Assembly: GCF_910592395.1 (NCBI RefSeq)
Contig: NC_088320.1
Coordinates: 13,886,501-13,950,500 of the forward strand
Direction: 5' to 3'
Length of the DNA: 64,000 bases
Origin: Lineus longissimus
Lineage: Eukaryota; Nemertea; Pilidiophora; Heteronemertea; Lineidae
Shown: one piece after another, positions 1 to 64,000 of the stretch
How positions within the stretch are numbered: position 1 is the stretch's first letter
How the letters are laid out: every line of letters starts with the position of its first letter
Notes under the pieces: model-generated
Databases searched by the model: none
What the model was told of the DNA's origin: nothing
What the model saw: the letters and a program-made list of their open reading frames with translations, nothing else
Program-made: the position numbers and the translations under genes

Positions 1-790
1 GACGTTACTGGCTGTTAAACACTTGAAAATACACTGCGTACATTCGTCTTATTTTCCTAACGTGGCCTCGAAAAATAAAATAAATTGGAAAAAATGCGTA
101 ACTTGCAAGGCTTTAGCCAACCAAATCTCGGCAAAAAAATTGCCTTCACAGCCCTCGTGAACAGTGACCCTGCTGACTCGTTAAAAATTGTCCGAAGTTG
201 TGCGAATGAAACAGAAGAAAAAATCTATTGAAGTAAAAAGCCGTTCATTTCTTTAACTTCACCCTGATAGTACGATGCTACTTCATCGCTAGTGTATGTC
301 TGGACTTGAGGAGTGTCCTATTGAACTGGGAATACCTGGCTTCGCCTGACTCATCGGCAATGCTTAAACGTGTCAAAAGCATGAATTGTACTATTTACAA
401 ATTAATGTGCTCAGCGAAGTAAGATAAACGTCCTGCCTATCATTGAATAATATAGTGCAGTATAAAGTTATTCCGATGATTGAAACTTTACATAACAATT
501 CTGCTATTCCAAATAAAAAACTGCGAAGTTAAATAGACATCCTGCCCACGGCGAGCGAGAAGTGTTGCATCTTCGTGGGTCTAGAGAACAAATTATCATA
601 CGCTGTAACATGCTGACATTATTGATAGCAAGGAGGTTATTAGAGGTTATTAGAATAACGATCTGAATGGTCTGATATTAATTGCATTATAGTTACAATA
701 TATGTGAATTGCGATCAATACGATTATCACTGCCATTGTTTTGCTATTCTGCCTCGATTGGAATGATGAATGATGATACTAGTGTGAGTT
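1..790 (+). repeat. Recurrent non-coding module, copy A
   Basis: This stretch matches 8554-9250 almost colinearly: both start with GACGTTACTGGCTG and share the segments around CTAACGTGGC and ATTGAATAATAT. Diverged copies lie at 23980-24540 and 49330-50340. No convincing reading frame is conserved between copies. At 49330-50340 the module sits just upstream of exon 1 of the family gene on the - strand, so it may be the 5' flank of a tandemly duplicated gene unit. That role is an inference; the duplication itself is seen directly. Confidence 0.75.
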
Positions 791-1005
791 GAGTTATGAG
801 TTATGGTATAGTAAAGCTGAAAGGGTGGATGTCGTCATGGGTGCCGACAAATGGTACCCAGGTTCGAGATCGACTGGACAATAAGCACCCTGGGTGCCAT
901 TACACTAGACAAATAGCACCCAGCTTCTTTTTGCATGGCTTACGGATCTTAGGGACGAGGACGTTTCTTGCAATCTCGTTTTATCTCGCGCCGTGGTACT
1001 TGTGG

Positions 1006-1213
1006 CATTAGCAGTGCGCGAAATAAAAAGAACAGATAAACAGAAAAAAACGCGTTTAGGCCTAAAGGTCTTTGAAAGCACATTTTGGATGATTTATTCA
1101 GAAAAGGTGTATAGGAGGGATATATCCGAAATGTGCTTTCAATGACCTATAGGCCTAAACGCATTTTTTTTTGTTTGGCTGTTCTTTTTATTTCGAGCAC
1201 TGCTAATGCTAAA
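1006..1213. mobile_element. Hairpin MITE-like inverted repeat
   Basis: The two halves are inverted copies. The left side reads GCATTAGCAGTGCGCGAAAT and the right side ends with the complement of GCATTAGCAGTGCTCGAAAT. Both arms also contain GTTTAGGCCTA near the loop. The arms are roughly 75-90 bp with a short spacer. No coding capacity is present. This is typical of a palindromic non-autonomous DNA element; the superfamily cannot be assigned. Confidence 0.7.
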
Positions 1214-1924
1214 CCTCTCAAAAATTGAAGTTAACTACAAGGAAACTCAACGTTTGCACTTTGGTGAAGTAAAAGTATGGTTTACCCTAGGGTTAACCTG
1301 TGCTTTTTGAGTTTCCTGGTGATCTTAGTGCAGGAACATTTACAGAGTTGACTTTTACCTCTAAGCTGTAAACTGTTAGTTAATTGTTATTAAAAATTTT
1401 TATTAAAAACATTTTTATAGCGCTTAACGTTGTTAAAACTTCTAAGCGCTTTACAATTTATAATAAAACATAACATTAATACATGATAGAATAAAAGTCA
1501 TTGCTAAAGAAAACGTGCAAAGGATTCAAAATAATTTCTTAAAAATATGGGTTTTTAGTGCAGTTTTAAAACGACCCAGGGTACTCTGGCCACGAACACT
1601 ATTTAACTTGGATGGTGGACAAATGTTTTGGTAAAAGTAAAACAGATCAAACTCAGCCTTGCTGTTTGTGCCCATGTTTTAAGCTGCTGCTGCTGTTAGG
1701 CAGTAAAACGTTGAATCACTTTGCTATGTTCGCCATGTTTAAATGTACTGCATGCAGAAAGCCACATGTATTGGCATAGAATACCAGGTATATGGGTTTC
1801 CCGGAATCGGTGGGGATTCCCCAGGGTTTACCCAGAGTTAGCCATGAGTTTACTCAGACATTTGACCTCACCCAGTGTGTTAATAAAACCTCCAAAAGAA
1901 GGCGGAATGAAGATTTCGCATGAC
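1214..1924. other. Gene-free stretch
   Basis: There is a short inverted repeat (AGGAAACTCAA at about 1239 and its complement at about 1305) and an AT-rich segment at 1380-1480. No supported gene was found. The open frame starting at 1721 runs into the minisatellite and looks incidental. Confidence 0.5.
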
Positions 1925-2140
1925 AAGGCACCATGCATGCCCAAGCACCATGCATGTATATGTCAAAGCACCATGCTTGCCAGGCACCATGCTGGCCCTG
2001 GCGCAATGTATGTCCAGGCGCCATGCTTGTTAGGCCTATGCATGTTCGATGCATATTGCCCAGGCACCAAACATGCCAAGGCACCATGCATGTCTAGGAA
2101 CCATGCTTCTCCAGGCACTATGCATGTCCTGACATCAATT
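1925..2140. repeat. CACCATGC-type minisatellite, copy 1
   Basis: These are degenerate tandem units of about 14-29 bp built on GGCACCATGCATGTCCA and GGCACCATGCTTGCCA. The same family of units occurs at 50400-50690. Open frames here on both strands (Met-Pro-Gly-His-rich) are by-products of the repeat. Confidence 0.75.
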
Positions 2141-2224
2141 GGATGTCGAACCGAAGTTCAATGTCAAAGGTCACCTTACCTAGGAGGTGATTAGTACAAA
2201 GTTTCAAGTTCATAGCCCTCTCGG

Positions 2225-2500
2225 TTAGGGAACTTGAAACTGTTTTTGAAAATGGATACAGACGACGACCGACGACGGACACTGCGGTATCGTACAGACT
2301 CCCCTCTGAAGAGCCAAAAAGAGATTAACATCTCGGTTAACTTAGAGGAAAAAATCCACACAGACTTGAAATATATATCTGCTGAAAGCCCTCGTCTGAA
2401 AGTCCTCGTAGAGGATGACCAGGTATTCGATAGTAGTAACTGTTATTGCTTATGGGCGATTCCAGGTATACTGACCAGACCCAAATGCACTGTATAGACG
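2225..2500. repeat. Downstream module of gene-family array, copy 1
   Basis: The sequence around GACGGACACTGCGGTATCGT is shared with 25310-25480 and 50960-51120. At 25310-25480 it lies 100-270 bp beyond the stop codon of the - strand family gene, so it appears to be the 3' flank of the duplicated unit. An 87-codon open frame here is not conserved in the other copies. Confidence 0.65.
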
Positions 2501-2984
2501 TCGTATAAAAGAAGGGTAACCTGATCATTTGGCGAGGTTGGCAACATCAATTTAGTTATTTTGCGTCGAGAACTTTCATTGGCCAACCGGTTATGAGTGT
2601 GCGTCTGACGGATTTCCCGCCCCATTGGGCCATATGAATAAAAACTAGCATTTCCTTGGAAGCAAATCCTTCAAGTAGAGGTTACTATTTGCTAAAAGTA
2701 GAAGATTATGCATGTTTTCGAATGAATAATGTGGACCTTTCACTGCAGATGCTTTGCTAAAAATGGTGCTGGTGAGCTATTTCATCTTGTGGTTTTGGTA
2801 TTGTTACAGAAGGGGGCCAAGCTTCCTGAACTTCAGAGCCTTTCACTTGAGTTATGTGTGTGGGAGAGGAGCAAAAACTCACCCAGAAAGTTGATAGGGG
2901 GTCAAGAGGTTTCCTGATGAAAAGATGTTGGCGAAAGTGCTACGTGTTCTGTCCTCGTTGACACACTCTCTCGCGTCGGTATCA

Positions 2985-3290
2985 GGACACTTCCCCCCTG
3001 GACATTTGCCCCCCGGACTTCTGCCCCCGGACTTCTGCCCCCCTAGGACATCTGCCCCCCGGATTTTTGCCCCCCGGACATTAGCCCCCCTAGGACTTCT
3101 GCCTCCCTAGGACATCTGCCCCCCGGATTTTTGCCCCCCGGACATTAGCCCCCTTATGACTTCTGCCCCCTAGGACATCTGCCCCCCGGATTTTTGCCCC
3201 CCGGACATTAGCCCCCCTAGGACTTCTGCCTCCCTAGGACATCTGCCCCCCGGACATTTGCCCCCCGGACATTAGCCCCCATAGGATTTC
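2985..3290 (+). repeat. C-rich minisatellite arm (left)
   Basis: Tandem 17-20 bp units such as GGACATCTGCCCCCC and GGACATTAGCCCCCCTA. The right arm at 4095-4350 is the reverse complement of the same units, so the pair can fold back on itself across about 800 bp. The proline-rich frame read through it (61 codons from 2925) is a repeat artefact. Confidence 0.85.
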
Positions 3291-4094
3291 TGAATACATC
3301 TTTTCTATTTATAGTAACGATAATTCTATATATAGTAACGTCGCGGAATGCTATTCCGATGCTTGTGAAGGGATAGGCTTGCGTAGCTAAGCCCGAATAA
3401 AAAAAAAGTTAGTTGGCGTCCCCCTTCCTACCCGGCAAAGTGCTCGAGAGCCAAAAAAAATGTATAGTGCATTTTACACTAGAATGTACACCTACCCGGA
3501 TTTTATCATGATTCAGATTTTTTTTTATTTGCTCAGCAGCTATATTTTCAGCCTTAAAATGAATTAAAAAAAACAAAAACACCTCCCCCTACCCACCTCC
3601 TCCCAGAAGCAAGGAGGCTAACCAGCTTTTTTTAAAGTGGCCTAATGATACTCCTTTTCTGAGAAATGCCTCTGTCATACAATTTTTCTGTAAATCTATT
3701 TTTAGTACAATGTACATGTATATCTGATGTTTTGAAACGTGTTTGTTGTTTGATTAAAATAGAAAACTTCACATGACACCTCCGTCTCCTTCCACCATCA
3801 CAACCAATCAAGAAATGAAGTTATAGTACAGGTCAAAGAAGGTAATCATTATTTAAATTATTTTGTGCTGAAAATTACTGAAGGGTGGCCTACCTGCTAC
3901 CTTCAGTAATTCTGCTACCTTCAATAATTTTCATTTAAAAGAAATACAGCAATCCTTACCATTCTTACATTTGACCTATGGATTGCCCTGGAGTAATGCA
4001 CATAAGTATGCTCTTAAATCTATTAATACAGGCCAAAGCTGATCATCCTGCTACTCTTGGACTGACCGACTCATCCAAGTTCTCTTTGACTGTC

Positions 4095-4350
4095 CCCGGT
4101 GGTAAATGTCCGGGGGGCAGACGTCCTAGGGGGGCAGAAGTCCTAGGGGGGCTAATGTCCGGGGGGCAAATATCCGAGGGGCAGATGTCCTAGGGGGGCA
4201 GAAGTCCTAGGGGGGCTAATGTCCGGGGGGCAAATGTCCGGGGGGCAGATGTCCTAGGGGGGCAGAAGTCCTAGGGAGGCTAATGTTCGGGAGGCAAAAA
4301 TCCGGGGGGAAAGATCCGGGGGGCAGATGTCCGGGGGGCAAATGCCCTAG
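4095..4350 (-). repeat. G-rich minisatellite arm (right)
   Basis: Inverted counterpart of 2985-3290, with units such as GGGGGGCAGATGTCCTA and GGGGGGCTAATGTCC. It is a strong candidate for G-quadruplex formation on the + strand because every unit carries a G5-G6 run. Confidence 0.85.
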
Positions 4351-5618
4351 AATCCTCGCGTCATCATCATCCGACTTATCTGTCATCTAATTGGGGAAGT
4401 CCTGCATCTGTTAAATAATTTGCCACGTTAAAAATCATAGACCTATGTTAAGGGAGGGCCTATACTGCTAAGGGAGACCACCTTTACAATTGTTTTGGAA
4501 TGATTACACTTTGATAGAAACAATTGTCCTCCATTTCGCCAGACCGAAACCTGAGTTCTCGCAGATTATGAAGAAACACTTAACATTTCGAACTATTTCT
4601 TTACCATGCTACGGCGCATCAGCTGCCGGGATATCACTCAGAATCCAAGTCCTCACACCCAACTTTGTCACACCTTTTGAATGACACCTCAGCAGTTTAA
4701 TTCCTTTATTTTGCAAACCCAGCACAACCCTTCAGTGTAGGCCTACTGCTTTGGCAATACATTGGTGAATATGGACCCTTTCGGGACATACTCACATACG
4801 ATTTCACAGGGTTCACTTTGGTACCTGCACCATACTCCGTCTTTCGAAACCGTTTTCATGGCAACCATCACCCGGCGAGCCAAACCCGCAAACACACTAT
4901 ATGTCGCCACCTATGGGGAGACATGCGCAACCCAGTTTTCCCGCCAAATCTGACGTCAAATTGCGTCTTCGAAGGGAACGTCTCTCCATGAAGAGCGACG
5001 CCACGGGTCAACCCGACGTCACCGAATCCACGGATGACGCAGCGACTTCAGGACAATGTAACGTTATTGACACTGATTGACGCACGTTCAATCACAACGG
5101 TCTAATCCGCGTACGGGACAAGTCAGCCCTCTTTACGTTTCACAAACACTTAACATTTGGTATTTCGTGCTCATAGACCCATCTCGAGTGTCATCCGAAT
5201 AAATTGTCAAATGCTATGACCTCCGCTACACGTGGCCTCATAAAATTGAGGCAGTAAATGATATATATCTACGCGACATGGCTTTCATGGCAAATACATT
5301 TTTCGTCACCAAAACGTATAAAATCAGCGATTCGGAAGATGGCAAACCTCTTACTTTAATTTTCGAGCCACCTCAGGAGCAACCTTGGAAAATCGAAGCA
5401 TTTCCTATCAAGTAAAAAGCATATGCTATGCTTTATTCATATGAAGACAAGCATTTCTTCCCTTTCCAAGCAACATCTAGATGCTAAAAAGTGTTTGCTT
5501 TGACTTGTAGCAAAGACATAAAATTCCGAATATTTGCTACGGTTTTATTCATACGAGTACAAGCAAATGCTTAAAAATCGGTAGATAAAGCAAATGCTAG
5601 CTTTTATTCATATGGCCC

Positions 5619-7354
5619 ATGGGGTAGCTGTTGGCGTATTAATATGGTACATATCTGCTGACATCTCAAATAAAAAAAACTATTCAAATTTGATATAATT
5701 CGATACGTCAGTAATGAACAACGCTCGCAAAGTATGCGGGCACGCAAAGCAGTTGTATAAGCCATTGTTAATATTCATGAAAGCCAAGCATCTCCACACA
5801 TTTTAGCAACTTCGCCGAATAATAATCACGAAGGTATCGCAAACAATTGGGCTGTGAGGAGTTTGCGATGGGCTTGCGGTGTTTCGCGATGTAATACCTC
5901 GCAAAGTCGTTGACACATTGCAAGGTTGGTGTTTGAGGGAGTTGGCGTTGAGTCGTGACGAAATAGGACACAACCCACTCGATCGCAACCTCGTTTACCA
6001 AGGGGCCATTGCGCGCTCCTATGGTCACTTGCACTACCCCTGGTATCATGTTGAGCTAACACATGTATTTGATTGGTCAACGAATAACGTTTGTCATGCA
6101 AATAAGATGTAAATAATGTTTTGACTCTTGGCATATTCATGGCATATTGAATCGGCAAAAACGGCGACTTATCAGTCTACAACCATTTACCCTAATGCGA
6201 TCACAAATCAATTGGAGGCATAATAGATCTTCATGGACACGGATAATATGTGAGCTAATGCTGATATAAAAAATAATTGCCTCTACAAGAAATTTCGTCA
6301 TTTAGTAGGCCATATGGGCATTCCGAGCAACAAATAAAACGAAGAAGCACGTGGTACAATACCCAATCGCGCGAGCACTGTGCAAATATTATTTCAAAAT
6401 CACTTTTGATAATTTATTTTTACATTTAAGTATAAGGCTTCTTGATCTGTATACATCCCGAGATAATTGGTCAATTTTACAATTAGTTGATCGGTTACAA
6501 ACGGTTTTTGGTCATGTTGAAACAGTGCTGACACGTGGTGCCCGAATAGACAGGTCATATGTCAAACTTACTACGTCACCCCCAAATTCTGGCGGTGACG
6601 AGCGATATGATTGGATATGACGTACACGAGTATCCAGGGTCTAGTGATGCAGCCATTTTGAATGCTGATCAAGTAGACCCCGGATGTAGAGGTTGGCTGG
6701 ACTTAGAAACAAGATGCCACAGGTCCTGAGAAGCAATAAACAATCAAAGACATTTGTGAAGGACTCTATGATTTGAGGGACTATCTTTCACTTTACACCA
6801 CCGATGCGCTATGTGCACAATGTGCAGCTAATATACGCCGTGGTCATCCCTATCCATTAATAGACTTCTGCCCCAGTGACGTATTTATGACAAATCCCAA
6901 AACGAGGCCGTACCACAGAATTGATGCACCAAATATGATCAGCCAAGAAGCGGTTTTGATGTGGAATAAAATAGTTGTTAGAATCGTCGTAGAATAAACT
7001 AAGCAACCGCGAAATTTTTCCAGCGCGCGGGATGTAGCCTTAGAACGGCTTGAAATTCGCAAGCCAAGTCAAAAAATGCCTAGCAACACGAGCGAAAGTC
7101 TTAAACAGATACCACGTTATTGTGATACTACAAATGGTAGCGAATGGTGTCAAGCAGTGGTATTCTTATCCTTCCTAGGCCAATCTCATATCCAAGTTGT
7201 CCCGTTAAGGGTAAGTTAAGAGTATGTTAAAGGTAGGTTTGTGGCCCTTCTACCCTTGTGCCTCATGCGATGCAATTTTTCGATCCGAATGACCGTTATT
7301 ATTTGACACTTGCGGATTCAGCTTCTAAAAGTTATATTAGTCAGTAGGGTGTCC
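5619..7354. other. Gene-free stretch
   Basis: Several 60-110 codon open frames exist on both strands (for example 5826-6158 on - and 6351-6620 on +), but they overlap each other, have no recognisable motif and no splice context. I see no supported gene, RNA or repeat boundary here. Confidence 0.45.
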
Positions 7355-7425
7355 GTGGATATATGATAACTTTTTGGTCCTTACCTCTACCTACCCTTTC
7401 CATCCAGATGTCAGCTCCTTGTTTG
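7355..7425 (-). pseudogene. Exon-1 3' end fragment of the tandem gene family
   Basis: The + strand text GGTCCTTACCTCTACC..CCATCCAGATGTCAGCTCC is nearly identical to 48970-49020, the 3' end of exon 1 plus its GTAAGG splice donor in the - strand family gene. Homology stops at about 7425, where a Harbinger-like fragment begins, and does not resume beyond it. It is therefore a broken remnant of an additional gene copy. Confidence 0.65.
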
Positions 7426-8035
7426 GGACCCTGCTTCATAAAACATCAGTGTGTGCTGCAAACGCGGATGACACAGCGCCAATACACCTCGATGTTGTCG
7501 CAATGCTCACATGGTGAATATCACCGATACTAGATTGTTCATGCCCGGTTGCGAAATATCGTAATGCTATACACACTTGCAATGATACTGGGAGGGCGTC
7601 ATTTCTCTGAGTAGGATGCTCCAACTCCTCCGACAGCTGACGACAAAGATCGAAACATATGTTCTTCGGGAAACGATATCTCTTGATGAGTAAATCATCT
7701 CAATGGAATCCAGCGGATTGAATCGATCCCTGAATACCCGTTCTCGTCGAAGATTTCGCCTATTCCGTTCCTGAATCAAGCGCATCATGATTCCACGTTT
7801 ACCCTGGACGAAGTCCTCGCGACTAAATGAACTCTACACTACCTTCAGGTTTAAACGAACCGAATAAAATAAAAGACAGGATAAAACCACTACCTGAAAC
7901 ACTCTTAATGGTAACATTAACCTAGATATTTTAAAGGCACGTTTATGAAACGCGTTCTTCCTTTAAGGAGGTTCTTATCCTAGCATTAGGGCTAAAGGCA
8001 CTTTATTAGGCTTTATGAAACAGGTCCCAGGTCCC
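7426..8035 (-). mobile_element. Harbinger-like fragment with TIRs
   Basis: The ends are inverted: GGGACCCTGCTTCATAAAAC at the left and the complement of GGGACCTGTTTCATAAAGC at the right. Between them, - strand frames (7436-7624 and 7567-7788) resemble the N-terminal region of PIF/Harbinger (HARBI1-type) transposases: an RVFRDRFNPLD motif followed by LQVCIALRYFATG and IGDIHHVSIATTSRC. The frames are shifted relative to one another and no DDE core remains. It is a 5'-transposase remnant inside a short, non-autonomous copy. Confidence 0.65.
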
Positions 8036-8364
8036 AGATTCATATTCCTGCGCCGTTTTTTTAAAGAACAAGATGTCTTATTTTTTAAGTATTAAAGTAT
8101 TAGACGGTTTTTCTATTTTTGTTTTACATCGAACATTAAAAAAACACGTTGTTCGTTATTTTCAGCACTCACAACTTGATCCTGGCCTGCGTAACTAACT
8201 CTTCGCGCCTCTAAAAATGCAAAAGGGCATGCCGAGGTTGGAATTAAAGGACCTTTGGTTGGTATTACTAAGGGCAAAACTACCAAGCTGTCCCCTGCCC
8301 AGTCAACAACTTGCTCAAAAAATAAAGAAAAATATAAATATGACTTACTTATCACGCTATACCG

Positions 8365-9250
8365 ATGTTGATCGACTCCGATTTGACCCGAGTTAGCCCT
8401 TCATGGGTCGATCCTCTACAAGTGGACCGATGCACTTGTAAGGCGCTGCCTCGAGACAGGGGTCTACACTGTACTGTGACATCTTGCAGTAGATATAAAT
8501 ATTTCCTTGTCCTAAGCGAATCGGGAGAGCCCCAATTAACCTTGGTGGTGGATGACGTTACTGGCTGTAAAACACTTGAACATACACTGCGTACATTCGT
8601 CTTATTTTCCTAACGTGGCGTTGAAAAATAAGAAAAATGAGAAAGAATGCGTAATTTGCAAGGCTTTAGCCACCCAAATCTCGGCAAAACAACACTGCCT
8701 GAACAGCCCTCGTGAACAGTGACCCTGCTGACTCGTTAAAAACTGTCCGAAGTAGTGTGCGAATGAAACAGAAGAAGAAAAAAACGTATTGAAGTAAAAA
8801 GCCGCCCATTCCTTTAACTTCACCCTGATAGTACGATGCTACTTCATCGCCAGTGTATGTCTGGATTTGAGGAGTGACCTGCTGAACTTGGAATTCCTCG
8901 TCTTCGCCTGACTCACCTGGCAATGCTAAAACGTTTCAAAAGCAAGGATTTTCCTGTGTGCAAATGTGCTCAGCGAAGTAAGATAAACGTCCTGCCTATC
9001 ATTGAATAATATTTTAGCTGTGCAGTATCAAGTTATTCAGACGATTGAAACTTTACATAACAATTTTGCTATTCCAAATTATTGCTGCGAAGTTCAATAG
9101 ACATCCTGCCCACGGCGACCGAGAAGTGTTGCATCTTCGTAGGTCTAGAGAGCAAATTATCATACGCTGAAACATGTTGAAATTATTGAAAGCAAGGACG
9201 TTATTAGAATAATCATCTGAATCGACATTGATTAGGCTGTGCGAGCTCGG
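8365..9250 (+). repeat. Recurrent module, copy B
   Basis: The most complete copy of the module seen at 1-790. Its first part (8365-8520, including CTTGCAGTAGATATAAATATTTCC) matches the flanks of the pogo-like element at 20660-20793 and 23925-23970, providing the unoccupied version of that insertion site. Open frames here differ between copies and are not credible genes. Confidence 0.7.
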
Positions 9251-10913
9251 AAATATAAGATGGAACGAGTCCATAGATTGCTTTAAAAGTAAATATGAGA
9301 ACCTTGTACTGAATTTGTTGTTCTACTCACAACCAGTGTAGTTCATGTAGAATTGGAGTTATATGCACCGACGTCCTGCACCTGACTACTAGCCGAGCAG
9401 CCGCATTCTTCCTGCAACGGCCCCACTGTGATCGCAGGGAGACCGACTAGTAGAGAATCAGAGAAATCTGGTCTTGAAGTTACCATAAGCTGTGTAAACA
9501 AGCGAGTTGTATCCGCCGAGAGTACCTCCTGACCTTGCCTATATTGGGTATTGCCATGTTCACACGTCGGACAGTTGGGCTTCTGTTGTGGGTGCTCCGT
9601 ACGGGACGATGAGATACGGCATACAAGGGTATCCACTATCTCCCAGCAACAGTCCATCTTCACCTCTGGGGTTTGTCAGTTCCAGGTGCTCTTTAAGGTC
9701 ACTGTTCCTCCAAATAAAGGCATCATGGGTTGCCCCTGGCTAACGTGCAACTACATTGGTGAATTTTCCTGAAAAGGAAATGTATCATTTTATTTAGGAG
9801 GCCTGTTGATCATTATTACACGACCACTCCGTATTCCCAAATGCCATTGGATAAATCCACGTCACGTTGGCTTTGACATATCGTGATATCACCAGCAAAT
9901 CCTATGTTGACCAGTCAATATAATAATGATATTGCCCTCTGACGTCATCACAACATTAGGACGTCGTAGTGTGAGGACAAACTTGTAGCAATCTCGCTCA
10001 ACGCCAAGAATCAACGCGCAGTTGATTATCGTAGGCCACAGAACTTGTTTGACTGTTACGCCGTTGGGGTGGTTGAAGAGGGTCGGAGAGTGTGGGGTTG
10101 GGGGGGGGATGCATGGGGGGGGGTCAATATTTTTTGTAAGCATATGTTGTTGAATACACCGGCAGAATACACCGACATCGGCATGTTGATTTTTAGTTGA
10201 TATTTTCATCAAATATTATCCTAATAATCAATATCCAAATTTCCACTGCGACATATCGTCTGAAACATCACAGAACAACATATTTCAGCATCAACAAGTT
10301 TCTATGCAATTAACGATGAAAAAATACAAAAACTATTATGAGCAACAGTGTACAAGAGATAATTTTTACATTATTGGCATTCCATATGTTGGTCAGGCAA
10401 TCATGGAATTGGTCAACGTTCGTTTACCAAAAAAGCATATCAGTCATGGTGCATGTCATGATGTCGTGGATGTGGCGGTTGTTGTGATATCATGGATATT
10501 GACCCTAGTATTAAGCATGTGTAATACTGAATTAAATCAGTCATCAGGTCCACAGATTCACTGTTCCAATCCTTGTGACATTGTTGATGGAGGAAAAGGA
10601 AGAAATCAAATATGAGGAAATGTTTATATTAAACTCATCTGACCAGGTCTACAACATGCATGTTCACAGTTCGGGATCCCAAGGCTAACTGAATTTGGAG
10701 GGAAACTCAGTAGACCAGGAAAACTATAAAAACAATAATAGCTGATAAAGCACATGCAATGAAATGACATAAGGCTCAGGGACCGTGAAGGCCCAAAATA
10801 ACCTGAGCTAAACCATTGGTCATAGCAGACTTAAAGGGGGAATAAACTCTTCAAACTGTTCAAATTGAACCTGTTACACATGTTTTCAGGTATAATTATA
10901 AAAGTAATTACTC
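9251..10913. other. Gene-free stretch with a G-run
   Basis: No supported gene. Two long G tracts (G9 and G9, at about 10099-10126) lie close together. Frames of 70-107 codons (9343-9663 on -, 10304-10615 on +) have no recognisable motifs. The missing C-terminal part of the Harbinger nuclease at 10914-11643 was looked for here and not found. Confidence 0.4.
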
Positions 10914-11643
10914 TTACCGTCAACCACTGCTTTCACTCTGATGGAGTGATATCCCTGTTTACAAAAGATGCTTCGTAGGCTGGAGCTGGATGAACTTGTG
11001 CGGGTTGTTTTTCTTCTTCCATGGCTTCGCCTTCGCGATCTGCAGGCATGGGCAGTGCAGTTGCATGTGCAGGATCAGGAGCATGTAGGCCTATCTGGTC
11101 ATCTTGCATCTCCTGGTCGTTCTCAGCAGCATTGGCTGGGTCTGGGATGTGATCAGCATCAGGACGTGGCTCACTGGGGTATATTATTCTGATGTGCGTG
11201 CCGTCGATGCATCCCAATACTTCGGGAAAATGTGAGATCGCATAGAATCCAGCTTGAATTCGACGCCTCTCCTCCACCGACTGGGGCCACACAATAAAAT
11301 CGTCCCGTGCAGCATCTAACAGGCCAGCCACCCTGTGCACCACACGACTTACACTAGCTTTGTCTACACAGAAAGTGTCCCCAATAATTTCAAAGAAAGC
11401 TCCAGATGCAAAATAACGGAGAGCAATCAAGACTTGCACCTCAGGCGAAATTGCATGGCTTCTGTCGGTCGCACTTTCAATGTCCTCCCTGAGCATTTCA
11501 ACTATCAAATTAATGGTTTCTCTGCAAAAACGGTATCTTTTAAAAAGTTTATTGTCATTGAAGAACTCCAAGTGGTTGATTCTTTGTCTAAAATGCCGTG
11601 GAGCTTGAAAAAATGCCACAAACGGGGTCTGGTTGTCCGCCAT
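10914..11643 (-). pseudogene. HARBI1-type PIF/Harbinger nuclease, 5' part
   Basis: The frame of 236 codons starts with a typical Harbinger N-terminus: FRQRINHLEFFND, then EVQVLIALRYFASGAFFEIIGD (helix-turn-helix region, about residues 68-90), then LGCIDGTHIRI with the first catalytic Asp at residue 147. About 70 acidic, Pro-rich residues separate this from ASFVNR (about 226-230). The expected continuation (YHSIRV) is present but in another frame just before a GTAAGA splice donor at about 10914, so one small indel breaks the frame. The exon carrying the second Asp and the Glu was not found downstream. Family assignment is firm; the gene is truncated and probably dead. Upstream (11690-11840) are AT-rich sequences ending in GTGCAACCGGGCCCA, possibly an element terminus. 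Confidence 0.8.
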
Positions 11644-12106
11644 TTTGTTTCAGCTAACTCCAAAATAGGGATTTATCTTGGGGTTAGGAGATCAGTTAAA
11701 GTTAGCGCTAACTTAACGCTACTTTTAAATCATTTTCTTTCTTACAACCCAAATTAACTTTTTGGAGTTAAGTTAACGCCAAGATAAACTAACAGTGATT
11801 TAAACTATTTTTTACTTTTGTGCAACCGGGCCCAGGTCACAGTTGACATCCCTCCTGGTACGCGTCATTTACGCGCAACTTACGCCCGAGTTGCGCGACA
11901 ACGACGCACCAGTTACGCTCATGGCTTATCTCTCTATTCTTTCCCCTGTCTTACACGCAGGCCGACGCGCGACTTGCGCACGACCTACGCGCTGCGTAGC
12001 GCGTCAATGGCACGCTATTTGACGCGATTTACGGGATGTCAATTGTGATTTGAACTGTGCAGGGAAGGATATTGAAAAAAAATGTAGTAATGATCTCTAT
12101 TATATA

Positions 12107-13141
12107 CTAGTAGTATACCTCATCAACTTTAGTCCAGTCACCCCTAGATTCTATAACAGCCCTCATTCTATCAGGAAGTGACACAACCAATCCCTCCCAA
12201 TACTCGTGGTCCTCACGAAGACGATTCCAACTTTCCTCGACAGCAAGCCACAGTTCATCCTGATTAGTAACATTTGTAAAGTCCACATCTCTCTGAACCT
12301 TTGACCAAACATTTTCAATTGGCGACATGTCAGCCCCTTTAGAAGGCCAGTCCAAAACTTCAATTTCCCGGTCACGAAGCCACTGTCCAACACGCCTAGC
12401 TGTGTGTATTGGACTTTTATCCTGTTGATAAATAAGTCTGTCAGGAAAAGCATGATGAATGTTGTCCATCTGATCTGCAAGAACTTGCAGATACTGATTC
12501 TGGTTAAACCTCCCATTTATGCGCACTATCTGTCCGTCTCCACGTGAATTCATCCATGCCCAGACAGGCACGCTGAATCTACCACTTCTTTGAACAATTT
12601 TGATGTATTCTGAATGAAAGCGTTGGCCTTTTGGCCTGCGAACGAAAACTTGACCATTATCTCCAACGACAAAAGTCTTCTCATCAGTGAATGCAACTTG
12701 ACGCCAATGTTCAATAGTCCAGTCTTGATGAGCCACTGCAAAGTTGTATCTGCTCAACTTGTGGGCATCAGTTAGTTTGTCCTTCTGTGCTGCAATGCAA
12801 CCGTTTAGTCCTGCCACTCTGAGGCGCCGCTTAACAGTTGAAAGGCTGGCCCTCAAACCCACATCATTTCTTAAGGATTTCACATTTTTGAACGGATGCA
12901 TCCTCGATTGCCTAACAAGCTGTCTATCCTCTCGTTCAGTGGTGCATTTTGGGGCACCTGGTCTTTCTCGGCGATGAAGATTTCCTTCATTGTGGAAGCG
13001 GGTCCACCAAAATTGCACTGTTGCATGAGAACAACCAATTTCCCTTGCCACATTTCGATTACTCCTCCCTGCAGCTTTCAATGACATCAACTGACCTTTC
13101 TGATACTCAGAAAGTTCTCTTGAGCCATGTGTCCTCGGCAT
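12107..13141 (-). CDS. Tc1-type transposase (DD34E)
   Basis: An uninterrupted 344-codon frame, the normal length for Tc1 transposases. It cuts and pastes a Tc1/mariner transposon at TA sites in the nucleus. Residues 8-60 form the paired-like helix-turn-helix region (SEYQKGQLMSLKAAGRSNRN..VARE), followed by a GRPG-like ERPGAPK and a second HTH to about residue 120. The catalytic triad is visible: Asp153 (FTDEKTF), Asp241 (YQQDKSPIHTA) and Glu276 (MSPIENVW), with exactly 34 residues between the last two. The start is the first Met, giving MPRTHGSRELS. QQDKSPIH differs from the common QQDNAPxH, a mild divergence. I could not identify the terminal inverted repeats, so mobility of this copy is unproven. 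The intact frame suggests a fairly recent insertion. Confidence 0.93.
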   Translation of the reverse strand: MPRTHGSRELSEYQKGQLMSLKAAGRSNRNVAREIGCSHATVQFWWTRFHNEGNLHRRERPGAPKCTTEREDRQLVRQSRMHPFKNVKSLRNDVGLRASLSTVKRRLRVAGLNGCIAAQKDKLTDAHKLSRYNFAVAHQDWTIEHWRQVAFTDEKTFVVGDNGQVFVRRPKGQRFHSEYIKIVQRSGRFSVPVWAWMNSRGDGQIVRINGRFNQNQYLQVLADQMDNIHHAFPDRLIYQQDKSPIHTARRVGQWLRDREIEVLDWPSKGADMSPIENVWSKVQRDVDFTNVTNQDELWLAVEESWNRLREDHEYWEGLVVSLPDRMRAVIESRGDWTKVDEVYY

Positions 13142-13888
13142 ATCAAAACATGTGTTGACAGCAGACTGAACAGATCAAAACTCGGGTGCTTTCCAGGTTC
13201 ATCCTGGCTATTCAGGAGATACTGAGAGTATTTTCAATGGCCAAGGCCTAATATAATAGGCGATCTTACAACCTCATGCCATGTTCTTCCTAAAGGATGA
13301 ATGCAGGTCAGTTTCAACCATTCAATCAGGATGTCAATTATGAAACTGATGAAGTCTAGGAAAACCACTAAACCAAACTATAGAAAGGGGGTCATCTCGG
13401 AGTGCTGTTCATTGGACACAGAAACAGAGTGCCAAAATCCCAACAAAGTTGCCATTTTCACGTTAAAAAATCAAATATTTTGAAAATGTTTGATGGTAAT
13501 ATCCATCTATGCAGTAACAAGAAGATTTTACAGGTGAAAATTTTCAGGAATTGCAGAGTTTAAGAAAATCTCAATTGGACCGGTAATCTTTGAACAACGA
13601 CAAAACCGAAGTCTGCCCATTGATCAGAAAAATCATTTTGCCAAATGATGGACAAATGACCTAACTACCATGCATCAGAAATTGGTGAAAAAATATTGGG
13701 GAATAACGGAGTAATTTACAAATATCAGGTGGTTAATAACTTCTGACCGAGATTGTACAACACCAGGTCAACCTTTTTCATTCTTAGTGTATGTATTTAG
13801 CATGACCGACGGATTTTACACTGTATGGGCCATACAACCCCAAGCCGCGTTAAAAATATCTAAAACTTGTCCGGTGTTTTATTTTCAG
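13142..13888. other. Gene-free stretch
   Basis: No supported coding sequence. Position 13888 ends a good splice acceptor (TTTTATTTTCAG), so an upstream exon of the Harbinger-type nuclease would be expected to the left, but none was recognised. Confidence 0.4.
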
Positions 13889-14497
13889 GTTGACCACTTG
13901 TGCACAACATTCGGTCATCTCCTGTCGAACCTCAACCAGCCTTGGCTTGATGCACAGCACATCCAGACATATGCGGAGGCGGTGGAGGCGAAGGGTGCTC
14001 CACTTAGTCATTGCTGGGGATTCCTGGATGGAACCGTCCGTCCCATCTGTCGGCCGGTACAGTTTCAGAGAGTGTGCTACAACGGCCATAAGAGAGTTCA
14101 TGCACTCAAATTTCAATCGATCATGCTGCCCAATGGACTGATTGGCAATTTGTTTGGGCCAGTTGAAGGAAGAAGACATGATTGTGCCTTGCTCCGAATG
14201 AGCGGGCTTTTGCCGCAGTTGCAGGCCTGAGCGAATTTGACGGAGGAACAAGTTGAATTCAACAGAGGCATGTCGAGCGTTAGGGAATGTGTAGAGTGGG
14301 GGTTCGGGAACATAGTGCAAGAATTTGCTTTTTTAGATTTTAAAAAAAACCTAAAGGTCTTTTTGCAGCCGGTCGCAAACATGTATTTGGTTGGAGCGCT
14401 CCTGACAAACTGCCACACCTGTATTTATGGCAACACCACATCCATGTTCTTCCAGTGTAATCCACCGTCACTCGAGGAGTATTTGCGACCGGTGTGA
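13889..14497 (+). pseudogene. DDE_Tnp_4 (Harbinger-type) nuclease, C-terminal exon
   Basis: This exon follows the acceptor TTTTATTTTCAG. It encodes the nuclease core of a Harbinger/DDE_Tnp_4 transposase: WGFLDGTVRPICRP (first Asp), QRVCYNGHKRVHALKFQ, NGLIGNLFGPVEGRRHDCALL (second Asp), and in a different frame from about 14237 VRECVEWGFGNIVQEF (expected Glu) and a conserved tail ending in LEEYLRP. A stop at 14228-14230 and a frameshift just after it separate the second Asp from the Glu region, so this copy is broken. The N-terminal exon is not visible. Its convergent neighbour is a Myb/SANT-like gene, the usual partner protein encoded by Harbinger elements. Confidence 0.82.
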
Positions 14498-14625
14498 TAG
14501 AATCAAATGCCCTCCCTTTCCTGATGCCCGCCTGTATTGTTCGTCTTCGGATTAAGTGGTGCCGTGTTCTATTGTTGAGGGCATTTAATATCAGGGGGCA
14601 TCTGATTCTATTACACCGGCTCTAC
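14488..14625. mobile_element. Short hairpin element
   Basis: ACCGGTGTGATAGAATCA at the left is mirrored by TGATTCTATTACACCGG at the right, with GCCCT..AGGGC internal pairs. It lies at the 3' end of the broken nuclease exon. It may be a small palindromic MITE or a terminus of the surrounding Harbinger element. Confidence 0.55.
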
Positions 14626-14830
14626 TTCTACATGTACATTGTAATGTGAATTGTCAAGAATACTTTAACACCAGAATGCTGCTAGAAGCCATTGGATTTG
14701 TAAATATATATTATATGTAAAATACATGTAAGCCCTTAAAAAAGAATAAAAAATCAATGAACGTTGTTAGTTGCAAGCATGTAATTTCATTTCATTCTAC
14801 ATGTACATGAAATTGTATAGATCTCTTGAG

Positions 14831-16533
14831 TCACTTTTTCGCCAGGCAGTCACGCATCATCTGCATATATACTTGTTTTTCTTCTTTCTCCATTTGCAAT
14901 CTTTGCTCCCGTTCCTTTCGTTCCATTTCGAACTTGGCTGCCTGCAATTTCAGCTCCTCCTTCTTTAGTTCCAATTCCTCCTTCTTTAACTTAGTTTCCT
15001 CATTTTTAATCTCTGCATCCTGGCCTAGTTTTTCGGCGAGGTAGTCTGTCAAAGACGTTGTTGATCTCCTTTTCGCACCTGAAATAAGGATTAAACCTGA
15101 TAAGGATTAAACCTGGTATTTATAACTAATATTTGGCCAGTTATTTGAGGGGTAGGACGTTTGGGTAAACGTTTTGGAAGTCTGCTATTACCCCCGTTCA
15201 ACATTCAGTTTTCTTACACTGACAAGATCGTGAAGGCTCGCCACCTCGTCCCCTGGGCTTAAGAGGCGAGATGGGCAGGTAGTTCGCCATATTGTAAACG
15301 ACCATCAACCCCGTCGAGCGGGAAATACCCTTGGAACGAGGTTGGAAGATTCGCTCTGCTAAAACATGACTAACATCGTCCACGGCAGTACTTAGGGTTC
15401 ACTAACTTCTTGACACCACAAGATTTGTGGAACTGTTTTGCGGCCTTGTTTTGTATTCTGCTTTCTCTCAATACATACATAAAATACAAGCGTAGACATA
15501 CCTTTGGTTTTGCCCTCTGTTGCAGCTTGCCGAATCGCTTTTCCGGCTTCCTCCAACTGTTTTTCTTTTTCATCCTTTGACGGCGCATCCGTTACGGCTT
15601 GTAACGCTTTAGCCGCTTCCCGCTCATCAGCCATGGTTACCATTTCACCCAGGAGTTGTTTTCTTTCATCGTACTCTTCAGCTGTACCAGAGCTAAAAGG
15701 CGAATGAAGCTTGATCATATCAATAAAGTCGACCCGATTGGTCAGGAACCTCCGCTTTTTGGGACTAATGACTTGGCCCAACAAAACACTTCCATGCGCA
15801 TAGAATATTGACAGAAAGCAGAAACTTGTTTCAGTTTGAAGTTGGCGAGTACTTCAAGTTTTTTTGTTAGGAGATAATTTACAATGGATGTTGGCCCAAA
15901 ATACCATGGACATCATACTGTGGGAGAGAATAGCATGCGCGGACATATTTTGGGACACGCCATAATTTGTAGGCCTAACCATAAAGTCATCGCATTATGC
16001 GGAGAATGTGAAATGTGATCTGGTTTTGTAATACCGCAGGCAAGTAACCTCCTCTCGATAGGCCCGAAGTTTAGACCATCCGTTATGAATGATGACCGCT
16101 GTGAATACTGATTATCTTTCCTCAACGCAATTGGTTAGAAGTTCCATTGGGGCGGAAACTGATCTTAGAAGGTTGGGCTATGGCAACGTAAACTCCAAGT
16201 CTAATCTTTAAGTTAATTTTTGGACAAGGCATGGACAGAAAAATAACCTTGCGTTCAAACATTTTAAAAAAGTGGAAATACTTACGATTTTATGGAGTCT
16301 AGCTCCTCTTTTTTAAACATCTTTACCAGGCGCTCACATCGCTCTTTTACACATCTTGCTGTGAGCATACCGAAATGGTCCACCACTTCTTTGGTCTTCT
16401 TTTTCTCTTTCACCCAAGTGTTAAGAGCTGCTGCTATTGTTTCCCATCTATTTGCATCACCATCTACCGCCACAGCTTCCCGCAACATTGCGATATCCAG
16501 CGCAGGAAAAAAACGGACGAATTTTTTACTCAT
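14831..16533 (-). CDS. Myb/SANT-like protein of a Harbinger-type element
   Basis: Three exons fit: 16286-16533, 15502-15764 and 14831-15078, with donors GTAAGT and GTATGT, acceptors CATTAG and TTATTTCAG, and matching phases. They give an uninterrupted 252-codon product. Exon 1 encodes a Myb/SANT-like domain (MSKKFVRFFPALDIAMLREA..RWETIAAALN..). Exon 2 has the conserved RRFLTNRVDFIDMIKLHSPF and EEYDERKQLL motifs. Exon 3 has LTDYLAEKL followed by a long Lys/Glu coiled coil (about residues 185-245). Harbinger transposons typically encode such a Myb-like protein, which brings the nuclease to the nucleus and TIRs; that role is from family knowledge. The neighbouring nuclease (13889-14497) is convergent and broken, whereas this gene is intact. 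The start is the Met of MSKKF; an upstream in-frame Met lies before a probable 5' UTR or intron. Confidence 0.8.
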
Positions 16534-17253
16534 AATTGCTCCTGAAATGAAAACAAAGCAAAATAAAGGTTGCAGGCATCTCATGTGTGGATGAAGTATC
16601 TAAACTAATAGCATGTAGTCTGTCTACCTAATATCCAGATTGCTTGAGTCGCGGTGCAAATAAATCAGGGCACCCATACACCCCTGTTAGGTTGAAGAGC
16701 TTGAAATATAAACACCGAAAGGATAGGCAAGAAACGAAGATTTTCCCGGGGCCACCACGGTGCCGGTGTACACGAAAGAAAGGGGGGAAATTCGGACAAC
16801 ACAGAGACAACGTGGCAGACACATCTTTGAAATACCCATGGGCCATAGGCCATGGGCGTACAAGTGCAGAACTCACCTCTATCCAGCGAAATGGACGGTC
16901 GAATAGGACGCGCATCCTTTATAGGCCTGTGGTTTACGTCATACAGTGCGCATAAACAACTGACGTAACAGTTTCGGGATTCGATTCACGATGAAAGGCC
17001 ATTTATAAGCAAAAACGCGCGTCTGAATAATAGAGCTTTAACGAAGGCCCGCACGTTATCCGTGAAATGACTTTCACTCGCGTATGTGTATACGTCACAG
17101 GTACACAATTTTCAGTGAGTAGACGTTCACGTAGCCGTTTCGCGTATCGGTGCGAAAACACCCTATTGTCAGGGCTGCGCTCGCACACATAGAGAATAAT
17201 GTCATGTGGCGGTGTAAGATAAGGGTAACGTTAAATCAAACGAAAAGTTTTGT
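16534..17253. other. Gene-free stretch
   Basis: No supported gene. Overlapping 60-100 codon frames on both strands (16628-16955) are mutually exclusive and motif-free. This interval would hold the promoter of the Myb-like gene. Confidence 0.4.
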
Positions 17254-17406
17254 AGGCCAGGGTCTAGTTGTTCAAAGGAAGTTTTGTCACTAACGCTGGC
17301 ATAAACTTACTTCTCGTTGAGTCAAAGGGCTCAACTGAAGGAGATAACGCCAAGGTAAGTTAACACAAGCGTTCGTGACAACATTAGTTTTGTACAACCT
17401 GGTCCA
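17254..17406. mobile_element. Palindromic MITE related to Harbinger ends
   Basis: An imperfect inverted repeat: the left arm has CAGGGTCTAGTTG..TTTTGTCACTAACGC and the right arm has the complement of GGACCAGGTTGTAC..TTGTCACGAACGC. The right terminus (TTTTGTACAACCTGGTCCA) resembles the sequence at 11815-11835 (TTTTGTGCAACCGGGCCCA) upstream of the HARBI1-like frame, which suggests a shared terminus. Superfamily assignment is tentative. Confidence 0.5.
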
Positions 17407-17701
17407 GGATCGAGTTGTGCCAGTGCGTGATAAAAATGACGAATAAAGCCCTTTTTCTACGATGTTCGATGCGAAATAAAATTGGAAAAACCGTTTGATA
17501 CTTTAATACTGTAGGAATGATACGTCTTGTTCTTCAAAAAATGGCGTAGAGAAATATTGGTCCAATACTCAACTTAATAACGCGAGTTCAGGTTTTCAAA
17601 GTAACTTCGCTGAGTCTAAAATGAAGAAATATCTAGTGCATTTCTGAACTCATCAATTTGAAATGATCAGAGAAATCATATGAAAACCCTTCCATTAGAC
17701 C

Positions 17702-19609
17702 ATGGCTTATCACGAGCCTCCACTGCTCAGTAGTACATTATACATACACATGGTTATCTATTCTGTGCTCATATCACAAATGGTCAATTCTTTGAGAATC
17801 TTTGAGAGAGTGCATTGGGAAGGCTCTCTTACCACGAAGGAGGTATCGTTGACTAGATCTCTACTGCAATGCTCTATTATATTCACTTCAGGAAGACGTG
17901 TGGTGGGTTTTAGTGTTGACTACAAAGTGCAAACTGTTTGCATCATACATTCATCACAACATGAAGACGTAGCGGGTCCAAAATTAAACAAAAAAGGAGC
18001 GTACATCTGGATGGAAAGGGTAGCTAGAGGTAAGGACCAGTTATCAAAAAGTATCCTCGGTGCCCCTCTCGGGTATTTCATCACCTTTCAAGACTCGTGC
18101 TCTTGCAATAGAGATTGAAACCATCACCTGATGCTGCCATCAAATTTTCTCGACACGAAGTACTTGAATACTATTGCTGGCTTCACTAAATTATCAGGTT
18201 ACCCCACTTCTATACAACGCACACAGCGCACTTATGTCAGGTCAGCATATATACCTAGAATCGCCAAAGCAAAAACCGTCATTACTATAATTATCGATAC
18301 AGGTTCATCCACTATGCACCGACGAGGGTTTTCATTGCATGTCTCCTGCAACACCCACAAGTGTCATGTTAGTGTTGTTGTAATATGGACGATTCGGAAT
18401 GGAAGGGAATGCAGGGAGACCACCATTGACTGCTCTTCTATTCTCCGTACGTCCTCAATCGTACGAAGCTTATCAATATCAAACTATTTGATCGATAAGT
18501 CTGGAAATCGTCACCTCGGCCACAACTAATAGGTCTTCGGATTTCGTGGGAGCTGCGTTCCCCAAAGTTTCGATCACGGGAAGCCATGTGCGATAGCAAC
18601 CACACACAGCGTTATTTTCATCTTAGGTCGGAATAGATTTGCTACGTTTCGCCTGCAACGAAGATTTCAACTGATGAAAACTACTGCGAAGAAGATACTA
18701 TGTATTATTTACAGTCCTATACAACGTGCTTTTCTCTTACATTCATGTGGTGGCAATACCCTATTGATGAAACCACCATCTTTCATGATTGCATATTACC
18801 CAGGCTCAATTCCTACACAAAAACATCTTTTTAACCTTCAGGAACGGGTTACTGATGTATTATGCTTTAAAGCATATCTGCTTGTGTTCTGTTTTGATTC
18901 CACTCGCGGTAGGTTGTCTGTAGATTTATACAGTTATAGCGGAAGGTTTGTATCTCATGTTACTGTGAACTACACCATGACTGGTTTAAGATGCAGGCCA
19001 GTGTTGTCAGATGATATGAGTCATGTGCTAGTTTGGACTCAAAATCTTACCAGAACAACCAAACGCCACAGGTTTGATTACGAGTTAATTCTATTTGAAA
19101 TTGACCATCACTCCGAACAAGATATTGCATTTACTCATCCAAATATGATAACGTCCGTACGAGCAAAGATATACAAAATCAGCCCTCCTCAGGCAGTGTG
19201 GTCGAATGAAACCATTTTTGTCTGTGGTCATCATAGAAAGAAACGGTTAGTCAATGTGTTTCACCACAGAGAAGGTTACTACAAACTGATTCACAACCAG
19301 AAGATAAATATGAAACGAATCTTTTTTCGGACATGGGATCATTTCAATAGCGAATTTTTGCTTTTGCAATCGGAGAGAAGAGGATACTATACTTCCTATT
19401 CACCTGTTTGGGTGTCATTTAGAGAAGACAACAAGTTGATGCAAGTTGCCCGAGCTCCAAGTTTCGAAGTAATGTTTCCAAAACGCCCAATGCGAAGACC
19501 AATATTAGCAATCAGTACAAACAGAATACTTCTCATTACTCGCACATTCTACATCATGGGGGTACCTACAATCATTCATCACTTCCGCATGGTGCTTGGA
19601 CATGACTGA
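17702..19609 (+). CDS. Uncharacterised tandem-family protein, + strand copy
   Basis: Two exons, 17702-18029 and 18627-19609, join at GAG|GTAAGG and CATCTTAG|GTCGG with matching phase to give 436 codons. I do not recognise the family. Exon 1 contains LRIFERVHWEG, SLLQCSIIFTSGRRVVGFSV and HEDVAGPKLNKKGAYIWMERV. Exon 2 contains SFMIAYYPGSIPTQKHLFNLQ, VNYTMTGLRCRPVLSDDMSH and a C-terminus IIHHFRMVLGHD. The composition is rich in alternating hydrophobic and aromatic residues, compatible with a beta-rich fold, with no signal peptide or membrane segment. The - strand paralogue (25582-49307) is about 80% identical in exon 1 and uses the same splice sites. A YAG just before the ATG in both copies (CCATTAG, CAATTAG) could be an acceptor, so an upstream coding exon is possible and the start is uncertain. 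Confidence 0.72.
18030..18626 (+). other. Intron of + strand family gene
   Basis: 597 bp, GTAAGG..TTAG. Its middle part (about 18310-18480, GCACCGACGAGGGTTTTC..) is clearly similar to 48130-48310, which lies in the corresponding intron position of the - strand copy. Open frames in this segment are not in frame with either exon. The two introns share ancestry, which supports the exon pairing proposed for the giant-intron copy. Confidence 0.65.
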
Positions 19610-19904
19610 TCGTCTTCTTCTTCAGGTTTTACTCTGCACTTGGAGGTGATTTCCCCAGGGAGTTCCTCCTCCAAGCGGGATGAGCGTTTATGCGTGCCAC
19701 TGCCAATTGGGTTGATTGGCCGAGTGACCCCGTCCATGGCGAGAGGTAGAGTCCAGACAAGCTACTCATGTTTCACTTGGTTTAGCCTTTAACCCGATCT
19801 GGAGGAGACACCAGATAGGAAGGAATCACGGTTTTAACTCTCACTCGAAGGGCTGTGAAGAGCCAGGAGTTTTAGTGCTGGTTCATCCAGAAATACCATC
19901 CTTG

Positions 19905-20160
19905 GTTCTCCCAGGGATCGAACCCGGTGTAAAAGAAATGCAAGTCCACCGGAACCTAAGTCCGGTCATTTTGTTAAAGTGAATAGAGTAGCCGAGTTCC
20001 TTTGTTGAAGATTATGTAGCTAACCCTAACCAAACCATCAACAACATTCGTTGACAATACACAGCTATTGTATGGGGTCCTGCATTCCTAGGACGTCCAT
20101 TCCTTTTACACCTGGCCATTTTGCGTGGTAGTCAGCAGTGTTAACCACTAGGCCGTACTC
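19905..20160 (-). repeat. tRNA-like SINE split by a small MITE
   Basis: On the - strand an A-box-like sequence (CTAGTGGTTAACACTGCTGA, near 20150) and a B-box-like sequence (GGGTTCGATCCC, near 19925) resemble a tRNA-derived SINE head, but they are about 200 bp apart. Between them lies an insertion with inverted ends GGTGTAAAAGGAATG and GGTGTAAAAGAAATG (about 19931-20116). Removing it would restore normal A-B box spacing. Confidence 0.5.
19931..20116. mobile_element. MITE with GGTGTAAAAG termini
   Basis: Terminal inverted repeats of about 28 bp (GGTGTAAAAGGAATGGACGT and GGTGTAAAAGAAATGCAAGT on opposite strands) enclose about 130 bp of non-coding DNA within a tRNA-like SINE. The superfamily is undetermined. 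Confidence 0.5.
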
Positions 20161-20340
20161 ATCACAGGGTGTCATGTTCATCTCCTGATTATGCATCTGA
20201 TGAATTCCCTTTGCCTATATTGTAAAAGGGTCGTTTTGATGCCCACTTTGACACTGAAAATGGTACAGAGGGCACAAAAGACGCCATTCTGTCAAGCTTG
20301 TACGTGTAATCAAAAACTGAAAAATATGTTGATATACAAC

Positions 20341-20425
20341 AACGACTTCATGGCATAGTGGGTAAGACGGGATGGATCAAGTGGCGAGGGTTCCGAGTTC
20401 GACCCCGCTCGAGGAATGATTTTTT
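20341..20425 (+). repeat. tRNA-like SINE head with T-tail
   Basis: TGGCATAGTGGGTAAGACGG resembles a pol III A box and GAGTTCGACCCC a B box, about 35 bp apart, followed by a run of about 14 T. No complete tRNA cloverleaf or CCA-compatible acceptor stem is evident, so this is better read as a SINE or tRNA pseudogene than a functional tRNA. Confidence 0.5.
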
Positions 20426-21597
20426 TTTTTTTTTCACGAGAGCGTCTCTGTGACCTGTCTCTTCAATAAACGTGTTGTTTGTGCAGTCAAGTGAGACCAG
20501 TCGCTGGGTGTCTATCATGTTTCAAGTGCAGTTGGTCGTTTGGTAGTCGGGCGTTTGTGTTTTATAACTTGGCCGTCAGGTTTTTTATGCATGCATTTCA
20601 GCTTCAGGTACATGTAGTTTCCATCAACGCATTGCACAAAAAAGGGGAAAAAATCAAAATCTGATCAAATCATCTACTCCTCATCGGTCCACTTGTAGAT
20701 GATCGATCCATGGAGTGCTAACTACTCGGGTCACTTGCGAGGCGCCTGGAGCCATTGATTTACACTGTACTCTGTCTTCTTGCTGTTGATATACTCTAGT
20801 CTCGGCTTTTTATGGTGGGTTCATTATCTCCACGACCTACCGCCTACACAGCCAGTAATGTGATGTGAGACCGCCTCCACCATATGAATGGCTGAACGTC
20901 TGTCATTCACATTTGGATCGTGTGACTGCTAGCATGGGACGCGGTCCTTGTGAAATTGATTGAGCCACAGGGAAAGTTATGGTTCATTACATCCAATCTT
21001 TTAATGTTCAATGTATGACCGAAATTGATACAGTTTGTAATATTGAAAGTTTTACTTCACACTGCTATTACGATAAATAAAATTAATGCTATAATGCAGG
21101 GTGTCGCAAAAGAAATGCGCGAATTTTACATTCTGAGTATGAACAATTAACTGCCTGGGTGTCTAAATTTTCTTTAAAATTGCAACGTTTGGTGCATTTT
21201 TCTCTAAACATAAGAAATGACTACAGTCTCAATTCAGAATTGAACTTTTCACATCGAGGTAAACAAGAAATGAGATAGATAGATAGATAGATCCAGGGGG
21301 ATGATTGGGGAACCTGTTTACACGTTTCAACACAGGCCATCTTTTTCTAAACACGTCAAATGTCGCTAAGGACAAAAGCCAACCGCTACTTTTATGCACC
21401 AACGTGAACCGTATTACCCATAGATTGCTAAGATGTGCAGTACGTCACTCGGTAATGTACACAGTAAGCACATGCAGCGACGAAATGTTGTATAACGGCC
21501 GAAAAAAACAATGGTTTTTCCTCTTGCCAATGTGACTGACGCCATGACGTAAGTCGACGTCATGGATCTGCTTAGATATTCAGGCTTTTGTCTGGGT

Positions 21598-21866
21598 CAA
21601 AATTAGTTGCCCACCATAAATCGGCTTCATGGCGCTTATTTACCCATCAAATACTTATCTAAAAACTTCCACAAATCAAATTCAGATTTGGGAAACCTGC
21701 ATTCAGTAGTATTTTCTGCATTTCATTGCAGCAAAACATGGTAGTTCTGTTGAAATACCACTGAATGCAGGTTTAAAAATCAGAGATTATTTTGGGGAAG
21801 TTTTTAGAGATTTGTTGGGTAAATAAGTGCCACGAAGGTGATTTATGGTGGACAACTAATGTTGAC
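21598..21866. mobile_element. Hairpin MITE inside the pogo-like element
   Basis: About 265 bp, almost entirely self-complementary. The outer arms read TTAGTTGCCCACCATAAATC and, inverted, TTAGTTGTCCACCATAAATC. The inner arms pair ACCTGCATTCAGTAGTATTT with its complement. There is no coding capacity. Palindromes like this are prone to hairpin RNA formation if transcribed. Confidence 0.75.
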
Positions 21867-21915
21867 ACAGACAGTACAAAGACACAGTCCGTGTTCTCTC
21901 GCATCCTGCAGAGCA

Positions 21916-23081
21916 CTAGGCCTGATCCACTTCATCATCTCGCATGGCCATGAACTCAATTCCATCTGCATGTTCTTCGTCAAGTTGTGGAAGTGGTCCA
22001 GCCTCGACCTGGCCTTGGCGTAAAGCTGCCTCGAATCCATTTTCGATAACCTGGGGACTCACGGCACCACAGGCATTGCTCACAATGTTGACAACGTCAT
22101 TCAGCTGGATTCGGACACACTGTCCTTCCGCATTCGTATTGCGCTTTTTCCACAATGTCCACTCTTTTCTGGCGTGAGATTTAAAGGATTTCATTACCGA
22201 CACATCTAGAGGTTGCACCAGAGATGTACATCCTGCAGGTATGAAATTTAAAAGTCCTCCTAATTCTGTGACTCTCATACCGAAGTCTTCCGTTTGATGT
22301 ACTCGGTAACGGTCAACCATCAGAAGGAACTGTTCTACTCCATGCCTCTCCAGGTAGGGCTCGAAGACATTCTCCGTCCAGTGTCCTAAGGTCTCCTCCC
22401 TCACCCATCCAGTCGCAGAGGAGGTCACGATGACGTTAGGTGGTAGATCTTGGCGTCCTTCCAGGAGGGCTAGCTGACGAACAAATCCACGACGGGGAAA
22501 CGTGATGTGGGCTGTCGTCATGTTGCCGTCGGCTGTGACACAGAGAGTAACAGTACAGCCAAGTTTCGCATTGGATCTTGACGTCCGGACGTCTACTGAA
22601 GATTACCCCGTTTCATTACAAGTGTGCATAGGACGAAAGTCTAATAGCATGAAGGTTTCATCCATATTGAATATGAACATCATGTTCTATATTCCCGGTG
22701 ACATCGTTCCTAAATTCCTCCACTCGATTTGCGGCGTCTTGAGGCAGGGTAGTTGAGTTTTTATTAACTTTGCGTAATGAAACATGTTTCCTGTCCATGA
22801 AACCGTCCACCCATCCATCTGACGCACGGAAATCGTGGAGTGTGGGTCTAGTGCCAATAATTTCATCTCGCCGTGCATCAGCGAGGTTTCTCCACCAAGC
22901 TTGGAAAATGTCTAAACCTTTTTCCTTCAGGTCCTGTACGGCGATGGGGAAGCGTAGCTCACGTTGCTGCCGGAACTATTCGTGCAGCAGCTCCTCGACT
23001 TCTGGCCAGGCACCCGTATTCTTTGGCTTCACTCTTCTGCTTTCACCCTGATGTTCTTGCTCCATTCGTTCTTAACTTGCT
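21916..23081 (-). pseudogene. pogo/Jerky-like transposase (CENP-B HTH + DDE_1)
   Basis: Reading 23081 to 21916, a CENP-B-type HTH region comes first (WPEVEELL, FPIAVQDLKEKGLDIF, RNLADARRDEI, DGWVDGFMDRK), then FNMDETFM (first catalytic Asp), then an uninterrupted 201-codon stretch with FLLMVDRYRVHQTE (second Asp) and NFIPAGCTSLVQPLDVSVMKSF, typical of DDE_1. At least one stop (near 22610) and frameshifts at about 22760 and 22980 break the gene. The usual DN of the second motif is DR here. It is a pseudogene belonging to the surrounding TIR element. Confidence 0.8.
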
Positions 23082-24540
23082 AAGTCCCACTTACTAAAGG
23101 TGTGGATGGATATGTATGATGTGATAGTGGTTAGCAAATTCTGTCATGTTAGCAACATTTCCATTCATTACGGCAGTTTCAAGTTGTCGCAGGAACCTGA
23201 TCTTTTCCGAAACGGAGTAGCTTCGTCTTCTTATTGGGATGGGTTCATCCATTGCGATTTCGCGCGAATGGCAGCACGTACAGTACGGACACTTGGCCCA
23301 GTTTATAACGTCCCCGATTATACAACATAGGGCCTAGGCGTAGGCATAATGCCTGGGGAAGTTCAATCAGACATAGCCTCACAATACACGGTGTTGCAAG
23401 TATGGAAAACGGTAACGGATGGTTCAACATTTTCACAAGTGTACAGAGATTAATCTTTTCTCTGACCCCCTCCCTCCTGAAGAAACGGGTACTCTGAAAA
23501 AATGTGGATTTCTAACTCAACATTTTCCTAGTGTAATCTTTGTACTCGTGTGTTAATGTTGAAAATGTTGAACCATCCCTATATTTTGTGTGATTAAAAT
23601 AAACCAATTACCAACTGATTTATTAAAAGTCACTCGTTTCCATAACAAACAATTCAAAAAACCACCCCGGACCCAATTTTGGAAATACCATTGACACTGG
23701 AACTTCGGAACTGCTCATAGGTCAGATCTATTTCATAGGAGCGATTCAACAAACTGCCTGAGTGTTTAGCATAACCGCGAAATCCACCACAGCACACTTC
23801 GGCATTGCTCCGCCATCTGATTGGCCATTTTATCACAAAAGCGGTGAGTAACCATGCTCTACGTAGTTTGTGAAGGGGAATGGCCTGCATATTGCAAACC
23901 CACCATAAAAAGCCGAGACTAGAGTATATATTTCCTTGCTGTTAAGGGACTCGGGGAGAGCCCCAATCAACCACGGAGCAGGATGACATTACTTACAGTT
24001 GTTCGAACACATGATAATACACTGCGTTCATTCGACATCTTTCCTAACGTGGCTTCGAAAAATAAGAAGAATGGGAAAGTACGTAATTTGCAAGGCTTTA
24101 GCCACCCAAATCTCGGTTAAACAACACTGCCTTCACTGTCCTCAGTGACTCTGCTGACGAGGAGAAATCTAAAAGACGTCACAGAATTCCGCCGGCTTCG
24201 GGGAGCGGGAAAGAAATTCCGGCTTAAGAACAATATTTGATAATCGTCAAAAACTTTCAGAAGTTTACAATGGTGTGCAAATGAAACAGAAGACTAAACC
24301 TATTTTTTAATGTCACCCTGATGATAAGACGCAGAGTCATTTCCAGTATATGTCTGGATTTTGGTTCCGTTATTTGTGCAACCTGTTGTACTGGGAAGTC
24401 ATGGGCTTTGCCTGGCCTACCTGGCTTCCTGAATCCGCGTCAAAAGCATATTTCAATGGAGTTGTTGTTTCCCAGAAACTTGCCCACCTTTGCCTAGAAA
24501 AATCTTGTCAACTGCATGTCTCTAACGGAAACCCTCACAT

Positions 24541-25581
24541 GTGAGAAGGATTTAGAATTAATGTTTTTTTGTTTTTTGGAAATATATATCCAGTCTCGAC
24601 ACCAATTTGCATCATCGCAGACTAAGATTTCTAACTTCTGCGGACCAATTTGTAGTACGGTATTCTTGGTTTCCGTGGGGTCTTTTATGTCCTGTTATTG
24701 CAGAGCCTTTCCTTTTACCCAGGCATGCCAGGGACTGCTGGGTAGCAAGGTTACATTAAAATTCACACGGATTTCATAACTGGACGCAAAGGGGGGCATG
24801 ACTTTCATCTTAGGGGGAAACATTTTCAAAACATTTTTCTGGGAAAAAAATATTTTCATCCCGAAATTCTACATAAATTGCCTCTCTTGGGACATTTTCT
24901 GCACCTAGCACTCCTCGTTATCAAATTGACTCCAAATGCCCCTTTGTTACATCACAAATCATAAATATATCCATCAAGATTGGAAAAACAAATTATCTTT
25001 TGAGGGTGGGCAATGTCCTCTTGAAGAAACCCTGCGATTTGACTCCTCCGACTTGGATTAGTATAGGTCAAATCAGAATTCCGTGCGATATGCGATGTAT
25101 CTTGCTACCTAGTAGCTCCTGAAACATGATCAGCCATGACAAATTTATCGAAAACGAGTCTCCTATAACTGAGACAACACATTAGAATTTTTGGCCCCTG
25201 GTGGCCAAGTCGAGAATGAGATCGGACCGATGTTCAGTGTCAAAGGTCAACTTACCTAGGGAGTCCTGAGTACAATGTTTCAACTTTATAGCTCCCGTGG
25301 TAAGGAAACATGAAACTGTTTTTAAAACATGATACAAACGACTGACGACGACGGACACTTGTACTGCGGTATTGTACAGACTCCTCTCCGATTAACCATA
25401 AAAAGATTACTCTTCAGTTTCGGTTACCGTTGTGTAAAAAATTCACCCAGATTTAAAATCTATATCTGCATGATATCCATTGGAGTCCCGGCTTAAGCCC
25501 ATTCAACGGGCTTCTGAACGTCCAATGGATGCCAACGCAGAGGAAGAAACACGTATCATGGAGCCGGCAATGTTAATACGA
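24541..25581. other. Gene-free stretch
   Basis: Contains the downstream module at 25310-25480 that is shared with 2225-2500 and 50960-51120. Otherwise AT-rich and without supported genes. Confidence 0.45.
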
Positions 25582-28500
25582 TCAGTCATGTCCAAGCACC
25601 ATGCGGAAGTGATGAAGGATTGTAGGTCCCTTGCTGATGTATTCTGAGCGAGATAAAAGAAGTATTCCACTTGTACTGATTGCAAAGATTGGGTATGGAT
25701 ATTTGCGAGCTGGAAACGACACTTCGAAACCTGGAACTATTGTCAAATGCATCAAAGTGTTGTCCTCTCTTAATGACAACCAAACAAGTGAATATGATTT
25801 TTTCTTCCTTTCGAAAAATATTAATCCACTGTTGAAATGATCCCATGTCCAAAAATACGTGTCTCCCATTTTTAACTTCAGCTTCTGAATCAGTTTGTAG
25901 GAACCTTCTTTGTACTGAAATACAACTACTGACCTTTTACTTTTTAAATTGATAAAAATGGCTTGATTCGACAACATTGCTTGAGGAGGCCGGTACTGAT
26001 TTCTTCTTGCTGGCACGGACGTTATCACATTTGGATGAGTAAATGCAATATTTTGTTTGGTGCGATGGCCAATTTCAAAAATAATTAATTCGAAGTCATG
26101 CTTGCGGCGTTTGGTTGTTCTCCTAAGATTATGATTCCAAAATATCACATGACTCATGTCATCTGACAACACTGGCCTGCATCTTAAACCAGTCATGGTG
26201 TAGTTCACAGTTACATTAGATACCAACCTTCCGCTATTACTGTATACATCTACATACAACTTACTGCGAGTGGAATGTAAACAGAACACAAGCAGGTATG
26301 CTTTAAAGCATAATATATCAGTGACCCGTTTTTGAAGGTTAAAAAGATGTTTTTGTGTAGGAATTGAGTCAGGGTAATATGCAATAATGAAAGATGGAGG
26401 TTTCATCCTTTCGGGAAGGCCACCACATGAATGTAAGAGAAAGAACTGTTGTTTAGGACAGTAAACAATACACAGCATATGCCACGGAGTAGTTTTCTCC
26501 AGTCGAAATTTTCGTTGTAGCGGAAACGTAGCGAATCTGTTTGGACCTAAAGGGAGATTGGCAGAGACATGTATTCATCCACAGGCGGAAGTGTGGCACA
26601 TAGTCCGTACTGAACTGTGAAGCTGTGGTACATACATGACTGTGATGGGTGAAAGTGGATTTATTCTTCAATCTTTGGTGGATTCTTAATCTACAGAGCC
26701 AGGCCATAACAGGGATATACTTTTTGATAATTAATTTAAGGAAATATTGTCTCACTGGCCAGTTAAGCACTTGTATTCTAATATGCCCATATCAGTCCGC
26801 GAGTGACGATTTGATGGCAATGCTATACACAAATCAATTTTTCTCAGGCAATCGGTATTGGAATGTTTAGAACTTTTACTATTATTTCGATAAAAGCCTC
26901 TTCATAACACATATCAAATTTGGTGGGAATTAAAGCACCCTTGGTGTACTTTTTTCACCAACCTATATTCATTAAAATGTACACAGAATGTACACGCTGG
27001 CTAATAGAGGTCTCTGGCCAGAAGAACGCGAGTTATTCGTATGGAAAATATGTATGTTGCATACGGGAAAGTGATACTTAAGTCAGACATGAAATGGGCT
27101 TCAGCTTCGATAACTCTGCCGTGCGCGATTTTGTGAACAGCTCAATAGATAGGTGTCAATGAAAACGCCTCTAATTTCTCCTAAACAACTTAGTATGTAA
27201 AAAGCATCAGTCCAGCCGCCCAGACGCGAAGGGCTACATATGAGTATCCATCTTTTCTATGTTTTATAGCCACGCCAGAGGTTATTTATATGTAAATAGT
27301 GTCAGAGGTCTACATACGAGATGACAATAGCCCCTTTTCCACTATCAAAAATTGCCGGGCCTTGACCCGGGTCGAGCACGGCTCGGTTAAAAAAAGTGTA
27401 ATGGAAATGGGTCGACCGGGCTCGGCACGGTGCCATTTCCATGTGGGCCGAACCCCCCAAAAGGACGTGAGCTCGACCCGGGTCGAGCACGGTTCGGCAA
27501 TAAAAATGAGCAGTGGAAACGCGAACTGGGCCGGGCCCACTTATCTGATTAATAGTGCGCATGCTCGCTGCCATCTTTAGAGAATTTGACTTACATTCCT
27601 AACTCCAAAAATAGGAGAGTAGCGCTGCTGACAGCGGCCGATGTGGACACCAGAATTTGGCCTGGATGTTATTGCGCGCAATGGAAATGGTACAAAACAA
27701 GTGGGCCGGGTCCGGACCGAGCACGGCACAGTTGAACAGGGACAGATTATGCGGTAGTGGAAAAGGGCCTAATGACACATCACAACTTGTTGAAATCAGT
27801 TCCTTTTGTAATAAAAACTGAAATAACCTAGTATGCATTTTCCTATTACTTTAGACTTATTACAACCTGTTAAGTCTGTAAAGTCTGTACACTGGTATTT
27901 GATAACAAAATTAGTGCAAAATAAATAGAAATGGTGACTATTTTATCAAATGACGTTTCACAAGAGTTTTTGATTAATAATAACCCTTGGTCTCATCGAC
28001 AGGATTTAATTCAAATCCCAAAAGTGGTTAGCCCACACAAAAAAGTGGTTAACCCACCTAAAAAAGTGGTTAGTCTACACAAAAAAGTGATTACCCCACC
28101 TAAAAAGGTGGTTAGGTATTACCCATTAAAAACACAACATAAGGATATGTTTACATATGACTTTTTTAACTTTGATGTTTATGTTACCCCTAATACCCTA
28201 ATAGTTTTTTCAATCTAAAATAATTTAACATAACTCCTGGGTTAATGAGTTTGAAAAATAGTAAGGATTGTCTAAGACTGATTAATAATCCACTATCGTT
28301 TTATCAGAATCAATTTAACCTGGCTGTATGGTTTGCAACAACTGGTTGTGGGATTTCAATTAATGACCATTTAAACCACAGTAATACAATGATGATATCA
28401 TTTTACAGATTTCACGCTTATTATCAAATTTGTAAAATCATGAAAATGTTGCAAATTCCTTTACCAGGTAAACATTTTTCAATGAAGTTAACAATAACAT

Positions 28501-31500
28501 AAATCTCAACAAACTAGGACAATTATTGAGTGAGATTAATCTAAATGATGAATATGATTTCTCAGTGTTTGAAAGTAATAAGGGGTGGACTTCCTGGAGT
28601 GTACCAGATTACGACCCGAAGATAACAGATCCAGGTTATTACATCAATAATTCGAAAACTAATTTCTTTATAATGCAAGTATATGAGAACAGAATGCCAC
28701 CAATGTTTAAGTCTGATTGGGATGTTGGTATGTCTAATTCTAAGTTCCCATATTTTCATCAAGGATCATGTCATGAAACATAAAAATGTATTCGATGTGA
28801 TAAAACAGAAACCATGTCGAACATATCAACAGTTTATGACTCTATCCAGGCATAGAGAGATTAAATGACTCTATCAGGACATATGTTTACTGTCTTTTGG
28901 GATCACAGGGAGATACAAGAACACCATTAGTTGGAATACCCGGGTCAGAATTAGATGTTCAGATGGAGTTTAAAAAGCTGCTTAAGGATTCAATTGATAA
29001 ACATGTGGATATTCCGACCTCAATTCTAAGGTATCAGAATGCTGTTACCCAAACACATACAGGACTAGATTTTGTAATAGGACCTGGCCTGTAGGCTACA
29101 TCATAGGGTCAAACATGGTTCTAAATGTAGGTAAGACAGATAACTACAATGATAACATCTTGATAGCTCCAAGTAATGCTCAACCTGGTATTAACGATAT
29201 CAATAAAAAGAAGATAGTAGCAACACCACCAATGGAAGAAGATAGTGTTAAGAAAATAAAGTTTAAGACTAATGTTGAGAAAGTTAAGGATCCTCCTTTT
29301 AAGACCACTGTAGAAGAAAATAGACAGAATGATATCAGAACTAGTACTGATGTTCCTATTGAGGATATTGTTACTCCTTTCACTATTAAAATGACAATGA
29401 AACACATAATACAATAAAGTTCATGATGTATGCAATCTCCGGAGCATTTATTGTTTTTATGATTATGTGATAACAAATTATGTGATAACAATTTATGTGA
29501 TTTCTGATTAGATAATTTCTGAACAGATAATTTCTGATCAGATAATTTCAGAAATAATAAATATGTATGAGGGAGGTGAAGATTTTGAAACTGAGGGAAC
29601 GGATGATTTTAGAACAACTGATACTAGTAACGAAATTTATGATACTAGTACTTACAATAAACATCATGATGATAATACAAGCTACAACACTGATGTAAGT
29701 TATAGAAGTAATTTAATTACAGATAATTCATTTTTGACACACCAGAAATAGCAAAAGTTACTGATGCAGAACTTGAGATAAAAGAATCAAAATACGAAGA
29801 TATTGAGGATAAACTGCATACAGCATTGAGTAAATCAAAATGGAAATATGTCAGTGAAGACTTGAATAATCTACTACCACATTTACTTATTAAAGGTGAT
29901 GTTCTGGTTTACTGTCCAGAAGATGTTGAAGTTAAAAATTTGACACAAAACCAAAGAGATGAGGCGATACAAAAATGTACTCCTAACAAAACTGATATCA
30001 CATTACCTTTAACTAAAAAGAATGGTGAATTCTATGCTGAAAGTACATTAAAAGATAAGATTGGTACAACAATTGTTAACAAGATTAAAGATTTTATTGG
30101 AAGTAATAAAGCGGAAGCTATGGTAGGAGGTGAACCAGAATCTACTACACCATCAACAGTGCCTATGGAAGGACCAGCATCTGTAAGACAACCTTTATTA
30201 TCAGGTGAAACACAAACAGTAATCGATGAGGTTATTAAATCACCCAAACCAATAGATAGGTTGATTGACACAACTGGTGATGAACTTAAAGAATTTGGTT
30301 TCATAGAATATGCATTTAGGGAACTTAGAGGATTTAAAAAAGGCTGGTTATATTCTTGCTACAGTAAAAATGGAAAAAGATATGCAGATAATGGAACTAA
30401 ACAAAACTCTTGAACATTTACAAAGAGACAATGTAGTATTGGTAGAAGCAGATGTTGGAAAAAGAAATAACTGAACTAGAAGACAAACTGTATGAGGAAA
30501 AGGCAAAGGTATGGCGGATTGACAATGTGAGGGAGTCACAGGCTGAAAGAGCTAAACGTTTAATAAAAGATGTATTAATTAAACCAGATTCAACTATTTC
30601 ACTAAATGATAGAATTATACTACTTTTTAAGAGTGAAGGTCTAAACATTGCTGCCATAGTATCAGTTGTAGTTATGATCTTCACAACTCTAGGTTTTACT
30701 ATCAGTAACGCTCTGAAAGCTGCCTCTAAACCTACACCAACAGGACCTAAACCAGGACCAGAACCTGGACCAGAACCAGGACCAGACTCTAAACCAGACC
30801 CTAAACCAAAACTGTCAATACCAGATCAAGTAAAAGAAGGCCTCAAGAAGTTTGCTGATTGGCTAAAGGAACTTGCTAAGAAAGCAGCAGCTGCTTTACC
30901 TGGAATAGTCGGGCCTATTGTCTCATTCCTATTGAAAACAGTGGATAGTGTTGTTGGTTTTCTGACTGAGCACATGATAATAACATTGATTATTATTATT
31001 AGCTCAATAATCTATGGATTGATGGGTGGTTTTAGAGCAGTAAAGGAACGTTGAAGTATTAAGAAGTAATATTGAATTATGGTGACGCGTGATTTTACAT
31101 TAATAATAAATAGAATGGCAACATGATATTTACTTAACACTGATAGAGTACATACGATTCCACTTGGTTTGAAGGCTGATAGACAACATCACATTATCAC
31201 TCATAACCCCTCAACTGCTAATCCAAAAGAAACATTGTATGTTAGAATACCGGCATTGAGAGAGAATACATTCTTTGTACCAAAATCTCTTTGTCTTTCT
31301 GCTGATGTCACCATTTCCGAGGATTCCAAAAACAGTGTGGTTAATAACCTCGGTAGAAACTTGATATCAAAGATGGTAATTAAGTGGGGAACAGAAGAGG
31401 AAAGAAACGACAGGGTGTTTCAAGGTATTCAATCAGACAATATAAGGAAGTTAAGATCTGGTGTATCTGAACCTAATGTCAGTGGTGAAACTAGTGATGA

Positions 31501-34500
31501 AAAGACACTTAAGAAAGTGTTCGGTACTAAATACAAGATACCATTATATTTTGAACTGTTCCACAACCATACTCGAGTTTACAAGTTTCCAATTTCCGAG
31601 GATGTGATTATTGAGATTACATTAGCACCCAAGGAGGAAATAATAGTAACATATAACACATTAGCTATGAACTACAAACTTGAAAATATCTGTTTTGAAT
31701 ATGACACAGTAACTAACAAGATTATTGCAAGTCAACTTAGTATCAGATACAACTCTGGATTTTCAATTTTTTACGATTGGGTAGACCATTTCAAGACAGT
31801 CAATGTTACTTCAAGTGAAACGTTAATAAACGAGAACATTAATTTTCCAAGGATGTCATTTTGTGTCATTCAAACTCACCTATGGAACACTTTTGCATGT
31901 TACTCCATTTGGGCTCAAACACAAGAGTATCCATTTAATTTTATAAAGGGAGAACTGAGTTAACAGCTCGGCCGCCAGGCGGCGCCCTGACCAATCCCGC
32001 GAGATTGTGCCGATCTCATGTCGCCCTATTTAGTCTTTACTCTTGTGCTCCTACGAAGCACATCGTTTTTTCAAAGCTGCCGTGAATTCGATTTGCCAAA
32101 TTCAACCAGCCAAGTCTAGACGATCTTTGGGTTCATTTACCTACGGAGTAGACCGCCAAACTAATATTGGCATTATTATTGTCCAGTCTATTTAATTATA
32201 GACCTTTCTTTGCTAGCTTAGTCGACCCAGCTCCATTATTTTGATCTTGGTAGGGTAGATTTACGTAGGCTATTCTCCTCTCTATTGTAATGAACAAGAC
32301 TCTGATACATTCCAATAGTGATTAATTCAAGTAGGCATGTTTTCCTTTCCATTAATAATTGCGTCCTTTCTGGCCTACTTGGGGTTCCCAGTGTTTTTGT
32401 TGGCATTGGTACCATTTTTTATATATCCCGTACCCCTCCGACGGCGTCCTTTGTCTCACCACAAAGGACTTCGTCTGGTGGTGGGAAACGGGCCGCAAAG
32501 ACGCCTAAACCCTCTTCCGGTTCCGTTTCCGGGCAGATAACCCGGAGGTCTACCAGACCTTCCGCCACCACCCCTTCCGTCAACCGAGTTCCGATTCCGG
32601 CCGCGGCTGCGAAGGATGCGGGATCAGACATTATCAATGCCTGTGGTCCCATGGGAGACTTACATCCACTAAGTCTCCAAGGGTTTAATACACCCCGGAC
32701 CTCAGGAAAACCTTCCGGTTCCTCCATCGTCCGCTCCCCCGAGTACAAGCCCTTTGTACCCGCGGGAGCACCCTGCTTCCGGTCCGCCGATTGCCTTTCC
32801 GGTTGCTGACGCGGGTTCCCGCGTATCAGTAACCGAAGACCCTACTGGGGGTTTTTCTCAGTCTTTACTGCGAAATAACCCCAGACCTCACAGACACAGT
32901 AGAGTAGGGACGGACTTTAAAACGCCACCTCTGAAACGCCATGCGTCTTCGGTAACAGTGTTTCCGCCCCCCGTACCTCCTCCTAAAAGGGCAACCGGTA
33001 GCTCCATACCGGCGAAGGAGTTACGGGCATTTCCGGTTTCGGACTTCGTCCTGCCGGAAATGCAGGCACCTCCCTACGTTGACCAACCTCTTAGGTGGAG
33101 CCAACCGGAAGTGCCACCCCCTCCTCGTAGCAGAGGCATCGTTCCCATGGAACGCGCTATGCAGAGAGGACATCTGAACTCTTGTTCAGAATATGGGCAT
33201 CTTCCGCTTCGGGAAGACCCATTTGCCCGTACATACGGCTTCGAGGGTTCGCCTATGCGCCCACCCTCTCCTCAACCGCCCGTCGTTGAGAGAAGCCGCA
33301 CGTCGGGTCCGGAACCCGAGTGGGGACAGCAACTGCTCAACAGCTCATCCAGATGGTAGCGGGTCTTTCTGATAGACTCAGCCATCTGGAGCAAGGTTCC
33401 AGTTCCTCTGGTGCGCCTGGTCCCATCGGATACCCACCATCCGACTCCTCTATTTTGGAGGAATTTTCTGAGAACGAGAGTTCTCAGCCAGGCTACGGCT
33501 CCCCCAGTCAGGAGGAGCTGTCACCAGAGGAGGCCAGTATCCTGTCGGATATGAGGACACTCTGATCCTTGATCAGAGCGTACCTCCCGCAGGATCTGTG
33601 CCCTACCCCGCCAGAACTGCCAGCCTTATCGGCACCGACCTTTTCACTTTGGGGACAGGACGTGGATCCCAATCCACAGGTCTCTCAGGGCTCTACTCGG
33701 GCCCTTGAATTCCTTCCTCCCTCCCCGTCGGTGGAAGCAGTCTCTGAACTATTGGAGCGTACAATCAGAGACTCCTAAGGCGCCCACCAACGTACTTCCA
33801 TCCCTGCCCTTCCGGCAGCCGGACCGGAAGCTTGGTGTAAACGGGGGAAGTTGTTCACGGCACAACTTCCTCCCATTAGGCAGTACTGCGCTGACTATTA
33901 CCGAGTCAGCTCGGCCGGCTGTCCAGCTGCAGCATCGACTTCCACGTTAAAGGACGATGTACAGCTTGACCAACTTGTGCCTAATGTGACCTCCTCCTCG
34001 GCTTACCGAGAACTTAGAGCACGAGAGGGTCTGGCCAAAAACACATTAGCGGTGCTCTCCTACGCAGAGCACACTAACCTGGCCCTAGCCAGATCCCTAA
34101 AGGATAATGAGTCACTATCTTATGACACAAAATCGCTTGTGACATCCTTGTCACATTCGATTAGGCACGCTATTGCTCTGTCGGCCAAGACCGCAGCAAA
34201 TAACGTCCTACTCCGTAAAGACGCCGCCCTGGGCTCTCTCAATGTCATCAGATCCCTCCAGCTGGAAGGGGCCTTAAGACCGCTCCTATGGACGGTTCTT
34301 TCCTGTTCGCAGATTCCGTACAAGAGGCGGCTCAAGTACAGAAAGATTGGGACAAATTATATGCCCCCACTGCGACACAGAGGGCCAAGACCTCTCTACC
34401 TAACGCTAGAAAGATAGAGAGGCCCCAGCAGGCATCGGGTTCAATCCCGTACGCCAGGCAGGTCCTGCCTAGGCCTACCCCGCCTAGTCAGCCTGCTCCT

Positions 34501-37500
34501 GCTGGATCCTTCCGACGGGAAGCGGAGGGTCGCCGGACCGGGAAGAGGAAAAATACTTCCTCTTACCAGGGTGGATCCGGTCCGACTAGGCACTCCTTTC
34601 GTCCAAGGGGCGCAGGCCGGAAGAAGTGACTCCCCCCTCCTTTCTCCTCCCGGACGCAAAAAGGAGCCGACTCCGGAAGTCAGGGGCCGTCTGCAAAAAT
34701 TTGCAGACGTTTGGGACGATTGGTCACCCAATGAGTCCCCAGTCCCAAACATGTTGAGGTACGGAGTGAAACTAGATTTAAACCGTACCCCCCCCCCCCC
34801 CCCCCCTCGACTTCCATGTATCCAACCCAAGTTCAGCAACCGAAGGACCCAGTCAAGGCCTCTGCCCTCCAAGCAGAGGTCGCGACATTACTGGAGAAGC
34901 AAGCTATCCAGGTCCTTCAAAATCCATGTTCCCCCGGCTTTTACAGCCATATTTTCTTGGTTCCCAAGAAAGCAGGGACATGGAGGCTGATCATAGACAT
35001 TTCCAGGTTAAACAACTTCTTGAATGTTCCTCATTTAAAGATGGAAACCACCAGGTCTATCGCAACGGCGATACAGCCCAACGATTAGGCGGTATCGATG
35101 GATCTAGCGTATGCGTACTTACATGTACCGATCCATCCAGACTATCAACACTTCCTTCGTTTCCATTACGAAGGAAAGATGTATCAATTCAGGGCCCTGC
35201 CGTTCGGTCTGGCATCGGCACCCCTATTTTTTACAATGATAGTCACAGCCTTCGTCGCTCCCTTTCACGTGATGGGGTTCAAGCTCCATCACTACCTAGA
35301 CGATTGGCTACTCCGTTGCAAATCGCGGAAACTACTACTGCAACAACTTCATGTTCTAAAGCAAAAAGTAGTCTCCGCAGGTTTGATTATCAACGAAACA
35401 AAGTCAGAATTCGCGCCAGGATAAAGAAAATTCTTCATCTCGTCGCAGAATTCAGAGGAAGGACTCAAGCTCCCGCAAGGCGATGCTTGAGCCTTTTGGG
35501 CCTTCTGAATTCGGCAGCAGACCAAATCCCTCTCGGCCGTCTATATATGCGTCCCATCCAGATGTTTCTGATGTCTCTATGGAAACCCCACAGGGACCCA
35601 TTAGACAAGTTGGTATTGATACCTCAAGACCTACTCAAGAACGTCTGGAACTTCTGGGAGCCGGAGACTCGTCTCCAAAGCGGTGTAGATCTTGCTCCAC
35701 CCCCCCCCCCCCCCCCCAGAAGTGTCCCTGTTCACAGATGCTTCTCTACTAGGGTGGGGAGCACATCTGAACAACGGGGACAGGTCCATATGTGGTCTAT
35801 GGACAAGGGAGGAGACCAATCTTTCAATAAATGTATTGGAAATGAAGGCTGTCCTTCTTGCCGTGAGGGCTCTTTCCCTTCACCTGAAGAATCGGAGAGT
35901 AACCCTGTTCTCCGACAATTCTACAGTTGTAGCATATGTCAGGAGACAGGGAGGCACAAAGTCCGGCATTTTTTGCCAGCTAACTTGGGAGCTTTACCAT
36001 CTTTGTGCCGACCTTGGAGTATCAATATGTGCCAGACACATACCGGGCAAACGCAACATCCTTGTCGACGCCCTGTCCCGTCAGGACAAACTAGTCCAGA
36101 CAGAGTGGACACTCCATCAGGAGATTGTAGACGACCTTTGTCGCCTTTGGCAATCTCCGAAGGTAGATATGTTCGCCACCAGGCTGAACAATCGCCTTCC
36201 CATCTATTACTCTCCACTTCCGGACGAAGAGGCCCTGGAAGTCGACAGCCTTACAGCCTCTTGGGTCGGGCTGAACGCATATGCGTTTCCAACCCTCCCT
36301 CTCATCCAACCAGTCCTGAACAAGATCTTGACCAGCCACCCGGTGAGAATAACTCTCATCGCACCTTGCTGGCCAAATCAGGCCTGGTTCCCAGCTTTGC
36401 TGGAGCTCCTTATAGACCGCCCAAGGAGTCTTCTGACTTGGAAGCACCTCCTGTGGCACCCCCTGGGGAGATGCTATAACCAGAACCCTGGATTTTTCAA
36501 GTTTCACGCCTGGAACTTATACAGTTGCATCTCCACCAGAGAGGCTTTTCGGACATCGCTGTCAAACGCATGTCCGCACCTCAAAGAGGGTCAACCCTTG
36601 ATGTGTATCAAGGAAAGTGGTCTACCTTCACTTCCTGGTGCAAGGGGAACGGAGTTAATCCGATCTCTCACTCTATATACAGATTAGTGGATTTCTTTAT
36701 TGAATTATTCACGGAAAAACAACTATCTGTCACGGCTATAAAAGGGTACAAGTCCACCATCGCTTCTACCCTCCGTGTTTTAAGCACCTGGGATCTTCGT
36801 TGGGAGAACCAAATAACCCCTCTTTTCAGAGGAATGTTATTAGAGCGTCCCAGACCGGTTAACAACACCCCTAAATGGGATCTTTATGTTGTCCTTGAGG
36901 TGCTCATGAGGCATCCTTTTGAACCCATGTCTATTTCATCCATGAAATATCTGACACTCAAAACGGTCTTTCTAGTAGCCTTGGCTACCGCCCAACGGAG
37001 ATCAGAGCTCCATGCACTTTTTTTTAAGAAGCTGGCTTTTAGAGAGGGAGGGGAGGTTATCCTGGCTTTCATACCAGGCTTTCTGGCGAAGAACCAGGGA
37101 CCGGCCGCCTCTCGGCCCCCGGTTACTATTCCCTCTCTGTCAAGAACGATCTCTTATGATCTTCCTGACAGAACTTTGTGTCCCGTCAGGGCCCTAAAGT
37201 TCTACATAAGTAGGACAAAACCTCCCGGTATCCGCCAGGGGAGAGAGCGTTTGTTTTTGTCCTATAAGGAGGGAAATAAACGAGAGATAGGGGCCGCCAC
37301 TATTTCAAGGTGGATTGTGGAGACTATTCGTCTTTCCTACAACACCTTGAGGACTTCCTCTGATCTTCGTGCGCTAGCTAACATCTCAGCGCACGAAGTT
37401 AGAGCACTAGCCACCTCCTGGGCTAACTACCGAGGAGTTGCTCTTCAAGAAGTCGTTTCCGCTGCATGTTGGAGTAATCACTCCACATTCTCTCGTTTCT

Positions 37501-40500
37501 ACCTACGAGACGTTTCTTCCCTCGTAGATGGCATGCACGCAATCGGCCCGATTGTGACAGCGGGGCATGTTGTTTGATCCTGGCTAGATCAAAAGAGGGG
37601 GCGGGGGGCGATTGAAGAGTCAAACGCGCATCTTGCGCCATTTTTGATATGCCCTATCTTCAACAATCCAGGCAACTTCTAGTAGACTTGAAGGGACGCA
37701 ATTTCTTATTGTTGTTTATTCTAAAATACCTTGGTACCGTAAAGTCAACTTTTAAATGGAAAATGCATAAGCCTCGTTCTGAGAGTGGAGTGTTTTGGAC
37801 ACGCAACCAAGATGCTCTACCAAAGTTCCCTCGGGTTGCACTAAAATGTGGAACCATGCACACAGCTCACTTCAGAAGTTTGAGGCTCTCAAAACACTGC
37901 TTCAAACACAAATCAGCCAAGGAAGCATCAACCACCCTAAGTTTTTTAATGAGCACTACACATATTTGCTGAGAAAAACGCTCCAAATAGCCCATTTGCG
38001 CGGATTTTAGCGTCACTTGAGCGAGCCGATCCGGACTTCCTATACGGGCTGCCGTAACATAATGTAAACAACGGCGCTACCGGCGCTCCGGGCAGGCGAT
38101 GGATGGAATTTGCCAAATTCGCACATATTCAAGTTATTTCGTGGCCTATCTTTTTAAGTTTGAGGTATTTTAGAATAGAAATTGAACCCTCGGCTTCGGA
38201 CCTTGGTTGAGTTACCAAGACACTCTCGGGCGGAGCTAAAATTTCGTCCAAACCCTCGCCTGTCGGCTCGGGTTTGGACTGTATTTTAGCTCCACCCTCG
38301 AGTGTCTTGGTAACTCAACCAAGGTCCTCCGCCTCGGGTTCAATTCCTTAAGCAATAACTCATTCTACACCCTTGAACATGCCTTACTTGCTCTAAGCTC
38401 TGTTGCCGGAAAGAATATGGTTTTTATTATGCAATTCTAGCGCTCTCCGGAGAATGGGTCTATTACTCTCTATAAATACGATTGTAATACCGAGATCAAA
38501 ATACCGGTCCCCCGGTTCTCCCCATTTCTTTCCCCTGGCGGTCCTCCTTAGCTACTATGCCGGTGGTGCCTCCTTGATGGAACAACAGCTCAGCCTTAGG
38601 TAAGTCCTCGTTTCCCACCTCCAATAGGTTGCTGGGATTCGATGCAAAAGTGTTCCATAGGTAAGTTTGAATGACACAAATGCCCATTTCCTTTAAGAAA
38701 TGGCCATTTTGTTAGTTCATACTTACCTATGGAACACGGCCCTCCCGCCGTCCCCACAAACGGGACATACTCTTTGTTAACGCTCAAGAGTAAGACTGAA
38801 TATGGCGGCATGAGATCGGCGCGATCTCGCGGGATTGGTCAGGGTGCCGCCTGGCGGCCGAGCTGCTAACTCAGTTCTCCATTTATAAAATTAAAGGGAT
38901 ACTCTTGTGTTTGAGCCCAAATGGAGTAACATGCAAAAGTGTTCCATAGGTAAGTATGAACTAACAAAATGGCCATTTCTTGTAAGGAAATGGGTAGTTT
39001 CTTTGTTCACCTCCTTTCTGGCGCCCAAGGGTTTCATACCAATTGAACTGTGAAAAGTGTTGTTGTAACCACTAACTGAATTTGCTAAGATATCATACCA
39101 TACATCTGTTTCTTTTGCAGTAAAATATTTATACATTCTAGTTTGAAGAGTTCTGTTCTCTCTACGACTGCTGCTTTTCTGTCTGAATAAGTAGAAAACC
39201 ACTCTATATCTTTTCCTGTTAACAACTCCTTCAAATATGTGTTGTAAAACTCTTTACCATCATCAAATTGTATTTTCCCTGGTAAGGCCTCTTTAAAAAG
39301 AGTTTCAAATGCTTCTTTTACTTCAATGCCTCTTTGAGATTTTATTGGAACCGCCCATGCATATCTACTAAAAATAATCTATATCAGTTAAAATAAACCT
39401 GTGAGCTTAGTTGTTATTTTGCAATTTTTGCATGTCGACTAAATCTGCTTGCCATTGTTGATCAACATAAGATACCATTGTTTTTCTAAATAAGAACTTG
39501 TCGGTGGTTGATTTGTGAAGTTGATAGGTAGGTAAGGTTTTTAGCAATTCTTTTAACTCTTTATATTTCATTCCTTTCCCAAATGTTTTCACTTCCTCCC
39601 AAATTTTAGAAATACTACTGAAAGCTACTGGGCTTTCTGTATTATAATACAAATCTCTAAGACTTTGTTCATTATCCATTTAAAAATTGAAAAAAAGAAC
39701 TGATTTGTGATGTGATGTGTCATTGTCATCTTGTATGTAGACCACTGACACTATTTACATATAAATAACCTCTGGCGTTGCTATAAGACATAGGAAAGAT
39801 GGGTACTCATATGTAGCCCTTCGCGTCTGGGCCCCTGGACTGATGCTTTTACATATACTAAACTTCACAAAATAAAGCATCTTCAACGAAATCTAAAATA
39901 TTTCTCAAACCGGACGGAAATATGATAGAAGACTCAATTTAGCTGCAAATGCAACTTAAATCGTTCAATATCATACGTACTGCCTCCCGTATGGAATACA
40001 TTTCTTGCGTTTATACTTATGCCGTACCACTTATAGTACAAACTACACAATTAAACTGATGACGTCTCACGCAAAATCGATAACGATACGTTATACAGGC
40101 AGGCGATTCGACGGTGCTGAACGTCTTTAATATCGCATATGGCTCCCCGCGGGACACCTGGGGATGCCGCTCCGTGGAAATCTGGAGACCTATTACAATT
40201 AACCGAGGTGATGGCAGAGCCATCCGCCGATTAGACACCCAAGATTGTGAGCCAAGACTACTGTTGTCCATTTTTTTAATCCCCCTATCGTCTTGCAAAA
40301 CATTAACACTTAAATCATCCTTCAAAACGTGAATATCTTCGGTCATGACTCCAATGGTTTTGATATACAGTAAAACCTCTCTATTAAGGCCACCCTCGTG
40401 ACTGACAAGTGCTGACCTTAATAGGGAGGTGTCCTGATTAGAGAGGTCAAATTGAATGGAAACAGCCAATTTGGGACCAAAACTAGTGTCCTTAATAGAG

Positions 40501-43500
40501 AGGTTGTCCTTAATAGAGAGGTGTCCGCTAACAGAGGTTCCACTGTGCGTGGTTTAGTCTTTACGATTTCTAAACTTTTAAACCGAATAGTACGGTGGCT
40601 GGGAAAGGACATCGAAGAAAAAAAAAATTATCGGCGGGACGACTTATTATCTCGGGGGGACGACATATTATGTAGGGGCGGTTCGTAAGCAAGAACGCCA
40701 GACGACTAGCTTCCATAAAATCTATGACTCGAATGCTTTATTCTATACACAGCAAAAGCATGGTGAAGACTATTACATGATTAGGTTAGATGAACGACTA
40801 AACATTATGACACAACACGTATTACAATTCAATATGAACATGAATGAAAGAATTAAACCTATAATATAATCGCCGCGACATACTCCCCGCCGCGAAATGG
40901 TGATGAGCAAATTCTTTTTGTCTTTTGTTTTTTCATAGTAAAAGTAGAACAGTAGAACATAGTAAAAAGTTATCATGACATTGTCTCTAAGTTGTGACTT
41001 GACTAGACTAATACATTAGCAAGTTAGTCTGACATGTTTCTGATTCGGTCCCTAGCAGCGATTGCTGCTTGTCTCCTAGGTCGCGCAGATGAATTGTCCT
41101 CGACATCTGTGTCTGGTGTGTCCTCTGACTGACAATCACTAGATTCCAGATGAATCAACTTCACAATGGGCCTATTGGTATGACCTCTGGCGGTTTTCAA
41201 ACTGACAGATCTCACCAGACCATCATTCCCATAATGCAACTCGGTGACCTTTCCCATGTGCCATTTGACTCTGTTCTGATTTTCATCCTGAATGAGGACC
41301 ACATCATTAATCCTTATCTGATTTCGAAGCGTACCTTTCCCCATCCCTCGGTCCCTCTCACGCAGGGCGGACAAATACTCACTTGACCATCTGTTCCAGA
41401 ACTCTTTCTGGAGCTTTGCCATGAGCATTATCCGCCGCTGCATTAGTGATGTGGAGAAACCGAAGGATGGGTCATCAACCTCCTCCAAATCAAACAAGGG
41501 TAGGCCTAATGTGCCTTTGGTCAGCACACGACCATTAAGGAAGTGAGATGGTGTCAACGGTTCTAGGTCTCCAACTTCAGTAGACTGGAATGTTATAGGC
41601 CTATCGTTGAGAACTGCTGCTATCTCAGCAACGACAGTTTGCAACTCTTCCAATGTCAAAAGACGGCGGCCTAATGTCTTCTTCAAGACAGACTTTGTCA
41701 ATCCAATCAAACGTTCATAAAAACCACCGTACCATGCTGCGCGTTTCTTGATGAAAGTCCACTTGACTCTGTGATTTGCTAGGTACGTTGATAGAATGTC
41801 AGAAGATGATAGGAAAGTCATAGCATTGTCGGAAATCATCTCTTGCGGCAGAGATCTCCTGGAGGCGAAACGTCTGAACGCGCGTAGGAATGATGCAACC
41901 GACAGGTCATTTACTATTTCCAAGTCGATAGCCCTTGTGACTGCGCAAGTGAAGAGGCATATGTAGGCCTTGGAATCACCCTCACCACCTCGTACGAAAA
42001 GAGCACCGGTGAAATCAACTCCACAGACTGTGAAGGCAGGAGCCGACAATAGACGGCTTGCTTGAAGAGGGGGTGGTATAGGTGATCGGAATGGCTTACC
42101 CATGACTCTCTTGCAAATGACACAGTCGCGTAATAAACTCTTCACGCGTTGACGTATGTTGGTAATCCAGAATTTCTGTCTAATGTGAACAATGGTAGAC
42201 TGCGCACCAGAATGCAGAACTCCAGCATGTGCCTGAAGAATGATCAGCTTAGCATATCTGTGCTTGGATGGGATGAGAATAGGAAACTTGGCATCATGTG
42301 AGATTTCTGCATTGTGGAGTCTCCCACCGACACGAAGTAGACCATTTTCTCCAATGAACAAGCGCAATTGATTCACAAGTGGGCCTTTCACACTTTTCTC
42401 CTTTATGCCCTGAATTTCAGCTTGGTAGCTGCGATTCTGAATTGCTTTAATCCACACTAATTCGGCAGAATGAATCTCATCAGACGTGAGAGGGCCAACT
42501 TTGCGGAGTTGGTGCTCTTTGCGCAGGTTTGACACAAAGCGTAACACTAGGGCACTAACGCGAAGTAGAGCGGTGTACGAGTTGAATTTGTCCAAGTCGA
42601 TAATGTTGCTGATGTCAGTAGGTTCGGTAACCTCGCTGACCGTCGTGACGAGTTCCGTTTCCGGTTGAGTACGTAGCGATTCCGATGAACGATCCGCTGC
42701 GTCCGAATTGACGTTCTGAGCATGAGAATCAAGATACTCGACATTCTCCGGCCATGTTTCTGTGCATAGCCAGTGCGGTCCTTTCCACCACAAGGTGGCA
42801 TGACGAAGGTTATCGGCAGTTAATCCACGTGTGATGACGTCTGCAGGGTTATCCTGCGTCGGACAGTAACGAATCTCGTTGATCATATCGTATGAACGAA
42901 TCTCCTTGACTCTGTTAGCGACAAACGTAGGTAGTTGTTTCTCGCTGTGTAACCAGCCGATGACAATCTGACTATCAGACCACAAGACAGAGTGTCCGAT
43001 ATCGATGTATGGTCTCAAACTCTCGTGTACGTATGCTAGCAAGCGTGAGCCAACTAGAGCTGCAGTAAGCTCTAATCTAGGCATAGTCATTGACTTCATT
43101 GGTACGACACGTGACTTTGCCATTACGAGCGAGACTTCCGATCCTCGTACCAAGTAGGCACAGGCACCGTATGATTTGATGCTAGAGTCCGCGAAGACAT
43201 GCAACTCGTATGATCCTCCTTCTTTATCAACAGTCTCGAACAGCTTCCGTGGTATATCGCTCGTTTGGTAGGCCTCAGCTAATTCCTGAGAAATGGTCAC
43301 CCAGGATTTCGCTAAATCCTCGGGAAGAGGCTCATCCCACGACAGTTTACGTTTCCAGAGTTCTTGTAGGAATACCTTCCCCTTGACATGAACGGGCGTG
43401 AGGTATCCTAGAGGATCAAATATCGAACTAATGACCTTGGTGACGTCACGTTTGGTCACCAAAGCTTCAATGTCTGGTGGTTTGTGATTCCACTTGGAGT

Positions 43501-46500
43501 AATGCAATGTATCCTCTTCTGTGTCCCAATACATGCCTAACACTTTGACATTAGTGTCAGAACTCAGGACATTGTCACGTTTTGCACAGTTCACGACCTC
43601 TGGGCAGTTAGAGGCCCATGCACGAATGTTCCAGCCACCGACGTGCATCTCGTTCCTCGAGTCCTTGTAATAACTAACAGCTTGTGGCACCGTGTCAGTC
43701 CCACTAGCTAAATTGTCCACATAGATGTTGTTACGTATGTCCCAAGATGTAGTGCTATCTTGAGCTTCGAGATGAGATCGCACTGCAGCGTTCAAGATAA
43801 ATGGCGATGAGATAGCTCCGAACAGTACTACTTTAAACTGGAATACGCGAAGAGCACTGTCCGGGTTGCTGACGTCACTCAACCACAAGAACTTTGTGAA
43901 CTTTCTGTCCTCTTCGGCAAGTCCTACATTGAGAAATGCCTTCTCGATGTCTGCTGTGAAAGCATGTTGATGTAAACGAAACCTCAGCAGAATGGCGGCT
44001 AAGTCATTCTGTAAGGGAGGACCGGTCTCTAAACAGTCATTCAGCGACGGTGCATCGCCGACCTTACAGCTGCAATCATACACGATTCTGATTGGCGTTG
44101 TTGTTGAATCAGATCTCATAACCGCGTGGTGTGGTAGTAGTGACCACTAGTTAGATCATCGCCTATGACTTCTTCAATAAATCCACGTGCGACTTGATCC
44201 TGAATAATGCTATCGTAAGTGCGACGTAATTCAGAACTAAGTCTTTGAATCGTGTTTCGTGTGCGTTTCACACAAACGTCATAGTTGGTTGGTAGCGGAT
44301 TGTGATTTTCCTTCCAAGGAAGACTAGCCACATAGCGTGTGCCATCGTGGCGCAAGTGAGTCTTGCAGAATGACTTGTAACGATCAGTGTCATCCGCCAT
44401 GGCCCGACAGGGATCATCTTTGATTCCTATCGTTTCAAGATCCCAGTACTGCTGATAATCACTCACATCTTGGCTCGTATCTGTTGAAATCACATGCGAT
44501 AAGGCTTGAGAGTCTTTAGTTTGCGAATGTAGATGTCCCGAGAGAAGATAGCCAAGTTTAGAGCGAACAGCAGTAGGTCCTGGGCCCCGAATTACGTGAT
44601 CCTCTACGAAGTCCCAGAAGAAATCAGCTCCAATCAAAAGCGTGATTTGTAATGAATCGACGTTTGAGATCGGATGGGCGAGAGTTAATCCCTGTAGGTG
44701 AGGTAACGAAAGTAGCGATGAGTTGATGCGATTGTTCATTTGCGATATGCGAGGTACAACCAATGCTGACATCTGCATCTTCTCACCGGAAATCGTATGT
44801 ACGGAGAAAGTTACTTCGTCGAACTTTCTAGCTGAGCCTGGCTTACCCCCAAATGTGGTAAGGGAAAGCGTGTGAGAACCATTCGACGTTGCACTCAGCT
44901 TCTCTGCTAATTCCGTGGTGATGAAAGAGCGTGTCGATCCCTCGTCGAATAGGATGGTCGCCTTGCATGACGCTGTTGAGGACGAGACGTCCGTCACAGC
45001 TGTTTTCAGTAAAACAGACCCGGATTTCCCTACGTGGGTGACAGTCATTTCGTCTGTACAGCCTGTTGTGACTGACTGAACAGTTTCTTCAGACTCGGTC
45101 GTTTCTCGTTCTGATTGTTGCGTTGTGTTTTGGTTATTAGAGTTTGTTTCCTTCTCATCAGGTCTTGACCCCGAACAAATGGCAGTGTGATGTCTCTTCT
45201 TACATTTGCGACACGTAAACTTTGACTTGCAGTCCTTGATTTTATGACGACCAAGGCAGTTGAAGCAAAGTTGAAGTTTCCGCGTCTGAGTCAAGCGATC
45301 AGCAGGTTTAGCATACACCGTGCACTCTCCTGAGTAATGCGTCCCTTTACAGAATGCACAGTACGGTTTCCGTTGCGATTTGACGTTGGTATGAAAAGCT
45401 GCTGTGCTTTGCAGTTCCGAGCTGTATCCTGAACAGGCAGACGAACTATCTGCTGATACGTCACCTGCCTCAAGAGCTTCGATTTCTGCTCCCAAAGCTA
45501 CGCGTAGGTCGGGTAATGACCATTCACAGGAACCATGATCCCGAGCAAGCTGTTGCTTGGTGGACGTGGGTAGTTTATCCAACACAATGGACACAAGAAA
45601 GTCCCCGTATGATGATTGATCTTTCTCAAGCGTGTCCAAGGTGCGAACATGACTTTCGAGCGTGTCGTAGAAATGACGTAATCCTTTGGCGTCAGCGGAC
45701 GTCGTCACTGGTAACTCCATTAGCGCTTTCATCGTGGCGGCAACGATCTTATGTCTTTGACCGTAGCGTTTTCTTAATATTTCCATTGCATGGGCGTAGT
45801 TCAAATTTGTCAATGCTAAGCCATGAATAGTCCGAGCAGCTTCACCTTTGAGTTGTCTCTTGAGGTACTGAAACTTTTCTATGTCCTCAAGCTTAGAGTT
45901 ATTATGAACAGATGCTATGAATCCGTCGATGAACGTTTGCCAAAGCAAAATGTCTCCACTAAAAGTTTCTAAATCTAGTTTCGGCAAGCGACAATTCGAC
46001 TTGTCCTTTGTCGTTGGGTCGGATGTGGTCTTGCGTGTACATCTACCACGTGAGCGTTTTAGGCGCATCTGAAGAACGTCGTAATTTTCCTGAACATCGA
46101 GAAGATAATCGTCGAATGTGATCACTGCTTCCTCTAGTTCCTTAGTTGGTATCAGCTCCAGTAATTCCTCATCGAGTTGCTTGAGAAAGTTGATTTTCGA
46201 TCTGATGCTGTCCATGGTTGATTCGAGCTTGTCTAGTTCGTCGTCCGAGAGTTCGTCAAAGTTTTCGATAAACTCGTCAGCTCTCTTCGTTAGTTTCGTT
46301 AGTTGTCCTCTATGACTTCTTCGCGAAAACGCAAGACGTTCTGCAGCTTTTTCTTTGTCTGTCATGATGAGTGTTTTCCAAGGTCACGGCACCATATTTG
46401 TAGGGGCGGTTCGTAAGCAAGAACGCCAGACGACTAGCTTCCATAAAATCTATGACTCGAATGCTTTATTCTATACACAGTAAAAGCATGGTGAAGACTA

Positions 46501-49307
46501 TTACATGATTAGGTTAGATGAACGACTAAACATTATGACACAACACGTATTACAATTCAATATGAACATGAATGAAAGAATTAAACCTATAATATAATCG
46601 CCGCGACATATTATGTCGGGGGGACGACTTAATAGTGAGGTTTCGCAACCACCCTTTTAGGCCCTACGACGACGTTTATCTATTGTGTGAGTTTACCTGA
46701 ACAATAGATAAACGTCGTCGAAGGGCCTAACCGGGCGGTTGCGAAACCTCACTATTATCTCGGGGGGACGACTTAGTAAGTCGGGGGGACGACTTATTAA
46801 GTCGGGGGGACGACTTATGAAAGCAAGGGCGAGGCCTGGCTGTGACTGTCTCATCTCTCTCACCATGTAGACAACTTGGCAGAGCAGCCAAGCCTGATTT
46901 GGCCTGGCTGTGGCTGTCTCATCTCTCTCGCCATATCAATAACGGCAGTGCGGCGAAGACTGATGCGGCCTGGCTGTGACTGTCTCATCACTCTCATCAT
47001 GTTGTCAACACGGTGGAGCAGCCATGACTGATTTGGCCTAGCTGTGACTTCCTCATCTCTCTCACCATGTTGACAACTTAATAATAATATTGCCCTACTG
47101 CCTTTTTCATGAATCAATTTTGAGCATTATGTTTACAACGTAGTTGACAATAATTATAGTGAGAGAGATGAAACAGTCACAGCCAGGCCGAATCAGTCTT
47201 GGCTGCTCTGCCAAGTTGTCTACATGGTGAGAGAGATGAGACAGTCACAGCCAGGCCTCGCCCTCGCTTTCATAAGTCGTCGCCCCGACTTAATAAGTCG
47301 TCCCCCCGAGATAATAAGTCGTCCCCCCGACTTAATAAGTCTTCCCCCCGACTTACTAAGTCGTCCCCCGACTTACTAAGTCGTCCCCCTGAGATAATAA
47401 GTCGTCCCCCCGACATAATAAGTCGTCCCCCCGACTTAATAAGTCGTCCCCCCGACTTACTAAGTCGTCACCCCGAGATAATAAGTCGTCCCCCCCGACT
47501 TAATAAGTCGTCCCCCCCGACTTAATAAGTCGTCCCCCGACTTACTAAGTCGTCCCCCTGAGATAATAAGTCGTCCCCCCCCGACATAATAAGTCGTCCC
47601 CCCGACTTAATAAGTCGTCCCGCCGATAATTTTTTTTTTCGATGTCCTTTCCCAGTCACCGTAGTTGCAGCCTGTTGCAGCCTGTGCAAAACCGTGCAGC
47701 GCGTCTTATCACCAGGACCCCGCGGCGATCCCACATTACTCCGGTGCTAGCCAAGAAACACTGGCTGCCTGTGCGCGAGCGCATAATTTTCAAACTACTC
47801 CTCCTGACCTTCAAAGCATACCACCGGCTTTCACCAATTTATCTGAACGATCTCATCCAACATTACGTGCCACCTCGTTACCTTCGCTCTGAATCTCAAG
47901 ACCTTCTCACTTGCAGAAAATATAGATTAAAAACATTTGGAGGTCGAGCATTCGCCACTTTAGCACCTCAACTGTGGAACTCTCTTCCCCCCACCCTGAG
48001 AGCTACATCGGATGTCTCAACCTTTCGCAAACAACTCAAGACCCTTCTTTTTAATAGAGCTCACAAGCGCCGGTGAACATTTGTTTCAAGTGATACAGGC
48101 GCTTTACAAATAACAATTTATTATTTATTGTTATCATGATAAGCTTTGTATGACGGGGGACGTACAGAACATAGAAGAGCAGTCAGTGGTAGTATCCGTG
48201 CATTCCCGTTCTTTCCAACAGGTCCATATCGAAACAACAATAACATGACACATGTGGGTGTTGCATGAGACATACATTGAAAGCCTTCGTCGGTGCATAG
48301 CCGAAGACCAGTTGTTCGATTCAATAACAGTTTTTGTTTTGGATTCCAATCTTGACACTAGATGCACTGAATTCGTTCCTTACAACGCATCTAGTACTTG
48401 TGCGTTGCCGCCATCTTGAAGAGCGTATTAACGCGGATAAAGAAAAGGATTGCCAAGAGGTTATCGCATCACCACTAAGCCCGCGAAAAGGATTGCTGCC
48501 CTACGCTGCAATGATAGTTCTCCTTAAAATCACATTAAATCCCACCAGAAAGTGTTAGCTTTTATTTATTAAGCTCGTATTTTGTTTTTTATTGATAAAA
48601 TAAAACGTTTTATGAGGAAAAGGGGGACTAATTCGGCCTGAATAAACCTTACAGTCTGAACTGATGACACCTGAATCTCAGGATGCCGATATCCAAGATG
48701 GCGGTAATTGATCAATCCCAGTGTCTGATGTTTTTTTAATTTTGGCACTGTTCGAGCTTGGGGCGATTCTAGGTAATTATGCTGACCTGACATAAATGCA
48801 CTGTGTACGTTGTATAGAAGTTTAGCAATACAGTCCGTCATTCATTTACTTTGTATCGAGCAAATTCATTGCCACCGGTAAGTCGGCATAAGATGATGGG
48901 TTGCACGAGCAGGAGTCCTAAAGGTGATGAAATACCCCAGAGGGGCACCGAGGTCAAATGATAACTGTTTTGTCCTTACCTCTACCTACCCTTTCCATCC
49001 AGATGTCTGCTCCTTTTTTGTTTAATTTTGGACCCGCTACATCTTCATGTTGTGATGAATGTAATATGCAAGTGGTTTGCACTTTGTATTCAACACTAAA
49101 ACCTACCACACGTCTTCCTGAAGTGAATATAATAGAGCACTGCAGTAGAGATCTCGTCAACGGTACCTTCTTCGTGGTAAGATAGCCTTCCCAATGCACT
49201 CTCTCAAAGATTCTCAAAGGATTGACCATTTGTAATGAGGGTACATGATAGATAGCCATGTGTATGTTGAATGCACTACTGAGCAGTGAAGACACGTGAT
49301 AAGGCAT
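25582..49307 (-). CDS. Uncharacterised tandem-family protein with a 22.4-kb intron
   Basis: Exon 1 is 48980-49307 (328 bp, the same length as exon 1 of the + strand paralogue) and ends at GAG|GTAAGG. Exon 2 is 25582-26546 and follows the acceptor CTCCCTTTAG|GT. Both are intact, on the same strand and phase-compatible; joined they give 430 codons against 436 in the paralogue. The intron (26547-48979) contains a Polinton, a DIRS element, a BEL/Pao retrotransposon, a foldback element, MITEs and a LINE fragment. Its 5' part (48130-48310) matches the 597-bp intron of the paralogue. Conserved stretches match those of 17702-19609, including SIIFTSGRRVVGFSV and VNYTMTGLRCRPVLSDDMSH. The function is unknown. 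The alternative is that two separate gene fragments happen to be complementary. Confidence 0.65.
27192..27806 (+). repeat. Left Polinton TIR (interrupted by MITE)
   Basis: 27192-27328 plus 27771-27806 are inverted relative to 39690-39859, sharing CAGACGCGAAGGGCTACATA and ATTTATATGTAAATAGTGTC. The uninterrupted right copy shows the ancestral sequence across the MITE insertion point. Confidence 0.85.
27329..27770. mobile_element. Harbinger-like MITE, TIR AGGCCCTTTTCCACTA
   Basis: The ends are AGCCCCTTTTCCACTA and the complement of AGGCCCTTTTCCACTA, flanked by AAT on each side. The right Polinton TIR contains the empty site (GACAATGACACAT), so the 3-bp AAT duplication is directly demonstrated. 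The interior is GC-rich with several CGACCCGGGTCGAG palindromes. Three-bp duplications fit PIF/Harbinger. Confidence 0.8.
27931..28218 (+). CDS. Polinton-borne open frame with KKVV repeats
   Basis: A 95-codon frame, unrecognised. Residues 31-62 consist of about four 8-residue repeats of the type KKVVSPH/KKVVNPP, encoded by a 24-bp tandem repeat at 28018-28110. It may be a fragment of a larger structural gene, since the following frames (28245-28502, 28526-28783) are also truncated. No function is proposed. Confidence 0.35.
   Translation: MVTILSNDVSQEFLINNNPWSHRQDLIQIPKVVSPHKKVVNPPKKVVSLHKKVITPPKKVVRYYPLKTQHKDMFTYDFFNFDVYVTPNTLIVFSI
28245..29094 (+). pseudogene. Broken Polinton left-arm gene(s), unrecognised
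   Basis: Successive short frames at 28245-28502, 28526-28783 and 28897-29094 are closely spaced on one strand in different phases, as expected for one or two ancestral genes with frameshifts. Features include FNLAVWFATTGCGISI, WTSWSVPDYDPKITDPGYYI and PTSILRYQNAVTQTHTGLDF. I cannot assign a family. Their position between the TIR and the capsid-like gene suggests Polinton structural or packaging genes. Confidence 0.4.
29115..29417 (+). CDS. Polinton-borne small hydrophilic protein
   Basis: A 100-codon frame, lysine/asparagine-rich, with no recognisable domain. It runs in the same direction as its neighbours with short spacers, as in compact virus-like gene arrays. It may be a remnant. Confidence 0.3.
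   Translation: MVLNVGKTDNYNDNILIAPSNAQPGINDINKKKIVATPPMEEDSVKKIKFKTNVEKVKDPPFKTTVEENRQNDIRTSTDVPIEDIVTPFTIKMTMKHIIQ
29563..30413 (+). pseudogene. Polinton-borne protein, one frameshift
   Basis: Frame 29563-29751 (acidic, Thr/Asp-rich) continues after a one-step frameshift near 29745 into a frame that runs to 30413. The second part includes KWKYVSEDLNNLLPHLLIKG, VLVYCPEDVEV and a C-terminal RLIDTTGDELKEFGFIEY. The combined length would be about 280 residues. The family is unknown to me; the arrangement next to the membrane-protein frame suggests a virion-related gene of the element. No ATG precedes the second segment, consistent with a single original gene. Confidence 0.45.
30452..31054 (+). 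CDS. Polinton-borne membrane protein with Pro/Gly linker
   Basis: A 200-codon intact frame. The N-terminal 45 residues are a charged coiled coil (LEKEITELEDKLYEEKAKV). Residues about 70-95 are a hydrophobic segment (IAAIVSVVVMIFTTLGFTI), followed by a GPKPGPEPGPEPGPDSKPDP linker and then an amphipathic Lys/Leu region with AAAALPGIVGPIVSFLL. Residues about 175-195 form a second membrane segment (MIITLIIIISSIIYGLMGGF). Similar proteins accompany this type of element in other invertebrates as far as I recall, but I know no assigned function. A role in virion or membrane association is an inference. Confidence 0.55.
   Translation: MLEKEITELEDKLYEEKAKVWRIDNVRESQAERAKRLIKDVLIKPDSTISLNDRIILLFKSEGLNIAAIVSVVVMIFTTLGFTISNALKAASKPTPTGPKPGPEPGPEPGPDSKPDPKPKLSIPDQVKEGLKKFADWLKELAKKAAAALPGIVGPIVSFLLKTVDSVVGFLTEHMIITLIIIISSIIYGLMGGFRAVKER
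31169..31860 (+). pseudogene. Polinton-borne capsid-like protein, 3' truncated
   Basis: The frame runs about 230 codons before the DIRS terminus at about 31857 interrupts it; the last 30 or so codons to the stop at 31963 are DIRS sequence. It begins around KADRQHHIITHNPSTANPKE, but the first in-frame codon is TTG, suggesting loss of the ATG. Motifs ETLYVRIPALRENTFFVP, NNLGRNLISKMVIKWG and RVYKFPISEDVIIEITLAP fit a conserved protein of Polinton-like elements in invertebrates that I tentatively regard as a capsid component (beta-rich, about 350 residues when complete). The exact role is not certain. Confidence 0.5.
31857..32045 (+). repeat. DIRS left inverted terminal repeat
   Basis: Inverted relative to 38785-38998, for example TAACTCAGTTCTCC and CTGACCAATCCCGCGAGAT on opposite strands. 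The exact outer limit is inferred from the internal complementary region, which contains GTGTCATTCAAAC next to the same CCTATGGAACAC. Confidence 0.8.
32318..34629 (+). pseudogene. DIRS gag-like ORF, frameshifted
   Basis: A series of overlapping + strand frames (32318-32809, 32754-33359, 33320-33565, 33851-34417, 34288-34629) rich in Pro/Ser/Arg gives way to a helical segment (YRELRAREGLAKNTLAVLSY, SLSHSIRHAIALSAKTAANN). Its position before RT and its length of about 770 codons fit DIRS gag. At least four frame changes make it non-functional. Confidence 0.6.
34816..35690 (+). pseudogene. DIRS reverse transcriptase
   Basis: RT motifs in order: HIFLVPKKAGTWRLIIDISR, LNNFLNVPHLKMET, an in-frame TAG at 35086-35088, MDLAYAYLHVPIHPDYQHFL, RFHYEGKMYQFRALPFGLAS and the active-site HYLDDWLL at about 35287-35310. 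After the stop at 35422-35424 the conserved connection region (HLVAEFRGRTQAPARRCLSL, LGRLYMRPIQM) continues in another frame up to the poly-C tract at 35700. It converts RNA to cDNA in intact relatives. This copy has one stop and at least one frameshift. Confidence 0.85.
35692..36687 (+). pseudogene. DIRS RNase H domain and linker
   Basis: Beginning directly after the C18 tract (35700-35717): SLFTDASLLGWGAHL (first Asp), NVLEMKAVLLAVRAL (Glu), TLFSDNSTVVAYVRRQGG (Asp) and RHIPGKRNILVDALSRQ (last Asp), the full RNase H signature, ending before the recombinase ORF with which the frame overlaps. It degrades the RNA strand of RNA:DNA hybrids in active relatives. The segment itself is uninterrupted, but its connection to RT is broken at the poly-C tract. 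Confidence 0.88.
36525..37577 (+). CDS. DIRS tyrosine recombinase
   Basis: An intact 350-codon frame overlapping the end of the RNase H frame, as usual in DIRS elements. It has a phage-integrase-like N-terminal SAM-like region (about residues 20-110; LDVYQGKWSTFTSWCKGNG, AIKGYKSTIAST) and a C-terminal catalytic domain: Arg in ATAQRRSELH (158-159), HEVRALATSWA with His290 and Arg293, Trp316 in CWSNHSTFSRFYLRD, and nucleophile Tyr326. In active elements it integrates a circular DNA intermediate without target duplication. This frame has no stops, but the element as a whole is decayed. Confidence 0.92.
   Translation: MHLHQRGFSDIAVKRMSAPQRGSTLDVYQGKWSTFTSWCKGNGVNPISHSIYRLVDFFIELFTEKQLSVTAIKGYKSTIASTLRVLSTWDLRWENQITPLFRGMLLERPRPVNNTPKWDLYVVLEVLMRHPFEPMSISSMKYLTLKTVFLVALATAQRRSELHALFFKKLAFREGGEVILAFIPGFLAKNQGPAASRPPVTIPSLSRTISYDLPDRTLCPVRALKFYISRTKPPGIRQGRERLFLSYKEGNKREIGAATISRWIVETIRLSYNTLRTSSDLRALANISAHEVRALATSWANYRGVALQEVVSAACWSNHSTFSRFYLRDVSSLVDGMHAIGPIVTAGHVV
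38180..38350. mobile_element. Hairpin in the DIRS 3' region
   Basis: ATTGAACCCTCGGCTTCGGA is mirrored by a segment ending CCTCCGCCTCGGGTTCAAT, with the inner pair ACCTTGGTTGAGTTACCAAG. The arms are about 75 bp with a short loop. It could be a MITE nested in the DIRS element or a structured 3' region of DIRS itself. Confidence 0.6.
38650..38735 (-). repeat. DIRS internal complementary region
   Basis: Flanked by GTGTTCCATAGGTAAGT at one side and its complement at the other, it contains GAATGACACAA (complement of the element's left end) joined to GGCCATTTTGTTAGTTCAT (complement of the right end). It is therefore a copy of the junction that would form if the two termini were ligated. In DIRS elements this region templates completion of the circular intermediate. 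Confidence 0.85.
38785..38998 (-). repeat. DIRS right inverted terminal repeat
   Basis: Reverse complement of 31857-32045 with scattered mismatches. It ends near AAGGAAATGGG at about 38998, after which Polinton integrase coding sequence resumes on the - strand. Confidence 0.8.
38999..39679 (-). pseudogene. Polinton integrase (rve-type), truncated and frameshifted
   Basis: Reading from 39679 downwards: an N-terminal segment (LRDLYYNTESPVAFSS, LLKTLPTYQLHKS), then VDQQWQADLVDMQ (first catalytic Asp), then in other frames a central segment with the second Asp (FDDGKEFYN, about 39255) and a Glu-containing segment, then RMYKYFTAKE and VSGYNNTFHSSIGMKP. This is the retrovirus-like DDE integrase of Polintons, which inserts linear element DNA. 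At least two frameshifts and loss of the C-terminus at the DIRS boundary make it non-functional. Confidence 0.8.
39690..39859 (-). repeat. Right Polinton TIR
   Basis: Reverse complement of the left TIR, ending in CT at 39859 and followed by AAACTT (target duplication). It retains the uninterrupted ATGACAATGACACATCAC that marks the empty MITE site. Confidence 0.85.
39866..40365. other. Intronic gene-free stretch
   Basis: Host intron sequence between the Polinton and the next MITE. The 150-codon frame on the - strand (40017-40469) and the + strand frames overlap the MITE and have no recognisable features. Confidence 0.4.
40368..40545. mobile_element. pogo/Tigger-like MITE
   Basis: CAGTAAAACCTCTCTATTAA at the left and the complement of CAGTGGAACCTCTGTTAGCG at the right are typical pogo-type termini. 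Internal copies of CCTTAATAGAGAGG and its complement occur. It is preceded by TA and followed by TG, so the TA duplication is decayed or imperfect. Confidence 0.7.
40671..40880 (-). repeat. BEL 3' LTR
   Basis: 210 bp, TG..CA boundaries on the + strand, one substitution relative to 46399-46608. Confidence 0.95.
41024..44119 (-). CDS. BEL/Pao Pol: RT, RNase H, integrase
   Basis: 1031 codons. In order: reverse transcriptase (HAFTADIEKAFLNVGL; NNIYVDNLASGTD as the active-site region), RNase H-like part (ELHVFADSSIKSYGACAY; VLWSDSQIVIGWLHS), an integrase zinc-binding region (HAGVLHSGAQ..CVICKR), the integrase core with CGVDFTGALFV, MISDNAMTF and WYGGFYERLIG as D, D, E, and a C-terminal domain with GDLEPLTPSHFLNGR. 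It copies element RNA and integrates the cDNA. The ATG lies in an ATGA overlap with the stop of the upstream frame, but the conserved sequence immediately upstream (LPHHAV) is encoded in this frame, so the original protein was probably one polyprotein now split by a single-base indel near 44140-44160. Confidence 0.93.
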   Translation of the reverse strand: MRSDSTTTPIRIVYDCSCKVGDAPSLNDCLETGPPLQNDLAAILLRFRLHQHAFTADIEKAFLNVGLAEEDRKFTKFLWLSDVSNPDSALRVFQFKVVLFGAISSPFILNAAVRSHLEAQDSTTSWDIRNNIYVDNLASGTDTVPQAVSYYKDSRNEMHVGGWNIRAWASNCPEVVNCAKRDNVLSSDTNVKVLGMYWDTEEDTLHYSKWNHKPPDIEALVTKRDVTKVISSIFDPLGYLTPVHVKGKVFLQELWKRKLSWDEPLPEDLAKSWVTISQELAEAYQTSDIPRKLFETVDKEGGSYELHVFADSSIKSYGACAYLVRGSEVSLVMAKSRVVPMKSMTMPRLELTAALVGSRLLAYVHESLRPYIDIGHSVLWSDSQIVIGWLHSEKQLPTFVANRVKEIRSYDMINEIRYCPTQDNPADVITRGLTADNLRHATLWWKGPHWLCTETWPENVEYLDSHAQNVNSDAADRSSESLRTQPETELVTTVSEVTEPTDISNIIDLDKFNSYTALLRVSALVLRFVSNLRKEHQLRKVGPLTSDEIHSAELVWIKAIQNRSYQAEIQGIKEKSVKGPLVNQLRLFIGENGLLRVGGRLHNAEISHDAKFPILIPSKHRYAKLIILQAHAGVLHSGAQSTIVHIRQKFWITNIRQRVKSLLRDCVICKRVMGKPFRSPIPPPLQASRLLSAPAFTVCGVDFTGALFVRGGEGDSKAYICLFTCAVTRAIDLEIVNDLSVASFLRAFRRFASRRSLPQEMISDNAMTFLSSSDILSTYLANHRVKWTFIKKRAAWYGGFYERLIGLTKSVLKKTLGRRLLTLEELQTVVAEIAAVLNDRPITFQSTEVGDLEPLTPSHFLNGRVLTKGTLGLPLFDLEEVDDPSFGFSTSLMQRRIMLMAKLQKEFWNRWSSEYLSALRERDRGMGKGTLRNQIRINDVVLIQDENQNRVKWHMGKVTELHYGNDGLVRSVSLKTARGHTNRPIVKLIHLESSDCQSEDTPDTDVEDNSSARPRRQAAIAARDRIRNMSD
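44116..46365 (-). CDS. BEL/Pao Gag and protease
   Basis: 749 codons starting MTDKEKAAERLAF. It has a helical N-terminal region, then a DUF1759-type Gag segment (KLDLETFSGDILLWQTFIDG; RTIHGLALTNLNYAHAMEIL), three Cys/His clusters (CAFCKGTHYSGEC, CFNCLGRHKIKDC, CRKCKKRHHTAIC) typical of nucleocapsid zinc knuckles, a retropepsin-like site ILFDEGSTRSFIT, and the start of the A17/RT leader (LGYLLSGHLHS). The usual DSG/DTG of the protease is DEG here. The frame stops at a TGA four bases into the ATG of the Pol frame; most BEL elements have one continuous Gag-Pol frame. Confidence 0.92.
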   Translation of the reverse strand: MTDKEKAAERLAFSRRSHRGQLTKLTKRADEFIENFDELSDDELDKLESTMDSIRSKINFLKQLDEELLELIPTKELEEAVITFDDYLLDVQENYDVLQMRLKRSRGRCTRKTTSDPTTKDKSNCRLPKLDLETFSGDILLWQTFIDGFIASVHNNSKLEDIEKFQYLKRQLKGEAARTIHGLALTNLNYAHAMEILRKRYGQRHKIVAATMKALMELPVTTSADAKGLRHFYDTLESHVRTLDTLEKDQSSYGDFLVSIVLDKLPTSTKQQLARDHGSCEWSLPDLRVALGAEIEALEAGDVSADSSSACSGYSSELQSTAAFHTNVKSQRKPYCAFCKGTHYSGECTVYAKPADRLTQTRKLQLCFNCLGRHKIKDCKSKFTCRKCKKRHHTAICSGSRPDEKETNSNNQNTTQQSERETTESEETVQSVTTGCTDEMTVTHVGKSGSVLLKTAVTDVSSSTASCKATILFDEGSTRSFITTELAEKLSATSNGSHTLSLTTFGGKPGSARKFDEVTFSVHTISGEKMQMSALVVPRISQMNNRINSSLLSLPHLQGLTLAHPISNVDSLQITLLIGADFFWDFVEDHVIRGPGPTAVRSKLGYLLSGHLHSQTKDSQALSHVISTDTSQDVSDYQQYWDLETIGIKDDPCRAMADDTDRYKSFCKTHLRHDGTRYVASLPWKENHNPLPTNYDVCVKRTRNTIQRLSSELRRTYDSIIQDQVARGFIEEVIGDDLTSGHYYHTTRL
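46382..46394 (-). promoter_or_regulatory. BEL primer binding site
   Basis: TGGTGCCGTGACC on the - strand, a few bases inside the 5' LTR, beginning with the TGG expected for pairing to a tRNA CCA end. Confidence 0.7.
46399..46608 (-). repeat. BEL 5' LTR
   Basis: 210 bp, the upstream LTR in the element's orientation, followed by the TATTA target duplication. Confidence 0.95.
46631..46756. mobile_element. Near-perfect hairpin MITE in the foldback arm
   Basis: AATAGTGAGGTTTCGCAACC..GACGTTTATCTATTGT on the left is mirrored by ACAATAGATAAACGTC..GGTTGCGAAACCTCACTATT on the right. The arms are about 55 bp with a loop of about 17 bp. It interrupts the GTCGGGGGGACGACTTA repeat array. Confidence 0.8.
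47262..47635. repeat. GTCGTCCCCCCGACTTAATAA minisatellite (right foldback arm)
   Basis: About 18 tandem units of 20-21 bp, each made of AAGTCGTCCCCCC followed by an AT-rich GACTTAAT, GACTTACT, GAGATAAT or GACATAAT variant. Each unit is itself partly palindromic (GACTTAATAAGTC). It is the inverted counterpart of 46757-46815 and 40640-40670. Confidence 0.9.
47665..48120 (+). pseudogene. LINE 3' fragment (CR1/L2-like RT C-terminus)
   Basis: A frame through 48076 encodes the conserved C-terminal part of Jockey/CR1/L2-type RT: QPVQNRAARLITRTPRRSHI, VLAKKHWLPVRERIIFKLLL, TFGGRAFATLAPQLWNSLPP and STFRKQLKTLLF. It is followed by AGGCGCTTTACAAATAACAA and a (TTATTTA) tail, typical of a LINE 3' end. 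It is 5'-truncated at the foldback element's right terminus, so the foldback element inserted into it or next to it. Confidence 0.85.
48121..48979 (-). other. 5' part of the giant intron
   Basis: 48130-48310 is similar to the middle of the 597-bp intron of the + strand paralogue (18310-18480). The remaining sequence has no supported feature. Two different frames stay open through the similar segment in both copies, but neither is phase-compatible with the exons. Confidence 0.5.
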
Positions 49308-49329
49308 GTCCTAATTGAAAGGTTGTCAT

Positions 49330-50340
49330 ATGATTTATCTGATTATTTCAACATTGCTAAGGTTCAGTAAAGCTGTAGATATTCAGACCATATCCGCAAT
49401 CTCCTTGGATTTGCCTGATCTACCTGGCAATGCTTGAGCGTTAAACGTCATGGATATTCCTGTTTACAAATGTAGTCAGCCTCTATTATTTCCCCGTATT
49501 TGATAAAGGCTTTGCCTGACCTATCTGGCACATCCTAATATGACCAGTGGTTTTCAATATTGTGCTCCGCCGGTCGATATTTCAAACCTAAGGTGATGTC
49601 CCTGCCCTACAGATTGTAGCGGTAGAAAAAATATAGCGTCCAATCAGAGCGCAGCAATCAAACGTTGCAGCATCGTTATCCAAGCTCGCCTGTTCATTTG
49701 TTTTGCGTCTCTTCACTGCATCATACACAAAGAATGGCGATTGCCGTTGAACCAATTATGCTTCTCCCGCTGTAATAAAACGACGCATGTACTGGTGTGT
49801 CAAGTAGTTGGAACAGCCGCCCTTCGCAGTGGATTTTATTGCTTTTTCTCAGTGATTTGTATATGACGAAGGACTAAAAAAGCCTGATCTCAGGATGCAT
49901 CTGGGAGTGTCTGAACGTTTCCAAAGCATGGTATTTCATGTTTACAAATGTGCTCAGTAAAGTAGGATAAACATCCTGCCAAAACCCGAATACACTCTCA
50001 GCAGTGCAGTAGCAAGCCCTCTGGCTTGTTATTTATTCAGACGCTTGAAACTATTCATGGCATTGGTTTTGATGTTCCAAAGAAGTGCTGCGAAGTTCAT
50101 TCGACGTCCTCGTTGAGGGAGAAGTGTTCCATCTTCGTTGGTCTTTGGAACAGCATATAATACGCTTGAATATGTAGAAATGGTTGAAAGCATAGATGTT
50201 ATTAGAATAACGATTTAAACATCGACCGATATTAATTGTACTATACTCATCAATAAATGTGAATTACGACCAATACGATTATCACTGCTTTTTTCTATTC
50301 TGCGTCAACCTTGACGATGAATGTTGATGCTAGAGTATAT
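49330..50340 (+). repeat. Recurrent module, copy D
   Basis: A diverged copy of the module at 1-790 and 8554-9250 (shared TTATTAGAATAACGAT, GACCAATACGATTATCACTG and GTGCTGCGAAGTTCA). It lies immediately upstream of exon 1 of the - strand gene and so may contain its promoter. Confidence 0.6.
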
Positions 50341-50399
50341 ACAGGATGTCAAAGAAATCGCAAAAAAAGCAGCATGAAAATGTCATGGTTGAGTTATAA

Positions 50400-50690
50400 T
50401 GCAATACTATGCATGTTCTGTCACTATGCATGTCATGTCACCATAAATGCTTAGGCACCATGCTTGTCCAGGCACCTTGTGTATCCAGGCACCATACTTG
50501 TCAAGACACCATGCATGTCCTGGCACCATGTATGCCAAGGCACCATGCAGGTCCAGCACCATGGATGTCCAGGCACCATACTTGTCAAGACACCATGCAT
50601 GTCCTGGCGCCATGTATGCCAAGGCACCATGCAGGTCCAGCACCATGGATGTCCAGGCACCATGTTTGCCAGGTACCATACTCATCATTA
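50400..50690. repeat. CACCATGC minisatellite, copy 2, with 84-bp higher-order unit
   Basis: Basic units of the GGCACCATGCATGTCC type. Two adjacent 84-bp blocks, 50486-50569 and 50570-50653, are almost identical (I see one difference, GGCACC against GGCGCC), showing recent higher-order duplication. Open frames on both strands are repeat artefacts. Confidence 0.85.
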
Positions 50691-50924
50691 ACCCCATTCA
50701 ACATAGGCCTTTGATCTTCATTGTTCTAGTTCCGGGAAGCCCTGGTATTTTTCACAGGTGTTTGAGAAATCTAACCTTTCAGGGAAAAGTCGGAAAATGT
50801 CGGAGTTTTGTCGGATAAATCAGGAAAAGTTAGAGAAACCGTAAAAAAATCCAAAATTCCTACTAGTGTATAGACTTAATTCCGTCACAGTGCAAAACGG
50901 AGAACTGAAATTAAACTTATAGTA

Positions 50925-51387
50925 TGATTCATCACACCGCACCATGCGGAGTGATGAATGATTGAAACTGTTTATGAAACAGGATGCAGATGACCTACCA
51001 CAACAGATGACGGACACTGCGGTATCGTACAGACTCCCACACGATGAGCAAAAGCGAGACTAACATCTTAGTAGTGTCGGAGGAAAACATCAATCCCAAC
51101 ATAGAATCTATATCTCACTGTGAACAAGCGCGCCATAAACAGCGTATGCTATACAAACAGGAAGTACATTCCAATGGTCAAATTATATGTTGTATATGGT
51201 GGAAAACTGCACATATTATTGCCGACGGGGTATAGCCCATTGAAAAATAGCCGATTCGCAATGAAATACCCTTTCGTTACAGAAAAATGTGATCAATGGA
51301 CTCTTCTTGCGGGATATATATCATGCTCGTTTGTACACTGTGTGTATGCTAGATATCCATTGGACACCCGGCTTCAGCCCATTTTAA
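50925..51387 (-). repeat. 3' end fragment and downstream module of another family copy
   Basis: 50925-50965 (- strand) resembles the last codons of the family gene (HHFRMVLGHD region, CACCATGCGGAGTGATGAATGA against 25595-25620). 50965-51120 matches the downstream module of 2225-2500 and 25310-25480. 51355-51383 matches 25485-25505. The Kolobok-like element is inserted at the TTAA ending at 51387. Confidence 0.55.
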
Positions 51388-51409
51388 AGGATAGCTCCTG
51401 GAATAAATC
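51384..51409 (+). repeat. Left TTAA target and TIR
   Basis: TTAA followed by AGGATAGCTCCTGGAATAAA and TC; a 22-bp exact inverted match to 57318-57339. Confidence 0.85.
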
Positions 51410-51992
51410 GTTGGCAGCCTTTTTGAACGAAACAATGGAAATATATTAAATGAGTATTCCTCTTTACCACAAACCTTTTGAAAGTGGAAGAAATATAATA
51501 GTTCAGGAAGAAAAATTGATATTAATAGTGCCTTTTTTACTGACATGGACGACGCCATTTTGAGTCAAATTTCCCTCGGTGATGACGCGGTGTGTGCAAT
51601 GGCAGTGATTGGCTGAAATTCCGAAGCCCCGATCGTGCATATTATGGGCTTGTCACCGCTTTTCGCGCGTGCGCAGTGTGTGAATCCATGTCAATATCCG
51701 TTTCTTCACGTGTGGTGAAAATCTGGAAAATCCTTGATCAGCCAAAACAACATCATCTGCAAGATTCGTCTTTGATTTTTTCCAACTTAGATCTGCTGCA
51801 TTGCCTCACTGATTTCACTATTTCTGTCTTAAATCATTCATAGTATCTCCTCGACCTATAATTGTGCAACTATTGCATGTTTTATTGTTGTTTTATTTTG
51901 TACTATATACTGCATGTGCATGTACTGTACAAATCATTCTAATTTCGTTTTATTTGGACATTCGCGTAATATATTGATTGCTTGAATGCAAA

Positions 51993-54900
51993 ATGCCTCG
52001 GTGCATGGTCCCAGGATGTGGGAATATGTCCGGTGTGACGAGTGGAATTCGATTCAAACAGTGGCCACTGAAAGATGAAGAACTTTCTAGGAAATGGTTG
52101 CATGCGATTCGGCGGGCTGACCTAGACAAAAGAAAGAAAACATTCACAAAGAATGACCGAGTTTGCGAGCTACACTTCGAGAAAGACTGTTTTGAATCTG
52201 AAGGTGAGCTGAAGGCCAAAGCATTTGGAAGGAAGACCCCGAAAACTTGGATTAGAGCTGACGCAGTGCCCACCCTTTGCAAGCCTGGCCAGTTCCCCGT
52301 GCCCTCGCCCACCCCGTCCTCATCATCGAATTCCGCCAACGGTGCAAGTGGGAGTGCCTTGATTTCGACTCCTGCATCATCAGTCAAGGTTAGAACTCCG
52401 AAACGACCAAGAAGTGTTGACAGGATTAAAAGGCTAACCCAAAAAAATGTAAGTAGCCTAGTGGTGTAGTAGCCCTAGGACTATAATATAGGAAGGCCGA
52501 GCCATACGCCTACGGCCTACCGCTAGGCCTAGGCCTAAAACGAATATGACCTAGGCCTAGCTCTAAACGAAGGCAGTAGAGTAAGCCCTAGACCTTCAGA
52601 ATATGCAGTCTCTCGACTCTAGGCTCAGCCCAGCATGACCAGCAAAACCATGGAAATCTAAACCGACCTTTTCCTTGCCAAAAGCACTATAATAATATAA
52701 AAGCCACTACCAGTACCACAGCCCCCCTACTTTTGAGTCTGTGGCATAGCCTGTGTGCCTTAGTTATATGAATCATACCCCGACAGACATGGGGCTTGGC
52801 ATGTTGCGGGCTACCCTCACCGCTCCATCAGCCACTCAAGTATATACTCTTACTGTGTATTTACATTGATTTACTAATAGTCCTGCTCTACTTCCAGATT
52901 GTACAGTCATTACTTCAAGACAGCCCCAGCAAAGCAAGTGAAGTCAGCAACACCCCAACGGTTGGGAAGAAAAGGAGAAAAAATTATACCGAGCCACCCA
53001 CGCCACCAGATGCCGATGTCATCCCCACCCCACCACCAGTGAAGCATGATGTTGATACCCAAACAGACTGGGATATGGCATTCATGCAGAGGATAGCTGG
53101 CATGTTGTATGGCTCAGTGGAGGTCATACAGCATGATCATTCCTATGGTAAGGTAATTGTAAAATGAATCCTAACTTCTAAAGATTTGGATGTAACAATA
53201 GAAATACAATAACCATGGTAATTCATTAAATGAATCATGTTTACCTATTAAAAGTACTGTATACATTAGCAGTAAGCATACATCATACAATGAGGCAAAT
53301 GCAGAATGTCCTACTGTACCCCAAATGATGAATATACTATTACTAAAGAAAAAAACAATCCATTTATTGATTCAAATAATGGTTTAAAGTATACGTGTTC
53401 AGTAATAAAAACATTCAAAAGCTTTGATGTACTAGTAGTAATGTGACATTTCCCACTTTTCAGGCTAATCAACCGGATCAAGATTCCACTCTCCGACCAA
53501 GATCAAGCAGTGAAGGTACAAGAGAAGCAGACTTGCAACCTCCTCAGCCTAGTCCTGATATCAGCTCAACAGATGTGCTACAATCATGCCAGGTTAGTTA
53601 TTTTCAAAGACGCTCATTGTTACCAATGCTGCTTCCTAGCTTTGAGGAATAGGAATTTACTTACCATTACCAACAAACAGTGTGCATGTGATGTATGTGT
53701 AGGTGGTTGGCTTGTTATACAAGCATTATTTTCTGGTACATGTACATTACGGTATAATGGAGCTAAATGTGTTCATGAATACCCCCCCCCCCCCCCCCCC
53801 CCGAATGTGAGTGATCGCTTTGCTCTTGATATTGTCTCTAACTAAAACCAAAAATTCTGTTCCAGCTTCTGCCTGGAGGAGGAAGTAATTTCACTAGCTG
53901 CTACCTCAGAGTCTGATGTTACCAGTGACGACTCTGACTTCGAGCTTCCTACCACAGCGAGGAAGGTGGATGATTGTGCAAAACACTTTGATATATTAGA
54001 CGAGGACCAATTTTCCAATAGTGCTGGTGATTACATTGAGCAGGAGAAATTCATTGTGTACGATGGTAAACTATTAGATATATTCCTATCTTATGGCACT
54101 TGTCCAGACTGTGGCCAGAAGTTTGGAACTATTTGTAAGAATCAAATTCAGCGTGGCTCTTTAGTCACATTTCGTTTGGTTTGCAAAAACCACCATGTCT
54201 TCTACTGGCATTCCCAGCCTGTTTGCAACAAGGCTCCAGTTGGGAACATTTCATTGGCTGCCTCAATTCTCTTCACTGGAAATACTTTCACCTCTGTAAT
54301 GAAATTTGCCAAACTAATGAACATCCGCTTTATTACAAAATCAACGTTTCATGGCAAACAGAATGTGTACATCTTTCCTGTGGTAGATGAAGCTTGGAGA
54401 GAGCACAGGTCCAAGCTTGTTCAGGCCCTGCAGGACAGGTCAATTACTGTCATTGGCGATGGACGGTGTGACTCACCTGGACACAGTGCCAAGTATGGTA
54501 CGTATACCGTTATGGGGGCCGCCAATGAGAAGGTGATTGATTTCAGTTTGAAACAGGTTAGACCTGATTTGAAGAGCTGCAACATGGATAAAGGGGGCCT
54601 CATCGACTGCCTTGACAGCTTAAAACATTCTAAAATTACAGTTGGAGTTTTGGCTACTGACCGCCACCCCCAGATTTCAAAGATGATGCGAACTAATTAC
54701 AAAGAAATTAACCACCAGTATGACGTCTGGCACTTTGCCAAAAGCATTTAAAAAAAAACTGAATAAAGCTGTCAAGAAAGCCGCTTGTCGCCCTCTTGGT
54801 CCATGGATCAAGGCTATCATTGTTCACCTCTGGTTTTCAGCTGCGTCTTGTGAGGGTGACCCTGTGTTGTTGAAAGAGATATGGACATCCATCCTGTATC

Positions 54901-55400
54901 ATGTCCAGGATATCCATGAATGGGGGGACAAAACCATGTTTCATGCTTGTAACCATGCCCCCCTCACAGACGAAGAGTCTAGAAAAAAGAAATGGCTTGA
55001 ACCAGACTCTCCTTCACTAAAAGCATTGGCAACTGTTGTCAATGACAAGAGATTACTGGCAGATGTTGGTAAACTGAGTAGTTTCTGCCACACAGGAATA
55101 CTAGAAGTGTATCATTCAGAGATGATAAAATACATGCCAAAGAGCAGGAATTTTTCTTACAAGGGCATGGTTGCAAGGACCCAGCTAGTTGCATTGGATC
55201 ACAATGAACATTCTGAGCGCAAACAGATCACCAACAAGTCAGGGAAGCCACGATATTACCACAGTTGTCCCAAGGGACGGGACCATTGGGTTGCAAAAAA
55301 TGTAAAAGAGCAGAAGGATTATGCTTACCTGTGGTTGAACATGTCATGTCTGGCACAAAACCCACACCGGTGTTGGAGCCAATCCTTCCACAGAGAATAA
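51993..55400 (+). pseudogene. THAP-domain DDE transposase (Kolobok-like)
   Basis: Proposed exons: 51993-52448 (donor GTAAGT), 52898-53152, 53464-53592 (donor GTTAGT) and one from about 53866-53879 to 55400. Exon 1 encodes a THAP zinc finger starting MPRCMVPGCGN: Cys4, Cys9, Cys58, His61, Trp35, Pro25 and the AVPT motif at 91-94. Exon 4 has CPDCGQKFG, IGDGRCDSPGHSAKYGTY (first Asp, codon at 54458), VLATDRHPQISKMM (second Asp, 54659), YDVWHFAKSI and CHTGILEVYHSEM (Glu, 55104). These fit the D-D-E core of THAP-containing Kolobok-type transposases. The frame breaks by one base at an A9 run (about 54751-54759). The exon 4 acceptor that keeps frame is 53879, not the stronger one at 53866. One base change would separate this from an intact gene of about 790 codons. 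Confidence 0.85.
53782..53802 (+). repeat. Poly-C tract (C21) in intron
   Basis: A run of 21 C in the intron before the last transposase exon. Confidence 0.9.
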
Positions 55401-55958
55401 CCTCTGTTGAATGACCTGATCTTGAAGAGTCGCTCCGATACTCTAGGTTCATCAAATGAACGAAGGTGGGAATTGAACAGACATGACATGTAGGGTGGGT
55501 TGGGTTGGGGGGAATTTTTGAAGCTAAAAAACATATTTTATTGGTCTTTCAGGCCAACAAATAATGAAATGATTTAGTCTCTTTTGTTAAACTTTGAATA
55601 AGAATGCTTTATTGAATTTGTATAACATCAAGTGTATAACTTTCTGGGGCCACTTCTTGTTTGGACCCTTTCATAAATAGATTTATAAAAAATATTTAAA
55701 TGCATTTTTCTAAAGTTTTTTTACAGGCCCTTGTCTCATGGTTGGCCCGGGTTAGAGATCAATTACAGTAAAGGGATGCCACCCAGGAGAGATTACAGTG
55801 CATAGTATTCTAAAAGTGAAATATTTCTGAGGTAACCGTCTTCTGGACTGGGAGTCAATTGAAAAATGTCCTTGATTGCACTATGTCCTCTTCTTTAGAT
55901 AAAATGTGTCAGCAGTTTTTGGACTAGGATACCAAATAAATAGTGAGCGTGAAGAAAT

Positions 55959-57022
55959 TCAGTCTGACTGGTCAAGGTCATCCATATTGGCTTCAAGAAA
56001 GCCAACATATTGGCCATCTGCAGCTGGGAATACCTCCCGAATACGCTTCACCACACAACTTGGGATGACACGACGAACTTTCCGGCCGAGGAACCCATGG
56101 GCCCAAAAGATCATTTGACGGTAGGCCCCATGCCTGGGGCACCTGAAAGAAGAAAATTCAACTCCAAGAATATTTATTTTTTTATCAGGAACCTATTCAG
56201 TTTATCTTGTACACTAGTATTATATTTACATTTACCATGAATGTTCAATTAAATTGCTTGTTATTCACATAAAATCAGTTCTTATCTTATGCCAGTTGCT
56301 TCTCATTACTGAAGCCCCCATGTAAAAAGTGATGGAGTGGGGGTTAGAGAAGAAGTTATTCTCTAGCAATCCTCGAAAAGAATGACTTAACTGTGAATGT
56401 TATGCCATTGCCAAATTTTGTTGAAGCAAAGAGAAATTAAATTTTTTTGGCCTGTTATGGGAAAAAATAAAATTGTTCATTTCTTTTGACTTTAATTTTG
56501 CTACAGCCCACGACTCTGAGCCCCTTACTTGTTTGTCGGAGTGTTGTCATCCCTCCTCTCGATATAGGCGTGATGTAGCCGGGCCATGGTTGTTTCGATC
56601 ACTGCCCTGTTCAGGCAGACGGGGACGAAGTCCTGGTGGTCTGTGATGCATTCCATCAAAACGTCCCCACTGTCTGGGTCCTCAAACTTGGCTGCCACTA
56701 CATCCTGATCATGGCAGCACATGCACTCAATATGTGTAGCCATAATATCACAGTGTGTGCATTTGCACCACTCCTCAACATTGAGGGTGGTCCGGTCCTC
56801 ATCGGCGACCCCATCCACGTCCTCATTTCGGCCATCAACATCGGGTCCAGCTGCATCTTCAACAGCTTGAGCCATAGTGGCAAGCTCCCCCTCTTCATAT
56901 TCCGGCTCAAACTGGTAGCCCTGTACACTTACATTTCCCCCTATATCCAAATCTTCATAACTCCCGCTGCTCATCGAAGTGTCACTGCTGTCAACATAGT
57001 TTTCATCATCCGAATCCGACAT
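55959..57022 (-). CDS. P2X7 ballast-domain-like protein in the transposon
   Basis: Two exons, 56529-57022 (donor GTAAGG) and 55959-56142 (acceptor CTTTCAG), join in phase to give 225 codons. Residues 1-80 are very acidic and Ser/Asp/Glu-rich. Residues 85-137 form a Cys-rich core (EEWCKCTHCDIMATHIECMC; Cys86, 88, 91, 100, 102, 103, then MECITDHQDF with Cys125, and PVCLNRAVIE with Cys136). Exon 2 carries GAYRQMIFWAHGFLG and RRVIPSCVVKRIREVFP, then DGQYVGF. This order matches the zinc-binding cytoplasmic C-terminus (ballast) of vertebrate P2X7 receptors, with no channel part present. It is convergent with the THAP transposase inside the same TTAA-flanked element, so it is probably a passenger or accessory gene. 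A polyadenylation signal AATAAA lies on the - strand at 55608-55613. Confidence 0.82.
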
Positions 57023-57114
57023 GATTACAATACAATAAAACGATCTAAAAATATCAATCAGCTGACGGCTATTGTACGAATCCTATTGTACTGACATGCG
57101 GTGAATTGCACACG

Positions 57115-57122
57115 TGACGTCA
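57115..57122 (-). promoter_or_regulatory. CRE-like palindrome upstream of ballast-like gene
   Basis: A perfect TGACGTCA about 93 bp upstream of the ATG at 57022, overlapping a CACGTG E-box. It is a plausible promoter element of the passenger gene; functional use is an inference. Confidence 0.4.
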
Positions 57123-57317
57123 CGATTCTCCGGTTTTGGAGGAGAGATCGCGAAAAAAGTGAGAAAATGGCGCCCTCCATGAACTCTGTGTTTAGTGGAT
57201 TAAAAACACCTTTATTGGTACAAACGCAAATTTTTGTGCGATATACAGTCCTATATTGGAATAATAATGATATACGGAATATGCAGGTGTGTTAGTTTTC
57301 CCGATTATCGCTATAGT

Positions 57318-57343
57318 GATTTATTCCAGGAGCTATCCTTTAA
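57318..57343 (-). repeat. Inverted copy of the left TIR followed by TTAA
   Basis: The - strand reads TTAA then AGGATAGCTCCTGGAATAAA, identical to the left terminus over 22 bp. Confidence 0.85.
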
Positions 57344-57621
57344 GAGATACAGCCGTGGCACAAAATCATTATTTAGACTAGCTGAACGTAGTAAAAATAC
57401 CTAAATTGGTAATTACATCTTATGCAATTCATTGACTGAGGTCAGTAATTTCATGCAACATTATGAAATGTTACCCGGATGCCCAGCACACATAATAAAC
57501 TACCTGAGGGGAACTCAAAGCTGCAAATATTTATCAATAAAAGCTTATTCCCGGCTTATGTTTTAACCGGGCAGTTCAAAACTCCTCATTTTATAGGCGT
57601 TTTGTAATATGTTTCCTTTAA

Positions 57622-59447
57622 CGGGCTCCTAAACGTCCAATAGATGTCGAAGCATCGGTTTTAGGCAGGATCTTACTTCGCTAAACACATTTTTATCGGG
57701 CTTCTCATTTCCTGTTTAAAGGTCCGGCGCAGATCAGTTGGTCGGATTCGGCCTGATGGAAATGTGGACAATAGGGCCCGCAATAGGGTTCCATCCGAAT
57801 ACTCGCGTACAACTTGATGATGCATCAATTGCTTTGATACCGTTTGAGGCGTGGGAAGGTCATTGCTCGTACGAAATTCGCTTTGACCCTTTGAGGTACT
57901 AAAGTATTGCGAAATCCAAGAAGAGACTAACCGCTCATGCGTTCAGTGCAGTGCCATCAATCAGCAATCTTGTAACGAAGAATGACTAAGTCAATGTCTT
58001 TAATGTTTTCCCTCGATTTCTTCATATCTTTTTTATATAAAAGTAACGCAAAAAAACAACAACAGGGATTGTTATTGTGTGACGAAGATACCATTACGTT
58101 TATTTTGGCCCTTACCTCTCTGTCAATCTGTTATCAAAGACTTAATGGGAAGGATGTTTGAAACGTGACAAAACTGGTGGCTCCACAGTGCAGTCACGTG
58201 ACGTAAACAAATCGATCGAAACCAAAGTTTATTTCGGGCCAAAGAAATCACTGATATATGTTTATTCGTCCGTCGAACTGACTCGATACGCGCTGAATTA
58301 GTCGATTCACTGTCAATTTATCATGTAATACATTATTCATACGAAGAGATATACTCTTTGACTGTGCATTTTGTGTGCGCTCTTTTCCGCTGATTTTCAT
58401 TAGGGGTACGCTGTGTGTATGCATGTAACGTGTGTAATACACAGTGTATATAGTGCAGACTTGCTTGCTGTGCATAGTACACACAATCACAGTAATAGTG
58501 GGTATACATGCTGAGCAAAAAAACCTCGATGCTATTTGAATGCCTCCCTTTTTCATTGGTAACTAGAGTTCACCGGCAGGGACAGGGCCATGACATAACT
58601 GTATCACTAAATCAAAATATACTTATTCATTACCATTACGGATTACCTACAATGAAGCCTGTATCGGTGCGATAATTAGCCTGGCATGGTGAATGTGTGG
58701 CATGGACGCGTTATGGGGCCTCACATTTCAACACAGTTTGTTTAGAACCTAAATAATCCATTTTCTGAGGTAACGCAAATTCAAAAAACCTCTGGCCACG
58801 TCCCAGGTCCAGAAAATCAAGATCATAATTCCTCCATTGATTCACTTACGAGAACCGTCCCTTTAGACATTTTATCTTTTTTACTCCATGGTATATAAAA
58901 ATCTGGAAGCGATATGGTGGGTAGCCTACTGGGCAATCCATAATCATTTTCCCTTTATCAAGTTTAAGAGTTCTGCAGCCATTCAAGTATAAAGTTAAGT
59001 ATCTTTGAACGACTAGGATTCATTGTCCAAGGTTCATGTACAATTATATGTCACAATCATGCTGTCAATACTTATTTTGTCTATGGCATAAAGATTCACT
59101 TAGAACAATTTAAGTGTGGGAGTGAAGGGTCATACATGTCTCCCTCGGCCATCAGATGCACTACCTCATGAATGTCGGATAGTTACCATTGACGAAGCCG
59201 GGACTCTGTCACCACCAAGCCATTCCCGGGAATGTGAATAGCACGTACAGGCTACAAACTTAACATCTATGGTACCCCATCAAGGTTGTGACAGGGGGTT
59301 GTGACAAATGGTTGAGACAGTCCCAATGTTGTGTATATTTCCTGGAGAAAATGTACCATGTATCTACGGAATAATCATCTCGATTGGACAAGTGTGGAGT
59401 CCTACTGATAAAGACCATTCTCTGGTTGACCATATTAATTTGACCAT
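57622..59447. other. Gene-free stretch
   Basis: The first 40 bp continue the gene-family downstream flank (CGGGCTCCTAAACGTCCAAT compare 25505). The rest has no supported gene. Short frames at 58248-58556 (-) and 59308-59493 (+) are motif-free. Confidence 0.45.
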
Positions 59448-60233
59448 GGCATATCTTTTAGTTGTCTCCGTCACTGGTATGTTCGAGACATGAGACAATA
59501 ATTGGCTCAATCAGGTATTCAGAGCCTACATGCAGTTTTATCACATGGAATTCTATTCTGAAGAGCAGGGCATAGATGGAGGGTTCATCCACACTCTTAC
59601 TTTAATTCAAGCGACAGGAGGGGTTAAATTTCAAATAACCATGCATTCTCGAGACATTTTGCTTTCTCGGAGAAAACAATTTCAACATACCAGCACCTTT
59701 TCTTACAGCAATATGGCCATAAGATTAGACTCGCCAGAGGTCCTATATTAGATGGACTACGAAGCAACATGTCACAACATATATCACATAATGCGGAGGA
59801 CACGGACAGTAAATACGTTGTTCAGTCTCCCAAGAGGATAGTCTGGGAAGGACAACCCACGTCACATTAATATGAACGAGGGACAATCGGTAGGGGCAAG
59901 GGATCATCAGATGCGACTCGTCCTCGTAGCCATATGCACAGTTACGGCTTCAGGTATCAGGGTTTTTGATAATACATGTAATTAGACTGGCTCCTGCTCC
60001 CTTGATGCTATTGTCTATCTATATCATTCATTTCATTCTGCTGGCTGTACAAATTAACAACATGATTAACTGTTACATAGTACATGTATATATATAATCA
60101 TCTTTATTCATGTAAATTGAATTACATTACAAATGTGCAAAAGTGCAAGTGCAACAAAAGAACAAAAAGTGATGACAAAGAAATGAAAGACCCTTCCTAT
60201 CCCTACATATAATACATAGACATTTACACAGGG

Positions 60234-60929
60234 CTACCCAGTACAGAGTACCCCAAGAATTACATTCATATTATCGATATGTATCCCCGAAAGTGAGTCT
60301 CTATACACTAAACAAATATCTGATAACAGCAGCAGTTTGCTGCAGTCTATAAAACTCAGAGGAACGTGGTTTCTGGGTGTATCTAACTCACTAGCCAAGT
60401 GTGTGAGTGTATTTGGTACATTGGAGCCACTGCCATTCAACGAAAGCGTACTCGCAAGATTAACATAGATATTGGAATTGTTTACAGCCTCACGATAAAA
60501 GTTTAAAAATCTGTTTTGTAACAATGTTTTTATTGAACAGGTATATAATATTAGTGGCAAAAGGGCACAATGAGTCCGAGGGTGAAGTCTACATATTATT
60601 TTTGCACCGCTTTCTCCATGCTGTATATAATATGCCTTCTACTTTATTATTTAAATCCCACAGGACTGTACCAAAGAGTGACATGCAATATCAGTAAAAA
60701 AGTTTGATTTTCGTTTCAAAATTGCAAAAATATCTTTGATAAGAGGACATTTACGTACCCGCCTATTGAAATCTGATACTGTTTTATGTATGTATTGATT
60801 ATTTACCCTCAGTCCAATTAAGTTTCCTAAATGGAGAGCAGTAGCTTCAGCAGTTACAGGAATACCCTGAAAATTGATAACTATCGGTATGAGATTTCCA
60901 CCACCTGGTTCCAGACAGAAATATAACAA
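60234..60929 (-). pseudogene. LINE ORF2 C-terminal region
   Basis: 60651-60929 encodes LLYFCLEPGGG and TAEATALHLGNLIGLRVN, the region after the RT thumb with the conserved HLG motif, and FNRRVRKCPLI. 60234-60560 holds a further C-terminal segment (LLQNRFLNFYREAVNNSNIY). The frames are disconnected from RT by shifts. Confidence 0.65.
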
Positions 60930-60963
60930 CTGACATTTCGCGGGATTGAATTTGGTGCAATAA

Positions 60964-62094
60964 TCATTTTAATATAATATAGCAACTTGTAATTGTGTGT
61001 TCAGCGAGAATTTTGTGGGACATAATAAAACAATATCGTCTGCATAAGCAAAAGCTCCCATGAAAGTGGTGCCAACATGACATCCAAAACCTGAAACTTT
61101 TAACCTCATAAGTAATTCGTCCATATATATTGAGAAAAGGAAAGGTGACAATATACCTCATTGTTTAACACCGTTTGAAACATTGAAATAATTGGAATTG
61201 TTATTTCCCCATCTAATTCGCATTTTCTGCTTCATGTAAAGGGGCCATAGTTGAACAAATTTCCTTCTTTAAAAGCAACTTCAGTAAACCTGCGTACTGG
61301 ACCCTATCAAAAGCTTGACTAGCGTCAAGTAACATAGCATATACTTGCCCTCCACCATTTAAATAGTATTTAATAACCTCATTGACAACAAATGTACAGT
61401 CAGTAGTTGATACACCCTTTTTATAACCAAATTGCATGTATGAAGACTGAAGAGTATCGCTAAATTTTTGTAAAATAACAATTTCGAATAGTTTACAAAA
61501 CGGGCTGTTCAGAGCAATGGCTCTATAGTTAGAGAAATTATTGAGTGATTTACGAGCATTCTTCGGAATGGGCAAAATGGTATTAGATAACATATTATTA
61601 GGGGCATAACCGTGCCTTAACATACTCATAAAAAGAATTGATATCAGAGTGTACAGCCTCGCCGTATCATGTTTCAAGTGGTTCGTAGAGAGAAGCGTGT
61701 GGCCATTATTTTTGTTATACTTAAGTGAATTTACAGCAAGGATAATGTCATCAACCGTGGTGTGGTGCATATTAGAACACACACTCTGGCTATTACAACA
61801 CTTAGATGTGACAAGGTCATTGATATCACCTAAAACTGAGTCCATATCCTCTCTGTCATAGGAGACCGAGTTATACAGTGTCTCATACTTATGAGCAAGA
61901 TGCCTGCATATAGCCTCTTGCCCTACATGGCCATCCACATCATTGGCTAAGCGGTTGTATGCTGGATTCATTCGCTTTATTTCTCCCCATAATGTTTTGT
62001 CGTTGTTAATTAGTAAGGACTCTGTCATACGATCTGCCACATGCTTCTCTTTATGTTGCCTTGCTTTTTTATTGCTAGGTGGTACAAAGATCAA
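60964..62094 (-). pseudogene. LINE reverse transcriptase domain
   Basis: 61213-62094 (293 codons) contains the N-terminal RT motifs: NGHTLLSTNHLKH, NTILPIPKNARKSLNNFSNY (motif 1-2), FGYKKGVSTTDCTFVVNEVI and YAMLLDASQAFDRVQYAGLL (motif A with the catalytic Asp). After a frameshift, 60969-61151 has LSPFLFSIYMDELL and AYADDIVLLCP (motif C, YADD). At least two frameshifts make it inactive. Confidence 0.85.
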
Positions 62095-62117
62095 GTTCTC
62101 ATTCTGCTATCAGCAAT

Positions 62118-62960
62118 TCAACCATTTCTTGGATAACTATTTGACTTCCAAAGATTGTGCCAGAAAAGAGCCCGTCGTTTAGGTTCTAATACCGTATCAT
62201 TCCAACCTGGTATAATATTTTCTCCAGACCTAGTTTGACTAGGGATATGTTTCATACTTGACTGTCTACATGCCATGTTGATGGAGTCATATAACGCCTC
62301 AACTGAAAGTCCATGATTAGTACATTGAATGTGTTGACAGTCAATTAAATCATCTGGTACCTCAACCGTGCTAAGATATTCATCTAGGCTAGCCTGGTAA
62401 GCAGTTATACAAAATGGCGTGGCTTTCGCCCAGTTAAGTTTATTAGCCATGTTACCTGTCTCTATTTCTCCCAGACGGTCCATATCTAGATTTAAGGTCA
62501 TTGAGATAGGACAGTGATCAGAAAGGTTGTCAACGTCATGAATTGACACATATTTGGTTACACTAGGGAATAGGTTTTGACTAAGCAGAAAGTGATCTAA
62601 TATCGATTTTTCCCCATTTGTTTTGCTTTCATATGTATGTTCAACATTAGCTAATGGCATCATCAAAACCTTGCATAAACTCTTTGTAGTAATGAAAGTA
62701 TTTACAGTTTTTGTGTTTTGGGTATTACGTCTAAAATCAGTATTCCAATCTCCACCAAATACAAAAAAAATCAGATCTAGTTGTCATAGCAAGGACAGCT
62801 GCTTCATCTAGAACATTTCTATAATCAGGTAAGTTCCCTGTTAACAAATCACAAGGCATGTACACATTCACAGCAAGAATAGAGACACCATATGCAAGTA
62901 TGAACTTAACAGCACAGATGTATGTTGGCTCGACTCGACACTGAGTCGAGACATCTACCG
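62118..62960 (-). pseudogene. LINE APE-type endonuclease, broken
   Basis: 62118-62666 contains the C-terminal endonuclease signature SDHCPIS (about 62505-62525), ILDHFLLSQNLFPSV and a linker region. Upstream, in other frames to about 62960, are VNVYMPCDLLTG-type and NVLDEAAVLA sequences from the N-terminal half. It nicks target DNA in intact relatives. Frameshifts and stops interrupt it near 62670 and 62770. Confidence 0.75.
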
Positions 62961-63231
62961 GTAGAGCAAAAAAGAAAAACGAGTTTCATATCAATTTAAA
63001 ATATTATTTTAGAAACAGGACATTGTTGATGTACATCTGAATTTGTCAGAATGTCAATGCACCATTTTTCCCATATCTGATGATGTACACCATACAGTAT
63101 GAGAGTATCAGCAGTCTCTGGACTCCATTCTTTCTGTGTTTCCTCATATTTTTGTTTAGATTCCCAATTCACACATCGTCAGCACCGACTTCAGCCTGAA
63201 CTTGCCGCCAATGTTTGATCACGTGACCGCC

Positions 63232-64000
63232 GGCATATCTTTTAGTTGTCTCCGTCACTGATATGTTCGAGACAAGAGACAATAATTGGCTCAATCAGGT
63301 ATTCAGAGCCTACATGCAGTTTTATCACATGGAATTCTATTCTGAGGGTAGGGCATAGATGGAGGGTTCTTCCACACTCTTACTTTAATTCAAGCGACAG
63401 GAGGGGTTAAATTTCAATTAACCATGCATTCTCGAGACATTTTGCTTTCTCGGAGAAAACAATTTCAACATACCAGCACCTTTTCTTACAGCAATATGGC
63501 CATAATATTAGACTCGCCAGAGGTCCTATACTAGATGGACTACGTTTAGAAGCAACATATCACAACATATATCACATAATGCGGAGGACACGAACAGTAA
63601 ATACGTTGTTCAGTCTCCCAAGAGGATAGTCTGGGAAGGACAACCCACCTCACATTAATATGAACGAGGGACAATCGGTAGGGGCAAGGGATCATCAGAT
63701 GCGACTCGTCCTCGTAGCCATATGCACAGTTACGACTTCAGGTATCAGGATTTTTGATAATACATATAATTAGACTGGCTCCTGGTCCCTTGATGCTATT
63801 GTCTATCTATATCATTCATTTCATTCTGCTGGCTGAACAAATTAACAACATGATTAACTGTTACATAGTACAAGTATATATATAATCATCTTTATTCATG
63901 TAAATTGAATTACATTACAAATGTGCAAAAGTGCAAGTGCAACAAAAGTACAAAAAGTGATGACAAAGAAATGAAAGACCCTTCCAATCCCTACATATAA
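63232..64000. repeat. Tandem duplication, unit 2 (cut by window end)
   Basis: A near-identical copy of 59448-60215 with scattered substitutions and a 5-bp insertion near 63545, continuing into the LINE 3' end at the window border. Confidence 0.88.

Follow-up and report, generated by a model that had tools for sequence, protein, structure and literature searches.

The closest described relatives of the element considered here belong to the Kol0 lineage of Kolobok transposons. In their abstract and sections 12 and 16, Kojima & Bao (2022, PMC9587614) describe how this lineage pairs a transposase with a second protein, KolX, and propose a transposon route to P2X7. Kolobok-1_XT and its relatives have TTAA duplications, a DDE transposase, and 5'-RR...YY-3' termini, which are a criterion of the superfamily, while their second protein has the cytoplasmic ballast fold with conserved cysteines. 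According to the same sections, stand-alone ballast proteins are part of Kolobok families. Such proteins, among them nanor and other stand-alone ZCD proteins, are short, channel-less, domain-bearing and spread across many phyla in the description of Rump et al. (2020, PMC7016195), the main text of which contains no word beginning 'transpos' and describes the site at which the P2X7 ballast domain binds GDP. Kolobok transposases have also been described from Xenopus (PMC6004289). These frog families share THAP and DDE domains with our element and additionally have a zinc finger; the text of that paper contains no occurrence of KolX or P2X.

The pairing of a transposase with a P2X7-type gene is thus already published, and the locus described here adds a new family from a nemertean host, Lineus longissimus. 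The window (the whole 64,000-nucleotide stretch of contig NC_088320.1 that was analysed) contains a perfect 26-nt inverted pair, TTAA plus a 22-bp terminal inverted repeat, at 51384-51409 (left end, plus strand) and 57318-57343 (right end, minus strand). These are the only two matches to the TTAA+22-bp sequence in the window at three or fewer mismatches, with none expected by chance, and the element is therefore placed at 51384-57343, a length of 5,960 bp with both TTAAs counted. The first-pass annotation had rightly recognised a TTAA-flanked element with a 22-bp repeat, but had run it to 57617, 274 bp beyond the point where the inverted repeat closes. The last 30 bases of the element are identical in copies L011, L012, L013, L015 and L018. 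TTAA target-site duplications flank the window copy as well as L011, L012, L013 and L018; the left end of L015 reads TTGA, and L014 lacks a right end. Just inside the TTAA the element begins with AG and finishes with CT, which gives 5'-RR and YY-3' termini. Its sequence marks it as a DNA transposon of the Kolobok superfamily, and its second gene as probably of Kol0 type.

The plus-strand gene, at 51993..55700 (the 3' coordinate being an outer limit only), is delineated by splice sites in copies and by Pfam matches. Its exons, all in phase 0, lie at 51993-52448, 52898-53152, 53464-53592 and from 53866 onward. Four of five aligned copies have all six GT/AG sites; the fifth (L015) lacks the first donor. 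As had been proposed at first reading, it encodes a THAP/DDE transposase: THAP (PF05485) and Mutator-like transposase (PF20700) profiles match both this gene and the uninterrupted 821-aa product of sister copy L011, the latter with E-values of 2e-14 and 8e-11, respectively. The L011 protein also has a DVWH motif of the C/DxxH type, and pieces of the transposase are 97 and 99% identical to NCBI proteins of L. longissimus (P0120 and P0122). Relative to its sister copies, the window transposase is broken by three frame-shifting indels near 53891, 54750 and 55328, a defect missed in the earlier reading, and for this reason the window copy is unlikely to move alone.

Convergent with the transposase lies a gene of 225 codons on the minus strand, KolX, with two exons separated by a predicted GT-AG intron of 386 bp. 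Exon 1 (56529..57022, minus strand) encodes residues 1-164 and part of codon 165, including the first zinc cysteines and an acidic tail in which a motif of the PYx[FY]EP type reads GYQFEP (residues 35-40). Exon 2 (55959..56142, minus strand) encodes the C-terminal portion of the ballast domain, with the motifs RHGAYRQMIFW and RRVIPSCVV. The product is identical to an NCBI protein of L. longissimus named 'P2X purinoceptor 7-like' (P0001, 100%), and the exon 1 sequence matches P0001 exactly. A profile search for the P2X7 C-terminal domain had been suggested for this protein; P2RX7_C (PF20478) matches residues 77-213 at 68.9 bits, where the curated cut-off is 23.5. It is the sole Pfam family found at E <=1 and no P2X channel domain was found in the 225 residues, in agreement with the two-exon, channel-less gene originally described.

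A CRE-type octamer, TGACGTCA, lies upstream of KolX at 57115..57122 and starts 93 bp before its start codon. The promoter motif named in the first-pass annotation is thus present, with a putative regulatory role. It is kept in all five copies aligned end to end (window counted) and in eight of nine additional copies (eight short ones and the long copy L018, which lacks it). Since the octamer occurs five times in the window, it proves little alone.

Other copies of the element bear on whether KolX belongs to it. Ballast genes are annotated alone in many animals (PMC7016195), and a transposon could have inserted into or beside such a stand-alone host gene. For the window family this is refuted by the copies and can be given virtually no weight: other loci hold the same gene, in the same place and between the same ends, and L011, L012 and L013 match the window copy at 99% identity across the element as aligned. 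The gene therefore lies inside the transposon, as was first proposed. Substitution rates do not show selection on KolX within the family, with 4-23 changes per comparison: against L015, dN/dS is 0.50-0.58 (22-23 changes), while among the 99%-identical copies, with 4-5 changes, it is about 1.1, or undefined for want of synonymous changes.

A gene inside a transposon could also be a captured host gene and a useless passenger, the role originally suggested. The domain does occur in the host genes P2X7 and nanor (PMC7016195), and copies from which both genes have been lost by internal deletion are numerous, with 31 KolX remnants. However, absence of the gene, which had been raised as grounds against the first interpretation, was seen only in short internally deleted copies of the window family that lack both genes (eight read), whereas KolX sequence is present in all seven long copies of the window family, as exon 2 only in L014. 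Wider sampling of the genome, using the best 80 of 524 transposase candidates and the best 150 of 290 KolX candidates with a pairing distance of 9 kb, identified at least 119 ballast loci. For 85 of these 119, the matches listed for the first transposase query included none within 9 kb. Likewise, for 37 of the 71 transposase loci the matches listed included no ballast locus at that distance or less, as might be expected of a passenger; one of them, C4:15831598, has a 635-aa open frame. Yet wherever the two were paired within 9 kb among the matches listed, the layout was tail-to-tail (34/34), and 27 of these pairs involve transposases only 30-50% identical to that of the window. The pairing recurs across many related transposons of L. 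longissimus, and its layout is repeated in a second Kolobok class. A passenger role is accordingly very improbable.

The ballast domain of KolX is homologous to that of P2X7, as had been claimed, with profile positions 69-201 matching P2X7 467-592 at E 2e-20. The two have the same predicted fold and share seven aligned zinc cysteines (C86, C88, C91, C102, C103, C125 and C194 of KolX with C477, C479, C482, C498, C499, C506 and C572 of P2X7). KolX probably binds zinc. P2X7 differs in having a P2X channel, in having V517 (human, by alignment) where KolX has an additional near-invariant cysteine, C136 (64/70 rows), and in lacking an equivalent of the R188-R189 pair at that place.

The GDP site of P2X7 raises another reading, in which KolX serves the element through the host, for example by blunting silencing, or by sensing guanine nucleotide to tie transposition to cell state. 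The equivalent of R546, a GDP contact in rat P2X7, is kept in 61 of 67 relatives and that of R578 in 62 of 66. By alignment, the window protein appears to keep three of the five rat site residues R546, H547, R574, R578 and K583 (as R168, H169 and R200; site from PMC7016195). However, it has V196 and A205 at the R574 and K583 positions, the H547 equivalent is kept in just 5 of 67 relatives, and no host target is known. We regard such a role as unlikely.

Taken as a whole, a KolX-bearing, Kol0-type Kolobok element in which KolX is a nuclear accessory protein of transposition is the probable account. The THAP/DDE transposase would cut and paste the element at TTAA. The convergent gene would supply KolX, a channel-less protein in which the zinc-stabilised ballast domain comes after an acidic tail bearing the conserved PYx[FY]EP-type motif. 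KolX, likened to the published protein by description, would help transposition, most likely in the nucleus by acting with the transposase or its DNA. A relative of its domain may later have been taken up by P2X7 as a cytoplasmic tail, as proposed in the sections of PMC9587614 cited above. The acidic tail motif, the fixed convergent layout and a CXC-ballast class are not described in the abstract and sections 12 and 16 of that paper.

The transposon route to P2X7 put forward in the first-pass annotation is plausible but not new, having been proposed for the Kol0 lineage (PMC9587614, same sections). The window family is not supported as a model donor: its ballast domain is interrupted by an intron, and in similarity to mammalian P2X7 it comes 60th among the 79 rows that matched out of 80 searched. 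That ranking is topped by the second Kolobok class of Lineus, class II, an 8.3-kb TTAA-flanked element with copies on C8 and C14. Its gene, convergent with the transposase as in the window element, can be spliced (by prediction) into one frame in which a proline-rich linker joins a CXC-like cysteine motif to a ballast domain contained in a single exon. We found no such accessory protein in print. Elsewhere, CXC-like motifs are DNA-binding. Lack of the PYx[FY]EP motif was rejected as a clean mark of the class: in alignment A2, 17 of the 70 rows do not show the pattern Yx[FY][EQ]P, and class II accounts for only three of these.

Tentatively, the P2X7 tail may derive from a class II accessory protein and not from KolX proper, in which case the original role of the domain would have been DNA-associated and its reuse in P2X7 that of a nucleotide-binding tail. 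This origin is given less weight because P0079, P0089 and P0090, the proteins nearest P2X7, are not firmly grouped with the Lineus class II proteins in the trees and need not be transposon-borne.

The wider survey bears on the source of the P2X7 tail and the first use of its zinc fold. It also cautions annotators that some invertebrate 'P2X purinoceptor 7-like' genes are transposon genes. The CXC-like motif that the class nearest P2X7 has in Lineus makes DNA, rather than membranes, a candidate setting of the domain; if this is true, a DNA-handling module of a transposon would have been turned into a nucleotide-binding receptor tail.

The window element, a TTAA-flanked DNA transposon of the Kolobok superfamily, spans 51384 to 57343 and reads, in order, TTAA, a 22-bp inverted repeat, 5.9 kb of interior, the repeat inverted, and TTAA. 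It carries a THAP/DDE transposase gene in four phase-0 exons on the + strand and, convergent with it on the − strand, a two-exon gene of 225 codons for a ballast-domain protein (KolX). The first-pass annotation had described a TTAA-flanked element with a THAP/DDE transposase and a convergent two-exon ballast gene, which holds except for the right end: this had been placed at 57617, and the inverted repeat and TTAA end at 57343. The 225-codon product is identical in sequence to the Lineus longissimus protein P0001, which goes under the name 'P2X purinoceptor 7-like', and the identification of the element and its ballast gene is close to certain. P0001, P0005, P0051, P0058, P0063 and P0090 are all named 'P2X purinoceptor 7' or '7-like' at 141-225 aa, below receptor length. 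Such short proteins carry this name in Lineus, Misgurnus, Hydractinia, Holothuria and Tubulanus, the Lineus one being the transposon gene.

The window also contains several tandem arrays. An array of 17-bp/84-bp units (50409-50679) lies some 700 bp to the left of the transposon and overlaps a 123-codon open frame. Two arrays with 64-bp units (2984-3292 and 4104-4344), about 0.8 kb apart, are apparently inverted relative to each other, and 21-bp units at 40631-40678, 46753-46818 and 47272-47626 have in common the core TCGGGGGGACGAC or its complement.

In the 391-Mb genome (G000, with the window at C13:13886501-13950500), the left 217 bp of the element gave 39 matches, 38 of them full-length. 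The expectation that the ballast gene lies between the same ends in other copies was borne out in one group of copies and failed in another: KolX sequence is present in 7/7 long copies, together with transposase sequence (the window, L011, L012, L013, L014, L015 and L018), and absent from eight short, internally deleted copies inspected letter by letter (L022, L023 and L025-L030). The latter lack both genes and retain the stretches 1-327 and 548-628 of the element and a third that starts at 5436 and stops close to the right end; L016/L017 and L019/L021 have the same ends plus extra insertions. Among the matches listed, 31 were KolX N-terminal remnants of the short-copy kind. In element alignments with the window copy, L011, L012 and L013 show 99% identity and L015 shows 97%. 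Several long copies are damaged: L013 and L018 bear insertions, L012 a duplication within KolX, L014 has no right end and only exon 2 of KolX, and the THAP exon of L015 is incomplete. An end-to-end alignment of five copies shows an intact 225-aa KolX frame in four (window, L011, L013, L015) and the complete 821-aa transposase frame in one (L011); the window transposase has three frame-shifting indels.

Pairing was examined genome-wide. The KolX search (best 150 of 290 candidates) was joined with a class II query, class II being a second ballast-bearing Kolobok class (111 matches; 29 rows added, either new to the KolX list or class II), giving at least 119 ballast loci once the 31 remnants were excluded. 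The window-family transposase query gave at least 88 matches in at least 71 loci (best 80 of 524 candidates). At least 34 ballast/transposase pairs lie within 9 kb, and all 34 among the matches listed are convergent, tail to tail. Seven belong to the window family, and the other 27 have transposases 30-50% identical to the query. By chance 0.39 pairs would be expected against the 34 observed, related copies not being independent events. Counter-evidence to KolX as a standard transposon part comes from unpaired loci among the matches listed: 85/119 ballast loci have no window-family-query transposase within 9 kb, and 37/71 transposase loci have no ballast locus that near, including C4:15831598, which has a 635-aa open frame.

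KolX is carried by the transposon, lacks a channel part and has conserved cysteines of the zinc type; in every pair detected, its gene is convergent with that of the transposase. In the 70-row alignment, each of the seven cysteines that match the zinc ligands of P2X7 is present in 63-67 rows, and a further cysteine, C136, in 64/70; human P2X7 has V517 there. The acidic N-terminal tail contains a motif, P-Y-x-[FY]-E-P, that starts 29-63 residues before the ballast domain (27 rows measured) and is conserved among rows with letters (P 56/60, Y 60/62, F/Y 60/65, E 57/65, last P 60/65); the strict pattern Yx[FY][EQ]P occurs in 53/70 rows. This region is modelled with moderate confidence (pLDDT 72 for residues 31-40, 81 for 41-50). 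R188 (66/67) and R189 (58/67) have no equivalent in P2X7. Of the P2X7 GDP contacts, R546 has an equivalent in 61/67, R578 in 62/66 and H547 in 5/67.

Class II in Lineus is a Kolobok transposon as well. One element, C8:11834124-11842403 (8,280 bp, from position 1625 of locus L050 to L053), has TTAA at start and end, as does a second copy on C14 (L052/L054). The two are 99.5% and 99.9% identical in two aligned stretches, their flanks are unrelated, and both have AG...CT ends; no terminal inverted repeat was seen past the first bases in these copies. An open frame at L050 1049-1624 (− strand) ends at the element border and looks like a Tc1/mariner-type transposase piece. The class II transposase is 32% identical to that of the window family (479 aligned positions, E 2e-65). 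Fourteen class II ballast loci, picked from the class II query matches, were compared with 48 of 108 transposase rows, those that looked like class II (best 89 of 266 candidates). Among the matches listed, ten are paired within 0.9 kb, all convergently, two more have a convergent transposase 13.5 and 15.6 kb off, and two are unpaired.

The convergent gene appears to join a cysteine motif, presumably CXC-like, to the ballast domain. In the C8 copy, predicted in-frame splicing links exons of 552 (counted from the open-frame start), 63 and 120 bases to the ballast exon in a 420-codon frame, with the motif (TCSCKATCARGCPCKK...) in the first exon. Pfam scored the ballast part at 103 bits and recognised no family in the CXC-like part. 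In L051 (85% identity in the ballast protein) the middle splice sites recur; because its first donor has moved some bases, its last acceptor is altered and stops interrupt conserved exon blocks, the joined frame is seen only in the C8 copy. KolX is probably a nuclear partner of the transposase. Contact with DNA or nucleotides is suggested by arginines conserved in the C-terminal half of the protein and, for class II, by the CXC-like motif. We lean towards an accessory role in transposition.

Kojima & Bao 2022 (PMC9587614) assign the ballast fold to KolX of the Kol0 lineage, derive P2X7 from a P2X4-like gene fused with KolX, and regard nanor as a likely domesticated KolX; the main text of Rump et al. 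2020 (PMC7016195) describes stand-alone ballast domains without mention of transposons. Within open-access PubMed Central (supplements excluded), the former was the only relevant paper found on KolX, Lineus Kolobok or a P2X7-transposon link, and none was found on a Kolobok with a CXC domain; class II may be described in other literature.

Several comparisons place class II nearer to P2X7 than the window family. As a single-sequence query, the class II exon of L050 found P2X7 at 57 bits (E 1.6e-14); with the window protein as query, P2X7 scored 30.6 bits (E 2.7e-6). When 80 rows were searched with the human and mouse P2X7 domains (79 matched, better score taken), ranks 1, 2, 3, 5 and 6 all went to class II, with the window protein at rank 60. 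These five class II rows (Lineus loci L044 and L049; proteins P0079, P0089 and the sea cucumber P0090) lack the N-terminal motif, and a proline-containing linker precedes their ballast domain; L044 and L049 share the double cysteine PSCC with P2X7. One exon encodes the ballast of P2X7 (PMC7016195), as it does in class II, whereas in the window family an intron interrupts the domain.

In a 37-row tree (nine Lineus domains, two P2X7 and 26 of the 70 alignment rows), 30 class I (KolX-type) rows were split from the five of class II together with P2X7, with support 89/85, rated by the program as neither shown nor rejected. P2X7 grouped with P0079 and P0090 at 96/89, and a weak fork (77/44) separated them from the two Lineus class II rows. 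In a 70-row tree (67 alignment rows plus three, without the Lineus pair; P0002, P0095 and P0101 were excluded because their ends are missing), P2X7 joined P0090 (91/19), P0079 (97/84) and P0089 (99/93). Because of the 89/85 split, the weak fork and the very long P2X7 branch in the 37-row tree, this nearness is suggestive and not proof. That class II was the source of the P2X7 tail, with the transposon setting seen in the Lineus class II elements, is a tentative reading that we consider possible but rather doubtful.
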